Shown: positions 1 through 40,193 of the stretch, piece by piece
How the letters are laid out: every line of letters begins with the position of its first letter
How positions within the stretch are numbered: the first letter of the stretch is position 1
DNA from: a virus
Length of the DNA: 40,193 bases
Reading direction: 5' to 3' (one strand)
IMG/VR virus record: IMGVR_UViG_3300025154_000219
Span: 1 to 40,193 of that record
Made by a program: the position numbers and the translations under genes
The notes under the pieces: generated by a model
The model's input: only the letters and a program-made list of their open reading frames with translations
Database searches by the model: none
Told to the model about the DNA's origin: nothing

Positions 1-567
1 GGGCATCATTTTCCAGTTATCTTCAAGTTCAGCCTGAGTGAACCGAATTCGGGCTATCCGATACTGCGGTCCAGACCCCTTATAGTCTCCCATGAGGTAG
101 AACACCCGAAGGACGGCCACCGGAGTTCCAAGGGCATGACAGTAGGATTTAATCTGAGTCATATAAGTCCAGTCTTCGGTTGGATTGCGTTTAGTAGACT
201 TCCAGGTACACTTGTATTCTTCAACGACGAATGGTATATCGCTGGCCGGGTCAAGGGCCACACTCATTGAGCCTACTGAATCGGTGAAAGCTACACCATC
301 TGGAGAGATCCAGATTCCGTCTAATTTTACTTGAGGAGGACGGACGGCATACTTTTCCCGCATAATTCGACTTAGGGCCAGTTCCCACAGGAGACCTATC
401 TCTGCCGTCAACTGCATGTCGGTGAATCCCTCACCTTTATAAGCCAATCCGGAGTTATCTTTGATGGAATTGATGATAGCCCCCAAATGAAGTCCTTCTC
501 GGCGAGGGTCACCCTCATCATCAAACATTGTCTTCTCCCAGAGTACGTCGGTAATCTGAACTTCCAC
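1..567 (-). CDS. PD-(D/E)XK nuclease (RecB/Cas4-like), main part; 3' end lies at the other window end
   Basis: This is probably a metal-dependent DNA exonuclease of the RecB/Cas4-like PD-(D/E)XK superfamily, acting in phage DNA recombination or replication. The visible signature is an aspartate-containing strand (ALDPASD) followed by VVEEYKCTW, the ExK catalytic pair at about residues 117-119, and then QIKSY, the QxxxY motif typical of RecB-type nucleases. The start is GTG at 567, preceded by AAGAGGGAGAG at good spacing. Upstream in frame is a stop at 607-609, and a GTG at 603 sits too close to its SD. The frame is open at base 1 and, joined at the repeat, ends with TAG at 40031-40033, giving about 199 aa. 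It follows the AK-rich protein in the leftward replication block. The fold assignment is from motifs only. Confidence 0.8.
   Translation of the reverse strand, partial: MEVQITDVLWEKTMFDDEGDPRREGLHLGAIINSIKDNSGLAYKGEGFTDMQLTAEIGLLWELALSRIMREKYAVRPPQVKLDGIWISPDGVAFTDSVGSMSVALDPASDIPFVVEEYKCTWKSTKRNPTEDWTYMTQIKSYCHALGTPVAVLRVFYLMGDYKGSGPQYRIARIRFTQAELEDNWKMMP
5..130. repeat. Left copy of 126-bp terminal direct repeat
   Basis: Bases 5-130 are identical, base for base, to 40068-40193, at an offset of 40063. The four bases before the repeat differ between copies (gggc here, tacg at the right end). The repeat lies inside a coding sequence, and the frame reads through from this copy into the sequence upstream of the right copy to a normal stop. 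This is what an overlap from assembling a circular or circularly permuted genome looks like. A short true terminal repeat is a less likely alternative. Confidence 0.95.
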
Positions 568-657
568 GGGTCTCTCCCTCTTAAATTGGTTGTGATTTCC
601 CACTCCTTAACCGCCGTCAAGGTGATACCTGTCATTTCAGGTCCCCTGGTGCGCCAA

Positions 658-686
658 ATTATAGGCGAGGGGGGAGTTAGGGTTAA
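658..686 (-). promoter_or_regulatory. Sigma70-like promoter upstream of the nuclease gene
   Basis: The minus strand carries a perfect TATAAT (663-658) preceded at exactly 17 bp by TTAACC (686-681), four of six matches to the -35 consensus. It lies in the 123-bp gap between the AK-rich gene and the nuclease, pointing at the nuclease. A small dyad ACCTG-N6-CAGGT lies just downstream at 627-642 and could be an operator. Activity is inferred from consensus only. Confidence 0.5.
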
Positions 687-690
687 AGGT

Positions 691-1497
691 TTAATTAGAG
701 ACTAGTACTCCATCCGAATAGGACCAGGGACCAGCGGACAGGAAGTCATCGGAGAATACCGTCTTTACCATCTCATTTTTGTCCGGATCATCCTTGAACT
801 GGGCGAAGATTTTGGCCGGGAGTTCTTTCTTCATCACCGTTCCTGCTTCAGCGAGGACACCGAGAATGAATTCAGTCGCTTTGTCCTGTACCCCACCACC
901 TTCTGCTGCTGCTTCGGTTTTCGCTGCCGCAGGCTTGGCCGCTGCAGGTTTGGTTCCGGCTGCAGGTTTTGCCTTTCCCTTCGCCCCTGCCGGGGTTGAT
1001 TTCTCCCAGGGCAGGCGGTTAATTGCACTGACAACCAGAATGGTCTTCGGTCCGAATTTGGCTTCCTTTTCCTCCTGCTCCTTCGTCTTCTTCAAGGACC
1101 GCTGGGGTTCCGGGACCTGGATCATGTGTGCCTGGAGTCCGGTGAGGATTGAGATATCATCCCCCAGCTTGTCCCCGGGGAACCCGGCATCAACCATGGA
1201 CTTCAGAAAGATTCCCCCATTGCTCGACAAGCGAATTGAGGTAGCCGAACCTACAGACAGAAGCTGCTTCCCATCTTCAGATGGAATCCAATCCTTGGCT
1301 GTTCCCATGGAGTAATACTGTGTCATTTCATCCCCGGCCACATCCAGGACAACTTTCATTGCCGGTGCGGGAGCCGATTTTCCGTTGTAGTCAAACATTT
1401 CGAAGGACACTTCCTTGAACGTTACATCAACGTCATCGATCAGTCCACCACCTTCGACGAATGAATCCGGATTAAGTAATGCTGCATTTCCACCCAT
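691..1497 (-). CDS. Unrecognised replication-module protein with Ala/Lys/Pro linker
   Basis: I do not recognise this 268-residue protein. It has an N-terminal globular part of about 165 residues, rich in beta-strand character and beginning MGGNAALLNP. A low-complexity Ala/Lys/Pro/Gly linker follows at roughly residues 165-205. A C-terminal part of about 60 residues could be a small winged helix. Basic linker plus C-terminal domain suggests nucleic-acid binding, and its place between a helicase and a nuclease would suit an ssDNA-binding or recombination-mediator role, but that is inference. The start is ATG 1497, with AAGGAGAAAATT upstream. The longer frame up to 1590 overlaps the helicase and lacks an SD. 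A palindrome AGTGATCACT (1522-1531) lies just upstream. Confidence 0.75.
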   Translation of the reverse strand: MGGNAALLNPDSFVEGGGLIDDVDVTFKEVSFEMFDYNGKSAPAPAMKVVLDVAGDEMTQYYSMGTAKDWIPSEDGKQLLSVGSATSIRLSSNGGIFLKSMVDAGFPGDKLGDDISILTGLQAHMIQVPEPQRSLKKTKEQEEKEAKFGPKTILVVSAINRLPWEKSTPAGAKGKAKPAAGTKPAAAKPAAAKTEAAAEGGGVQDKATEFILGVLAEAGTVMKKELPAKIFAQFKDDPDKNEMVKTVFSDDFLSAGPWSYSDGVLVSN

Positions 1498-1519
1498 AAT
1501 TTTTCTCCTTGTTGTGTGA

Positions 1520-3079
1520 TCAGTGATCACTGGTTTGTTTTGCCTCCGGTATTCCACGCTCCACCCTATATGCCCCCTTGAACCACTCAACGAGTAGGTG
1601 GTTGTTCTGCTGGAGAAACCAGACTATGTTATTGTCTATTACAAAAGTATTGCAGAAATCGTCTGCTGAACGGCAACCCCTCCCAGTTGCTTGGATCAGT
1701 TGTTGAACTACTTGGTAATTTATGAAGTCCTTATCCCCTTTCGATCGAGCACTGATGATTGTACCCCTGGTGTCCGGATAAGGCAGCTTCACAATGATCT
1801 GCCATCGACACTCCTCCCCTGGAAAGTCCCAGCCCGTAACCATCGACGGGCTGACGAGTACCATTGGAGCCGGAGAGGACTTAAACCCTCGGACTACGGC
1901 TTCAGTATTTGTCCTCTGGTGAGTAATCATATGGTCCTTGAACTTTGACCGCTCCAGTATCATATCACGCCGGGAGTAGGATACTGTGTGGATGATCCCC
2001 TTCGTCTGAAGGCGAGACTCGATGATAGAGTCTATCCTCGACATCAGGATTCTGTATTCCCCCTCTCCCGTCTTATAGTTCATCCTTACTGTAGGTAGAT
2101 GGATTAGGGGACGGTTCTCCACTGGAAATGAATGCGGGAACTCCCTGTACTCCATCTGTGATCGGGGAATACCGAGGAGATCCGCAGTCTTGGGGACGAC
2201 AGTAGCTGAGGTAAGGATTACCTTTGGAATTCCCAAAAATAGTACAGCTTCGGTAAACGGCCTGGGCCAGATTGGGCTTAGGGTTACGGCCATTGGGTTC
2301 GACTCCCATACCCAAGTTCGGTCTATATATTCGACCAGTTTCTCTAACTTCGACTGTATCCGGCTGAAGACTAGGAATCTCTTCTCCTTTCGTTTCAGTT
2401 TGGCCTCCCCCACCTCCACGATGGCATCCACAAGCTTCTCTTCCGCCCACGACTTCCAACCCTCTGCCGTCTGTGGTAGTTTCTTCTTTAGGTCAAGGAA
2501 GGATGTCTCGGTATGGTTGGATAGGGAGAAGGAAACGGAAGTGTGGTCGATTACATGATCTACCGCTGCATGAGCTTCATCTAGGATGAGGTTCTGAAAT
2601 TCTCCAATTCCCTCTCCATATTCGTTCTGAGCCATCCAGTAGCTGTAGTTGGTGATGACTATCTTAGCCCGTCGAGCCTGTCGAAGACGGTCGTAGTAGG
2701 TACAACCCCCCTGATCTCTCATTGCACACTTTACCCCGAAGGCGCAGAGGCCAGTGTCACAGTTCACCTTTGTGTTCAACCGACAGGGGTAGTTTCCCCT
2801 TCCCCGGATATCTACAATTTCCTCTACTGAACCAAACTCCCGCTCAAGCTGAGACTGGAGCCCCTTAGTTGAGGTGAGAATGACTGAGCGGCCTTCGGAG
2901 GCCATAGCCGCCGTGATGTAGGTTAGGGATTTTCCAAAACCAGTAGGACAGACTGCCATAGTAAAGCGGGGTGATGGCTGAAGCATAAGGAAGCAAGCTT
3001 CGTCCTGGTACGGCCTCCAGCGGTCAAACTTCTCTGGTAACCCAAAATAGATTGGGGCTGGAATAAATTCAGTAATCAT
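1520..3079 (-). CDS. DinG/XPD-like SF2 DNA helicase with iron-sulphur cysteines
   Basis: This 519-residue protein is a superfamily 2 helicase of the XPD/DinG group, expected to unwind DNA 5'-3' during phage replication or recombination. Motifs in order are a Q-like RPYQ region (residues 22-25), Walker A PTGFGKS (45-51), a cysteine cluster at about residues 98-130 (YPC, NC, LC, KC, GGC) matching the 4Fe-4S domain inserted after motif Ia, a DEAH box near residue 167, and motif VI QATGRGCRS near the C-terminus. The start ATG 3079 has AGGAGAAGTA upstream. It is shorter than typical DinG (about 700 aa), as phage versions often are. No replicative DnaB-type helicase was seen, so this may be the main helicase. 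Confidence 0.9.
   Translation of the reverse strand: MITEFIPAPIYFGLPEKFDRWRPYQDEACFLMLQPSPRFTMAVCPTGFGKSLTYITAAMASEGRSVILTSTKGLQSQLEREFGSVEEIVDIRGRGNYPCRLNTKVNCDTGLCAFGVKCAMRDQGGCTYYDRLRQARRAKIVITNYSYWMAQNEYGEGIGEFQNLILDEAHAAVDHVIDHTSVSFSLSNHTETSFLDLKKKLPQTAEGWKSWAEEKLVDAIVEVGEAKLKRKEKRFLVFSRIQSKLEKLVEYIDRTWVWESNPMAVTLSPIWPRPFTEAVLFLGIPKVILTSATVVPKTADLLGIPRSQMEYREFPHSFPVENRPLIHLPTVRMNYKTGEGEYRILMSRIDSIIESRLQTKGIIHTVSYSRRDMILERSKFKDHMITHQRTNTEAVVRGFKSSPAPMVLVSPSMVTGWDFPGEECRWQIIVKLPYPDTRGTIISARSKGDKDFINYQVVQQLIQATGRGCRSADDFCNTFVIDNNIVWFLQQNNHLLVEWFKGAYRVERGIPEAKQTSDH
1522..1531. promoter_or_regulatory. Perfect 10-bp palindrome, possible operator
   Basis: AGTGATCACT is self-complementary and lies 25 bp before the ATG of the AK-rich gene. 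It resembles the TGACCA/TGATCA dyads found before other phage genes at 9.2-10.8 kb, 22.0 kb and 40.0 kb, so it may belong to one operator family. It overlaps the last codons of the upstream helicase gene. Confidence 0.35.
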
Positions 3080-3109
3080 TACTTCTCCTGGTCCTGGAGG
3101 GTTTGTGGT

Positions 3110-3607
3110 TTAATCGTCTATAGATCCCAGGCTTGCTTTCCCCTGTTGATCTATTAGGTGTCCGTATCGCTCTTTCATCTGCCTCTGGTACCGATCTCTC
3201 CAGTACCCGTCCGGCATGGACTTTATGTGGTCCTGTACCATTCTCACCAGCCGAGTGGCTTCTCCATTTGCCCCCGAACTTAGATGGCCGGAGATTCTCT
3301 CGCTTAACTTGTCGAAGACCGTAGTAAAATCTGCCGCCATCTCTTCATCTTTCATCAACTCCACAATAGCATCCACCTGTCCACTGACGGATAAAACCTT
3401 ATCCTGCGTCGCCAGCCAGCTTATGTGTCGGTGGAGTGCGTGGCGAAGTAGATCTCCCTTCGTCCTATAGGGGAATTTCTTCCCCGCTATCACCTGTTCA
3501 ATCTGTCTTGCCATCTGAGGGATGGTCCTGAACCAGTGACGGGCAGAATGACCGTTAGTGTCTGAAGCTGTAATCCTAAAGTCCATTGGGTTAATTTCAT
3601 TCGACAT
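3110..3607 (-). CDS. Conserved-looking hypothetical protein, possible DNA-binding N-terminus
   Basis: This is a 165-residue protein that I do not recognise. A segment around residues 45-65 (FPYRTKGDLLRHALHRHISWL) resembles a ribbon-helix-helix or related short DNA-binding helix pair. The rest is helical and charged. There are no membrane segments or cysteine motifs. Its start overlaps the end of the HTH gene (3597-3607), and AAAAGG lies about 10 bp upstream of the ATG, so the two are probably translated together at the head of the leftward replication operon. A role as regulator or replication accessory is only a guess from position. Confidence 0.65.
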   Translation of the reverse strand: MSNEINPMDFRITASDTNGHSARHWFRTIPQMARQIEQVIAGKKFPYRTKGDLLRHALHRHISWLATQDKVLSVSGQVDAIVELMKDEEMAADFTTVFDKLSERISGHLSSGANGEATRLVRMVQDHIKSMPDGYWRDRYQRQMKERYGHLIDQQGKASLGSIDD

Positions 3608-3836
3608 AGAATTTATTCCTTTTATTTGTCAATCTGGCCAATAGTTCGTCTATTGTTACCCCAAGTGCCTCCGATATTGCCATCGCACAGGGTACCGAAG
3701 GCTTCACCTTTCCCGCAAACACTCTGGAGAGGTGAGACTTGGAATACCCGGTATGCTGCTGTACCCTGGTAAGGTTAACTCGGAGCAGTGCACGTTTCCG
3801 TTTTGTTCCTGTCTGGAGAGTGAAAGTGAAGGTCAT
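3597..3836 (-). CDS. Small helix-turn-helix (Cro/C1, XRE-type) regulator
   Basis: This 79-residue basic protein holds a Cro/C1-type HTH: LTRVQQHTGYSKSHLSRVFAGKVKPSVPCAMAISEALGVTIDELL follows the classic five-helix XRE pattern, with the turn at TGYSKSHLSRVF. It is the first substantial gene of the leftward replication block and faces the divergent Z operon, so it probably controls one or both promoters in 3837-4128. The ATG at 3836 is preceded by ATAGGGATT. A 12-codon leader ORF (3849-3887) lies just upstream with the same AGGGATTATG start context. No integrase was found, so this need not be a lysogeny repressor. Confidence 0.8.
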   Translation of the reverse strand: MTFTFTLQTGTKRKRALLRVNLTRVQQHTGYSKSHLSRVFAGKVKPSVPCAMAISEALGVTIDELLARLTNKRNKFYVE

Positions 3837-3848
3837 AATCCCTATATC

Positions 3849-3887
3849 CTATCCTTTCTTGGTTCTTCGAGTGTCTTTCGGACTCAT
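3849..3887 (-). CDS. Possible 12-residue leader peptide upstream of the HTH gene
   Basis: An ATG at 3887 with GAAGAGGGATT before it opens a 12-codon ORF (MSPKDTRRTKKG) ending at TAG 3849, twelve bases before the HTH gene's start. The start context AGGGATTATG is repeated exactly at the HTH gene. It could be a regulatory upstream ORF or a chance small frame. Only the sequence context supports it. Confidence 0.3.
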   Translation of the reverse strand: MSPKDTRRTKKG

Positions 3888-4009
3888 AATCCCTCTTCGT
3901 TCCGTTGTTTCATAGACAAAGGATACGACCGACTTCGACCTCGAGCAACCCGATTCTCGCGGGCCTCGACGGCTGGCCGGATTAGGATCGGAAGAAGAAC
4001 GGGACAGGC

Positions 4010-4030
4010 CAACGCACAACGCACAACGCA
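4010..4030 (+). repeat. Three tandem 7-bp repeats, CAACGCA
   Basis: The heptamer CAACGCA occurs three times without interruption at 4010, 4017 and 4024. A single CAACGCAC is also found beside the inverted copy of the 30-bp element (minus strand, about 23332-23340). The pairing suggests an iterated protein-binding site accompanying the 30-bp element. Confidence 0.8.
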
Positions 4031-4063
4031 CCATACACCGGACACAGAACACCACGCTATATC

Positions 4064-4093
4064 GTCACGAATCATGAGAGGACCAAGGACAAA
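4064..4093 (+). repeat. 30-bp long-range repeat, copy A (Z-operon leader)
   Basis: Thirty bases beginning GTCACGAATCATGAGAGG match the reverse complement of 23284-23313 perfectly. The core TCACGAATCATGA is a near-palindrome, suggesting a dimeric protein site. This copy sits 36 bp before the first gene of the Z operon. Its function is unknown. Confidence 0.9.
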
Positions 4094-4128
4094 AAAGACG
4101 AGGCGGGTTGGGGTGAGAAAGGGGGGTT

Positions 4129-4536
4129 ATGACTACAGACTGGCAACGGAAGAGGATGGAAGAGGCAATTTTCTCCCTATCCACGAGGATAAAACGGATG
4201 GATGCTGGATCGTTGAGGGATAAACTGTACCATCAGAGAGCCAAATATCGTCGGGCACTATCTGAAGGTAGAACCTACACCCCCGAAAACCCGAAGTTCG
4301 CTCGAAATACCACCGACCCTGATTCACGAACGAAGAATGATAGGGTTAAGCTTCATCTTATTGAACAGAGACTGGACCACGAGCTTCAGGATAGTGAGAG
4401 GCAAAGACTAAACCGAAAAAAGGATCGCCTATGGGCGAAATTATACAGTGGGCTTAGGCCAGGAGAGGACAAGCCTGAAACTCTTAACCGATTATTGGAG
4501 GAGATAGGGGGGCAGGAAAGTGGAAGTGGTGACTAA
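4129..4536 (+). CDS. Unrecognised protein, first gene of the Z operon
   Basis: This is a 135-residue, very hydrophilic protein with a strongly charged, mostly helical sequence (many Arg, Lys, Glu) and no membrane segment or cysteine. I do not recognise it. The two helical stretches at residues 5-50 and 70-115 each run LxxRLxx(E/D)LQDxERxRLxxKxxxLWxK-like and may form a coiled coil. The ATG at 4129 follows a GAAAGGGGGGTT purine tract. The ORF ends 45 bp before purZ and belongs to the same transcription unit, so a link to aminoadenine metabolism or to early takeover is possible but unproven. Confidence 0.7.
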   Translation: MTTDWQRKRMEEAIFSLSTRIKRMDAGSLRDKLYHQRAKYRRALSEGRTYTPENPKFARNTTDPDSRTKNDRVKLHLIEQRLDHELQDSERQRLNRKKDRLWAKLYSGLRPGEDKPETLNRLLEEIGGQESGSGD

Positions 4537-4581
4537 AACTGTAGTTCTACTAATCAAGTGCAAAAACAAGGAGGAAGACAA

Positions 4582-5700
4582 ATGAAACGAGGTAAATTGA
4601 ACATTGTATTTGGGGGTCAGGCCGGATCTGAAGCCAAGGGTAAACTCTCAGGGTTTCTGGCCGACAAATTTCACCCGGACCTACTGGTCATTACAGCCAG
4701 TCCAAATGCGGGACACACCATTATTATGCCTGGCGGGGAGAAAAAGGTAAGCTATCACCTCCCGATAGCCATGGCTATGTGTGACTGTCCTGTCATTCTA
4801 ACGGCAGCCAGTCTGATAAACTTTGATATCCTGGTGAAGGAAATAGAGGATCTGGGTGTGGATCCCAAACGGATCATTATCGACCCCAGAGCGTCTATCA
4901 TCCATAACCATCACATCGAATTGGAAGAGAAGGGAAAAAAGTCGGACATCGGGTCCACCCTCCAGGGTATAGGGGAATGCCGAATGTCGAAGATGATGAG
5001 GCTGGGTCGAGGTCATCATACTCTTGCCTATGACATCCGGGACATGTTTGATGGTTTGGGGATTGGGGTATTGGATTACCCATCCTCCGTTTGGGTGAAC
5101 GAGGCCCTATACTTCGGGGGGATGGTACTCTGCGAATCTACTCAGGGGTTCGACCTTGACTTGGAGCACGGTATCGATCCGGTCTACTGCACGTCGAAGA
5201 TGATCAACCCTTCAATGATTGCGGCTGAGGCGGGAGTTTCACCGGCAATGGTTGGTGATGTGGTGGCGGTCATCCGCCCCTACCCCATCCGGGTTTCCAA
5301 CCGCACTGGAACCAGTGGACCCTACGCTGACGCTAAGGAGATAGACTGGTCTACCGTTGCCCTTCGCTCAGGTTGTCCCCACGAACTGAAGGAAATCACT
5401 ACTACGACTAAACTTCCTCGCCGGGTCTTCGAGTTCTCCTGGGATCGCTTCTCTCATATGCTCCGGGTATGCCGTCCTACTTCCATCTGCCTCCAGTTTG
5501 CTAACTACCTGGACTGGTCAGTCTATGACCGAACTGACTTCGGGGATGATAGTTTTGAGGGGTTCGATCCAGTCTCCACCTTCATTCAAAGACTGGAGTC
5601 CTACAAGGTTCCCGTGGAATTCGTCGGTACTGGTCCAGGTCACGGGTCTATGATCTGGAGGAAGAACGCCAGGGAACTGATGATAGGCAGGAAAGACTGA
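4582..5700 (+). CDS. purZ: PurZ, N6-succino-2-amino-2'-deoxyadenylate synthase
   Basis: PurZ condenses dGMP with aspartate using ATP to give N6-succino-2-amino-dAMP, the committed step to dZTP; host PurB and kinases finish it. At 372 residues it carries the adenylosuccinate synthetase framework: GGQAGSEAKGK (residues 11-21) where PurA has GDEGKGK, NAGHT with catalytic-type His45, GSTLQGIG, ESTQGFDLDLEHG, and RPYPIRVSNRTGTSGPY. The PurA catalytic Asp is Ser16, the substitution that marks phage PurZ. The second Gly of the loop is Ala18, an added peculiarity. The start is ATG 4582 behind AAGGAGGA; the in-frame GTG 4558 lies upstream of that SD. It overlaps mazZ by one base. Confidence 0.93.
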   Translation: MKRGKLNIVFGGQAGSEAKGKLSGFLADKFHPDLLVITASPNAGHTIIMPGGEKKVSYHLPIAMAMCDCPVILTAASLINFDILVKEIEDLGVDPKRIIIDPRASIIHNHHIELEEKGKKSDIGSTLQGIGECRMSKMMRLGRGHHTLAYDIRDMFDGLGIGVLDYPSSVWVNEALYFGGMVLCESTQGFDLDLEHGIDPVYCTSKMINPSMIAAEAGVSPAMVGDVVAVIRPYPIRVSNRTGTSGPYADAKEIDWSTVALRSGCPHELKEITTTTKLPRRVFEFSWDRFSHMLRVCRPTSICLQFANYLDWSVYDRTDFGDDSFEGFDPVSTFIQRLESYKVPVEFVGTGPGHGSMIWRKNARELMIGRKD

Positions 5701-6263
5701 TGGCCGGTGATAGACAAGGCTTTATGGGGGACAATTCCATGTGTAATCACACCGTTGACTGCGACTGCTCGGTCTGCCAGGAATTTAACCGGTGTTTAGG
5801 CCCAGAAAACCTTGAGTGGTTTGCGGGTGAACATCCGAAACCAACACAGGAGGAAGGATCGATGAGTGATGACAAACTGTATGAGGCGGCTATGGAGAAG
5901 GAAAGGAGAAGGACGGAGGAGGGGACCAGGAATTCCTTCCGGACAGTGAAGGAAGAAAAGTCACAGGAGAAGGTTCCCTTCGCCGACATGCTCTCCGACT
6001 TTCACCTTGCTCTCACCGAAGTAGCCCGAGTTACATCTTTCGGCAACCAGAAGTATGGTGAACCTGGAGGCTGGCGAAAGGTCGAAGGTTTCCAGCGGTC
6101 CTACCAGAATAAAAAGGCAAGGCATGCTATGGAAGGTTTACTTCAGGATTTCGACGGGGAATCTGGCCTATTCTGTCTTGCTCATGAAGCCTGGAACGCT
6201 CTCGCCTTGCTGCAAGACAAGCTGGAGAAGATCGAGGGAGATAAGCGGAGAAGCTCTCGATAG
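5700..6263 (+). CDS. mazZ: MazZ-type dATP/dGTP diphosphohydrolase
   Basis: This enzyme family hydrolyses dGTP and dATP to monophosphates plus pyrophosphate. In Z phages it feeds dGMP to PurZ and lowers dATP. The C-terminal 125 residues fit the all-alpha DUF5664/MazZ pattern: LTEVARVTSFGNQKYGEPGGW, then RHAMEGLLQD, ESGLFCLAHEAWNALALL, with the expected Glu, Lys, Tyr, His and Asn positions. The start overlaps the purZ stop as TGATG. An internal ATG at 5862 has a much stronger SD (AGGAGGAAGG) and would give a 133-residue enzyme containing the whole catalytic domain. The extra N-terminal 54 residues include a cysteine cluster (MCNH, DCDCSVC) that may bind zinc. Either one long or two nested products is possible. 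Confidence 0.85.
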   Translation: MAGDRQGFMGDNSMCNHTVDCDCSVCQEFNRCLGPENLEWFAGEHPKPTQEEGSMSDDKLYEAAMEKERRRTEEGTRNSFRTVKEEKSQEKVPFADMLSDFHLALTEVARVTSFGNQKYGEPGGWRKVEGFQRSYQNKKARHAMEGLLQDFDGESGLFCLAHEAWNALALLQDKLEKIEGDKRRSSR

Positions 6264-6296
6264 GCTTTCCTTTTGTTTTCTTTGAGGATGAACAAA

Positions 6297-6323
6297 AAAG
6301 CCGGGGTTGATGGCCCCGGCTTT
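6297..6323. terminator. Bidirectional rho-independent terminator
   Basis: AAAGCCGGGG and CCCCGGCTTT form a 10-bp stem around the loop TTGATGG. An A-run lies on the left and CTTTCCTTT on the right. It lies between the convergent mazZ and the leftward gene ending at 6356, and so can end transcription from both sides. Confidence 0.9.
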
Positions 6324-6355
6324 CCTTTGTGTGTCTTCTTTGGGGTGAAGGCTGG

Positions 6356-6622
6356 CTATGGAGTTACAAGCTCAAAATCTGACTGAAGAACCCAGTACCA
6401 GTCTTCTCCCCCCGCACAGTAGTCATGTAAATTGGTTGGTTTAACCATCATTCCCTTCTCTGCCTCCCGGAATCTGTGGGCGCCATACATTTCATCTCCA
6501 GGAATGGCTACAACTTCAGTTTCATCCCCAACTTCTACCCCTGGATACTGCCACCTATGGCATTCAATTCCCCTATCCTTCCCATCCAATCCTGTCCGCC
6601 TAACTCTATCACCTTTTTTCAT
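6356..6622 (-). CDS. Small SH3/KOW-like hypothetical protein, paralogue of the gene at 7092
   Basis: This is an 88-residue protein with a short beta-rich sequence. It begins KKGDRVRRTG, as SH3- or KOW-like barrels do, and contains ETEVVAIPGDE and DWYWVLQSDFELV. The protein encoded at 7092-7328 shares the same three blocks, so the two are tandem paralogues separated by one gene. The ATG at 6622 has AGGAGGAAGGACC upstream. It is the last gene of the leftward accessory cluster and ends at the bidirectional terminator. No biochemical function can be assigned. Confidence 0.75.
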   Translation of the reverse strand: MKKGDRVRRTGLDGKDRGIECHRWQYPGVEVGDETEVVAIPGDEMYGAHRFREAEKGMMVKPTNLHDYCAGGEDWYWVLQSDFELVTP

Positions 6623-6661
6623 TGGTCCTTCCTCCTGTATGGTTGTGGTTGTGGTTTCCAG

Positions 6662-7024
6662 TTATCCCTTCGGTTTCTCCGCTTTGAACTCGATATACTC
6701 ATAGGTCCAGGATTTGGTGGATGCTGCGATGATTGCCGGGATGCGGTCTGCATCCAACCCCTCAGCCAGCAGAACTTCCACCAGTTTGGTCCCGTCTATG
6801 GCCGAACCTCCACCCGATCTGCAGTTCAGTTTTCCCACCCCACCGGTCTCACTGGTAGTTATGCCGAATGACGCCATCAAGGGTAGAATGGATTCCTTCA
6901 CCGATTTCTTAATGTCCTCACCTTCATCTATGAGGGTCTTCGCACGTTTCATAGCCATTGCTGCCCGATCTAATTCCGCTTTGATTTCAGGTGGTATAAT
7001 GGTCCCTGTTTCTTCAGTCTTCAT
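6662..7024 (-). CDS. Hypothetical protein, 120 residues
   Basis: I do not recognise this 120-residue protein. An N-terminal helix (residues 12-50, IKAELDRAAMAMKRAKTLID and following) is followed by a Gly/Ser-rich turn (GGVGKLNCRSGGGSAIDG) and a C-terminal alpha/beta part ending KSWTYEYIEFKAEKPKG. The helical start plus central loop recalls small phage proteins related to host-nuclease inhibitors, but the match is not good enough to name. The start chosen is ATG 7024, with TAGGAGGAAAGGATCA upstream. The longer frame to 7246 overlaps the neighbouring gene. The tiny ORF 7021-7086 ends on this start as ATGA. Confidence 0.7.
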   Translation of the reverse strand: MKTEETGTIIPPEIKAELDRAAMAMKRAKTLIDEGEDIKKSVKESILPLMASFGITTSETGGVGKLNCRSGGGSAIDGTKLVEVLLAEGLDADRIPAIIAASTKSWTYEYIEFKAEKPKG

Positions 7025-7086
7025 TGATCCTTTCCTCCTATTATTGCACCCCACACTATCAGGGTAATTAGCACCCAAGCTATCAT
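7021..7086 (-). CDS. Possible 21-residue hydrophobic peptide
   Basis: ATG 7086 opens MIAWVLITLIVWGAIIGGKDQ, a single hydrophobic helix with a short polar tail. It stops as ATGA on the next gene's start, and its last codons contain that gene's SD. It starts five bases after the stop of the upstream gene. It could be a small membrane peptide or a coupling ORF that feeds ribosomes to the next start. Confidence 0.4.
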   Translation of the reverse strand: MIAWVLITLIVWGAIIGGKDQ

Positions 7087-7091
7087 TGGTC

Positions 7092-7328
7092 CTACTCTTC
7101 CACTTTTCTGAAGTCTTCCTGGAAATTCCAAACCCAATCTGGTCCCCTACCACCAATAATTTTTCCTGGGTAGGGTTTGTGGATAAACCCCTCATCTGGG
7201 AGAGTAAACTGCTGTTCGTCGTACTCAGGGTCTCCGGGAACGGCAATTACTTCAGTCTCTATTCCTTTAGTAGTAAATTCATCTTCCACTAATCCTATAA
7301 CCTTATCTCCCTTCTTAAGTCTACTCAT
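7092..7328 (-). CDS. Small SH3/KOW-like hypothetical protein, paralogue of the gene at 6356
   Basis: This 78-residue protein shares KKGDKV at the start, ETEVIAVPGD in the middle and DWVWNFQEDFRKV at the end with the 88-residue protein at 6356-6622. The conserved pattern suggests one small beta-barrel family duplicated within the accessory cluster. The start is ATG 7328 behind AGGAGGAGGACCAG; the ORF remains open upstream but lacks a better site. Its function is unknown. Confidence 0.75.
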   Translation of the reverse strand: MSRLKKGDKVIGLVEDEFTTKGIETEVIAVPGDPEYDEQQFTLPDEGFIHKPYPGKIIGGRGPDWVWNFQEDFRKVEE

Positions 7329-7782
7329 TCTGGTCCTCCTCCTGTCGACCGTCACCAGCCATTAATCGTTTTAGGGCTTCAATCCGGTCGTCTCTCCGGT
7401 ATGCTTCCCTTTTCACTGCAATGTACTCCTGGTTTTCCTTTCTCCACTTGGCCTTCCTTTCCTTCGTCCTAATGCCGCTGACCTCTGGGTCGTATCCGTA
7501 CTGACGATAGATCTCCACTCGGTGAATTGTGTCCGCCAGTCCTTCCTGAAACAATAGGCGCACTACCTCTGGATCTATCCCTGACCTGGAACAGTTGCCA
7601 CAAACAACAAATCGGTTTATTTGCTCTGTGGATAGTTGGAGAAGAGAGCAGGTTGGTTGAGGTCTGCCCTTTAATCCAGTCCTATATTTCTTCGGTTTGG
7701 GCCATCGGGGTACTTCTTCAGTCATTAGCAGTATTGCCTCCTGAGCGAGAGCACGATTAGCTTCACAGGACCGTTCGTTCAT
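7321..7782 (-). CDS. Hypothetical cysteine-containing protein, start uncertain
   Basis: This is a basic, mostly helical protein of 153 residues from ATG 7782. It has a cysteine pair VCGNC near residue 61 and a long charged C-terminal helix (RTKERKAKWRKENQEYIAVKREAYRRDDRIEALKRL). The ATG has no SD. The same frame stays open upstream and would add RIECDYFTCT directly before MNERSC, making a CxxxxC-type motif that looks genuine. In that extension GAGGGAAGG is followed by ATA GAG TGC, with no ATG, GTG or TTG. The true N-terminus may therefore be longer. The gene overlaps the next by eight bases at its end. Confidence 0.6.
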   Translation of the reverse strand: MNERSCEANRALAQEAILLMTEEVPRWPKPKKYRTGLKGRPQPTCSLLQLSTEQINRFVVCGNCSRSGIDPEVVRLLFQEGLADTIHRVEIYRQYGYDPEVSGIRTKERKAKWRKENQEYIAVKREAYRRDDRIEALKRLMAGDGRQEEDQNE

Positions 7783-7826
7783 TGTACAGGTGAAGTAATC
7801 GCACTCTATCCTTCCCTCAGGCGGCT

Positions 7827-8573
7827 TTATTCGTTTGGGTCTGAGGATACCCCCTTCTTTTCCTTCTTCGGTTTGGGGGTTTTTTCTTCGGCCTTTGCTG
7901 CAGTCTTGGCTTCGGCTTTGGCTGCTTTTTTCTCTTCAGCCTTGATGGCCGCTGCAGCTTCTGCTTCTGCCTTTTTCTTTGCTGCAGTCTTCGCCTTTGC
8001 TTCAGCCCTGATCTTCTTCTCTTCTTCCAGGATGGTCAGTTCTTTCACACTGAACCAGTCCAGAGTCTTCTGAGCGTCACCCAGGCCGTCCTTGGCATCC
8101 CCAACCAGTCCGGTAGTCTGCTTCAGGTCGAAGAGGCTCAGGGGATGGCGGGTAGATGTGAATTTGGTGGTGGAGCGAAAGACCATACGGCTGATAATAT
8201 CCACCATCGCAGGCAGGTCGAGGACTGTGCCATCTTTTACGGTAAATTCGAGTAGACCACCTTCAGCATCCCAATCCAGTTCCGGAACTACAACCCCGAT
8301 CCGGTTAAAGGCGGCTACCGATCTGTTGTGGAGCTTTCCCAGGGCTACAGCATCACTGACGATGACGGTGATGGGTCCGATGGGTTCGGCAGTAAATCCA
8401 AGGGCTGCCAGATCTTCAGCCAGTGAGGAAGGGAAGTCGATCGAAGCCCTGTCCTTTTTCTCAAAGCTGATCTCCAGATTGGTCTGGGTCTTGTGGCCCT
8501 TTACCTCAAATGTGGTTCCTTTTACTGCATTTTTTGCTGCTGCTTTGATGATAATACTAATTGATGTGTTCAT
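7827..8573 (-). CDS. Hypothetical protein with long Ala/Lys/Glu tail
   Basis: This is a 248-residue protein. The first 170 residues look globular and alpha/beta, starting MNTSISIIIKAAAKNAVKGTTFEVKGHKTQTNLEISFEK. The last 75 residues are almost only Ala, Lys and Glu with a PKPKKEKK end, a probable extended helix or disordered basic tail that could contact nucleic acid. I do not recognise the family. The ATG at 8573 has TGGAGGAAAGTC upstream. The tail resembles the low-complexity linker of the protein at 691-1497, although the globular parts do not obviously match. Confidence 0.7.
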   Translation of the reverse strand: MNTSISIIIKAAAKNAVKGTTFEVKGHKTQTNLEISFEKKDRASIDFPSSLAEDLAALGFTAEPIGPITVIVSDAVALGKLHNRSVAAFNRIGVVVPELDWDAEGGLLEFTVKDGTVLDLPAMVDIISRMVFRSTTKFTSTRHPLSLFDLKQTTGLVGDAKDGLGDAQKTLDWFSVKELTILEEEKKIRAEAKAKTAAKKKAEAEAAAAIKAEEKKAAKAEAKTAAKAEEKTPKPKKEKKGVSSDPNE

Positions 8574-8603
8574 GACTTTCCTCCATTTTTGGGGATATCC
8601 CCG

Positions 8604-8807
8604 TTAGTTTTTGGGCATCATTACCCGTTTGGTTTTGTTGGGTGGTTCAAGTCCAACTCTACTGTATAGGTCCAGGATAAGACTGTAGTTCTGTTCGATC
8701 TGAGAGGTTTGAATCCGGTCCTGGTCCTTTAGCTCGATGGTATATATTGCGGTTTGTGCCACCACCAACAAAATAGCTATAATGACTACAATGATAAATA
8801 CTCTCAT
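8604..8807 (-). CDS. Small single-pass membrane protein
   Basis: This is a 67-residue protein whose first 22 residues (MRVFIIVVIIAILLVVAQTAIY) form one transmembrane helix or uncleaved signal anchor. A polar 45-residue tail probably lies outside the cytoplasm. The ATG at 8807 follows AGGGAGATTAT. It may be a superinfection-exclusion or lysis accessory protein, as small membrane proteins in phage accessory clusters often are, but no homology is visible. Confidence 0.65.
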   Translation of the reverse strand: MRVFIIVVIIAILLVVAQTAIYTIELKDQDRIQTSQIEQNYSLILDLYSRVGLEPPNKTKRVMMPKN

Positions 8808-8816
8808 ATAATCTCC

Positions 8817-9179
8817 CTATGACCAGTGAGGGTCTTTGTCCCCTTCAGGTCTGTTGGAGGAATCCAGTCTCAGTTCTTCCAGTACCTTTACCAGTTTTAA
8901 CATACCGGATAACATCTCTATCCTTTGCTCCATAGCACTGGCTTTACACTCCAACTGCACTAAATACACCAGGATGAGTTCAAGATCACTGATAGGTTCA
9001 CCGGCCAGCCATTTCTTTGCTATAGGTCCAGTCTCCATCCAGGCCAGTTTCTCCTCCTCAGTATGGCTACTCATGTCGCCTACTGTATCAGGATCTGTGG
9101 CCCTTACAATTTGTTCGGCCAATCCGTCGTCCAGCATCTCTTTAATCCTTCTTTTCTGCACTTCAAGCAAATGTATCAT
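8817..9179 (-). CDS. Hypothetical helical protein, 120 residues
   Basis: This is an acidic and helical protein: MIHLLEVQKRRIKEMLDDGLAEQIV, then an acidic middle, then a long amphipathic helix (LELILVYLVQLECKASAMEQRIEMLSGMLKLVKVLEEL) likely to form a coiled coil. The start ATG 9179 has CAGGAGGTAGA directly upstream. The longer frame to 9209 crosses the dyad at 9201-9216. No known domain is recognised. Confidence 0.65.
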   Translation of the reverse strand: MIHLLEVQKRRIKEMLDDGLAEQIVRATDPDTVGDMSSHTEEEKLAWMETGPIAKKWLAGEPISDLELILVYLVQLECKASAMEQRIEMLSGMLKLVKVLEELRLDSSNRPEGDKDPHWS

Positions 9180-9200
9180 TCTACCTCCTGTTGGCTTATG

Positions 9201-9216
9201 ACCACTCAATGGTGGT
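9201..9216. promoter_or_regulatory. ACCAC-N6-GTGGT dyad, possible operator
   Basis: ACCAC and GTGGT flank TCAATG, 21 bases before the ATG of the 120-residue gene at 8817-9179. On the gene's sense strand it contains GAGTGGTCAT, matching the AGTGGTCA word of the dyads before the genes starting at 9447, 9805, 10269 and 10708. Confidence 0.4.
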
Positions 9217-9219
9217 TGG

Positions 9220-9447
9220 TTAAGCTATTACGTCAAACTGTTTTCGGGTGAAGATGGGGCGGGTATCACCCCAAAGGTTTCCCGATCCTCTACCTGAAGG
9301 TTGGGTGATGCCGATTACCTTCGCCCTTGGTCCGGCTGGCGGATTGCAGACAGCACACCATTGCCGGTTTATTCCATGTTTACATTTGAGTGTGTCCGGG
9401 TGCTGAGCCTGAACTGCAGTTGCCGGGTTGATCTGTTTTACTGCCAT
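9220..9447 (-). CDS. Small zinc-ribbon-like protein
   Basis: This is a 75-residue basic protein with CKHGINRQWCAVCNPPAGPRAK in the middle. The arrangement Cys-x-His-x5-6-Cys-x2-Cys is suitable for one zinc ion, as in small phage zinc-finger proteins. The C-terminal part (ITQPSGRGSGNLWGDTRPIF) is Gly/Arg-rich. The start ATG 9447 has AAAGGAGAAGGACA upstream. Its promoter region holds the best dyad of the operator family (9465-9486). Possible roles are nucleic-acid binding or host-protein modulation, inferred from the motif only. Confidence 0.65.
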   Translation of the reverse strand: MAVKQINPATAVQAQHPDTLKCKHGINRQWCAVCNPPAGPRAKVIGITQPSGRGSGNLWGDTRPIFTRKQFDVIA

Positions 9448-9464
9448 TTGTCCTTCTCCTTTCT

Positions 9465-9486
9465 CTGACCATTGATTACTGGTCAG
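9465..9486. promoter_or_regulatory. Perfect inverted repeat CTGACCA-N8-TGGTCAG
   Basis: Seven-base arms match perfectly around an 8-base spacer, 18 bp before the ATG of the zinc-ribbon gene. It overlaps the stop of the tiny ORF 9483-9614. This is the clearest member of the TGACCA-type dyad family and is likely an operator. Confidence 0.55.
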
Positions 9487-9614
9487 TCCGCCATTCTCCA
9501 CCTTCGGCTGCAAAACCGTAGCAGTCTTTGGCTCCAATGGGTGTTCGGTTGTGCGTTAAGCTCTATTGCCCGTCTCCAGCACCAGTGTTTAGTGTGGTAT
9601 CCTGTTATTGCCAT
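9483..9614 (-). CDS. Small basic hypothetical protein, 43 residues
   Basis: ATG 9614 behind a strong SD (AAAGGAGGAACACA) opens a 43-codon frame, MAITGYHTKHWCWRRAIELN and onward, rich in Arg and Trp, stopping at TGA 9483. The SD leader is almost identical to that of the gene starting at 9805. The good ribosome site and the way it fills the gap between two genes support it. The composition is unusual and no function is visible. Confidence 0.5.
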   Translation of the reverse strand: MAITGYHTKHWCWRRAIELNAQPNTHWSQRLLRFCSRRWRMAD

Positions 9615-9631
9615 TTGTGTTCCTCCTTTGG

Positions 9632-9805
9632 TTAGTCTACTATTTGGTAGTGCCCTAATGTTGCCAGCCCAGTCTGTTTGTTGTAGGTATACCCATCCGA
9701 CAGCCTTATGTGATTCTTCATCACCTTAGCTATGCTGTACTCTTTGACTGTTCCTCTCAAGGTGTACCTAACTTTGACTTTCTGGCCCAACCTATAACTT
9801 GTCAT
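9632..9805 (-). CDS. Small beta-barrel-like hypothetical protein, 57 residues
   Basis: This 57-residue basic protein starts MTSYRLGQKVKVRYTLRGTVKEYSIAKV and reads like a small SH3-type barrel with alternating strand residues. This is loosely similar in design to the KKGD-type proteins at 6356 and 7092, though it is not clearly a relative. The start ATG 9805 is behind GAAGGAGGAACACA. The GTG/ATG candidates upstream lie inside the regulatory dyad. Its function is unknown. Confidence 0.6.
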   Translation of the reverse strand: MTSYRLGQKVKVRYTLRGTVKEYSIAKVMKNHIRLSDGYTYNKQTGLATLGHYQIVD

Positions 9806-9823
9806 TTGTGTTCCTCCTTCTTT

Positions 9824-9841
9824 GACCACTATTCAGTGATC
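9824..9841. promoter_or_regulatory. GACCACT-N4-AGTGATC dyad, possible operator
   Basis: The near-perfect inverted repeat lies 18 bp before the start of the gene at 9805 and immediately downstream of a TATAAC hexamer on the minus strand. Position just after a -10 box would suit a repressor site. The same arrangement is seen at 10318-10335. Confidence 0.5.
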
Positions 9842-9958
9842 TGTTATAGCCATCGCCACCCTAACTCCAATCTCTGCCATTGCCCATATTCCTCCGGATA
9901 CAAGCAGGAATGTGATTGCTGCTACAACCAGCAGTTCTGGTTCCCATCTGTGTTCCAT
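9833..9958 (-). CDS. Small single-pass membrane protein, 41 residues
   Basis: ATG 9958 with CAAGGAGAACGAAA upstream encodes MEHRWEPELLVVAAITFLLVSGGIWAMAEIGVRVAMAITDH. Residues 10-29 form one membrane helix. It ends inside the dyad at 9824-9841. The last 18 codons reappear, altered, at 10324-10378 without the first half of the gene, so part of this gene has been duplicated together with its downstream region. No function is known. Confidence 0.5.
   Translation of the reverse strand: MEHRWEPELLVVAAITFLLVSGGIWAMAEIGVRVAMAITDH
9843..9870 (-). promoter_or_regulatory. Putative leftward promoter TTGGAG-N16-TATAAC (copy 1)
   Basis: On the minus strand TTGGAG (9870-9865) is followed after 16 bp by TATAAC (9848-9843) and then the dyad 9841-9824. 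The same pair with the same spacing occurs at 10364-10337. Both lie in a duplicated segment that also encodes the end of a small membrane protein, so conservation could reflect coding rather than promoter function. Confidence 0.4.
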
Positions 9959-9999
9959 TTTCGTTCTCCTTGGTTTTGGGTTTTGGGCTATCTTCGCCT

Positions 10000-10269
10000 T
10001 TATTCCTGGAGACCGGAAACAAATCCGCTCATCCAGGCATCTTCAGCTTCTGATAGTGCGTTTGGGTTTTCTTCGTCGAACTCCAACATTACTCGTTCGA
10101 ACAGATCTTCTTTCAACCAGCTATCGTCATCCTCCTTGCAGATGAGAAAAGCAAGTGCGAAGGCCCTTCTTTCCGCTTCTGTCTGCAGTTCAGCGGCCTG
10201 TGTTTTTCTCCCTCTCCCCTCTTCTTTTCCCTCTTCTCGGGCTAATTCTGCCGTAGTGTTCTTTGCCAT
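10000..10269 (-). CDS. Acidic hypothetical protein, 89 residues
   Basis: This is an 89-residue, strongly charged, helical protein: MAKNTTAELAREEGKEEGRGRKTQAAELQTEAERRAFALAF, then an acidic C-terminus (EDDDSWLKEDLFERVMLEFDEENPNALSEAEDAW). Such acidic small proteins are common in phage early regions as inhibitors or DNA mimics, but there is no specific match. The ATG at 10269 has AAAGGAGAAGACT upstream. It is preceded by the second promoter/dyad copy (10318-10364). Confidence 0.65.
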   Translation of the reverse strand: MAKNTTAELAREEGKEEGRGRKTQAAELQTEAERRAFALAFLICKEDDDSWLKEDLFERVMLEFDEENPNALSEAEDAWMSGFVSGLQE

Positions 10270-10317
10270 AGTCTTCTCCTTTGTTTGTGTTGTGAGGTCT
10301 TGCCCCTACCCTTCTAT

Positions 10318-10335
10318 GACCATTCTTCAGTGGCC
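10318..10335. promoter_or_regulatory. GACCATT-N4-AGTGGCC dyad, possible operator
   Basis: An imperfect inverted repeat lies 48 bp upstream of the start at 10269, directly after TATAAC (10342-10337) of the putative promoter. It is the counterpart of the dyad at 9824-9841. Confidence 0.45.
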
Positions 10336-10336
10336 T

Positions 10337-10364
10337 GTTATAACTACTACCAATCTAACTCCAA
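10337..10364 (-). promoter_or_regulatory. Putative leftward promoter TTGGAG-N16-TATAAC (copy 2)
   Basis: TTGGAG (10364-10359) and TATAAC (10342-10337) are 16 bp apart on the minus strand, and the dyad 10335-10318 follows. Here the segment is no longer part of an intact gene, which favours a regulatory reason for its conservation. Confidence 0.45.
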
Positions 10365-10393
10365 TCTCTACCATTGCCCACATTCCTCCGATC

Positions 10394-10708
10394 TCACACT
10401 TCCTGTGTTCCGAGATCTCCGTCCACCACCTTCAGTCCGGCTTTGGCCAGCACTGCTTTCGCCTTCTCGATCCGTCTGGCTTCTGCTTCCTTCTTTTTCT
10501 GTCCCCCGCCTTCCGCTTCGGTCAGGATTGCTGCGTTCAGTCTGGCCTCTGCTGCCTGGAGTTGCTCTTTCAGTCGGTCCACTGCCCTCTGTGCGATCTG
10601 CACTCGAGTGAGGCCGATTCCTCCGTTGAGCTGGTTTGTGTTGAGTCCCACGTTGACTTGGGTGCCTGCTGCTGTTTTGGTTTCGCTGGTCTTGGTCTGC
10701 TTTGTCAT
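10394..10708 (-). CDS. Helical hypothetical protein, 104 residues
   Basis: This is a 104-residue basic protein with a Thr/Lys-rich N-terminus, then a long helix with heptad character at residues 38-90 (IAQRAVDRLKEQLQAAEARLNAAIL and the Lys/Glu stretch after), likely a coiled coil. The ATG at 10708 has AAAAAGGAGAACGACA upstream. The frame is open to 10768 through three 14-bp direct repeats, which are better read as control sites. A frame from ATG 10874 overlaps this gene out of phase. No homologue is recognised. Confidence 0.65.
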   Translation of the reverse strand: MTKQTKTSETKTAAGTQVNVGLNTNQLNGGIGLTRVQIAQRAVDRLKEQLQAAEARLNAAILTEAEGGGQKKKEAEARRIEKAKAVLAKAGLKVVDGDLGTQEV

Positions 10709-10730
10709 TGTCGTTCTCCTTTTTGTAGTT

Positions 10731-10768
10731 CTGTGACCACTGTTCTGTGACCACTGTTCTGTGACCAC
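10731..10768. repeat. Three 14-bp direct repeats, CTGTGACCACTGTT
   Basis: CTGTGACCAC begins at 10731, 10745 and 10759, an exact period of 14. The first two units are complete; the third ends in CTGTGACCACC. On the sense strand of the gene at 10708 this reads as three AGTGGTCACAG sites, 23 bp before the start codon. It is an array of the same word found singly before neighbouring genes. Confidence 0.85.
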
Positions 10769-10894
10769 CTCTCTCTGATTCGGAGAGTGGCTGTCTGTTT
10801 TGGGTTGCCCCGTCGGTGTGGGGTGTCCCTGTTCCCCACAGACCGGGGGTTGCCCCCTGGTTTTGGCGTATCATTGGTCGTTCTCCTTTTTAGG

Positions 10895-11107
10895 TTAGCA
10901 CAGATCTGTCGGGAAATCTGCTATTCTGTCAGCGTACCCCCTTGCCCAGTCCCCCACAGACAGGTCAGTGTGTTCTTTGTTGTCACACCAGTCCGAGACA
11001 ACCAGCACTGCCAGTGCGTTTGCCCATTCTTCGCTGCACTCTGGTAGCACATCCCGGATTCCTGCTACTGCCTCATTGTGTCTTCTGTTCCTGTCTTGGT
11101 TCGTCAT
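10895..11107 (-). CDS. Hypothetical protein, 70 residues
   Basis: This is a 70-residue acidic protein, MTNQDRNRRHNEAVAGIRDV with a helical middle (SEEWANALAVLVVSDWCDNKEH) and a C-terminal DWARGYADRIADF. It is the first gene of the leftward accessory cluster. ATG 11107 is preceded by GAGGAGGGCACGGCA. The frame extends upstream only as Arg/Gly/Pro-rich sequence of the G+C-rich gap, which is not convincing coding. No family is recognised. Confidence 0.65.
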   Translation of the reverse strand: MTNQDRNRRHNEAVAGIRDVLPECSEEWANALAVLVVSDWCDNKEHTDLSVGDWARGYADRIADFPTDLC

Positions 11108-11214
11108 TGCCGTGCCCTCCTCGTTTTGGGGTCGGAAGCCGCCCCCTACCCTTTTCCTTGCAACCCTCGTGCCAGTCCGAACCCGGCCCCAGACGGCACT
11201 CCCCGGCCCCAGAC

Positions 11215-11230
11215 CGGACATCCCATGTCC
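11215..11230. repeat. CGGACATCCCATGTCC, copy 1 (dyad)
   Basis: The 16-mer recurs exactly at 11292-11307. Each is an inverted repeat GGACAT-CCC-ATGTCC, so both are possible protein sites or small hairpins in the G+C-rich gap. Confidence 0.8.
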
Positions 11231-11291
11231 CGTCGAAACAGCGTTCCGTGCAGTGGCCACAGATCGCAGCCCCCCTGGCCTCCCTTCGAGG

Positions 11292-11307
11292 CGGACATCC
11301 CATGTCC
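11292..11307. repeat. CGGACATCCCATGTCC, copy 2 (dyad)
   Basis: This is the exact second copy of 11215-11230. Here the following G extends the dyad arms to seven bases (CGGACAT/ATGTCCG). Confidence 0.8.
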
Positions 11308-11690
11308 GACTCGTCTCCCGGTCTGCCTTCCAGCGTCCGGTCGACCAGCAGACCAGTGTTCGGTCTTCGGTATTTTGTTTTTCCCTCCGACTGGCGGTCG
11401 AAAGGTCGAATGGTGGTCGGAAGACTGAACGGCGGGTTTCCCCTCAAACAACGTTTTCGTGGCACGGGACTTGCAACGCGCGCGTGTTCCTCTTCCTGGG
11501 GGCGGGGCGACAACACCCGGCGCAAGCGAAAGCCCGACGACGACCACGGGGCAGGCTGCCGCCGATGGCTCTGGCCGATCGGCGAACGGTGCAGCAGAAC
11601 AGCAGGACGAAAGGCGAAACGAAAGTCGCACCCCCTGAACGACGGTCGAATCGGCAAACACCGGCCACGGCAAGGAATGCTAATCCCCCT

Positions 11691-11707
11691 TGGCAAGCCG
11701 TGTACAG
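11691..11707 (+). repeat. 17-bp direct repeat TGGCAAGCCGTGTACAG, copy 1
   Basis: This repeat is identical to 11916-11932, 225 bp apart in the same orientation. The TGTACAG end of the repeat also occurs at 12207-12213 and 12229-12235. Confidence 0.85.
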
Positions 11708-11915
11708 AGAAGCGAACAGGGCCGTCGGACGCGGACCTTCGTTCCACCCCCCGACCGGCGTTCGGAATTGTGGGCTATTGTTCAGCGAGTCGACCGGAAG
11801 TCGGCTTGGGGATCGTCGTTCAACCCGCAGGTCCGTGTTCCGTCTGCCGACTCACGTCTCTTGCACGGACCAGCGTTCAGCCTCACGTCCAGCAGTCGGC
11901 CAGCGAAACGGGGGA

Positions 11916-11932
11916 TGGCAAGCCGTGTACAG
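11916..11932 (+). repeat. 17-bp direct repeat TGGCAAGCCGTGTACAG, copy 2
   Basis: This is the exact copy of 11691-11707. It is directly followed by CAGCGTTC (11930-11937) and, 20 bp on, CAGTGTTC (11950-11957), making this the densest repeat cluster in the gap. Confidence 0.85.
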
Positions 11933-12372
11933 CGTTCACCCGGCGATAACAGTGTTCAGCAACCAAGCGCACCGTTGGGTCCCCCGGAGACAGGGGGGAA
12001 GGGGCACGAGGAGACACCCCATCCCCCTGGAGTAGTTGAGAGGATCCTATCGTGTTCGGAAGGTTACAACCCCTAGAATATTATACCCCCCGCTACACCA
12101 TATAGATGGGTGATGAGATAGTGGCGGTGGTCGGTGGTTTGAGGCTGGTGACTGTAGTCATCTTCCTCGACTTCCGATCCCCACCTTTAAACCGGATTAC
12201 AAACGATGTACAGGGGGTATACAAGCTTTGTACAGACCCCTGGGGAGGATTTAGGCTACTACCCCCGGCCACTGAGTCCCTGGTCCGCTCAGGTTCCTCC
12301 CCAACCTCAAACTTTCATGAGAGCACTACAGTAAAAATAGTACACCAACAACATACGGAAGGAAGAAGAACG

Positions 12373-12777
12373 ATGAGTTCCACCGTTACCCCAGAAATAA
12401 AAGAAGCCATGCTGTTGCTTCTTGAAGAAATACCATCAATCACCCAAGTCCGGAAGGTCTTCGGGATTAGCCAGTCTGCACTGGCGAGAGCGAGGGAGTC
12501 GGACCCCGACTTTGACCAGGCCATAAAGATGGCGAAAGAGGAAGGCTACGATCTGGCGGAAGAGGAAGCATACCGCCGAGCAGTGGTGGGAGTGGACAAA
12601 CCCGTGTTCTATCGGGGGGAGAAGTGTGGAGATATCCGAGAGTACTCCGATACCCTCCTCCAGTTCATCCTCCGGCACAATAGACCGAAGATATACAACC
12701 CTGGAGTGAAGATTACTGCTGGAGACGGGGAAAAAGTGGAATTTAGCTTCAATATTGGGTCTGGAGGGGGAGAGTGA
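12373..12777 (+). CDS. terS: Terminase small subunit (TerS-like)
   Basis: This 134-residue protein should recognise the packaging site and feed DNA to TerL. Residues 10-60 are a helix-turn-helix region (EIPSITQVRKVFGISQSALARARESDPDFDQAI). Next comes the oligomerisation part with a signature common to phage small terminases (EAYRRAVVGVDKPVFYRGEKCGDIREYSDTLLQFILRHNRPKIY). It is followed by lysis genes and terL, as in many phages. The start ATG 12373 has GGAAGGAAGAAGAACG upstream. The longer frame from 12106 adds unlikely sequence without an SD. It is the first gene of the rightward late block. Confidence 0.85.
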   Translation: MSSTVTPEIKEAMLLLLEEIPSITQVRKVFGISQSALARARESDPDFDQAIKMAKEEGYDLAEEEAYRRAVVGVDKPVFYRGEKCGDIREYSDTLLQFILRHNRPKIYNPGVKITAGDGEKVEFSFNIGSGGGE

Positions 12778-12835
12778 TGGTGGGGTGGGTACCGGTCACC
12801 CTACTACTGTTGGGGGGCGATGATAGGAGGAAGGG

Positions 12836-13216
12836 ATGACGATTAAGCCAGGAGAAATAGTGATCAAGGATCCTCAAGTTCTCGTCGGGCTTATGGAGCG
12901 TAGATTCTCCCCTCTCCTCATCACCATCATCTCGCAAGTGGCGAAGGATTATGGCCTGACTATAACTGAAAGCTACCGGGAACCCCGGCACTCCGGCGAC
13001 GTACACTCAACCCAACCAGTCCGGGCCGTTGACCTTCGATCCTGGGACTACCCTCCTGGGGTTGCTGGCCGTATAACTAACGAGATTAACTCTAGATGGT
13101 CCTACGACCCTGCCAGACCGGAAATGTTAGTCGCCCAAATCCACGAAGTCAAAGGAGGGGGACTTCACTTTCACATACAAGTACACCCAAATACAGTAAG
13201 GAGGTCCAATGGTTAG
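12836..13216 (+). CDS. Peptidase M15-like endolysin
   Basis: This is a 126-residue protein with the zinc-peptidase pattern of the M15 (D-Ala-D-Ala carboxypeptidase/L-Ala-D-Glu endopeptidase) family. An early Ser/Arg-Glu-Pro-containing YREPRHSGDVHSTQPVRAVDLR supplies His and Asp zinc ligands, and LHFHIQVH near the C-terminus supplies the HxH motif. It should cut peptidoglycan peptides at lysis. It starts with ATG 12836 behind GGAGGAAGGG and overlaps the following membrane protein by eight bases, forming an endolysin-holin pair between the two terminase genes. Confidence 0.75.
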   Translation: MTIKPGEIVIKDPQVLVGLMERRFSPLLITIISQVAKDYGLTITESYREPRHSGDVHSTQPVRAVDLRSWDYPPGVAGRITNEINSRWSYDPARPEMLVAQIHEVKGGGLHFHIQVHPNTVRRSNG

Positions 13217-13445
13217 CGGAAAGTTTAGAGCTAGACTGGCTACAATGGTGATGCTATTTTCCTTCGTTTACTTTTTTGTGATCACACTCATCCCAGTACC
13301 AGAACAGGCCATTAGAATTGCAGACACAATTCTTGGATTTCTCATGGGTACAGCCATAACTACAATCATAGGTTACTACTTTGGTGCCAGCGACGAAAAC
13401 TCGAGGCCCCAAGAACCATCGGACGTTAAGGGGAAGGAGGGGTAA
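13209..13445 (+). CDS. Putative holin, two membrane helices
   Basis: This is a 78-residue protein with two hydrophobic helices (residues 9-27, ATMVMLFSFVYFFVITLIP, and 33-55, ADTILGFLMGTAITTIIGYYFGAS), a basic N-terminus and a charged tail. This is class II holin-like topology, and the YYFGAS-plus-polar-tail end is common in phage holins. It overlaps the M15 endolysin gene and ends on the next start (GGGTAATGG). The role is inferred from topology and position. AAGGAGGTCC supplies the SD. Confidence 0.7.
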   Translation: MVSGKFRARLATMVMLFSFVYFFVITLIPVPEQAIRIADTILGFLMGTAITTIIGYYFGASDENSRPQEPSDVKGKEG

Positions 13446-13678
13446 TGGGCGATCTAATAGAGCTTGGTGGACCAACCAAATTAGACCTTCCCCCAGATCT
13501 AATTTTATCTAAAGCTTTAGGTCTTTTGGACTCAGTAGTTATCTGCGGGTTTGATAAGGAAGGAAAGGAATATTTTACGTCTTCAATGGCTGACGGAGGT
13601 GATACTCTATGGCTACTTGAAAGGTGCAAACTGGAACTCCTAACCAACTGTTGTACCCCTGAAGAGGAGGATCTCTAA
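13445..13678 (+). CDS. Conserved-type phage hypothetical protein, 77 residues
   Basis: This is an acidic 77-residue protein. The central VVICGFDKEGKEYFTSSMADGGDTLWLLERCKLELL resembles small proteins often seen in phage and prophage genomes near lysis or packaging genes (a Gly-Phe/Ile-Asp strand, then Asp-Gly-Gly and a helix WLLERxK). Their function is unknown. The start overlaps the preceding stop as TAATG, with AAGGAGGGG as SD. Confidence 0.7.
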   Translation: MGDLIELGGPTKLDLPPDLILSKALGLLDSVVICGFDKEGKEYFTSSMADGGDTLWLLERCKLELLTNCCTPEEEDL

Positions 13679-13687
13679 GGATTTCAA

Positions 13688-15136
13688 ATGAAAATCACCT
13701 ATACAGCCGAACCCACTCTCGCCCGTTTCCACCGTTGCCGAGCTTTCTATCGCTGCGTCCGTGGTCCAGTCCGTTCTGGCAAGTCCACCGCCATGTGTGC
13801 GGAGGGGATGATCATTGGGAATCAGCAAGCCCCCGACCCATCTGACGGCCTTCGAAAGACTCGTGGCTGCGTCGTCCGGAACACTTACCGTGAACTACTC
13901 GACACAACCCTCAAGACTTGGCTCATGTGGTTCCCCGAGTCAACCTTCGGACCCTTCAACTATGGGACGATGACACATCACATTCGGGTGAACGACATTG
14001 AGATGGAAGTCCTGTTCCGGGCCTTGGACCGCCCGGATGACGTGAAGAAACTGCTATCGCTCGAACTAACATGGGCCTGGGTAAATGAAGCCAGAGAAGT
14101 ACCGAGAGCTATCATCGACGTACTTGGAGATAGAGTTGAACAGTATCCACCAAAACGCTACGATGACTTCGGAAAGCAGATCAGTGGCTGTACCTGGGGT
14201 GGTGTCTTCCTCGACACCAATGCCCCGGACGATGACCACTGGTGGTTTGATTTGGAGGCCAATTCTCCTGCGGGTTGGGTATTTTTCGTCCAACCTGGGG
14301 CACTCCTCGAACATCAGGGTAAGTTCTTCTCCAACCCCAGAGCTGAGAATATCAGGAACTTGAATGGGGGACATAACTACTACCTCAAGCGTATGGCCGG
14401 GAAGACTGACTCCTACATCCGAGTTTACTACTGTAATCAGTTTGGGTTTGTGGAGGAAGGAAAGCGCGTTCACCCAGAGTATAACGACTCCATTCACTGC
14501 GCCGGGTACCAGCTTGTCCCCGATGTGAGGCATCCAGTAGTCATTGGTTTGGACTTCGGTCTTACCCCTGCTGCTGCCCTCTTCTCTCGTCGTCCCAACG
14601 GTCAGTGGTGGCTCTTCAAGGAAATAGTCACGGAAGATATAGGACTGAAGCAGTTTGGTGAACTTCTACTCCTCCCCTACATCCTGGAAAATCTCCTGGA
14701 CCACCAGATTGATGTCTACGGGGATACACACGGGGATATTGGGTCCCAGAACGACAAGAAGACCCCAGGCCAAATCTTCGAGGCTTTAGGGATAAAGGTG
14801 AAAATGCCCCAGATGGGTTGTGGTCCTCAACTTCGTCGGGAAGCTTTAGCCTCCCCCCTCTCTCGCCTGATCGATGGTGAACCGGGGTTGATCATTGATC
14901 CGGGTTGTAAAGTCATCCGCAAGGGTCTATCCTCCAAGTACATCTACAAGCGTATCCAGGTGATTGGAGATGAGAAGTACCACGACCAACCTGACAAGAA
15001 TTTCTGGTCGCATATCTGTGAAGCTGCAGAGCATGCCATGGTTGGAGCTGGGGAAGGAAAACTGCTGACGAGGGGTGTAGGGAAGAGTAAAAAGAAAGGA
15101 GTTAAGCGTAAACCCGTCGGGTGGATGGCACACTAA
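13688..15136 (+). CDS. terL: Terminase large subunit
   Basis: This is the ATP-driven motor and nuclease for DNA packaging, 482 residues. The ATPase part shows Walker A GPVRSGKST (residues 26-34), the arginine-rich strand CVVRNTYRELLDTTLKTW, and a Walker B-type strand LTWAWVNEAREV (about residues 124-135). The RNase H-like nuclease part shows VIGLDFGLTPAA (near residue 284) and VYGDTHGDIGSQND, supplying acidic metal ligands. The ATG at 13688 has TAAGGATTTCAA upstream. Together with the P22-type portal it suggests headful packaging, consistent with circular permutation. Confidence 0.92.
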   Translation: MKITYTAEPTLARFHRCRAFYRCVRGPVRSGKSTAMCAEGMIIGNQQAPDPSDGLRKTRGCVVRNTYRELLDTTLKTWLMWFPESTFGPFNYGTMTHHIRVNDIEMEVLFRALDRPDDVKKLLSLELTWAWVNEAREVPRAIIDVLGDRVEQYPPKRYDDFGKQISGCTWGGVFLDTNAPDDDHWWFDLEANSPAGWVFFVQPGALLEHQGKFFSNPRAENIRNLNGGHNYYLKRMAGKTDSYIRVYYCNQFGFVEEGKRVHPEYNDSIHCAGYQLVPDVRHPVVIGLDFGLTPAAALFSRRPNGQWWLFKEIVTEDIGLKQFGELLLLPYILENLLDHQIDVYGDTHGDIGSQNDKKTPGQIFEALGIKVKMPQMGCGPQLRREALASPLSRLIDGEPGLIIDPGCKVIRKGLSSKYIYKRIQVIGDEKYHDQPDKNFWSHICEAAEHAMVGAGEGKLLTRGVGKSKKKGVKRKPVGWMAH

Positions 15137-15195
15137 GGTGTAGGGGATTGAAATGCGGAAAACTGAAGATCAGCTTAATGAGGGATAAAGAGTAA

Positions 15196-17190
15196 ATGAC
15201 GACATTCAGCCTCACAAAAGTAGGGCGTATCGGTAGTGCAACGGGGCCTTTTTACTATCCTTGTGTTTTTGACACCTCCGCAATTACAAATTGGCCCTGG
15301 ACCCTAACGCTCGTATCATCACCTGATCATGTTGGCGGGGGGATTTATATGTATGGGTCTGTCGGAGATCCAGCCGTTTTAGGCAACTGGGAAAGCTACG
15401 ATGTTGGTCTCGCCGCCGGGAGATTTGATGCTTTTGCCACAAAACCAGCAGCCAACCCTATTTATAATGATCCTGATACAGGTGATAGCGAAACCCCTCA
15501 CATTGTAAAAATTGGCACCGATTTTTACCTTACTTCTCATGATGATACCGGGGCAGCGGATTACCAAGTGACAAGACTCGCTATTGCAGAAGATGCGCCT
15601 CTTAATTTTACCAGAATAGCAACCAACAGCGGCAAAGTTCTTGACCTCAATGCTGCACCCCTCACTGAATATCCCTGGAAAAGTGCACATAGCGGGTATT
15701 TTAGATGGGGATTGAATCCATTTTCGGGCGTGGCCTACACCTATGTGGGATACGGTTTATTCGGTGGTGGGGATGCTCCTCATTATGCAATTTGGGGCAG
15801 CAATGATGCAATTGCTTGGACTCTTATTTCTGTGTTGGATGGTCTAATAGACCCGAGTCTGCCAACCTCTCCATCACCTTGGGTTGTTAAAATAACGGAA
15901 ATAGACCCCCAGAGCATCACGTATGCTGGAGGTGGAGAATATGTGGCCCTTTGCCCCTGTGGGAATCCTGCATACAGCTCAGATAGCAGATATTCTGATT
16001 TATATGAAATATATTTAGGTCCGGACGGTTACACATTAACCCGTGAGCCTCGACTCGTTTTGTCCCGGGGGGCAGCATCCTCCTATGATGAATATGAAAT
16101 CGGCCAGCCGACAACTATTGAATATTCCGGGACAAAGTTATGTTTTTATCAGGGGGCTGATTCGTCTGCGGGGAATAGCCTAATGCTGGCGACATTTACT
16201 CTTGATGCCACAGTTGCAAAACCAGACCCGATATTAAGACGAAATCATGATAAACTGGTTTATGATGCCACTGGGTCAGCGGCGTTGCCTGCATGGCTTG
16301 AAGTAGAAGGAAATGCCCCTGTTCCATCTGCAACCGGTCTGAATTTTAATACATCCACAAGCGGTGTTAAATATGCGTCTGACCTTGACCCATCAGTAAA
16401 AACATGGATTGAAATGTCCATGGTGTTTGCTTATCGTGATTCTGCCGTAGGATTTATCCCCCGTTTTCAGGTTGGTGATACTGGACCAGGGACAACTGCA
16501 AATGGTTTTTTGGCCATCAGTTACACAAACGCTGGCGGCACGGGCCTGGGATATGTCGAGTTATTAGGTAGGAGCGGGGCAGCTTCAACCCAAACCGTAA
16601 TATCCAAGTATGCCTTAAAAAGCGATCAAAAGAAACGCCACCACGTAGGTATAGAGGTTGATTTATCAGCAAAGACTGCTAATTTCCTTGGTAATTCAAA
16701 TCAACCAAAAACCAATCTGGCATTTCCAGGGGCCACAATCCCTAATCCATACAGGCCAAGGATAAGTCAAGGTGATGCCACTGCTGGGGCGAATTTTATC
16801 CTGGAAAAAATAACGCTTCGGATGACCCCTGATGCTGCCGGTATAGCTCCTACAGTATCATCATCTGTTGTTGCTTCTACCACAGCGACTTTGACGCTCT
16901 CAGAGGATTGTATCGGTGATGGAGTCGGACTGGTCATTAAAGTAGGCGGCACGGCTATTGATGGTGTTTGGACTCGAACTGCCCTGAACGATATGGTTTT
17001 TACAAGGGACACCGGGACATTTGGTGAATCTGATGTAATCACGCTGGATGTGACAGATACGGACCTCAGAAATGAGGCTGATCTTGTAGCAGTCCAGAAT
17101 GTGACAGGTGTCGATATTCAGGCAGGTGGTTCAACCCTATTGTCTAGAGGTTCTGTATGGATGACAACATGGTCTAAAAGAAAACGGTAG
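15196..17190 (+). CDS. Beta-propeller and Ig-like virion protein, likely adsorption-related
   Basis: This is a 664-residue protein. Residues 1-340 have repeated strand patterns with W/Y and Asp positions reminiscent of five-bladed glycoside-hydrolase-type propellers (GH43/GH32-like: SETPHIVKIGTDFYLTSHDD, WKSAHSGYFRWG, YSDLYEIYLGPDGYTLTR). Residues 345-540 look like a lectin/laminin-G sandwich (VKTWIEMSMVFAYRD, KKRHHVGIEVDLSAKTANFLGN). The last about 100 residues look like a bacterial Ig-like domain (APTVSSSVVASTTATLTLSE). Enzymatic residues cannot be assigned. It sits between terL and the portal, an unusual place for a fibre-type gene. Its A+T-richer, shorter-codon style suggests later acquisition. 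The SD is weak. Confidence 0.65.
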   Translation: MTTFSLTKVGRIGSATGPFYYPCVFDTSAITNWPWTLTLVSSPDHVGGGIYMYGSVGDPAVLGNWESYDVGLAAGRFDAFATKPAANPIYNDPDTGDSETPHIVKIGTDFYLTSHDDTGAADYQVTRLAIAEDAPLNFTRIATNSGKVLDLNAAPLTEYPWKSAHSGYFRWGLNPFSGVAYTYVGYGLFGGGDAPHYAIWGSNDAIAWTLISVLDGLIDPSLPTSPSPWVVKITEIDPQSITYAGGGEYVALCPCGNPAYSSDSRYSDLYEIYLGPDGYTLTREPRLVLSRGAASSYDEYEIGQPTTIEYSGTKLCFYQGADSSAGNSLMLATFTLDATVAKPDPILRRNHDKLVYDATGSAALPAWLEVEGNAPVPSATGLNFNTSTSGVKYASDLDPSVKTWIEMSMVFAYRDSAVGFIPRFQVGDTGPGTTANGFLAISYTNAGGTGLGYVELLGRSGAASTQTVISKYALKSDQKKRHHVGIEVDLSAKTANFLGNSNQPKTNLAFPGATIPNPYRPRISQGDATAGANFILEKITLRMTPDAAGIAPTVSSSVVASTTATLTLSEDCIGDGVGLVIKVGGTAIDGVWTRTALNDMVFTRDTGTFGESDVITLDVTDTDLRNEADLVAVQNVTGVDIQAGGSTLLSRGSVWMTTWSKRKR

Positions 17191-17238
17191 AAAGTAGGCA
17201 AGTAATCTTAATCCAACAAGTATCTTCAGGAGAAACTA

Positions 17239-17592
17239 ATGGTTGCAATGCAGGAAAGAACACAGATTGTAACAATAGATCAAAGCGCTGAAATGTCTTC
17301 ATCTTTCAACATCAAATCCCACGAGGTATTTGTTGGGGTTGATTTCCCTGACATGGATGCAGGGTCCGTCGGTCTTCAGTACACCCGAGATGGTGGGACA
17401 AATTGGTCCCCGGTTCTCGATTCGGTCAGCGGGGATGATCTTCTGGTGGTCAAATCCGGATCAGATCCAGGAATCATTGATATATCTGATTTTGTTCGGT
17501 TTTCTCATTCGAATATACTACATAAATTCAGATTTACCTGTGCTGCTCAAACCACAGGGGCAGTGGAAATTGTTGTTTTAACTAGAGGATAG
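17239..17592 (+). CDS. Beta-sandwich hypothetical protein, 117 residues
   Basis: This is a 117-residue acidic protein of almost pure strand character (SFNIKSHEVFVGVDFPDMDAGSVGLQYTRDGGTNWSPV and a second half ending TGAVEIVVLTRG), likely a single jelly-roll or carbohydrate-type sandwich. The location directly before the portal and after the propeller protein suggests a virion component or decoration protein, but no family is recognised. The ATG at 17239 has CAGGAGAAACTA upstream. Confidence 0.65.
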   Translation: MVAMQERTQIVTIDQSAEMSSSFNIKSHEVFVGVDFPDMDAGSVGLQYTRDGGTNWSPVLDSVSGDDLLVVKSGSDPGIIDISDFVRFSHSNILHKFRFTCAAQTTGAVEIVVLTRG

Positions 17593-17596
17593 TCCT

Positions 17597-19753
17597 GTGG
17601 ATAAGCCCATTTTAGATACAACAGACAAATCTATCCCCAAGAAGGATAGAATCATCACTCAAGCCCTGTCCCGCTTTCGTACATCTATGGAGTCTGAAAG
17701 GGACAACAGGGAAGAGGCTAGGGATGACTTGGAGATGCTTGCTGGGAGAAATCATTGGCCAGCTAAAGTAGTGGCTGATCGTGAAGCTGAGGGTCGTCCA
17801 ACTCTTGTCATAAATAAACTCCCCGGTTTTGCCAATCGTGTGGTGAATGAAGGGAGAATAAATAAAGTAGCCATCAAGGTAGTCCCTGTGGGTGATGGGG
17901 CCACCGAGGACTCCAGCAAACTTCTCAACGGTCATATTCGGGCAATCGAGGCTAACTCCAAAGCTTCTCAAGCATACCAGAACGCCCACAAGGGTGCAGT
18001 CCAAGCCGGTTTTGGGTACTTTAGAATCGTCACTACGTATCTTGATGAGACTTCCTTTGATCAGGAAATACAGATTAAGCGGATCAAGAATAACATGGCG
18101 GTCCACTGTGACCCCTCCTCCACCGAACTTAATGGCTCCGACTCCATATTCTACTTTGTCTCTGAAATGATATCTAGGGAAGAGTACAAGGCCCGTTGGC
18201 CCAACTTAGACCCCCCTACTCCACTGCCCGACGAGGGATACTTGGAGGACTGGATAGAGGAGGATAACGTTAGGGTTGCCGAGTATTGGGTAAAGGAACC
18301 AAAAGAAAAGGTTATTCTTCTGCTCTCCGATGGCCGAACGGTGGAGGAGCAGGAATATCTGGCTGCTCTTCCTGGTCTTCAGGCAGAAGAGAAGATCGTC
18401 CATCTGGAACCTGCCGTACAGTCCCCCGTGAGGCCAGCACCCGAAGCCGGGCCTGTCTCCCCCGAAGAGGGTCCTTTGGCTAACAGTGACCCTATTGGTA
18501 GTGTTTCTCCTCCTCCTCCGGCTTCCGCCCCTCCCCCGACTCTGGTTGAGGGTCCGGCCCCTGAAGGCTCGGGATATCCTGAAGATATTCTTAATCCAGT
18601 TCCCACTATTCTTCGAAAGAGGACGGTGAAGTCCTTCGAGATAGTTCAGTACCTCATCGACGGGTCGAAGATTATTGAGGGTCCTACTCCTTGGGCCGGA
18701 CACTACATTCCGATCGTCCCTGTGTGGGGGGAGGAAATAGTGATAGATGAGAAGACTTACCGCCGAGGTGTCATTCGATTCGCCAAAGATCCCCAACGGA
18801 TGTACAACTACTTCAGGACAGCAGCAACGGAGACTGTAGCCCTTGCCCCTAAAGCACCATACGTAGGGACTGCAGATCAGTTCGAGGAATACGAGGATGA
18901 GTGGGAGAAGGCAAACACTAGCAATGTAGCCTTCCTGCGCTATAATCACGTTCCTGGGGTTAATCCCCCAGCCCGTCAAGTAGTCACCCAGACTGCAATA
19001 GGGGAAATCACGGAGAGCAACATATCCGGCGATGAAATGAAGGATACCACTGGAATTCAGGATGCCTCCCTCGGCGCACAGGGTAATGAGGTAAGTGGTA
19101 AGGCTATCAACGCTCGAAATTCTCAGTCGGATGTAATCAACTTTACCTACCACGATAACCTAGCGATTGCAATAGAATATGCCGGGACTATACTAATTGA
19201 CCTAATACCCCGGATCTATGATACTGAGCGGGATATAATGATCATTGATGATGAGGAGAAGGAGAAGATTGTACGGGTAAACCAGGAGGTAGTAGATCCG
19301 GCTACAGGAGAAAAACATATACTTAACGACCTAACTCAGGGGCGTTATAAGGTTACTGCAGTTCCAGGACCTTCCTTCCAGACTCAGAGGGATGAAGCTG
19401 CTGCCGGTATGCTTGACTTTATCCGCACGGCCCCCGAATCCGCTCGATTCGTTATGGACTTGATTGCAGAGAACCAAAACTGGCCGACGGCGAAGAAGAT
19501 TGCAAACCGACTGAAGAAACTACTTCCGGCCGGGATAGATGAGGAGGGTCCACTTCCTCCTTCTCCCCCGAATCCGGACGATCAAATCAAGAATCTGAAG
19601 GCTCAGGGGATTACGCTGGGAAATGAAATGAAGAAACTGTCTATAGTAGACAAACGAAGGAAGTTGACTGACGATGAAATGGCACTTGCCCGAATCGTTG
19701 ATCTGGTAAAGAAAACAGGATACAAACCGGAAGGAGGAGAAAGTGGGCAGTAA
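17597..19753 (+). CDS. Portal protein, P22 family
   Basis: This 718-residue protein forms the dodecameric ring through which DNA enters and leaves the head. P22-portal features include an N-terminal RFRTSMESERDNREEARDDLEMLAGRNHWP block, VINKLPGFANRVVNEGRINKVAIKVVPVG, HKGAVQAGFGYFRIVTTYLDETSFDQEIQIKRI and the DPSSTELNGSD stretch, then late helices. Its length is close to P22 gp1 (725). It uses GTG 17597, with AGAGGA about seven bases upstream. Residues about 268-331 hold a Pro/Ala/Glu-rich insertion (PPPPASAPPPT) that is probably disordered and is not usual in the family. Confidence 0.92.
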   Translation: MDKPILDTTDKSIPKKDRIITQALSRFRTSMESERDNREEARDDLEMLAGRNHWPAKVVADREAEGRPTLVINKLPGFANRVVNEGRINKVAIKVVPVGDGATEDSSKLLNGHIRAIEANSKASQAYQNAHKGAVQAGFGYFRIVTTYLDETSFDQEIQIKRIKNNMAVHCDPSSTELNGSDSIFYFVSEMISREEYKARWPNLDPPTPLPDEGYLEDWIEEDNVRVAEYWVKEPKEKVILLLSDGRTVEEQEYLAALPGLQAEEKIVHLEPAVQSPVRPAPEAGPVSPEEGPLANSDPIGSVSPPPPASAPPPTLVEGPAPEGSGYPEDILNPVPTILRKRTVKSFEIVQYLIDGSKIIEGPTPWAGHYIPIVPVWGEEIVIDEKTYRRGVIRFAKDPQRMYNYFRTAATETVALAPKAPYVGTADQFEEYEDEWEKANTSNVAFLRYNHVPGVNPPARQVVTQTAIGEITESNISGDEMKDTTGIQDASLGAQGNEVSGKAINARNSQSDVINFTYHDNLAIAIEYAGTILIDLIPRIYDTERDIMIIDDEEKEKIVRVNQEVVDPATGEKHILNDLTQGRYKVTAVPGPSFQTQRDEAAAGMLDFIRTAPESARFVMDLIAENQNWPTAKKIANRLKKLLPAGIDEEGPLPPSPPNPDDQIKNLKAQGITLGNEMKKLSIVDKRRKLTDDEMALARIVDLVKKTGYKPEGGESGQ

Positions 19754-19919
19754 CAGAGAGACATTGAGAGGTGGAGATATAGAGGCTATCCGGAGCAAGA
19801 TGAGGGATGAAGGTAGACCCCTGAAATCCAGCATAGTTATTAAAGAAGGAAAACATCACCACTACGAGGTTGACCACAAAACCGGCCGAGTAGAGGTGAA
19901 GGAAATAATTGGACGTTAA
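19743..19919 (+). CDS. Small basic hypothetical protein, 58 residues
   Basis: GTG 19743, inside the end of the portal gene and directly behind AAGGAGGAGAAA, opens a 58-codon frame: residues MGSNRETLRGGDIEAIRSKM, then EGRPLKSSIVIKEGKHHHYEVDHKTGRVEVKEIIGR. It has an HHHY run and a strand-hairpin end. It overlaps the portal by 11 bases and fills the gap before the scaffold gene. The strong SD and tight packing support it as real, and a role in head assembly is possible from position only. Confidence 0.65.
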   Translation: MGSNRETLRGGDIEAIRSKMRDEGRPLKSSIVIKEGKHHHYEVDHKTGRVEVKEIIGR

Positions 19920-19992
19920 CCCTATTTAACCGTCTGGGGGCGCATCCCCCTGCTATTCGAGGGTGGACTCGAAAACCACAATGGAGGACAAA

Positions 19993-20775
19993 ATGAAGTT
20001 TGATGAGAATGGAAACCCGGTCATTGAGACTGACCCTGGCGTAGTTGCAGATCCGCCACCTGCAGATTCGACTGTAACCCCTGACCTTGAAGACCCGTCA
20101 TCTTCAACAGGAACAAGACGTAAACCTGGGGCAGAGGAAAGAATCAGTCAACTCGTAGCTGAACGAGAATTTTGGCGGGGGAAAGCCGAGGCTTCGGCCC
20201 ATAGACTGCCCGTAGCCCAGGAAGAACATGCCAGTTCGACCCCCACCAAGGAGCTGGACCCCAACGACTTCGACAGTGACGCAGACTATCTGAAGGCTGT
20301 AGCCAAGCAGACGAAGGACGAGATCCGGGCCGAGTTCGCCCGAGAGAAGGCGAAGGAGAAGGCAACACAATCTGTAGCTGAGGTTCAGACTAAGTATGCC
20401 GAAGCTAGGAAGAAATACCCCGACTTTGATACTGTTGCTCTCGACCCGTCCCTTCCGGTAACCGCCACAATGTTTGATGCGGCTAAAGGGGATCACGTAG
20501 CAGATATACTCCACGCCTTGGGATCAAACAGGACTGAAGCGGCAAGGATAGCCTCCCTCTCTCCCATTCAGCAGGTAAAGGAAATTGGAAAGATAGAAAG
20601 TAGGTTAACTTCAACAACAACAAAGAAAGTGTCTTCGGCTCCAAGTCCGCCGTCTACCATCTCAGGGGGTGGAGGTTCACCCCTACCCAAGAAGGAAGAA
20701 GATATGAGTTGGGCTGAGAAAAAGGCTAAATGGGCTAAGGAGCGGGAAGATGCTGTAAGGAAAAAATATGTCTAA
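19993..20775 (+). CDS. Putative scaffolding protein
   Basis: This is a 260-residue, highly charged and helical protein: an acidic/Pro-rich N-terminus, long Lys/Glu-rich helices (residues about 95-140), a Ser/Pro/Gly-rich linker, and a basic C-terminal helix (MSWAEKKAKWAKEREDAVRKKYV). Position between portal and coat plus a basic helical C-terminus match the P22-type scaffold, where such a helix contacts the coat protein. The start chosen is ATG 19993, with GGAGGACAAA before it; an upstream frame from 19963 lacks an SD. It overlaps the coat gene by eight bases. Confidence 0.75.
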   Translation: MKFDENGNPVIETDPGVVADPPPADSTVTPDLEDPSSSTGTRRKPGAEERISQLVAEREFWRGKAEASAHRLPVAQEEHASSTPTKELDPNDFDSDADYLKAVAKQTKDEIRAEFAREKAKEKATQSVAEVQTKYAEARKKYPDFDTVALDPSLPVTATMFDAAKGDHVADILHALGSNRTEAARIASLSPIQQVKEIGKIESRLTSTTTKKVSSAPSPPSTISGGGGSPLPKKEEDMSWAEKKAKWAKEREDAVRKKYV

Positions 20776-22024
20776 TACACTTCTTACTCATGACATGATC
20801 GCCCAGCGCGCTCTGTTCGATTTGAGTAACAATTTAGTTCTAGCGGGTAAAGTATACCGGGGTTATGAAGGTGAATTTGGAACTCCGGTTGGTGGGTATC
20901 AGAAGGGCGAATCAGTCAAGGTTCAACTTCCGAACAAATTTCGGGCTAAAAAGGCCACGGCTATCGATAAGGTAAATGCAGTGGAAAGTAACACCACCGT
21001 TACCGTTGACGTTCAGGCTCAGGTAGCCCTGGATTTTACCGAAAACGACCTAACATTGAAAGTAGAGGATTTCAGCCGGAAATACACCAACCCGGCAACC
21101 ATCGCCTTAGCCAACATTCTGGATGCTGACGGGTTCGAGGAGTACAAGAATATCTACAACCTCGTCGGTACACCGGGGACGACACCTTCTACCTTCAGAG
21201 TACTCGCAGATATTGCAGAGAGGATGGATAACGAAGCTGTCCCTGCCGATATGGAGCGGTGTGCCATCTGGACCCCAAAAGCAATCTGGGCTATGTCAGA
21301 CGGTGAATTGAAGTCCGTGTTCCAGGCGAATATTGTGGAGACCATGTTGCGGCGTGGATTCAGGGGTAACTTTGCCCAGATGGACCACTATATGGATCAA
21401 AACGTAAGTAGCCATACCACCGGTGCATTCACGACAGATTCTACCCCTGTGATGAATGGGGCGACGGCTGAAGGGGCCACCTCTCTGAACATTAATGGCC
21501 TGAAGGTATCCATAACGGGTATAATGAAGAAGGGAGATATCTTCACGATTGCGGGGGTTTATGCCTGTAACCCGGTCTCCGGTAAAGTCTGGGAAGGAAA
21601 TCAGCTTCGTCAATTCGTCGTCACTGCAGATGTAAACTCCAATTCGTCCGGGGAAGCTGTAGTACCGATAAGCCCGACCATTTATTCCAGTGCGGCTGCT
21701 GAAGATAACCTTCCATACCAGACTGTAATCACCCTTCCGGCTAATGGAGCCGCCGTTACTTTCGTTGGCACTGAGTCTACCTCCTACACTCAGAACTTGG
21801 CCTTCCATCGTGACTGTTTCGCATGTACTGTAGTCCCCTTCAAACGTCCGAAGTCAGCCGGAAAGTCCGTCGATTGGGGTCAGGCATCGGATAAACAGTT
21901 GGGGCTATCCATTACAGTGGTTACAGCCTTTGACATTGATGCCTATTCCGAGGCCACCCGGCTGGATATACTGTATGGCTGGGATACAATCAGACCCAAT
22001 CTGGGTGTAAGGATTACGGGGTAG
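20768..22024 (+). CDS. Major capsid protein, P22 coat family
   Basis: This 418-residue protein builds the icosahedral head. It follows the P22 coat pattern: MSNTLLTHDMIAQRALFDLSNNLVLAGKVYRGYEGEF, then KGESVKVQLPNKFRAKKA, DVQAQVALDFTENDLTLKVEDFSRKY (the HK97-fold N-arm and spine region), and a telokin-like Ig insertion around residues 220-340. The end is FDIDAYSEATRLDILYGWDTIRPNLGVRI. Family and length (P22 coat 430) agree. The SD is AAGGAAAAAAT, and the start overlaps the scaffold stop. A stem-loop follows at 22065-22087. Confidence 0.92.
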   Translation: MSNTLLTHDMIAQRALFDLSNNLVLAGKVYRGYEGEFGTPVGGYQKGESVKVQLPNKFRAKKATAIDKVNAVESNTTVTVDVQAQVALDFTENDLTLKVEDFSRKYTNPATIALANILDADGFEEYKNIYNLVGTPGTTPSTFRVLADIAERMDNEAVPADMERCAIWTPKAIWAMSDGELKSVFQANIVETMLRRGFRGNFAQMDHYMDQNVSSHTTGAFTTDSTPVMNGATAEGATSLNINGLKVSITGIMKKGDIFTIAGVYACNPVSGKVWEGNQLRQFVVTADVNSNSSGEAVVPISPTIYSSAAAEDNLPYQTVITLPANGAAVTFVGTESTSYTQNLAFHRDCFACTVVPFKRPKSAGKSVDWGQASDKQLGLSITVVTAFDIDAYSEATRLDILYGWDTIRPNLGVRITG

Positions 22025-22029
22025 TGGAC

Positions 22030-22055
22030 TCTGACCATTGATCACCTACTATAAC
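22030..22055 (+). promoter_or_regulatory. TGACCATTGATCAC site followed by TATAAC, possible regulated promoter
   Basis: Between the coat gene and the next ORF the plus strand has GACCATTGATCAC (22033-22045), a member of the TGACCA-type dyad family, then TATAAC at 22050-22055. No good -35 lies at the usual distance. This could be a promoter controlled by the same factor as the accessory cluster. Confidence 0.3.
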
Positions 22056-22064
22056 ATTAAATTT

Positions 22065-22087
22065 GGTGGGGGGTTACTCCCCCCGCC
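22065..22087 (+). terminator. Stem-loop after the coat gene
   Basis: GGTGGGGGG and CCCCCCGCC form a 9-bp stem (one G-T pair) around TTACT, ending 14 bp before the ATG at 22102. It lacks a good T-run, so it may be a partial terminator, an mRNA-stabilising hairpin after the highly expressed coat gene, or a leader structure. Confidence 0.5.
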
Positions 22088-22101
22088 AGTTTAGGAGACA
22101 T

Positions 22102-23244
22102 ATGAAAAAGATTACAGTTGCTTTTGCCCTACTCTTGGTTTTCGCCCTATCCTTTGCCGGAATCCAAGATAGATCCTCCTGGGTACAGTTGGTTCCACAC
22201 CCCGGGGATTACATTAAGATGCCCGAACTGAGTTCGGCTCCTTCAACTCCGGACAGTGGCTGGGGGGCAGTATATGCTACAGGAAATAACATCTACTTTA
22301 AAAGTGATGCTGGTGTGGTAACCAGTATGATTAATGTAGCTGATGTAGCTGGGGCTGTTACCTTCGATAATGGGCTGACGATGGACAATACGACGAATAA
22401 TGCCCTTACCTGGACTGAAAACAGTGAGACTCTTATCTGGACTTTTGGGTCCAATACTGCAGCCCTTAGTTCGTCCACCGGAATAAACTCTATGTCCGTG
22501 TTCGACAATGTAGCGGGGACTATAACCCATGCCGCTAATGGTGCTGCGGACGATTTTACCCTCAGTGTCACTGGTGCTCAGGACTCCAGTCTCATCCTCA
22601 GTTCGGCAGGTACTGCGGCTGATGCCCTACAGATAACAGCGTCTGCTGGCGGAATTGATATTACATCTGCCGCCACTTTCGATATCGACCTAACCGCCAC
22701 CGGGGGAACAATCAAAGCCATAGCCACGGAAGCGGCTGCGGATCAGTTCAAGGTCGACGCACAGGGGGCAGTAGCCGGAGTCGCCATCAACCTTGAGACG
22801 ACCGATGGGGGCATACTGCTGAATGCCGATGGGGCGACAGGGGGAGACATCGAACTGAACGCTGCTGACGACCTCACCCTCACGGCGGCAGGTGCAGTGG
22901 CAGTAACTGGAGTTCCGACTATTACACTTGCTGGAGCTGTGGTCCTCAACACTGTGGCTACCTTCACTGATTCGGATGCAACCCCGGATGTAACCGGAAA
23001 TACATACTTCAACACGAATACGACTGGAGTAACTATTACAGATTTTGATGGGGCTGGAATTGCTGCAGGTCAGCTTCTAGTGGTCACGTCTAAGGGGGCC
23101 ATCACCTACGACGTTACATCCTCTGGCATAAAGGGAGGAACGACAGATATCATCACTGCTGCTGGAGATGTGACTACCTTCCTATACGACGGTACAGATT
23201 GGCTGGTTGTAGCTCGAATGGATATGAGTGACGACCTCAACTAA
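22102..23244 (+). CDS. Structural fibre/decoration-like protein with an N-terminal signal-like segment
   Basis: This is a 380-residue protein. Residues 1-19 (MKKITVAFALLLVFALSFA) look like a Sec signal peptide with two Lys and a hydrophobic core. Then comes a STPDSGWGAVYATGNNIYFKSDAG segment of the kind found in phage fibre and decoration proteins. A long Ala/Thr/Asp/Gly-rich region with repeating short strands follows (GGIDITSAATFDIDLTATGG, DGGILLNADGATGGDIELNA), suggesting a beta-helix, and a C-terminal sandwich. The start is ATG 22102 behind TTAGGAGACAT. Location after the coat gene suggests a head or surface protein, yet a signal peptide is unexpected for that. A terminator follows. Confidence 0.65.
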   Translation: MKKITVAFALLLVFALSFAGIQDRSSWVQLVPHPGDYIKMPELSSAPSTPDSGWGAVYATGNNIYFKSDAGVVTSMINVADVAGAVTFDNGLTMDNTTNNALTWTENSETLIWTFGSNTAALSSSTGINSMSVFDNVAGTITHAANGAADDFTLSVTGAQDSSLILSSAGTAADALQITASAGGIDITSAATFDIDLTATGGTIKAIATEAAADQFKVDAQGAVAGVAINLETTDGGILLNADGATGGDIELNAADDLTLTAAGAVAVTGVPTITLAGAVVLNTVATFTDSDATPDVTGNTYFNTNTTGVTITDFDGAGIAAGQLLVVTSKGAITYDVTSSGIKGGTTDIITAAGDVTTFLYDGTDWLVVARMDMSDDLN

Positions 23245-23253
23245 ACTTTAGAT

Positions 23254-23285
23254 CGGGGGAGAAATGATAATCCCCCGTTTTTCTT
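23254..23285 (+). terminator. Rho-independent terminator
   Basis: CGGGGGA and TCCCCCG pair around a 10-base loop (23254-23277), followed by TTTTTC-TTT. It ends the unit containing the coat and fibre-like genes, and it partly abuts the 30-bp repeat at 23284. Confidence 0.85.
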
Positions 23286-23313
23286 TGTCCTTGGTCCTCT
23301 CATGATTCGTGAC
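23284..23313 (-). repeat. 30-bp long-range repeat, copy B (inverted relative to 4064)
   Basis: The minus strand of these 30 bases equals 4064-4093. A CAACGCAC word lies 27 bases upstream on the same strand, where copy A has three such words. It sits between the terminator and the gene at 23372, the only sizeable non-coding gap inside the head module. Confidence 0.9.
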
Positions 23314-23371
23314 AACATGACGACGTGCGGATGTGCGTTGGGGATTAAGGTAAAGGTAAAGGAGAAGAAAT

Positions 23372-23737
23372 ATGGGATTAAAAGGAAAAATGGAAATTTA
23401 CAAAAAGGCCCCAACCTTCCTCTACAATAAGGATGGAGACTCTAAACTATTCGAGAAACAGGATCAGGTAGACCGGGCGTGGAAAGAAGGATGGTTTGGA
23501 CCTCCCTGGATGTTGAGGGATACACCTCCAATTTCCGAGCAGACATTTGATACCAAAGCCATGATGGAAGAGGCCCTGCTGAGGGATCCAAGATATGAGG
23601 GATGCAAGATTGTGGTAAGCAGATCTGCAGCCGAATGTATGGAGAGGATTATAAAGTTTGAATTGGAAAAGGGGATAATTTCTCCTGAACCCGATCCCAA
23701 TGAGGATGATGATGAGGATGATGATGAGGAGCAATAA
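23372..23737 (+). CDS. Hypothetical protein with acidic tail
   Basis: This is a 121-residue protein: a short alpha/beta part with VDRAWKEGWFGPPWML, a Trp/Pro-rich motif recurring in small phage head-module proteins, then helices, then an acidic C-terminus made of Asp and Glu (about 15 residues). No family is named with confidence. The ATG at 23372 has AAAGGAGAAGAAAT upstream, and its stop overlaps the next start (TAATG). The repeat copy B lies just upstream. Confidence 0.65.
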   Translation: MGLKGKMEIYKKAPTFLYNKDGDSKLFEKQDQVDRAWKEGWFGPPWMLRDTPPISEQTFDTKAMMEEALLRDPRYEGCKIVVSRSAAECMERIIKFELEKGIISPEPDPNEDDDEDDDEEQ

Positions 23738-24465
23738 TGGCTACCTATTCAGCTAACGACATCATTGAAGCTGCAATGGTCAAGGCAACGATTATTTATC
23801 CGGGGGAATCAGTTCCAGCATCTAAATCTACTCAAGTATTTAACGACTTGAATAATATGCTGGAATCCTGGTCCCTGGAACGCCTTATGGTTTATGCCGG
23901 ATACCTGGAGAATTTTGCTCTTGTTGCTGGCCAATCTGAGTATACTTATGGGACTGGAGGAGACTTTGACTCTGATAGGCCAGTGAAGCTAGATAATGAA
24001 ACCTACGTTAGGTCCGGGGGTTTAGATCATTATGTAGCACTTAAACCTCTGGATATCTATCGAAGACTGGCAGGGAAGGAGGAGCTGGGAATTCCCCGGT
24101 TCTTATCCTTCAATCCAGAATTTCCTCTATTCAAGGTGTTCCTGTACCCTACTCCAAGTGCGGCTGACCAAATTTACTTCAATGCCGTGAAGCAGTTGGT
24201 GTCCTTTCCAGATAAGACTACATCGGTGGTTCTTCCTCCTGGGTATTCCAGGGCTATTATCCTAAATTTGGCTATCGAGATATGTCCGGGATTCAACAAG
24301 GTAGCATCTGCTGAACTTTTAGGTTTGGCTACCTCTGCAGTGGCATCTATACGAAAGGTGAACGTAAGACCGGTAAAATCCCTAAGAACGGACCATCTTA
24401 CGGTTATGGCTGGGGGTGGTAGGGTAAATCGAAACCCACTTAATTGTGGTCCCTGGGGGAGCTAA
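23737..24465 (+). CDS. Head-to-tail adaptor, P22 gp4-like
   Basis: This 242-residue protein fits the P22 tail accessory factor gp4 family, which binds the portal and closes the head. Visible features are TYSANDIIEAAMVKATIIYPGESVPASKSTQVFNDLNNMLESWSLERLMVY, where paired N-terminal helices with the NDLNxMLxSW motif are typical, then SEYTYGTGGDF, and the PPGYSRAIILNLAIEICPGF helix. It follows the coat region and precedes the gp10-like gene in the P22 order. It is translationally coupled at both ends by TAATG overlaps. Confidence 0.85.
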   Translation: MATYSANDIIEAAMVKATIIYPGESVPASKSTQVFNDLNNMLESWSLERLMVYAGYLENFALVAGQSEYTYGTGGDFDSDRPVKLDNETYVRSGGLDHYVALKPLDIYRRLAGKEELGIPRFLSFNPEFPLFKVFLYPTPSAADQIYFNAVKQLVSFPDKTTSVVLPPGYSRAIILNLAIEICPGFNKVASAELLGLATSAVASIRKVNVRPVKSLRTDHLTVMAGGGRVNRNPLNCGPWGS

Positions 24466-25916
24466 TGGCAACTAGAAGACAAAAAACACAGTCGATGGTT
24501 ATACCTTTCTGTGGTCCGGCGTATGAACTATCCTCCACCTTCATATCGTCTCAAGTCTGCAGAAACTTCTATCTTAAACACTACCCTGAGGTAGCGGGGG
24601 ATGAATTTATACTTGAGGGTACTCCAGGGTTGGTTCTGTGGCTTGACCCTGAAACAAATTTCGAGTCTAGAAGGACTTTGGTGTTTGGCGACTACAAGTA
24701 TGAAGTCAGCGGTAATAAACTCCTTAGGATAGACAGCAGCAAAAACATAACTGAACTGGGGACGATAGGAACCTCTACCGGACCTTTAGGTATGGCAACC
24801 AATGGTTTGGACTTGGTTGTAGTTGATGGTACTGGAGGCTGGGTGTGGGACTATACTGCTGAGACCTACACTCAGATCACCGACACTGATTTTCCAGACT
24901 GTATGTCTATAGTTCAGGTAGATGGGTACTACTTGGTCCCTAAAGTAGGCACTGGACAGATCTGGAGATCGGACTTCAATGATGGTCTATCTTGGGGTGG
25001 TCTGGCCTTTAGTACAGCCGGTGCTGATCCAGACCCAATCGTCGCCATTTCCGTCCACAACCGGGACGTGTACACAATTGGAGAGAGGACGACTGAAATC
25101 TGGCAGAATTCTGGGGAGGCTACATTCAACTTTGTCTCAATAACCTCGGCTTTTATTCAGAAGGGTGGTGTAGGACCTCTTGCAGTAACGGAAGGAAACA
25201 ATGCACTTTATTGGATAAGTAGAGATAGGGATGGTCAGGGCCAGTTAATGCAGTGTGTAGGTCGTGTCCCCTCCAATAAAAGTACCCCGGCTATAATTCA
25301 AGAATTCCAGTCTTGGGGCGATCTGTCAGACATCCAGATGTTTAGCTATGAAATGGAGGATCATACTCATATAGTCATTACTTCTCCTTCAGCGGGTAAA
25401 ACTTTTGTGTACGATTCTACTGTAGGAAAATGGCATGAGAGATCTACCCGGATTCTTGGGTTGAATGACCATTGGAGAATATCTACACACTCACTGTTCA
25501 ACAATCTTCATCTTGTTGGAGACTTCATCAATGGGAAGATCTATGAGCTGAGATCAGATGCATACGATGAGGCGGGGGCAACAATGGTAGCTACCAGACG
25601 GGCTTCAGTTATAAGAGCAAAACAGGATTTGATAACCATCAACTCCATTGAGCTTATATCTGAGCCGGGGGTTGGGTTAGAGTCGGGAGAAGATGAGGAT
25701 GTGAATCCTCAAGCAATCCTCAAGTGGTCCAGGGATGGAGGACGTACATGGTCTTCTGAAGTAGACTTACCTCTTGGGACCATCGGAGAAACTGAAAACC
25801 GGGCAAGGACTACTCAGCTTGGTCAAGGAAGAAACTGGGTGTTTGAGGTGTCCATTTCGGCTAAAGTAAAGAGAGTAATTACTGGTGCAATTGCGGAGAT
25901 TGTAGTCGATGGCTAA
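24465..25916 (+). CDS. Packaged-DNA stabilisation protein, P22 gp10-like
   Basis: This is a 483-residue protein of repeated beta-blades, with features of the P22 gp10 tail hub: FCGPAYELSSTFISSQVCRNFYLKHYPE, an IEGTPGL-type turn (LEGTPGLVLW), DGTGGWVWDYTA, VDGYYLVPKVGTGQIWRSDFNDGLSW, VHNRDVYTIGERTTEIWQNSG and ALYWISRDRDGQG. It sits after the gp4-like adaptor and probably plugs the portal after packaging. The start ATG 24465 overlaps the preceding stop; GGGGGAG supplies the SD. It overlaps the next gene by eight bases. Confidence 0.88.
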   Translation: MATRRQKTQSMVIPFCGPAYELSSTFISSQVCRNFYLKHYPEVAGDEFILEGTPGLVLWLDPETNFESRRTLVFGDYKYEVSGNKLLRIDSSKNITELGTIGTSTGPLGMATNGLDLVVVDGTGGWVWDYTAETYTQITDTDFPDCMSIVQVDGYYLVPKVGTGQIWRSDFNDGLSWGGLAFSTAGADPDPIVAISVHNRDVYTIGERTTEIWQNSGEATFNFVSITSAFIQKGGVGPLAVTEGNNALYWISRDRDGQGQLMQCVGRVPSNKSTPAIIQEFQSWGDLSDIQMFSYEMEDHTHIVITSPSAGKTFVYDSTVGKWHERSTRILGLNDHWRISTHSLFNNLHLVGDFINGKIYELRSDAYDEAGATMVATRRASVIRAKQDLITINSIELISEPGVGLESGEDEDVNPQAILKWSRDGGRTWSSEVDLPLGTIGETENRARTTQLGQGRNWVFEVSISAKVKRVITGAIAEIVVDG

Positions 25917-27108
25917 ACTAATTCTACCTAAACTCCCTACAACTCAGATGTACGTCGGGGGAACTATGACACGAGAGTGGCAGGGATTCTTCCTAAACCT
26001 ATATAACAGGGTTGGGGAGGTTGATGCCCTCTCCAACACTCAGCTTGAATCTCTTCTTGGGTTTCTTGCTGTTCTAAGTCCGACTAGACTGGTTGCGTCC
26101 GATGGAACTGGTAATCCGGTTTCTGTGGCAAATCTTGGATCCTGGATCTCCGGGTCTGCGGGTGAGATTACAGTGGATAATGATGGTGACGGGACAGTAA
26201 CCCTATCCATTCCAGATACCTTCATCCCAAATAGGATAGTTGGAACTACAGGAAAGATTACAGTTACAGATGATGGGTACGGAGGAGTAGTGGTAACTAT
26301 ATCTTCCACCTTTATTCCGTCTATGGTTCTTGGAACAATAGATCAAATTACTGTAACTGACAATGGTGATGGGACAGTTACCCTATCTACCCCCCAAAAC
26401 ATAGATACTGACGCAGATGTTACATTTGACACAGCTACCCTGGATGCTCTATTCCTAGCACTCGACAATGCAAAGGTTTATTTTGGTGCTTCAAATGATG
26501 CAAGTATTTATTATGATGGGACTAACTTAGTCATTAAATCCAGCGATGTTGCGGCAAGTGATCTAAAGATTTATACTGGAACCGATAAAACAGTCGAACT
26601 TCAAACCCCGGTTTATGAGGATCTCAACTTTGACCCCGCAAATCAGGGTGTATCTGCCGCAGGATGGCCGGATTACGTTGTAGTGGGTGATGTAGTCCAC
26701 TCTGAGTTTACTTCAGCCAATAACCAGTATGTTGGTTCGGGACAAGAAATTCCCCACTCCTACAAACTTTCTACAATTCTTTATCCCCACATTCACATTT
26801 TTTTGAAGAGTGGGGAATCTGAGGGAACTACAGGTGTCCAGTTTACGTTTTATTGGGAGTTGAGAAGTGGATCTGGAGTAACTACTGGATCTGTTGTTTT
26901 GTCCGCAACAAGCGCAGAATTGGTTGCTGGTACTAACCTAATTACCATTTATGACAGTACAGGGTTTGCTGGACCAGCATCAAAGGGGGCACAGATCAGG
27001 GCCAAACTTGCAAGAACTGGAGGTGACGCTGAAGATGTCATTGTTACAACATACGGGATACATTTTGCTATAGATACGGTAGGAAGTAGAACTATAGCGT
27101 CGAAATAG
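25909..27108 (+). CDS. Tail needle/fibre-position protein
   Basis: This is a 399-residue protein. It has an N-terminal segment (MTREWQGFFLNLYNRVGEVDAL) like the virion-anchoring helix of phage tail proteins, then three related blocks around GEITVDNDGDGTVTLSIP, GKITVTDDGYGGVVVTIS and DQITVTDNGDGTVTLSTP (residues about 84-162), then a beta-rich C-terminal head. In P22 order this is where the gp26 needle lies, so it may close the tail or bind the host. No sequence match to gp26 is visible. It is coupled to the gp10-like gene by overlap. Confidence 0.65.
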   Translation: MAKLILPKLPTTQMYVGGTMTREWQGFFLNLYNRVGEVDALSNTQLESLLGFLAVLSPTRLVASDGTGNPVSVANLGSWISGSAGEITVDNDGDGTVTLSIPDTFIPNRIVGTTGKITVTDDGYGGVVVTISSTFIPSMVLGTIDQITVTDNGDGTVTLSTPQNIDTDADVTFDTATLDALFLALDNAKVYFGASNDASIYYDGTNLVIKSSDVAASDLKIYTGTDKTVELQTPVYEDLNFDPANQGVSAAGWPDYVVVGDVVHSEFTSANNQYVGSGQEIPHSYKLSTILYPHIHIFLKSGESEGTTGVQFTFYWELRSGSGVTTGSVVLSATSAELVAGTNLITIYDSTGFAGPASKGAQIRAKLARTGGDAEDVIVTTYGIHFAIDTVGSRTIASK

Positions 27109-27127
27109 GGTTTGGAGGGACAGAAGA

Positions 27128-27601
27128 ATGGAGGCAAAACGAGCTACCTTGGATGATGCTGAACGAGTGAAGGAGATCATGATTCATCCTAAAGTCTATC
27201 CATGGATCATTGATGATGGATCCCCTACATCCGAGGACTTCGACTCTGCAGTGTTTCTTCGGTCTGAGGCAATCTACACTCTTATGCCAAACTATAACTC
27301 CCTGGCTATTTTTGTTCCAGTCAATTCCTTCACCTATGATCAGCATACCTGTGTTCTACCAGAGTCGAGAGGGGTAACAACCCAATTGGGTAGAGCCGTC
27401 TGGCGTTATATGTTCGAGAGAACTAAATGTGAAAAGATTACTACTTGGATTCCGGTGTTCAACCGCCCAGCTTTGGCAGCAGCATTAGCTGTAGGATTTG
27501 AGAAAGAGGGTCTAGTCACCAGCAGCTTTAAACGAAAAGGAAAACTATACGATCAGTTTATCCTAGGAATTACAAAGGAGAAATGGTTATGCCAGCAGTA
27601 G
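27128..27601 (+). CDS. GNAT-fold protein, P22 gp14-position (DUF2824-like)
   Basis: This is a 157-residue protein with an acetyltransferase-like fold: MEAKRATLDDAERVKEIMIHP for strand 1/helix 1, SLAIFVPVNSFTYDQHTCVLPESRGVTTQLGRAVWRYMFERTKCEKITTWIPVFNRPALAAALAVGFEKEGL for the core. The acetyl-CoA-binding Q/R-x-x-G-x-G/A loop is reduced to RGVTTQLG, so activity is doubtful. P22 gp14, a head protein at the same place in the gene order, belongs to a GNAT-related family as I recall it. GGAGGGACAGAAG is the SD. Confidence 0.65.
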   Translation: MEAKRATLDDAERVKEIMIHPKVYPWIIDDGSPTSEDFDSAVFLRSEAIYTLMPNYNSLAIFVPVNSFTYDQHTCVLPESRGVTTQLGRAVWRYMFERTKCEKITTWIPVFNRPALAAALAVGFEKEGLVTSSFKRKGKLYDQFILGITKEKWLCQQ

Positions 27602-28461
27602 TGGTAGCAGCAGTGGTAGTTGGTGGGGCAGCAGTAGCCTCGTCTGCTATGCAAAGTTCGGCGGCAAGTTCGGCGGCTGAGACCCAATCCAATGCTGCAG
27701 TAGAGGCAGCAAGGATACAGGCCGAATCTGCAGAGAAAACGCAGGCTATGCAGATAAAGTATCTAGAGGAATCCAGGGCGGATATAAAGAAAGCAGTAGA
27801 CCTGGGGTTGGTCGACTTGGACACGGGATACAACATGGCAATCTCCGAACTCCAGAAGTACACCCAGGGAACTGAACTGCAACAGTACCAGGGATTACTT
27901 GAAGATCCGTCCAGCATAATGACACGGCCTACAACTGTGGCCCAGATGAACGCTGGGACTGAGGCACTACAGGCAGCCTTCAGTCGTACGTCGGGTGGGG
28001 GTCTTTCCGGGCCTGCAATTAAGGCGGCAACGGAATTTGGTCAGAATTTAGCGGCTCAATCACTTGACGCTGAATTAAACCGACTGTTCCCCCTAATTCA
28101 GATTGGGGCCAACGCCAGCGGTCAAATAGCAAACCTGCAGACTGGTCTGGGACAGGCTAAGGCCAATATCCGAACTGCAGCAGCGGCTAATGACGCACAG
28201 TTGACCAGTAATGTAGCGAATAGTATTCAGAATAGTATCACCAACGCCGCCAATGCAGCCTCAAGTTACCAGACCCAACTTGGACAGATAAACGCTGCTG
28301 CTGCTACAACTCAGGCCAATATTGGAACTAATCTGCTGTCTAACATATCCAATGTTGGGTCTCAGGTACTTAACTACGCTGCAGTAAACCCAAACCTTTT
28401 TACCTCTTACCAGCCTACATCGTATTATGGCACTGGGTATGCAGGTGCTTCATCCAGATAA
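27589..28461 (+). CDS. DNA-ejection/internal virion protein, P22 gp7-position
   Basis: This is a 290-residue protein, Ala-, Gln- and Ser-rich, with an N-terminal hydrophobic helix (VVVAAVVVGGAAVASSAM) then long helices with QSNAAVEAARIQAESAEKTQAMQIKYLEESRADI, the composition typical of phage ejection proteins that leave the head with DNA and enter the envelope. It also has an NLQTGLGQAKANIRTAAAANDAQL-type helical repeat later. The second ATG (27589) is better spaced from AAAGGAG than the first (27583). It overlaps the preceding gene. Confidence 0.7.
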   Translation: MPAVVVAAVVVGGAAVASSAMQSSAASSAAETQSNAAVEAARIQAESAEKTQAMQIKYLEESRADIKKAVDLGLVDLDTGYNMAISELQKYTQGTELQQYQGLLEDPSSIMTRPTTVAQMNAGTEALQAAFSRTSGGGLSGPAIKAATEFGQNLAAQSLDAELNRLFPLIQIGANASGQIANLQTGLGQAKANIRTAAAANDAQLTSNVANSIQNSITNAANAASSYQTQLGQINAAAATTQANIGTNLLSNISNVGSQVLNYAAVNPNLFTSYQPTSYYGTGYAGASSR

Positions 28462-28470
28462 GGAGATATA

Positions 28471-29571
28471 ATGCCACTACCAGAGTTACAACCGTTTCAG
28501 GTTCCCAATTTCGCCGCAAATCTTCAAGGTCTTCAAACAATGAAGGCCCAGGAAAATGAAGCCAGGGCTGGATCTGCCATCGCCGCAAGTAAGTTTGAGT
28601 TGGACAAGAAGAAATTCATCCAGGAAGCTGAAAAGTTTAAGGCTGAGAAGGAAGATAGAACTAGAAAGCAGGTAATAGAGGTAAACGACTATGCCCTCAA
28701 CCTTCTTGCGGGGGTGAACTCTCCCGAAGACCTAGAGATAGCCAAATCCCACTTTAAACTCAGGTATCCCCAGGCCGGTGATTTGGTGGATCAAATGCTT
28801 CCGGACTACAACCCCACCAACGTTAGGATGATCCGGGAAGAATTGAGAACGGAAACCCAGAGACTTAAATTGGAGGAACAGGAAAGAGAGTTGAAGGGTT
28901 TTGCCCCTGGAACTGCAGTCTACCGAGGGGGAGAGAAGATAGATCAGGTTCCCACTGCTCCGACTAAGGATGACTACGAACTTTTCACTGATGGATCTGG
29001 ACAACAGGCTTATTTGGCTAAGGGGGCAAAGGTTCCATCAGGCTGGAAGAGAGCAGAAAAGACCGGAGGCGGTGTTACCATCAACCTCCCCAAGGCTGCA
29101 CCTGTAGGTGAAAGGGAAAGCCTAAATAAGCTTTTTGAGTTTGAGTCTCAGTTGTCCCGAATTGAGGAGGGTTATGACCCTAAGTACGTGGGTCGAGTTC
29201 AGGGCAATGCTGGGGCTGTCAAGGAATTAACGGGGATTGGGGCTGACGAGGGGGAGAGTGGATTCCGTCAGGTGGTCAAGGATATCGGGGATACACTCCT
29301 TCGACTCCGTTCAGGTGCACAGATTAACGAGCAGGAATATCAACGTATGCTGAAGTTGGTCCCAACCGTTGACCTTCCGGATACAGTCTTCAAGGCCAGA
29401 CTGAAGTCACTCCACACCGCTATTCGTAATTCCATCGCCACCAGAAAGGGTACTATGGGGGAGAGTGGATTTATTGTCCCGTCTGGAACACCGGAAGGTG
29501 AGGTTGGAGCCGGGGATGAAGCCGGAGTAACCATAATCAAGTTTGACTCACAGGGGAATATGATCCAATGA
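28471..29571 (+). CDS. Internal virion/ejection protein, P22 gp20-position
   Basis: This is a 366-residue protein starting MPLPELQPFQVPNFAANLQGLQTMKAQENEARAG, a pattern common in virion ejection proteins of podoviruses. Long charged coiled-coil segments follow (residues about 35-70 and 115-150) with a C-terminal helical domain (GDTLLRLRSGAQINEQEYQRMLKLVP). The SD AAGGAGATATA precedes ATG 28471. It is translationally coupled (ATGA) to the large protein that follows. The role is inferred from gene order and composition. Confidence 0.65.
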   Translation: MPLPELQPFQVPNFAANLQGLQTMKAQENEARAGSAIAASKFELDKKKFIQEAEKFKAEKEDRTRKQVIEVNDYALNLLAGVNSPEDLEIAKSHFKLRYPQAGDLVDQMLPDYNPTNVRMIREELRTETQRLKLEEQERELKGFAPGTAVYRGGEKIDQVPTAPTKDDYELFTDGSGQQAYLAKGAKVPSGWKRAEKTGGGVTINLPKAAPVGERESLNKLFEFESQLSRIEEGYDPKYVGRVQGNAGAVKELTGIGADEGESGFRQVVKDIGDTLLRLRSGAQINEQEYQRMLKLVPTVDLPDTVFKARLKSLHTAIRNSIATRKGTMGESGFIVPSGTPEGEVGAGDEAGVTIIKFDSQGNMIQ

Positions 29572-32090
29572 CAATCAGAGCACAATTACCAGATGGAAGA
29601 GAGCTTGAGTTTCCGGACGGAACCGATACAAACGTTATCCAGGGAAAGGTGAAGGAACTACTGGGGGGTGGAGGACAATCACCCCCTGTCTCAGCCTCAT
29701 CACCCATCCTAACCCCATCCAACCGTGCAGTATCTCCTGGCTCAAACGGAAGCCCAGAGGCCCCCGCTGGCATGTCTGTCCCCGATGCCATTCTCGCTGA
29801 AGCTCCGCAGACTATGGGCAGTATAGCGGGGGCGGGACTCGCGGCATCCACGCTCACCGCTGGGGGTTCTGTGATTGCCCCTCTAGTCGCCGGGGCTTCT
29901 TTGGGTGGGGGTTTTGGTGAAGCAATGAAGCAGATAGGGCAACATCTATCCGGGTCCCTTGATGCCCCCCGGACTTCGACAGATGCAGCTAAGCGGATTG
30001 GAAAAGCAGCACTGGCGGAGGGTGGATTTGAGGCCGTTGGGGGGTTTGTGGCCAAAGGGTTTGGCAAGATCCTCTCCCCCTTCTCCAAGACGATGAAAGA
30101 GGGAGTAGGGGAGGCTATGGACTATTTCAAGGACAAAATCAAACCAGTCCTTCTCCCGGCTGAAGCAACGGAAAGCCGTATTCTCGATGTGCTACACAAT
30201 ATATCCGAGTCCAGCCTCATTGGGGGAAATCAGATGGCTAAATATAAGACAGCCAGGACTAAGTTCTTCGATGATTTTGCCGATTCGATTGTAGACCAGT
30301 TTGGAAGCCGTACTTCTCCGGATGACCTGGGGAACCTGTTTGTGACGGCTATAGAGGGAAAGAAGAAGATACACCAGGAAGCAGCAGGGGTGCTGTACAA
30401 TAGCGTCAGCGATATAATAAATAAAACACCCACAGTTAAATCTTCTAAGAATTTTTATTCTGATGTAGAAGGTTTTGTTAGAAACCCTAAGGAGTCAATT
30501 AAGAGGGCTGCTGAGTATGAAAAGTCTCAAGGTGAATATGGAATGGAATGGGTAAAGGATTCTGCCCAGGAAATATTAGAGAAAAATCCAGAAATTGGTT
30601 TAAAGGATTTTATAATAGAAACTGAAAAATACGGTAGATCTCCGGGAGAAATACCTGAATACACAGCTTGGAAATTGTTTAATGAACTGTCCGATAATAC
30701 TGGTGGGGGACAGATTCGGGTTCCTACCTCTTCACTTAAGGATTTCGCTTCTAAGGTTCGGGTTCACTCAACTGAACTTGGGGGAATAGAGGCGAAGAAT
30801 GCAGGTGATGACCTCATGTCTGCCGTCGTCGACCTCCCGGACAACCTTTCCTTTGACGCGGCGGTGGAGCTCCGGTCCCGGCTCATCTCTCGGGTGGATG
30901 AGTTCTCTGTCCTAAACCGAAAGGCCCCAGCGATAGGTAAGGCAAAGAAGATGATAAGTCTTATCGACACCCAGATTGAGCAATCATTGAGGGAGTTTAG
31001 TTTACACCCAAAAAACTACATTAGTGGTGTGGGGGGTGATATACCCAGTATAACTGGGTCCAGAAGGGTATCATCTGAATCGGGAAAGTTAGCACCATAC
31101 GGCGGGGGATGGAAGGACAATATAGATGCAGTTGAAAGTGGTGATAAGCTTTTGTGGGAGGTTGATAATTTTACTCTAGATAATCTGGTGGACAAAAATA
31201 GTCTAGCAAATTTTGAAAGAGTAACTGATGGAAAACACTCCATATATTTTAGGAAGGATAGAAGTAGTGAAGCCGTCGAATTGGCCAACAGAGCACTCAA
31301 ACTACAGGATGCTGGTCTGAATACCCCAGGTAAAATGGTTGAGTTTGGTAAACTGATGGGGTATTCAGACAACGATATAAAATTTTATTTAGACAAAAAC
31401 AAAATAAACTCTCCCTCTGCTCTCGAAGCTTGGCGTACGGCCAACCGGTTCTACAAGGAAGGCCAGGAGCAGTTCAACAACACCTTTCTTAGACGACTTG
31501 TCAAACTTGCCGATGACACCGGGACCGGAGCGGAGAATATAGCCCCCGCTATCTTCCAGCCGGGACAGGTGTCCAAGGTCCGCAAGGTTAAACGGGCTTT
31601 GGGTGAAGGGTCGGAGGAGTGGAACAAGATGCAGGGATTCTTCGCCCAACATTTGATGTCCAAGTCTACAGATGTAAATGGTAACGTCATTGGTAAGCGT
31701 TTGATGAACAATCTCAGTGGTAAACCTAACTCCTTCGGTGAACCTCTTCTTCGTGAAGTCCTCAGTGAGTCTCAGATTCGAGAGATAAAACTCTTCGCCA
31801 CAGTGCTTCAGGAATCGCAGCGGAAGCAATCAGAGGGTGCAGGCCGTATGCTTATCCAGTTGACTCAAGCCGGGGCGGTAGGGGCACTAGCCACAGGGAA
31901 TGCCACCCTTCCAGCAGCCACCATCATCCTCGGTCCTCCCCTTCTAAGCAAACTTATGCTTAATCCAACCACCTCTCGCCTTCTTACCACTGGAATTCAA
32001 ACCCCAGCTTCCGGAAAGGTAGCGGCTGGTGTTATGTCTAGACTAGTAGCTGCAGCAGAACGAATTCACCAAAGAACCCAAGGAGAGTAG
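29568..32090 (+). CDS. Large internal virion/ejection protein, P22 gp16-position
   Basis: This is an 840-residue protein. It starts MTIRAQLPDGRELEFPDGTDTNVIQGKVKELLGGG, a short ubiquitin-like lead typical of large ejection proteins. A hydrophobic Gly/Ala-rich stretch follows (residues about 80-125, SIAGAGLAASTLTAGGSVIAPLVAGASLGGG) that could cross the host membrane, then long helices. Codon use changes to A+T-rich at about residues 285-390 and 480-625 and returns between them, as if segments had been exchanged by recombination. No lytic transglycosylase motif was seen. It is the longest virion gene. Confidence 0.7.
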   Translation: MTIRAQLPDGRELEFPDGTDTNVIQGKVKELLGGGGQSPPVSASSPILTPSNRAVSPGSNGSPEAPAGMSVPDAILAEAPQTMGSIAGAGLAASTLTAGGSVIAPLVAGASLGGGFGEAMKQIGQHLSGSLDAPRTSTDAAKRIGKAALAEGGFEAVGGFVAKGFGKILSPFSKTMKEGVGEAMDYFKDKIKPVLLPAEATESRILDVLHNISESSLIGGNQMAKYKTARTKFFDDFADSIVDQFGSRTSPDDLGNLFVTAIEGKKKIHQEAAGVLYNSVSDIINKTPTVKSSKNFYSDVEGFVRNPKESIKRAAEYEKSQGEYGMEWVKDSAQEILEKNPEIGLKDFIIETEKYGRSPGEIPEYTAWKLFNELSDNTGGGQIRVPTSSLKDFASKVRVHSTELGGIEAKNAGDDLMSAVVDLPDNLSFDAAVELRSRLISRVDEFSVLNRKAPAIGKAKKMISLIDTQIEQSLREFSLHPKNYISGVGGDIPSITGSRRVSSESGKLAPYGGGWKDNIDAVESGDKLLWEVDNFTLDNLVDKNSLANFERVTDGKHSIYFRKDRSSEAVELANRALKLQDAGLNTPGKMVEFGKLMGYSDNDIKFYLDKNKINSPSALEAWRTANRFYKEGQEQFNNTFLRRLVKLADDTGTGAENIAPAIFQPGQVSKVRKVKRALGEGSEEWNKMQGFFAQHLMSKSTDVNGNVIGKRLMNNLSGKPNSFGEPLLREVLSESQIREIKLFATVLQESQRKQSEGAGRMLIQLTQAGAVGALATGNATLPAATIILGPPLLSKLMLNPTTSRLLTTGIQTPASGKVAAGVMSRLVAAAERIHQRTQGE

Positions 32091-32091
32091 T

Positions 32092-32310
32092 ATGGATTCA
32101 AAACATGAAGGTGGTAATACTTACAGCAGACATTGCGAGGAGCATAGTGGATGTATGGCACGAATAAAATCATTAGAGGCTAGGGGTAGAATATGGGATA
32201 CAATATACACTGACCTACAGAACAAGATGAATATAATACTGGGGGGTGTTGTAGTCTCCTGTGTAGCTTTGATTGCAAACCTTATTGTTCTTTTGTCGGA
32301 AGGAAAATGA
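32092..32310 (+). CDS. Small membrane protein, XhlA-like topology
   Basis: This is a 72-residue protein: a polar start containing HCEEHSGCMARIKSLEARGRIWDTIYTDLQNKMN, an amphipathic helix, then one membrane helix (IILGGVVVSCVALIANLIVLL) and a short tail. That arrangement, helix then C-terminal anchor, recalls haemolysin XhlA-type lysis accessory proteins. It follows the ejection genes and precedes the fibre. AAGGAGAG is the SD. A second lysis or envelope function is possible. Confidence 0.6.
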   Translation: MDSKHEGGNTYSRHCEEHSGCMARIKSLEARGRIWDTIYTDLQNKMNIILGGVVVSCVALIANLIVLLSEGK

Positions 32311-32371
32311 TGATCTAGACTGGAGCAATGATACAACACACGCACCAACAAATACCTGAGGGAGAATAATA

Positions 32372-33208
32372 ATGGGAGATTTAGTAGTTATACCTCTATT
32401 GAAGTTTTTTTTTGTGGATGGAAATGGGGATCCGGCAGCAGGGGCAAAACTGTATTCCTATGTTAATGGAACTACAACCCCAAAGGCCACATACACGGAT
32501 GGAACAAAGGGAACCCCAAACACAAATCCTGTCATCCTTGATTCCGCTGGAAGGGCTGATGTTTGGATTGATCCTGCTGATGGTTTATACCGGTTTGTTC
32601 TTATATCCTCCGACGATGTTCCAATCTTTGACGTTGATGATATATATGCAGCCCCTGGGTTAAACAACACCGCAATTCAATCCCAATTAAATTCACTTGG
32701 GCGACAAATAGGAGAACCGTTCGCCCTATTCGACAACATAACCGGAGTTTCTGCACCTGATAATTCAGGCACTATAAAATTTATCAAACTGACCGCAGGA
32801 TTAACGGGTGCAGGAGCGTATAATGAGGGCCTTCTGACGAACGAATCAGTGACCGGCACAGCCCCGCTTGTGGCGGCCACGGCCGAAATTGCAACAGGTT
32901 CACTCGCCGGGCAGACTGTCCACCTTATGAACTCTGAAGGATCATTTTTGAGGGCAGGAACAACCGCTGGTGTGTTACAACAAGACCAGATCCAGGGCCA
33001 TTGGCACAACCAGCACGAACTCACTGGGCCAACCGCTGACTTTGTAGGTGGGTCATCCGCTGATTATGGTTTAAACACTTTGGCAACCGGAAGCTCAATA
33101 GCCACGGTTCATGAAGCCCGTACAGACGGAACTAACGGAACAGTGAGGTTCGGTACTGAAACCAGGGCAAAGAACGTTTCAGCAACAGTTTATATGAGGA
33201 TAGTATAA
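32372..33208 (+). CDS. Tail fibre / receptor-binding protein
   Basis: This is a 278-residue protein. The N-terminal 95 residues (FFVDGNGDPAAGAKLYSYVNGTTTPKATYTDGTKGTPNTNPVILDSAGRADVWI) form the virion-attachment domain found at the start of many podoviral tailspikes and fibres. The C-terminal part ends GSFLRAGTTAGVLQQDQIQGHWHNQ and TRAKNVSATVYMRIV, a phage tail-collar-like receptor tip. The middle lacks a recognisable enzyme. The next gene is its likely chaperone, overlapping as TAATG. The SD is GAGGGAGAATAA. Confidence 0.8.
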   Translation: MGDLVVIPLLKFFFVDGNGDPAAGAKLYSYVNGTTTPKATYTDGTKGTPNTNPVILDSAGRADVWIDPADGLYRFVLISSDDVPIFDVDDIYAAPGLNNTAIQSQLNSLGRQIGEPFALFDNITGVSAPDNSGTIKFIKLTAGLTGAGAYNEGLLTNESVTGTAPLVAATAEIATGSLAGQTVHLMNSEGSFLRAGTTAGVLQQDQIQGHWHNQHELTGPTADFVGGSSADYGLNTLATGSSIATVHEARTDGTNGTVRFGTETRAKNVSATVYMRIV

Positions 33209-33795
33209 TGCCATACGCAAAAGACGATAAGATAAGCACCCAGCCCATTTCAGGCGGTATTGAAATCACCGAGTCAGAATATCAGCAGGCCTTAGAAGCC
33301 AAACTGAATGGCCAAGAAGTCAAGGTTCAATCAGGGACTTTGAAGATTCTGAGTTTTGAAAAACGGTCGGTATGGTCCACCTCTGATAAATCCAAAATGG
33401 GTATTTCAATTGATGAGGATGTGCCGGACGGCTACGTGGATATTGAACCAGGGGAGTTTGATGAATGGGATGGGGTCCAGTGGGCTATCAATCCAGAGAC
33501 CCATAAAAAAGCCCTCAAAGCCCAATACTGGCAAGAGTATCTTGATTATCTGGATCTTGGGTTTGAGTTCAGAGGGGTTCTCTACCAATGCGCACCAGAT
33601 GATATTGATGATTGGGAGAAGCTTAAAACCTACATTGAGTCCCTTCCCGGAGAAACAGTGACGCAGCTTAGGGCCGCCGACAACAGTATGAATGACATCA
33701 CCATTGCTGATTTTTTGGTACTTTTTGTCCCGGATTTAGGGCAGCACGTCATGGAAGCGAGACGGGCTTATTGGGCCAAAGTGGACGCAGTATAG
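33208..33795 (+). CDS. Tail fibre assembly chaperone-like protein
   Basis: This 195-residue acidic protein resembles tail fibre assembly proteins. The first half carries EITESEYQQALEAKLNGQEVKV and a strand-rich domain. The second half is helical and resembles the DUF4376 type (YLDLGFEFRGVLYQCAPDDIDDWEKLKTYIE, then NSMNDITIADFLVLFVPDLGQHVMEARRAYWAKVDAV). It directly follows the fibre gene, as chaperones do. The fibre/chaperone pair is A+T-richer than the neighbouring polymerase gene. It is the last rightward gene, with 24 bp before the convergent polymerase. Confidence 0.75.
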   Translation: MPYAKDDKISTQPISGGIEITESEYQQALEAKLNGQEVKVQSGTLKILSFEKRSVWSTSDKSKMGISIDEDVPDGYVDIEPGEFDEWDGVQWAINPETHKKALKAQYWQEYLDYLDLGFEFRGVLYQCAPDDIDDWEKLKTYIESLPGETVTQLRAADNSMNDITIADFLVLFVPDLGQHVMEARRAYWAKVDAV

Positions 33796-33819
33796 TCAAA
33801 CAGCAGTAGAGAGCCTACA

Positions 33820-36486
33820 CTAACCTTTCTTCAGCGATCCCCACTTCTTTCCTTCCTTGAAGTCTATCTCCAGGGGGACTAGGAAGTGGGGAGGGGCGGA
33901 AGCCTCAAGTTCCACTTTCACCCTACTTTTAGCCAGGGGAGCAATGTCTTCTCCCATCTCCCAGACTATATCATCGTGAATCTGGATGAGAGGTCTAACT
34001 GGTCCAAGGTCTAATTCCTCCAATTCCCTGTAGATGGGGACCAGTCTCCCCATCCCTTCTTTGATAATGCCTTGAGCGCCCATCTGAATTGGGGCGTTTC
34101 CCGCTTGTCTCTCAGCCTCAATCCGACTCCATTTGTTTGTCGACTTTATTCCCGGAATATATCGGATGCGCCCCCACATATCCCGGACGTATCCGTGGCG
34201 CTTGGCGTACTCTCCGTTTGACTTCATGTAGGCTGCAATACCAAAGTAAATCTCAAACCATGCCTTGACCATCTGGCGGCAGTCGTCAAGGGAATGAATG
34301 GTACTTCCTCCCGTCACCAGTTCTCGATGAAGACCTTCGGCTGTAATAAGATTGAGGATACCAAACCCAACTCTCTTCGCCGGGTATCGGTGCTTCTTCT
34401 CATCTACCTGGGACAATGGAATCCCGAACATTTCACTGGCCGTAATTGCGTGTATGTCTTCTCCGTTTAGGAAGATGGAGATCATCTTAAGATCTTTAGC
34501 TTCACTGGCTGCCACCCTCATTTCTACCTGGGAGTAGTCACCAGAAACTAGGATGCAGTTCTCCTCCGCCTCATAGCAGTCCCGGACCATCCGGCCTTCA
34601 CTGGATCTAACCGGTTGGGCCATCAGATTGGGCTTTGATGAAGAAAGTCGTCCGGTAGCCACTCTCGTCATCCGGATTGTGGTTCTTATTCTACCATCAT
34701 GGGATACCATCTTAGGAATTGCATCAGCGTAGCTGGACTTCAGCTTGGCGTAACCACGCCAGTCTATGATGTCCTGTACCACAGGGTGTAGGGGGAGGTA
34801 ACGCTTCAGAATGTCGTCAGCGGTGCTTTCTTTTCCGCCCTTTTTTGCCTTATGGCTCCCCCCTTTATCCTGTAGTCTAAGTTTGTGGAAGATTAGGTCT
34901 GTCATCTGTGGTGCTGAGTTTGGATTTAGGTTGACCCCAGACGGGAAGTGGTGTCCAACTAAGGCTTGAATCTTTCGCTGGATCAAATCCATCCGTGACT
35001 GAAGATAGACACTGAGATTAGCGAAGGATTCCAGATTAACCTTCATCCCGTTAGCCATCATGTCCACCACCATGGGCATCGCCTTCATATCACGCCTGAG
35101 AGTACCCTCCAACCCCAGGGAAACAATCCTAGCCCATAAACCTGGGTACACTCGGATAGTGGCGTCTGCATCCCTCGCCGAATAGTAGACCGCATCTTCC
35201 CTATCAATGTCGCACAGTTCCCCCTCCGTAAGCGGTCCGAGGATTTCCTCCACGACCTCCTTCCCTTCCTGTATTGCCTTCCATGAGTCCCAGGGGTCAG
35301 CTTCTCCCGCCTCCACCGCCTTAAGGATTCTGGTGATCTTTCGGATAATATTCTGTGGCGTGCGTACATACGGTTCTCCCTTCTTCCACTCCAAGACCAG
35401 TTCGGGGTCTGGGTAGGTGAGTGTGGCTGCTGTCTCCAGGTACTCTTGGGCCTTCAACCGTGTTGCCTCCCCCACCATCTCACCATAGGACCTCATCTTC
35501 ATTCCGCAGTGGCGGTAGGCGAGGGGCTTTAGTCCTTGAGGTTCGTTCTGCAACAGATAGGCCATAACCATGGTATCCACCACCTCTCTCGGTTCTATCC
35601 CCACTCTTCGGAGGACCGGAAGATCGTAAAGAGCGTTTTGGATGGCTGTTATAGTCTGCGGATGGGCTAAGAGACGCTGGAGAGCGGAGAGCGAGGCCTG
35701 TTGGTCCGCCATGACCACCCATGCTGTCCCTGGGGCTATGGATAGGCTAAGACACCACATGGCCCCCTTTGCCCACTCGGTGTCCACGGCCACTACCAGT
35801 TTTCCGGGGATAAGACCCTGATGTTCGGCGTAGAGGGGTACGCAGTCTGAAGATAGGGGAAAGGTATGGCTGTCGTTGATGACATGGTAACTCTCCTTAC
35901 CCTCGAAGGTGTCTACAGGGGGGAGGGGGGAAATTTGCCCCTTGACTACTTGACCAGCAATCACCATATCCGTGTGGAATAGGATGAGGACTTCGGGGGA
36001 ATGGATTCCCGCTGCCGGGTGGTAAGCTGGGATGAGAGTACAGTGATGGCCATCTATCTCCACCGGCCTCGGAATTCCGTGGGTAAGCTCCATATCTACG
36101 TCTCCAAGGAAGTATTGGGTAGCTGGTCTTCCCATGGAGATGATGAATTTGGGCTTCAGAGCTTTGATCTGGGGTCGAAGGTGGAGGTCAGTGCAGGTCC
36201 GGATCTCATCAGCCGTTGGGGTTCGATTGTCGGGGGGTCGGCAGAGACAGGTGTTGGTGAGGTAAACCCCGAACTGAGAAATACCATTAATGTCCAGGTG
36301 GTGTCTAGCTTCCTCCCCGCTGGTCCCGATAAGTGGGCGGGAGTACTTATTCTCCTCGTAGCCCGGAGCTTCAGCGATGACCATCACCCTTGGGTGAGGG
36401 ACTGGACCGGAGGAGTAAATCTCACCGGGGCAGGGACGGACTCCAGGAGCTGCAAGAGTACACTGGTGGCAATGGTCAGACCTCAT
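33820..36486 (-). CDS. Family A DNA polymerase fused to type-4 uracil-DNA glycosylase, candidate Z-adapted polymerase
   Basis: This is an 888-residue replicative polymerase. Residues 1-200 are a type-4 UDG: AEAPG (38-42), LTNTCLCRPPDNRTP (76-90), AYHPAAGI, and iron-sulphur cysteines C6, C9, C82 and C98 (spacing 2 and 16, as in the family). Residues about 230-480 are a 3'-5' exonuclease: D235/E237 in AVDTEW, then NALYDLP, and YYSARDAD. The polymerase shows motif A DYSQVEMR (D650), motif B RYPAKRVGFGILNLITAEGL, and motif C QIHDDIVWE (837-839). In motif B, Phe708 equals E. coli F762, but the usual Tyr766 is Asn712. ATG 36486 overlaps the upstream gene as ATGA. A link to dZTP use is inference. 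Confidence 0.92.
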   Translation of the reverse strand: MRSDHCHQCTLAAPGVRPCPGEIYSSGPVPHPRVMVIAEAPGYEENKYSRPLIGTSGEEARHHLDINGISQFGVYLTNTCLCRPPDNRTPTADEIRTCTDLHLRPQIKALKPKFIISMGRPATQYFLGDVDMELTHGIPRPVEIDGHHCTLIPAYHPAAGIHSPEVLILFHTDMVIAGQVVKGQISPLPPVDTFEGKESYHVINDSHTFPLSSDCVPLYAEHQGLIPGKLVVAVDTEWAKGAMWCLSLSIAPGTAWVVMADQQASLSALQRLLAHPQTITAIQNALYDLPVLRRVGIEPREVVDTMVMAYLLQNEPQGLKPLAYRHCGMKMRSYGEMVGEATRLKAQEYLETAATLTYPDPELVLEWKKGEPYVRTPQNIIRKITRILKAVEAGEADPWDSWKAIQEGKEVVEEILGPLTEGELCDIDREDAVYYSARDADATIRVYPGLWARIVSLGLEGTLRRDMKAMPMVVDMMANGMKVNLESFANLSVYLQSRMDLIQRKIQALVGHHFPSGVNLNPNSAPQMTDLIFHKLRLQDKGGSHKAKKGGKESTADDILKRYLPLHPVVQDIIDWRGYAKLKSSYADAIPKMVSHDGRIRTTIRMTRVATGRLSSSKPNLMAQPVRSSEGRMVRDCYEAEENCILVSGDYSQVEMRVAASEAKDLKMISIFLNGEDIHAITASEMFGIPLSQVDEKKHRYPAKRVGFGILNLITAEGLHRELVTGGSTIHSLDDCRQMVKAWFEIYFGIAAYMKSNGEYAKRHGYVRDMWGRIRYIPGIKSTNKWSRIEAERQAGNAPIQMGAQGIIKEGMGRLVPIYRELEELDLGPVRPLIQIHDDIVWEMGEDIAPLAKSRVKVELEASAPPHFLVPLEIDFKEGKKWGSLKKG

Positions 36487-36641
36487 TCCCTCATCTCCAC
36501 TTTAATCTTGTTTATGTCGTCTACTATACTGAATGCCAATTCCGGGTTGGAGAGGGATGCCATCTTCTCTTCCCCCCGCATAACATCCCAGATCTCTGGC
36601 CGATCTCTTTCCGTCATCCTTACTGACCACTCAACACTCAT
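36483..36641 (-). CDS. Small hypothetical protein, 52 residues
   Basis: This is a 52-residue charged protein, MSVEWSVRMTERDRPEIWDVMRGEEKMAS with a helical C-terminus ending NKIKVEMRE. ATG 36641 has GGGAGGTTTCAA upstream and overlaps the preceding stop as ATGA; it also ends as ATGA on the polymerase start. This tight coupling suggests a fixed ratio with the polymerase, perhaps as an accessory factor. No family is recognised. Confidence 0.6.
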   Translation of the reverse strand: MSVEWSVRMTERDRPEIWDVMRGEEKMASLSNPELAFSIVDDINKIKVEMRE

Positions 36642-36874
36642 TTGAAACCTCCCGTCTCTCGCCACTGGATTGTTGCTTCAGTCTCCAGCGGATTTGCATC
36701 GTTAAGAGGACAGTTAGCCGGAAATTGGCCTTCCAACCTTGACCGAACGAAAGATAGGCGTTCGACAACAGTGCAGTCATGATAACAGAAAGGACACTCA
36801 GAACAGGAATAGATAGTAACTATGTAACGCTTTCGGATTGAGGGCTTTTCAGCTATATATTTTCCGCAGGTCAT
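36638..36874 (-). CDS. Small cysteine-rich zinc-binding-like protein
   Basis: This is a 78-residue protein with MTCGKYIAEKPSIRKRYIVTIYSCSECPFCYHDCTVVERL. Cys pairs CxxCxxC and a further Cys form a zinc-knuckle pattern, and NCPLNDANPL lies near the end. Similar small Cys-rich proteins are frequent in phage replication operons with unknown roles. It starts at ATG 36874 within the ATGA overlap with the HD gene and ends in ATGA with the next. It is basic and may contact nucleic acid. Confidence 0.6.
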   Translation of the reverse strand: MTCGKYIAEKPSIRKRYIVTIYSCSECPFCYHDCTVVERLSFVRSRLEGQFPANCPLNDANPLETEATIQWRETGGFK

Positions 36875-37404
36875 TTTATTTCCACTCCATAGTAGCGGCT
36901 TAAGGTAGCCAGTGTCCATTGCTTCAACTTTTTGTGTTTGAGGACAAGGCTGGCGAAGGTATGGGGCATGGGACAGTGAATCTCATAGACCTTGTTGTCC
37001 AGGTACTCCCAACCTTCACCAGTCAGGTAAGCCAATCCTGCCCAGAGCCAACTCGGCATCAGGGCAACAGAATACTTGTCCACCCAGCAGAAATTGGATG
37101 CTGGACGGCCAAGCCGCTTAGCATAAAAGCGGGAGTGGCACAGGGCCTCCTCATACCACCAAGGATCTCCAGTCAACCGAAGAATCAGATCTGCCCCCCA
37201 GGCTGAGTGAGCTGACCCGTCCGGACCGTCTATCGTCTTACACCACCAGTATCCCCAGTCGTGGACAAGGGCAAGGAGCCAATGCTTCCATGTGAGTTTG
37301 GTTCCGGTTAACCGGCTGATCCGCATCCACGCCCACAAGACGTAGACCGGATGGATAATGAACTGGTGGCAGCCAAAAAGTAAACTCTTTCGTCCTAATA
37401 TCAT
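36871..37404 (-). CDS. HD-domain phosphohydrolase, candidate dNTP hydrolase
   Basis: This 177-residue metal-dependent phosphohydrolase of the HD superfamily has every expected ligand: H18 (HPVYVLWAW), H48-D49 (ALVHDWGYW), H66 (SAHSAWGA), H90 (CHSRF) and D109 (CWVDK). A phage family with HDWGYW and CHSRF blocks is familiar but functionally unassigned. In Z phages an HD enzyme, DatZ, destroys dATP so that dZTP wins; this protein does not look like DatZ in its motif surroundings but could do the same job. It is coupled by ATGA to the ERCC4 gene upstream and the Cys-rich gene downstream, in one operon with the polymerase. Confidence 0.8.
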   Translation of the reverse strand: MILGRKSLLFGCHQFIIHPVYVLWAWMRISRLTGTKLTWKHWLLALVHDWGYWWCKTIDGPDGSAHSAWGADLILRLTGDPWWYEEALCHSRFYAKRLGRPASNFCWVDKYSVALMPSWLWAGLAYLTGEGWEYLDNKVYEIHCPMPHTFASLVLKHKKLKQWTLATLSRYYGVEIK

Positions 37405-38096
37405 CCTTCCCTCCTTTGTTCTACTATTGTCTTAGCTAATTTCCCCCCTATTCCTTCCACCTCCATCAGATCCTCCTCGTCTGCATTCATGAAGTCCCAC
37501 AGGTCCATCTTCTCTCCTATCTTCTGTGCCTTATCCCAGCCGATTCCGTCGAATTGTGAGGCAATTCGGGTGACGAGGTTGGGCTTCCGAAGACTGGCGA
37601 AGGTTTTAGGTTTTTGCCATTGGAGATGAGACTTGTGACTTCCCCAGGGTTTCTGCCACCAGCCGTAGATGGAGTCGAGCCACTTCCCCGTCTCCCACTG
37701 GTTCGATGTCTGAGCCACCATCACCCCGCAGAGGACTTGGAGTGACTGGAGGAAGGAGTAAATGTCTCTTGCCATAAATCGACGTGACCCTTGGGCTGCA
37801 GCTACCCACTTCCCCTTCCCGTTCGTCCTCATGAGGACTCCAGTATGGCGGTCGGGCCTCCATACCCCCTCAACCAGAAGGTAGGTGAAGTCGTAATTGT
37901 CCTTCAATCCGATCAACTGATGTCCGGAGAGGCGACCACTGGTCATGCTCTGTAGTAGGTCCATAATGCCTTTTCTCTCCACCCCAACCGTCACCCCACC
38001 ATCAGGTCCGTTGCCGGAGAAGCTGAAGTCGGCATACTGCAGACGGCATACGAGGTTGGGGGAGGAGATGAAAGGGGCGATCTCCCCAGAACCCAC
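37401..38096 (-). CDS. ERCC4-type nuclease with C-terminal helix-hairpin-helix
   Basis: This is a structure-specific endonuclease related to the XPF/MUS81 nuclease domain. It shows QYADFSFSG followed by VGVERKGIMDLLQSMTSGRLSGHQ, the (G)D...ERK core, then DFTYLLVEGVW, and a C-terminal HhH (GWDKAQKIGEKM and VEGIGGKLAKTIVEQ) for DNA binding. From GTG 38096 it is 231 aa. The frame is open upstream and adds IIILIDER, the natural first strand of ERCC4 domains, up to an in-frame stop at about 38129-38131. A perfect SD AAGGAGGTG (38130-38122) precedes this extension, where only ATT (38120), ATC (38117) or ATA (38114) codons are available. The real start is probably there. Confidence 0.85.
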   Translation of the reverse strand: MGSGEIAPFISSPNLVCRLQYADFSFSGNGPDGGVTVGVERKGIMDLLQSMTSGRLSGHQLIGLKDNYDFTYLLVEGVWRPDRHTGVLMRTNGKGKWVAAAQGSRRFMARDIYSFLQSLQVLCGVMVAQTSNQWETGKWLDSIYGWWQKPWGSHKSHLQWQKPKTFASLRKPNLVTRIASQFDGIGWDKAQKIGEKMDLWDFMNADEEDLMEVEGIGGKLAKTIVEQRREG

Positions 38097-38121
38097 ACGC
38101 TCATCTATTAGTATGATAATA

Positions 38122-38130
38122 CACCTCCTT
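38122..38130 (-). promoter_or_regulatory. Strong ribosome binding site with no canonical start codon in the ERCC4 frame
   Basis: AAGGAGGTG is a consensus Shine-Dalgarno sequence. In the frame of the ERCC4 gene the following codons are TGT ATT ATC ATA CTA ATA GAT GAG CGT GTG. The first GTG is 25 bases beyond the site, too far for it. A start at ATT, ATC or ATA is therefore suggested. Confidence 0.6.
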
Positions 38131-38168
38131 CATACCAACGTTATCTTCCACAGGTTCACAGAAGAGGG

Positions 38169-38483
38169 TCATGACGGTTTATGGTCCTCCCCCACCCCAG
38201 TGATGAAGACAGGAGAGGATAGGGACTCAAAGATTTGACGAACAGAGGCCATTTTTCGCTGAGCTACGGCTTGACCCTGAGCATAGAACCCCTTCACCGA
38301 ATCAATGTCCTTCAGTCCTGGAATTCCAGAGACTACCATTTCCACCTCACCTACCACATTAAGGTGGGAGTCCAAGGTCTGTATTTTGATTGAGTCGGGG
38401 AAGGTGGACAGTACATCAACGTATCCCCCAACCTCACATAGCCTTTCTTCGTGTATTGCCTGTACTGGTTTGCATTCGTTCAT
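38169..38483 (-). CDS. Hypothetical protein, 104 residues
   Basis: This 104-residue protein has a two-stranded start (ECKPVQAIHEERLCEVGGYVDVLSTFPDSIKIQTLDSHLNVVGEVEMVVSGIPGLKDIDSV) and a helical end (GQAVAQRKMASVRQIFESL). I do not recognise it. ATG 38483 is ten bases after AAAAGGAG. The longer frame from 38510 has no SD. It sits between the Sak4-like ATPase and the ERCC4 nuclease in the leftward replication operon. Confidence 0.65.
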   Translation of the reverse strand: MNECKPVQAIHEERLCEVGGYVDVLSTFPDSIKIQTLDSHLNVVGEVEMVVSGIPGLKDIDSVKGFYAQGQAVAQRKMASVRQIFESLSSPVFITGVGEDHKPS

Positions 38484-38521
38484 TGGTCTGTGTCTCCTTT
38501 TGTTCTTCATTGTCTGTCGAT

Positions 38522-39268
38522 CTATTCCCAGACTGAGGGGTCTGTTCCCGGCAATACCATCGTTGCTACCATGGGGAAGGAGCAGAGTTCACCCTCGAAG
38601 ATTTCCCCGGCCAAACTTTCGTTCTGTCTGCAATCCTTGATCCAGCAGCAGAAGGCTCCACCCTCTGAGGGGTCATATCGGTAAACTTGAGCATTTACCT
38701 GGACGAGAAACCCCATGTCGGAAAAGCCAGCCCGTTCCCATTCCCCCGTCCTTTTGTCGTTGATGTATTGGGCCTTCATTTTGTGGAGGAGGATTACATT
38801 CTTGTCAAACTTGTATGCCTCCCGGATAAGGGTACGAAATTCGGCGTTTACCGGTCCGTACTGATATGGCATAACCTGAGTGAGACGACCAAACCGGGCC
38901 ATCCTCAGGAGTTCCCAGATTTCCGTAGCTGTATCAACTACTATGGATCGAATGGACTTCGACCGGAGACAGTGGTTATATGCCTTCTTAAACTTGTCCC
39001 ACTCTGCGGGGGCTTCAGTAGCTGAATCCTCGTCGATTCGGGCCACGTCCATAACGTAGATGGTCTTCTTACCTATGAATTTTCCAACTACACCCTCCTC
39101 ACCAATGTCAGTGCTAAACATAGCTATTGGTCCTGGAGAAGTAAGAGCAAAATGGCTTTTTCCCTGCTTCTCCAGTCCGGACACTGACATAATAATCCGG
39201 TCGTATGTATCTCGATCTTTAGCGTTAGTGAAGCCTGCTTTAATGATGTCATTCAATTTCATCACCAT
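38522..39268 (-). CDS. Sak4-like RecA-fold ATPase (AAA_24 type)
   Basis: This 248-residue protein is a phage single-strand annealing/strand-exchange type ATPase with a RecA core. It has Walker A in SVSGLEKQGKSHFAL (residues about 29-40), an AMFSTDIGEEGVVGKF strand, Walker B SIRSIVVDTATEIWELL (about 105-120), and the C-terminal NVILLHKMKAQYINDKRTGEWERAGFSDMGFLVQVN region typical of this family. Such proteins promote annealing on ssDNA-binding protein-coated DNA. Start choices are ATG 39268 or 39262, both overlapping the nucleotidyltransferase end. Confidence 0.85.
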   Translation of the reverse strand: MVMKLNDIIKAGFTNAKDRDTYDRIIMSVSGLEKQGKSHFALTSPGPIAMFSTDIGEEGVVGKFIGKKTIYVMDVARIDEDSATEAPAEWDKFKKAYNHCLRSKSIRSIVVDTATEIWELLRMARFGRLTQVMPYQYGPVNAEFRTLIREAYKFDKNVILLHKMKAQYINDKRTGEWERAGFSDMGFLVQVNAQVYRYDPSEGGAFCCWIKDCRQNESLAGEIFEGELCSFPMVATMVLPGTDPSVWE

Positions 39269-39938
39269 TATCCCGAACTATCTCACTACCAAGTACAGCG
39301 CTGGGATCTACTTCAACCAGAAGTCCGGTAAGAACTCGTGTCCGCTCATCCTCATCAGTGATAGCTGCTTCATTCTCCCTTCTAACTCCACTCATCAATC
39401 GGGAGATGGTTCCGGCAAAGGAGTTGAGGGTGATGTTGTATCCTTTGCGGTAGTACTTGAGAACCCGGAGCACTGAACCTCCCACATCCTCATCCCGGTT
39501 GGGGTGTAGGTAGGTTAGACGTTTAGCCGCAAGATCGGAGTAGTAGAGGGGGTGAACTTTACCGCACCACATAACACCATCATACCACACAACTGCACAG
39601 GTAATTGAGAAGTCAAAGTCTGATAGTACATCTTCCGGACGCTCGTATAGCCAGCGGTGAATAATCTGGATAGGAAAGGTATGGGTTATAAGGGTAACTG
39701 CATTTTTACTTCTTATGATTTTCTGTGTTATACCCTTCAACATCTCCACTACCTTCTTCTCTGTGTCTACAGAGTCAACAAACAAATCCAGGTCATTGAT
39801 TGGGTCTCCTGTGATGCAACTCCGGATGAATCCACCCCCCAGACATACATTGGACCTCAAAGATTTCATCATTTCCTTTACATCCTTCGGCAGTCGGCGT
39901 ACTACCCATTGTAGATCTTCTTGTCTCATATTGTCCAT
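39249..39938 (-). CDS. Nucleotidyltransferase-fold protein
   Basis: This 229-residue protein has the polymerase-beta-type nucleotidyltransferase signature: NVCLGGGFIRSCITGDPINDLDLFV (residues 30-54) gives the GG, the paired Asp residues (DLD) of the catalytic site, and SDFDFSITCAVVW (about 104-116) the third Asp. It is similar in outline to the head of poly(A)/tRNA CCA-adding enzymes, but lacks an obvious tRNA-binding part. Similar genes are common in phages with unknown substrates. ATG 39938 has ATAGGAGGATAAG upstream. It precedes the Sak4-like gene by overlap. Confidence 0.8.
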   Translation of the reverse strand: MDNMRQEDLQWVVRRLPKDVKEMMKSLRSNVCLGGGFIRSCITGDPINDLDLFVDSVDTEKKVVEMLKGITQKIIRSKNAVTLITHTFPIQIIHRWLYERPEDVLSDFDFSITCAVVWYDGVMWCGKVHPLYYSDLAAKRLTYLHPNRDEDVGGSVLRVLKYYRKGYNITLNSFAGTISRLMSGVRRENEAAITDEDERTRVLTGLLVEVDPSAVLGSEIVRDNGDEIE

Positions 39939-39939
39939 C

Positions 39940-40041
39940 TTATCCTCCTATCACTCTTTGTGTTGTTAGGGCTATAATGGCTACAACAGCCAGAATAACC
40001 ACGGAAATCCAAAAGTAAAGTTTCTCTCGTCTACTGATCAC
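39940..40041 (-). CDS. Possible small membrane peptide, 33 residues
   Basis: GTG 40041, ten bases after AAGGAG, encodes a 33-residue sequence, MISRREKLYFW then VVILAVVAIIALTTQRVIGG, with one membrane helix. It overlaps the end of the nuclease gene and stops two bases before the nucleotidyltransferase start, with the downstream SD inside its last codons. The design is like the 21-residue ORF at 7021-7086. It may be a real peptide or only a translational link. Confidence 0.4.
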   Translation of the reverse strand: MISRREKLYFWISVVILAVVAIIALTTQRVIGG

Positions 40042-40193
40042 TGAAGTACTTCTCCTTATGTTGTACGATCATTTTCCAGTTATCTTCAAGTTCAGCCTGA
40101 GTGAACCGAATTCGGGCTATCCGATACTGCGGTCCAGACCCCTTATAGTCTCCCATGAGGTAGAACACCCGAAGGACGGCCACCGGAGTTCCA
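40031..40193 (-). CDS. PD-(D/E)XK nuclease, C-terminal fragment (duplicate of window start)
   Basis: This minus-strand frame enters from the right window edge and ends at TAG 40031-40033. Its first about 42 codons duplicate the sequence at 5-130. The last 12 residues (about MIVQHKEKYFSDQ) exist only here. Joined across the circular junction, the two pieces make one 199-residue nuclease. Its final codons overlap the small membrane ORF that begins at 40041. Confidence 0.8.
   Translation of the reverse strand, partial: GTPVAVLRVFYLMGDYKGSGPQYRIARIRFTQAELEDNWKMIVQHKEKYFSDQ
40068..40193. repeat. Right copy of 126-bp terminal direct repeat
   Basis: This is the exact second copy of bases 5-130. 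It encodes the same segment of the PD-(D/E)XK nuclease that begins at 567 on the minus strand. Collapsing the two copies gives a circle of about 40,063 bp. Confidence 0.95.

What the first reader, a model, noticed from the sequence alone, without database searches (positions are those of the whole stretch)
4582..5700. PurZ with the diagnostic Asp-to-Ser change: evidence for a 2-aminoadenine (Z) genome
The adenylosuccinate synthetase homologue reads GGQAGSEAKGK where bacterial PurA has the GDEGKGK loop. The catalytic Asp is Ser16, the hallmark described for phage PurZ acting on dGMP instead of IMP. The other PurA motifs (NAGHT, ESTQGFDLD, RVSNRTGTSGP) remain. With MazZ next door this is the known set for replacing A by Z in DNA. 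Ala in place of the second Gly of the loop is unusual and may be lineage-specific.
Basis: partly seen in the sequence, partly recalled or inferred. Interest (0 to 1): 0.92.

Follow-up and report, generated by a model that had tools for sequence, protein, structure and literature searches.

The report
New phage lineage predicted to replace adenine
This complete, uncultured virus of bacteria carries an enzyme that very probably builds 2-aminoadenine, a substitute for the DNA letter A, and it belongs to a previously undescribed branch of such viruses with its own helper gene and an oddly altered DNA polymerase.

Summary
In detail: the ORF at 4582-5700 reads GGQAGSEAKGK with Ser16 at the PurA catalytic Asp. 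Every dGMP-pocket residue described for S-2L PurZ is present, and the nucleotide site is ATP-type (Phe306/Asn308), not the GTP-type Asp of PurA and PurZ0. Trees place it inside the phage PurZ side, in its own clade (100/100), apart from PurZ0; no GenBank phage exceeds 36% identity. So PurZ is well supported. Corrections: Ser is not by itself diagnostic, because many bacterial and archaeal chromosomes carry Ser-type homologues beside a normal PurA. The loop Ala is fixed in this clade but also occurs in PurZ0. The neighbour is a DUF5664 dATP/dGTP-diphosphohydrolase-like protein, not MazG-type MazZ; the pairing is conserved in 9 of 10 clade members. The genome is complete (126-bp terminal repeat) and lacks DatZ, MazZ and DutZ. 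Its polymerase is a UDG-exonuclease-PolA fusion outside both known DpoZ clades, with Asn at the near-universal Tyr766; in this polymerase family Asn/Thr occurs only in PurZ-bearing records and Tyr only in records without PurZ. That link is suggestive, not phylogenetically significant. I conclude: a new variant of Z-DNA phage. Adenine replacement itself is inferred.

The parts
4582..5700 (+). purZ: succino-2-aminodeoxyadenylate synthetase homologue, 372 aa, ATP-type nucleotide site
4612..4644 (+). P-loop-like GGQAGSEAKGK; Ser16 codon at 4627-4629, Ala18 at 4633-4635
5700..6263 (+). DUF5664 / dGTP_diPhyd_N (PF18909) protein; predicted dATP/dGTP pyrophosphohydrolase; its ATG overlaps the purZ stop (TGATG)
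   Evidence: (55.5 bits, cut-off 27)
33820..36486 (-). DNA polymerase: family-4 UDG domain + 3'-5' exonuclease + family A polymerase, 888 aa; candidate Z-selective polymerase
34351..34353 (-). codon of Asn712, at the position of E. coli Pol I Tyr766 (helix O)
36871..37404 (-). small all-helical protein with H..HD..H..DK pattern; possible HD-superfamily phosphohydrolase, not DatZ; role uncertain
5..130 (.). terminal direct repeat, copy 1 (126 bp): shows that the record is a complete circularly permuted or circular genome
40068..40193 (.). terminal direct repeat, copy 2
1520..3079 (-). DinG/Rad3-like helicase (replication module)
38522..39268 (-). Sak4-like AAA recombinase
37401..38096 (-). ERCC4/XPF-family nuclease with HhH
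12106..25916 (+). P22-like virion module (terminase, portal, P22 coat protein, Hc3 connector)

Best explanation
The phage replaces adenine in its DNA by 2-aminoadenine (Z) with a lean, separately assembled version of the known pathway. (1) The DUF5664 protein hydrolyses dGTP to dGMP and dATP to dAMP. (2) PurZ condenses dGMP with aspartate, using ATP or dATP, to N6-succino-2-amino-dAMP. (3) Host PurB and host kinases make dZTP. (4) The UDG-exo-PolA polymerase, whose helix-O Tyr has become Asn, incorporates dZTP opposite T in preference to the depleted dATP. Shown here: gene identities, active-site residues, clade, gene pairing, genome completeness, and the altered polymerase residue. Inferred: enzyme activities, dZTP preference, and the presence of Z in virion DNA.
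For: All S-2L dGMP-pocket residues are kept (G15 S16 N42 A43 G124 S125 T126 R140 Q188 Y202 C203 T204 R237 V238 R280), and the ATP site is F306/N308 as in phiVC8 (N297) instead of the Asp of PurA, PurZ0 and cellular Ser-type proteins (site list from PMC8342488). The tree places it in a 35-row clade (100/99) with phiVC8, S-2L, SH-Ab 15497 and ZP6, with PurZ0 and most cellular Ser-types outside. The AF2 model's top PDB hit is S-2L PurZ 7ODX. DUF5664 lies directly downstream with overlapping start and stop codons, and the pair is conserved in 9 of 10 clade members. DUF5664 proteins of Z phages hydrolyse dATP and dGTP (PMC12884076). The polymerase lost Tyr766, as DpoZ did (Phe): within the UDG-PolA family 12 of 12 PurZ-bearing records have Asn or Thr, and 8 of 8 long records without PurZ have Tyr. 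One Thr-type relative (L252) also carries DatZ.
Against: No biochemical or nucleoside data exist. The protein scores 175 bits against the NCBIfam PurZ model (cut-off 300), barely above the archaeal PurA model (167). No DatZ homologue is present although most PurZ phages have one. The Tyr766-PurZ link has few independent contrasts (3 supported pairs, sign test not significant). Exceptions exist both ways: 13 PurZ-bearing polymerases keep Tyr, and L292 has Asn without PurZ. A clade member (L027) carries an MT-A70 adenine methyltransferase gene beside purZ, which fits poorly with a genome wholly free of A.
Confidence: 0.8

Rival explanations
1. It is a true PurZ, but Z replaces A only partly: without DatZ and with an unspecialised polymerase, phage DNA is a mixture of A and Z, enough to block some restriction enzymes.
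For: DatZ is absent from a complete genome. An MT-A70 methyltransferase gene lies beside purZ in relative L027. Some PurZ phages keep Tyr766 polymerases.
Against: DUF5664 enzymes of Z phages favour dATP about tenfold over dGTP (PMC12884076), so one enzyme could deplete dATP. The polymerase carries an Asn substitution that Tyr-bearing relatives lack.
Confidence: 0.13
2. It is a Ser-type PurA paralogue with another product: a different aminated purine nucleotide made as a free metabolite, for example to poison host enzymes or counter defence, and not a DNA letter.
For: Ser-type homologues occur on cellular chromosomes beside kinases, lyases and possible defence genes, so Ser does not fix the role.
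Against: Cellular Ser-types keep the GTP-site Asp and nearly all lie outside the phage clade; the window protein has the ATP-type site and the full dGMP pocket of characterised PurZ. It is paired with a dNTP-hydrolase-like gene and an altered polymerase.
Confidence: 0.05
3. It is an ordinary PurA, an auxiliary metabolic gene that boosts adenine nucleotides from IMP.
For: PurA fold, and the archaeal PurA profile scores nearly as well as the PurZ profile.
Against: The catalytic Asp is lost in all 10 clade members; PurZ-type insertion and ATP-type site; the tree excludes PurA with 100/99 support.
Confidence: 0.02

Closest known systems
PurZ of vibriophage phiVC8, Acinetobacter phage SH-Ab 15497 and cyanophage S-2L
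   Same: dGMP pocket, Asp loop, Phe/Asn ATP site, PurZ-specific insertion, phage clade
   Different: 29-35% identity; own 100/100 clade; GSEAKG loop instead of GSTGKG; no DatZ or MazZ neighbours
PurZ0 of actinophages (Wayne, Ghobes, Archimedes)
   Same: GSEAKG loop with Ala; Wayne likewise has a stand-alone DUF5664 gene after purZ0
   Different: PurZ0 has the GTP-type Asp site and is a separate clade; PurZ0 phages carry DutZ/DmtZ, absent here
PurZ of Bacillus phage vB_BpsS-140 (MH884512)
   Same: closest GenBank phage homologue (36%); NFANY ATP site
   Different: outside the window clade; other surroundings (RecA, Adk, sigma factor)
DpoZ (DpoZ-1 Wayne-type, DpoZ-2 phiVC8-type)
   Same: family A polymerase with exonuclease; helix-O Tyr lost
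   Different: Asn not Phe; UDG domain fused; in the tree with UDG-PolA relatives outside both DpoZ clades
DUF5664 dATP/dGTP diphosphohydrolases
   Same: PF18909 domain above the gathering cut-off; next to purZ
   Different: stand-alone, not fused to DUF550 as in SH-Ab 15497; Cys-rich N-terminal extension

Membership tests
PurZ (ATP-using, phage) | Ser replaces the PurA catalytic Asp | tested here: met
   Ser16
PurZ (ATP-using, phage) | dGMP-pocket residues of S-2L/phiVC8 PurZ | tested here: met
   all 15 positions conserved
PurZ (ATP-using, phage) | ATP-type base site (Phe, Asn/Gln; no NKxD-type Asp) | tested here: met
   F306, N308
PurZ (ATP-using, phage) | groups with phage PurZ and not PurA or PurZ0 | tested here: met
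   100/99 clade; own sub-clade beside the characterised ones
PurZ (ATP-using, phage) | score over the curated NCBIfam NF038379 cut-off (a naming threshold, not a biochemical trait) | tested here: not met
   175.3 of 300 bits; hence filed as a new lineage of the PurZ group, not as a named NF038379 member
PurZ (ATP-using, phage) | makes dSMP from dGMP + Asp + ATP | not testable with these tools
   needs an enzyme assay
PurZ0 | GTP-type Asp site and clade with actinophage PurZ0 | tested here: not met
MazZ-1/MazZ-2 | MazG-HisE-type protein beside purZ | tested here: not met
   no match of MazZ models to any window ORF
DUF5664 (dGTP_diPhyd_N) | PF18909 above gathering cut-off | tested here: met
   55.5 bits against 27
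DatZ | YfbR-like HD protein (PF12917) | tested here: not met
   the HD-like protein at 36871-37404 does not align with DatZ
DpoZ | falls in DpoZ-1 or DpoZ-2 clade; NCBIfam NF038380/NF038381 cut-offs | tested here: not met
   97.7/500 and 60.1/350 bits; tree
DpoZ | prefers dZTP over dATP | not testable with these tools
   needs an assay
Z-DNA (ZTGC) phage | 2-aminoadenine in virion DNA | not testable with these tools
   needs LC-MS of nucleosides

The most novel reading that the evidence does not exclude
This clade is a third, separately assembled Z-DNA replication system. A UDG-fused family A polymerase, outside the DpoZ-1 and DpoZ-2 clades, became Z-tolerant or Z-selective by replacing the near-universal helix-O Tyr with Asn (Thr in a second branch), and one DUF5664 enzyme does the work of both DatZ and MazZ.
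Probability: 0.4. Interest if true: 0.75.

Novelty: new variant of a known kind. Interest (0 to 1): 0.6.

Why it matters
It extends Z-genomes to an uncultured lineage of P22-like phages with no GenBank representative above 36% PurZ identity. It gives a minimal gene set (purZ + DUF5664) to test for Z-DNA synthesis in E. coli. It also offers a polymerase with a single striking substitution at a fidelity residue, a direct handle on the open question of how polymerases choose Z over A. Finally, it warns that the Ser change alone does not diagnose a Z genome.

Tried and rejected
HD-like protein 36871-37404 as DatZ: not supported. There was no profile match to DatZ, only weak HD-superfamily similarity (PhnZ E=0.015; Pfam HD E=0.027 in one homologue), and the AF2 model had no significant PDB match. 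A homologue also sits in a Manatee Spring podovirus with a gene annotated as DNA adenine methylase and no PurZ detected; kept as uncertain. Ala18 as a lineage-specific oddity: rejected, shared with PurZ0. MazZ next door: rejected in favour of DUF5664. Ser as sole proof: rejected because of cellular Ser-types. Search for near phage relatives by DNA: none. The Tyr766-PurZ association was tested with phylogenetic control and did not reach significance for lack of independent pairs, although the raw contrast is strong (39 of 52 against 2 of 27, the latter counting E. coli). PADLOC: no match for PurZ or its neighbour.

Full report
Observation. The ORF at 4582-5700 (+) encodes 372 aa with GGQAGSEAKGK at residues 11-21 and starts behind AAGGAGG. 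It matches Pfam PF00709 (E 7e-29), phrog_1211 '2-aminooxy adenylosuccinate synthetase' (E 5e-55) and, best among NCBIfam models, PurZ NF038379 with 175 bits (cut-off 300; the archaeal PurA model PRK04293 gives 167).

The record. The window is a whole IMG/VR virus record. Its first 130 bases contain a 126-bp stretch identical to its last 126 bases (5-130 = 40068-40193). A gene that is uninterrupted in relative L001 spans this junction. The genome is therefore complete, about 40.06 kb, and gene absences mean something. Virion genes are P22-like (P22 coat protein, portal, Hc3); replication genes are a DinG-like helicase, Sak4-like recombinase, XPF-type nuclease and a UDG-exo-PolA polymerase.

Is it PurZ? 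I mapped the dGMP and ATP contacts published for S-2L PurZ (PMC8342488) onto an alignment. Every dGMP-pocket residue is conserved (G15, S16, N42, A43, G124, S125, T126, R140, Q188, Y202, C203, T204, R237, V238, R280), as is the Asp-binding loop (TTTT here, TTVT in S-2L). At the nucleotide donor site the protein has F306 and N308, as phiVC8 has Phe and N297. PurA, PurZ0 and the cellular Ser-type proteins sampled have Asp there. The prediction is an ATP-using PurZ. A maximum-likelihood tree of 56 proteins (81) puts the window and nine IMG/VR relatives (43-72% identity, all QAGSEAKG) in one clade (100/100). That clade lies within a 35-row phage group (100/99) that holds phiVC8, S-2L, SH-Ab 15497, ZP6, Bm1 and Bacillus phage vB_BpsS-140; PurZ0 (Wayne, Ghobes, Hiyaa) lies outside. 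The AlphaFold model (pLDDT 77, pTM 0.83) finds S-2L PurZ 7ODX first in the PDB. The best GenBank phage homologue is 36% identical, so the clade is not represented among sequenced GenBank phages.

Ala18 is fixed in the clade but also present in PurZ0. Ser at the catalytic position is not exclusive to phages: a scan of prokaryotic genomes found 284 stretches encoding Ser-type homologues, and in all 15 genomes checked a full-length PurA was also present. The 2026 study that reported only four archaeal Ser/Gly sequences in the PurZ group sampled up to two sequences per phylum (PMC12884076). The neighbour is not MazZ: 5700-6263 matches PF18909 (DUF5664, 55.5 bits, cut-off 27), and no MazZ-1, MazZ-2, DatZ, DutZ or DmtZ model built from reference phages matches any window ORF.

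The neighbour gene. purZ and the DUF5664 gene overlap (TGATG). PF18909 passes its cut-off downstream of purZ in the window, L001, L016, L021, L022, L023, L025, L026 and L027; only L024 of ten dereplicated clade members lacks it. In L027 two other genes lie between. Published DUF5664 enzymes of Z phages convert dATP and dGTP to monophosphates (PMC12884076). One such enzyme could both feed PurZ with dGMP and remove dATP, which would explain the lack of DatZ and MazZ. This last step is inference.

The polymerase. It joins a family-4 UDG domain, an exonuclease domain with the metal-binding acidic residues in place, and a family A polymerase. In helix O it reads RVGFGILNLITAEGL: Asn712 stands where E. 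coli Pol I has Tyr766. That residue is described as universally conserved in family A (PMC4882331), and both known DpoZ clades have Phe there (PMC8599892; seen again, except the PurZ0-type phage Hiyaa, which keeps Tyr). In a polymerase tree built without the motif columns, the window polymerase groups with UDG-PolA relatives and away from DpoZ-1 and DpoZ-2. Within that family 10 PurZ-bearing records have Asn and two (L252, L253, with another PurZ lineage) have Thr; eight long records without PurZ have Tyr. Over all polymerases collected, Tyr is lost in 39 of 52 PurZ-linked rows and 2 of 27 unlinked ones (26 virus records and E. coli). Exceptions occur both ways, and phylogenetically independent contrasts are too few for significance. 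A close relative with Tyr (L244) is a 6.5-kb fragment whose PurZ status is unknown.

Other candidate parts. The protein at 36871-37404 (-) has an HD-like residue pattern and homologues in five clade records, plus a weak one in L032, but it is not DatZ by profile comparison, and its model has no significant PDB match. It also occurs in a podovirus without detected PurZ. I leave its role open.

Mechanism and confidence. Most likely the phage makes dZTP through DUF5664, PurZ and host PurB and kinases, and copies its genome with the altered polymerase (0.80). Rivals are partial replacement (0.13), a different nucleotide product (0.05) and ordinary PurA (0.02). The MT-A70 adenine methyltransferase gene beside purZ in relative L027 is the most awkward fact for complete replacement across the clade.

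Novelty. The chemistry is known. What is new is the lineage and the combination: a further phage PurZ branch with a PurZ0-like loop and an ATP-type site, a DUF5664-only pool module, and a third polymerase type with Asn at Tyr766. I rate it a new variant of a known kind.

Noticed in passing
L106:8040-12282; similar in about 41 bacterial and archaeal loci: Chromosomal kinase-PurZ(Ser-type) fusion gene next to DUF7002, a second kinase and an ImmA/IrrE-macrodomain protein (CapP/DarG-like in PADLOC); looks like an undescribed defence-type island.
   Followed up: partly
L168:9995-14114 (Lokiarchaeota); similar neighbours in L121, L104, L126, L130 and others: Cellular Ser-type PurZ-like gene clustered with a PurB-like lyase and deoxynucleoside kinase, or a dCTP-deaminase-like protein: could be a cellular pathway to an aminated deoxypurine nucleotide.
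   Followed up: partly
L027:11421-11954: MT-A70 adenine-N6 methyltransferase gene (PF05063, 80.6 bits) between purZ and the DUF5664 gene of a clade member; hard to reconcile with a genome lacking A.
   Followed up: partly
L213/L216 (polymerase gene of the L027 record): Insertion of roughly 250 residues in motif A (DY//SQ) of the polymerase that looks like an intein.
   Followed up: no
L025:3701-4474 and L026:2848-3195: DUF7768 (PF24963) fused or adjacent to the DUF5664 protein beside purZ; by eye it resembles nucleoside deoxyribosyltransferase-type proteins, so a possible DmtZ analogue.
   Followed up: no
L252:4633-5262 and L252/L253 polymerases: A second UDG-PolA branch with Thr at the Tyr766 position; its records carry another PurZ lineage and, in L252, a YfbR/DatZ-like gene.
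   Followed up: partly
L045, L046, L049, L060, L066, L074, L080 (Thr); L030, L033 (Asn); L050 (Gly): Further PurZ-bearing viral lineages whose PolA lost the helix-O Tyr to Thr, Asn or Gly, separate from the window clade.
   Followed up: partly
L292 (46.8-kb record): PolA with Asn at the Tyr766 position in a record where no PurZ was found; counter-example to the association.
   Followed up: no
window 9700-12080: GC-richer stretch (0.575 at 10-12 kb) with long overlapping ORFs on both strands and no clear family match; gene content unclear.
   Followed up: no
window 39249-39938 (-): Nucleotidyltransferase-like protein (phrog_1614, phrog_4400) not seen at the matching place in L001.
   Followed up: no

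What the first reader, a model, noticed from the sequence alone, without database searches (positions are those of the whole stretch)
34325..34390. Unusual O-helix in the family A polymerase: conserved Tyr replaced by Asn
Motif B reads RYPAKRVGFGILNLITAEGL. Aligned to Pol I, Lys and Phe762 are kept, but the Asn before Phe is Gly, Tyr766 is Asn712 and the next Gly is Leu. Tyr766 stacks at the nascent base pair and affects selection. In a phage expected to prefer dZTP over dATP, this is a good candidate adaptation site.
Basis: partly seen in the sequence, partly recalled or inferred. Interest (0 to 1): 0.7.

Follow-up and report, generated by a model that had tools for sequence, protein, structure and literature searches.

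The report
Z-phage polymerase lacking a key tyrosine
A phage that carries the gene for replacing adenine by 2-aminoadenine (Z) in its DNA encodes a copying enzyme in which an almost universal active-site tyrosine is asparagine, and in related phages this tyrosine is nearly always missing when the Z gene is present and kept when it is absent, which marks a likely site of adaptation to Z-DNA.

Summary
The 888-aa ORF on the minus strand (33820-36486) is a UDG + 3'-5' exonuclease + family A polymerase fusion, and Asn712 aligns with E. coli Tyr766. The window also encodes PurZ (Ser in the GSEAKGK loop) and a DUF5664 dATP/dGTP diphosphohydrolase.

Among UDG-PolA homologues thinned to 70% identity, 18 of 19 from PurZ+ records lack the Tyr (Asn 14, Phe 3, Thr 1). 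In PurZ- records of at least 30 kb, 25 of 27 keep it. Of 842 columns, this one tracks PurZ best. A single origin of the non-Tyr state is rejected (p-AU 0.0005). A 60%-identical relative with a syntenic replication block but no PurZ at the expected place has Tyr. Both published Z-selective polymerase groups have Phe here.

Limits: Asn is also standard in a distant PurZ- lineage of about 570 aa, and occurs in three PurZ- UDG-PolA records. Four PurZ+ records keep Tyr. So loss of Tyr is neither sufficient nor strictly required.

Best reading: the Tyr hydroxyl network is repeatedly dismantled in Z phages, with Asn/Thr a new variant beside the known Phe. Z-over-A selectivity has not been measured.

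The parts
33820..36486 (-). UDG-exonuclease-family A DNA polymerase fusion, 888 aa
   Evidence: ORF; Pfam UDG, DNA_pol_A_exo1, DNA_pol_A; phrog_17; AF2 model mean pLDDT 91.8
34330..34389 (-). Motif B / O-helix RYPAKRVGFGILNLITAEGL (residues 700-719)
   Evidence: helix 696-711 in the model
34351..34353 (-). Codon AAT, Asn712, at the position of E. coli Tyr766 (Taq 671, Bst 714)
   Evidence: association with PurZ
34522..34524 (-). Glu655, equivalent of E. coli Glu710 / Bst Glu658, H-bond partner of the Tyr in ordinary Pol I
   Evidence: motif A SGDYSQVEMR; partner role from PMC12756729
36010..36408 (-). UDG-superfamily domain, residues 27-159; Cys6, Cys9, Cys82, Cys98 invariant in 11 relatives
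   Evidence: PF03167 E 4e-19
35494..35796 (-). 3'-5' exonuclease domain, residues 231-331 (Asp235, Glu237, Asp288; Asp439 just outside)
   Evidence: PF01612; invariant columns
33838..35025 (-). Family A polymerase domain, residues 488-883
   Evidence: PF00476 E 5.7e-89; Klenow/Bst folds
4558..5700 (+). PurZ, 2-amino-adenylosuccinate synthetase (GSEAKGK, Ser in place of the PurA Asp); start probably the ATG at 4582
   Evidence: phrog_1211 E 5.5e-55; PF00709; translation; tree
5700..6263 (+). DUF5664 dATP/dGTP diphosphohydrolase-like protein (MazZ-like role)
   Evidence: PF18909 E 5.7e-15; phrog_801

Best explanation
The gene encodes the replicative family A polymerase of a Z-genome phage, and Asn712 is one case of a recurrent change in such polymerases: loss of the motif B tyrosine (Tyr766). 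Shown: the residue, the PurZ/DUF5664 genes in the same contig, and the association across the family with several separate switches. Inferred: Phe, Asn and Thr share only the lack of the phenol hydroxyl that in ordinary Pol I bonds Glu710 and lines the minor-groove side of the nascent pair. Removing it would make closure depend more on the base pair's own stability, favouring Z:T and G:C (three hydrogen bonds) over A:T (two), and would leave room for the minor-groove 2-amino group. Asn or Thr might also contact that group. The residue is probably one contributor alongside proofreading and pool control (PurZ, DUF5664), not a single switch.
For: In UDG-PolA (70% thinning) 18/19 PurZ+ lack Tyr against 2/27 PurZ- records of at least 30 kb; Fisher 1.2e-9, uncorrected for kinship; best of 842 columns. 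Hits from a later PolA pattern scan, with PurZ status read after the residue: L346 Asn with PurZ, L386 Asn without. In the scan before that (residues read), PurZ was then found in 5 of 8 new non-Tyr records; two of the other three are fragments under 18 kb. One origin of the non-Tyr state is rejected, p-AU 0.0005; independent pairs on well-supported branches go the opposite way 0.0 times on average. Natural contrast: G017 (Tyr, 60% identity) has a syntenic replication block but no PurZ where G010 and the window have it. PhiVC8, PSA28, SH-Ab 15497, Kokobel2, ZP6, Bm1, Wayne and Ghobes all have Phe. PMC8599892 names this Phe as the only change shared by both DpoZ groups. PMC12756729: Tyr714 bonds Glu658, and Ser714 bonds the template guanine 2-amino group in simulation.
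Against: Asn without PurZ: G068 and G113 (sister lineages), G158, and a whole distant lineage of about 570 aa (no PurZ in its records of at least 32 kb). Phe without PurZ in L228 and L233. Tyr with PurZ: Hiyaa, G061, G112, G041. Tyr-to-Phe Taq polymerase works with ordinary DNA, and phiVC8 DpoZ selectivity was not tied to one residue (PMC8599892). Sign tests on supported branches lack power. Virus records may be fragments, so PurZ absence is provisional. No kinetics, and no proof that this phage's DNA contains Z.
Confidence: 0.6

Rival explanations
1. The Tyr loss adapts the enzyme to reading Z in the template strand (and to moving along stiffer Z-DNA), not to choosing dZTP over dATP.
For: In Bst Pol I the Tyr lies against the templating base, and Ser714 contacts the template guanine 2-amino group in simulation (PMC12756729). 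The same association with PurZ is expected.
Against: Tyr enzymes copy template G, which also has a 2-amino group in the minor groove, without trouble, so the need for change is not obvious.
Confidence: 0.2
2. Hitch-hiking: the residue is a neutral or fidelity-relaxing variant of polymerase lineages that travel with the purZ module.
For: The PurZ and polymerase genes lie 7-9 kb apart in the window's group (coordinates); Asn persists without PurZ in G068, G113, G158 and the distant lineage.
Against: Several separate switches. Three different residues replace Tyr in PurZ+ records. Tyr is found in the window's own clade in a record where PurZ is absent from its usual place. It is the best of 842 columns.
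Confidence: 0.13
3. Z preference comes from proofreading and the pol-exo switch, as proposed for phiVC8 DpoZ, with the O-helix residue only tuning fidelity.
For: Exonuclease carboxylates are kept (Asp235, Glu237, Asp288, Asp439). PMC8599892 argues for this in phiVC8 DpoZ.
Against: It does not explain why this column is the best correlate of PurZ in the family.
Confidence: 0.2

Closest known systems
phiVC8-like DpoZ (DpoZ-2; PMC8599892, PMC12884076)
   Same: PolA with 3'-5' exonuclease from a PurZ phage; Tyr766 replaced (Phe459).
   Different: Window enzyme has Asn, keeps Phe762 (Leu in phiVC8), has an N-terminal UDG domain, lacks the O-helix insertion 2, and no DatZ was found in the record.
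Wayne/Ghobes DpoZ (DpoZ-1, PurZ0 phages)
   Same: PolA with Tyr766 replaced by Phe; DUF5664 in Wayne (PMC12884076).
   Different: Separate polymerase branch (SH-aLRT 100); PurZ0-type PurZ.
Klenow / Bst / Taq Pol I
   Same: Fold and catalytic motifs (Z up to 38.3; E about 3e-89).
   Different: Tyr766 and Gly767 replaced; a UDG domain at the N-terminus.
UDG-fused PolA of Pseudomonas phages Almagne and Lebethron and of MW202455
   Same: UDG-exo-pol layout.
   Different: About 25-28% identity, Tyr present, no PurZ; a thymidylate synthase gene is annotated in Almagne and MW202455, and MW202455 also a pyrimidine-HMase.

Membership tests
DNA polymerase family A | Palm/fingers domain with motifs A, B, C | tested here: met
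   PF00476 E 5.7e-89; Klenow alignment; fold Z 36-38
DpoZ (Z-selective PolA) | Encoded with PurZ | tested here: met
   window 4558-5700, phrog_1211
DpoZ (Z-selective PolA) | Phe in place of motif B Tyr | tested here: not met
   Asn712
DpoZ (Z-selective PolA) | phiVC8-type insertion 2 in helix O | tested here: not met
   No insertion between K704 and the preceding Arg against Klenow
DpoZ (Z-selective PolA) | Lies in the DpoZ-1 or DpoZ-2 clade | tested here: inconclusive
   Separated from Wayne/Ghobes; phiVC8-like rows were too divergent and left out of this tree
DpoZ (Z-selective PolA) | Prefers dZTP over dATP | not testable with these tools
   needs enzyme kinetics
PurZ | Adenylosuccinate synthetase fold with Ser for the catalytic Asp | tested here: met
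   GGQAGSEAKGK; GSExKG in every PurZ row where the loop was matched. That Ser-for-Asp marks PurZ is from my own knowledge.
UDG family 4-like | UDG domain with four Fe-S cysteines | tested here: met
   PF03167; Cys6, 9, 82, 98 invariant in 11 relatives; that these are the Fe-S ligands is from my own knowledge; activity untested

The most novel reading that the evidence does not exclude
Asn712 (or Thr) forms a direct hydrogen bond to the minor-groove 2-amino group of Z, so this UDG-PolA lineage is a third, separately evolved Z-selective polymerase type that reads the extra amino group itself.
Probability: 0.2. Interest if true: 0.8.

Novelty: new variant of a known kind. Interest (0 to 1): 0.62.

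Why it matters
How Z phages exclude adenine at the polymerase is open: the structural study of phiVC8 DpoZ found no single determinant and had two clades to compare. The UDG-PolA family supplies several separate Tyr-to-Asn/Phe/Thr switches that follow PurZ, with Tyr relatives at 60% identity and informative exceptions on both sides. That turns the question into a tractable mutant and homologue panel. It also adds uncultured Z-phage polymerase lineages: the full-length best hit among 50,697 phage records is about 28% identical.

Tried and rejected
Sequencing error or misalignment: rejected. Asn as a Z-specific signature: rejected by the NFGILNGMG lineage and by G068, G113, G158. PurZ missed in G068: also searched with PF00709 and the window PurZ, still none (the protein search had no positive control). 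One ancestral loss of Tyr: rejected. DatZ in the window: none found with PF12917 (the same search found one in G106). BpsS-140 as another PolA test case: it encodes a PolIII (DnaE)-like polymerase in two frames and gave no PolA hit, so it says nothing. The host genome scan gave only cellular PolA with Tyr. Phylogenetic sign tests were underpowered: 3-5 pairs on supported branches.

Full report
What is there. The ORF at 33820-36486 (minus strand, 888 aa) carries a UDG-superfamily domain, a 3'-5' exonuclease domain and a family A polymerase domain. Motif B reads RYPAKRVGFGILNLITAEGL at 34330-34389; codon 712 is AAT. A profile of the window's relatives aligns to Klenow without a gap from Lys704 across the O-helix, so Asn712 stands at Tyr766, Phe708 at Phe762, Gly707 at Asn761 and Leu713 at Gly767. 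A 37-sequence AlphaFold2 model (mean pLDDT 91.8) has the Klenow/Bst fold, with the O-helix at 696-711.

Is this a Z phage? The window encodes an adenylosuccinate synthetase of the phage PurZ family (phrog_1211) with GSEAKGK, that is, Ser at the place of the PurA catalytic Asp (the meaning of this swap is from my own knowledge). Directly downstream is a DUF5664 dATP/dGTP diphosphohydrolase-like gene. No DatZ was found. The PurZ falls in a 15-row group (SH-aLRT 99) apart from phiVC8-type PurZ and from the PurZ0 of Wayne, Ghobes and Hiyaa. Z in the DNA itself is not shown.

The comparison asked for. I collected UDG-PolA relatives from IMG/VR by protein, profile and DNA-pattern scans and tested each whole record for PurZ. 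Sampling was not done on PurZ status. Thinned to 70% identity, PurZ+ records have Asn 14, Phe 3, Thr 1, Tyr 1; PurZ- records of at least 30 kb have Tyr 25, Asn 2 (Fisher 1.2e-9, not corrected for kinship). At 55% thinning it is 11/12 against 2/26 (7e-7). Of 842 columns this one ranks first. In the scan, eight new records had a non-Tyr residue; PurZ was then found in five of them. Of the other three, L201 and L206 are fragments under 18 kb, and L205 (56 kb) is a true exception. A last PolA pattern scan for Asn added L346 (70.8 kb, PurZ+) and L386 (49.8 kb, PurZ-); these two are not in the figures.

Is it more than shared ancestry? On a tree built without the O-helix columns the non-Tyr state changes 10 times and PurZ 7 times. 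Holding all non-Tyr rows together is rejected (p-AU 0.0005). Independent pairs on supported branches average 2.6 with PurZ and residue moving together and 0.0 opposite, but only three such pairs exist, too few for significance. Inside the window's own clade (100/100 support) three rows, L036, L037 and L046, have Tyr; L036 is nested among Asn rows, so a return from Asn to Tyr is likely there. The L037 record (G017, 25 kb) shares the polymerase, ERCC4-nuclease, Sak4-like and helicase block with the window and its relatives G010 and G011. The 4.8 kb beyond the helicase hold no PurZ and no relative of the 165-aa protein that sits next to PurZ in the window, G010 and G011. The record is incomplete, so PurZ elsewhere is not excluded.

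Known Z phages. PhiVC8, PSA28, SH-Ab 15497, Kokobel2, ZP6 and Bm1 have Leu at 762 and Phe at 766; Wayne and Ghobes have Phe at 766. The structural paper on phiVC8 DpoZ names this Phe as the only characteristic change shared by both DpoZ groups, yet argues that no single residue explains selectivity (PMC8599892). A 2026 study recognises two DpoZ groups among NCBI viral proteins (PMC12884076). The window's enzyme lacks features of the phiVC8 group and lies apart from Wayne/Ghobes, and Asn and Thr at this position are, as far as I could find, not described for Z phages.

Exceptions. Asn without PurZ: G068 and G113 (sister lineages; UDG-exo and pol in two frames), G158, and a large lineage of PolA of about 570-625 aa with KAVNFGILNGMG or a similar motif (no PurZ in its records of at least 32 kb). 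Phe without PurZ: L228, L233. Tyr with PurZ: Hiyaa and G061 (PurZ0 branch), G112 (nearest PurZ0, weaker support), G041. So loss of Tyr is strongly associated, not diagnostic.

Mechanism. In Bst Pol I the equivalent Tyr714 bonds Glu658, lines the pocket and competes with the template base. In simulations of Y714S, Ser bonds the 2-amino group of template guanine 92% of the time (PMC12756729). Y766S in Klenow opens the active site and lowers fidelity (PMC3121766). Phe, Asn and Thr share the loss of the phenol hydroxyl. I infer that weakening this network shifts the closure checkpoint onto base-pair stability and makes room for the 2-amino group, favouring Z:T. A direct Asn-Z contact is possible and unproven.

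Verdict. The proposed adaptation site is well supported as a correlate. The claim that Asn itself confers Z preference is untested and cannot hold alone.

Noticed in passing
L101/L156, L205, L206, L222, L052, L053, L074: In several relatives the UDG-exonuclease part and the polymerase part lie in separate, often overlapping frames, suggesting a split enzyme or a frameshift.
   Followed up: partly
L044, L054, L066, L203: Polymerase ORFs with large in-frame insertions (1024 to 1773 aa in all), in L044, L054 and L066 seen between polymerase segments; probably inteins.
   Followed up: no
L337-L389, e.g. L375:2320-4020: A large uncultured PolA lineage of about 570-625 aa with Asn at the Tyr766 position and no PurZ; its best phage-record hits are under 30% identity. 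Why it lost the Tyr is unknown.
   Followed up: partly
L386 (G158): UDG-PolA with Asn and no PurZ, in a record with a gene upstream that looks like ThyX by eye.
   Followed up: no
L326 (G112:5001-25000), 6036-8093: PurZ next to a gene that looks like a nucleoside 2-deoxyribosyltransferase (DmtZ-like, by eye), with a Tyr UDG-PolA: a PurZ0-type layout.
   Followed up: partly
window 3110-3607: 165-aa protein beside purZ, kept in G010 and G011 (58-62% identity) but not found in the Tyr relative G017; no Pfam family above its cut-off.
   Followed up: no
window 33820-36486: M622-A623 replace the Gln677-Asn678 pair of Pol I; position 623 also tracks PurZ in the column scan (Ala in all PurZ+ rows), but also follows clade.
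   Followed up: partly
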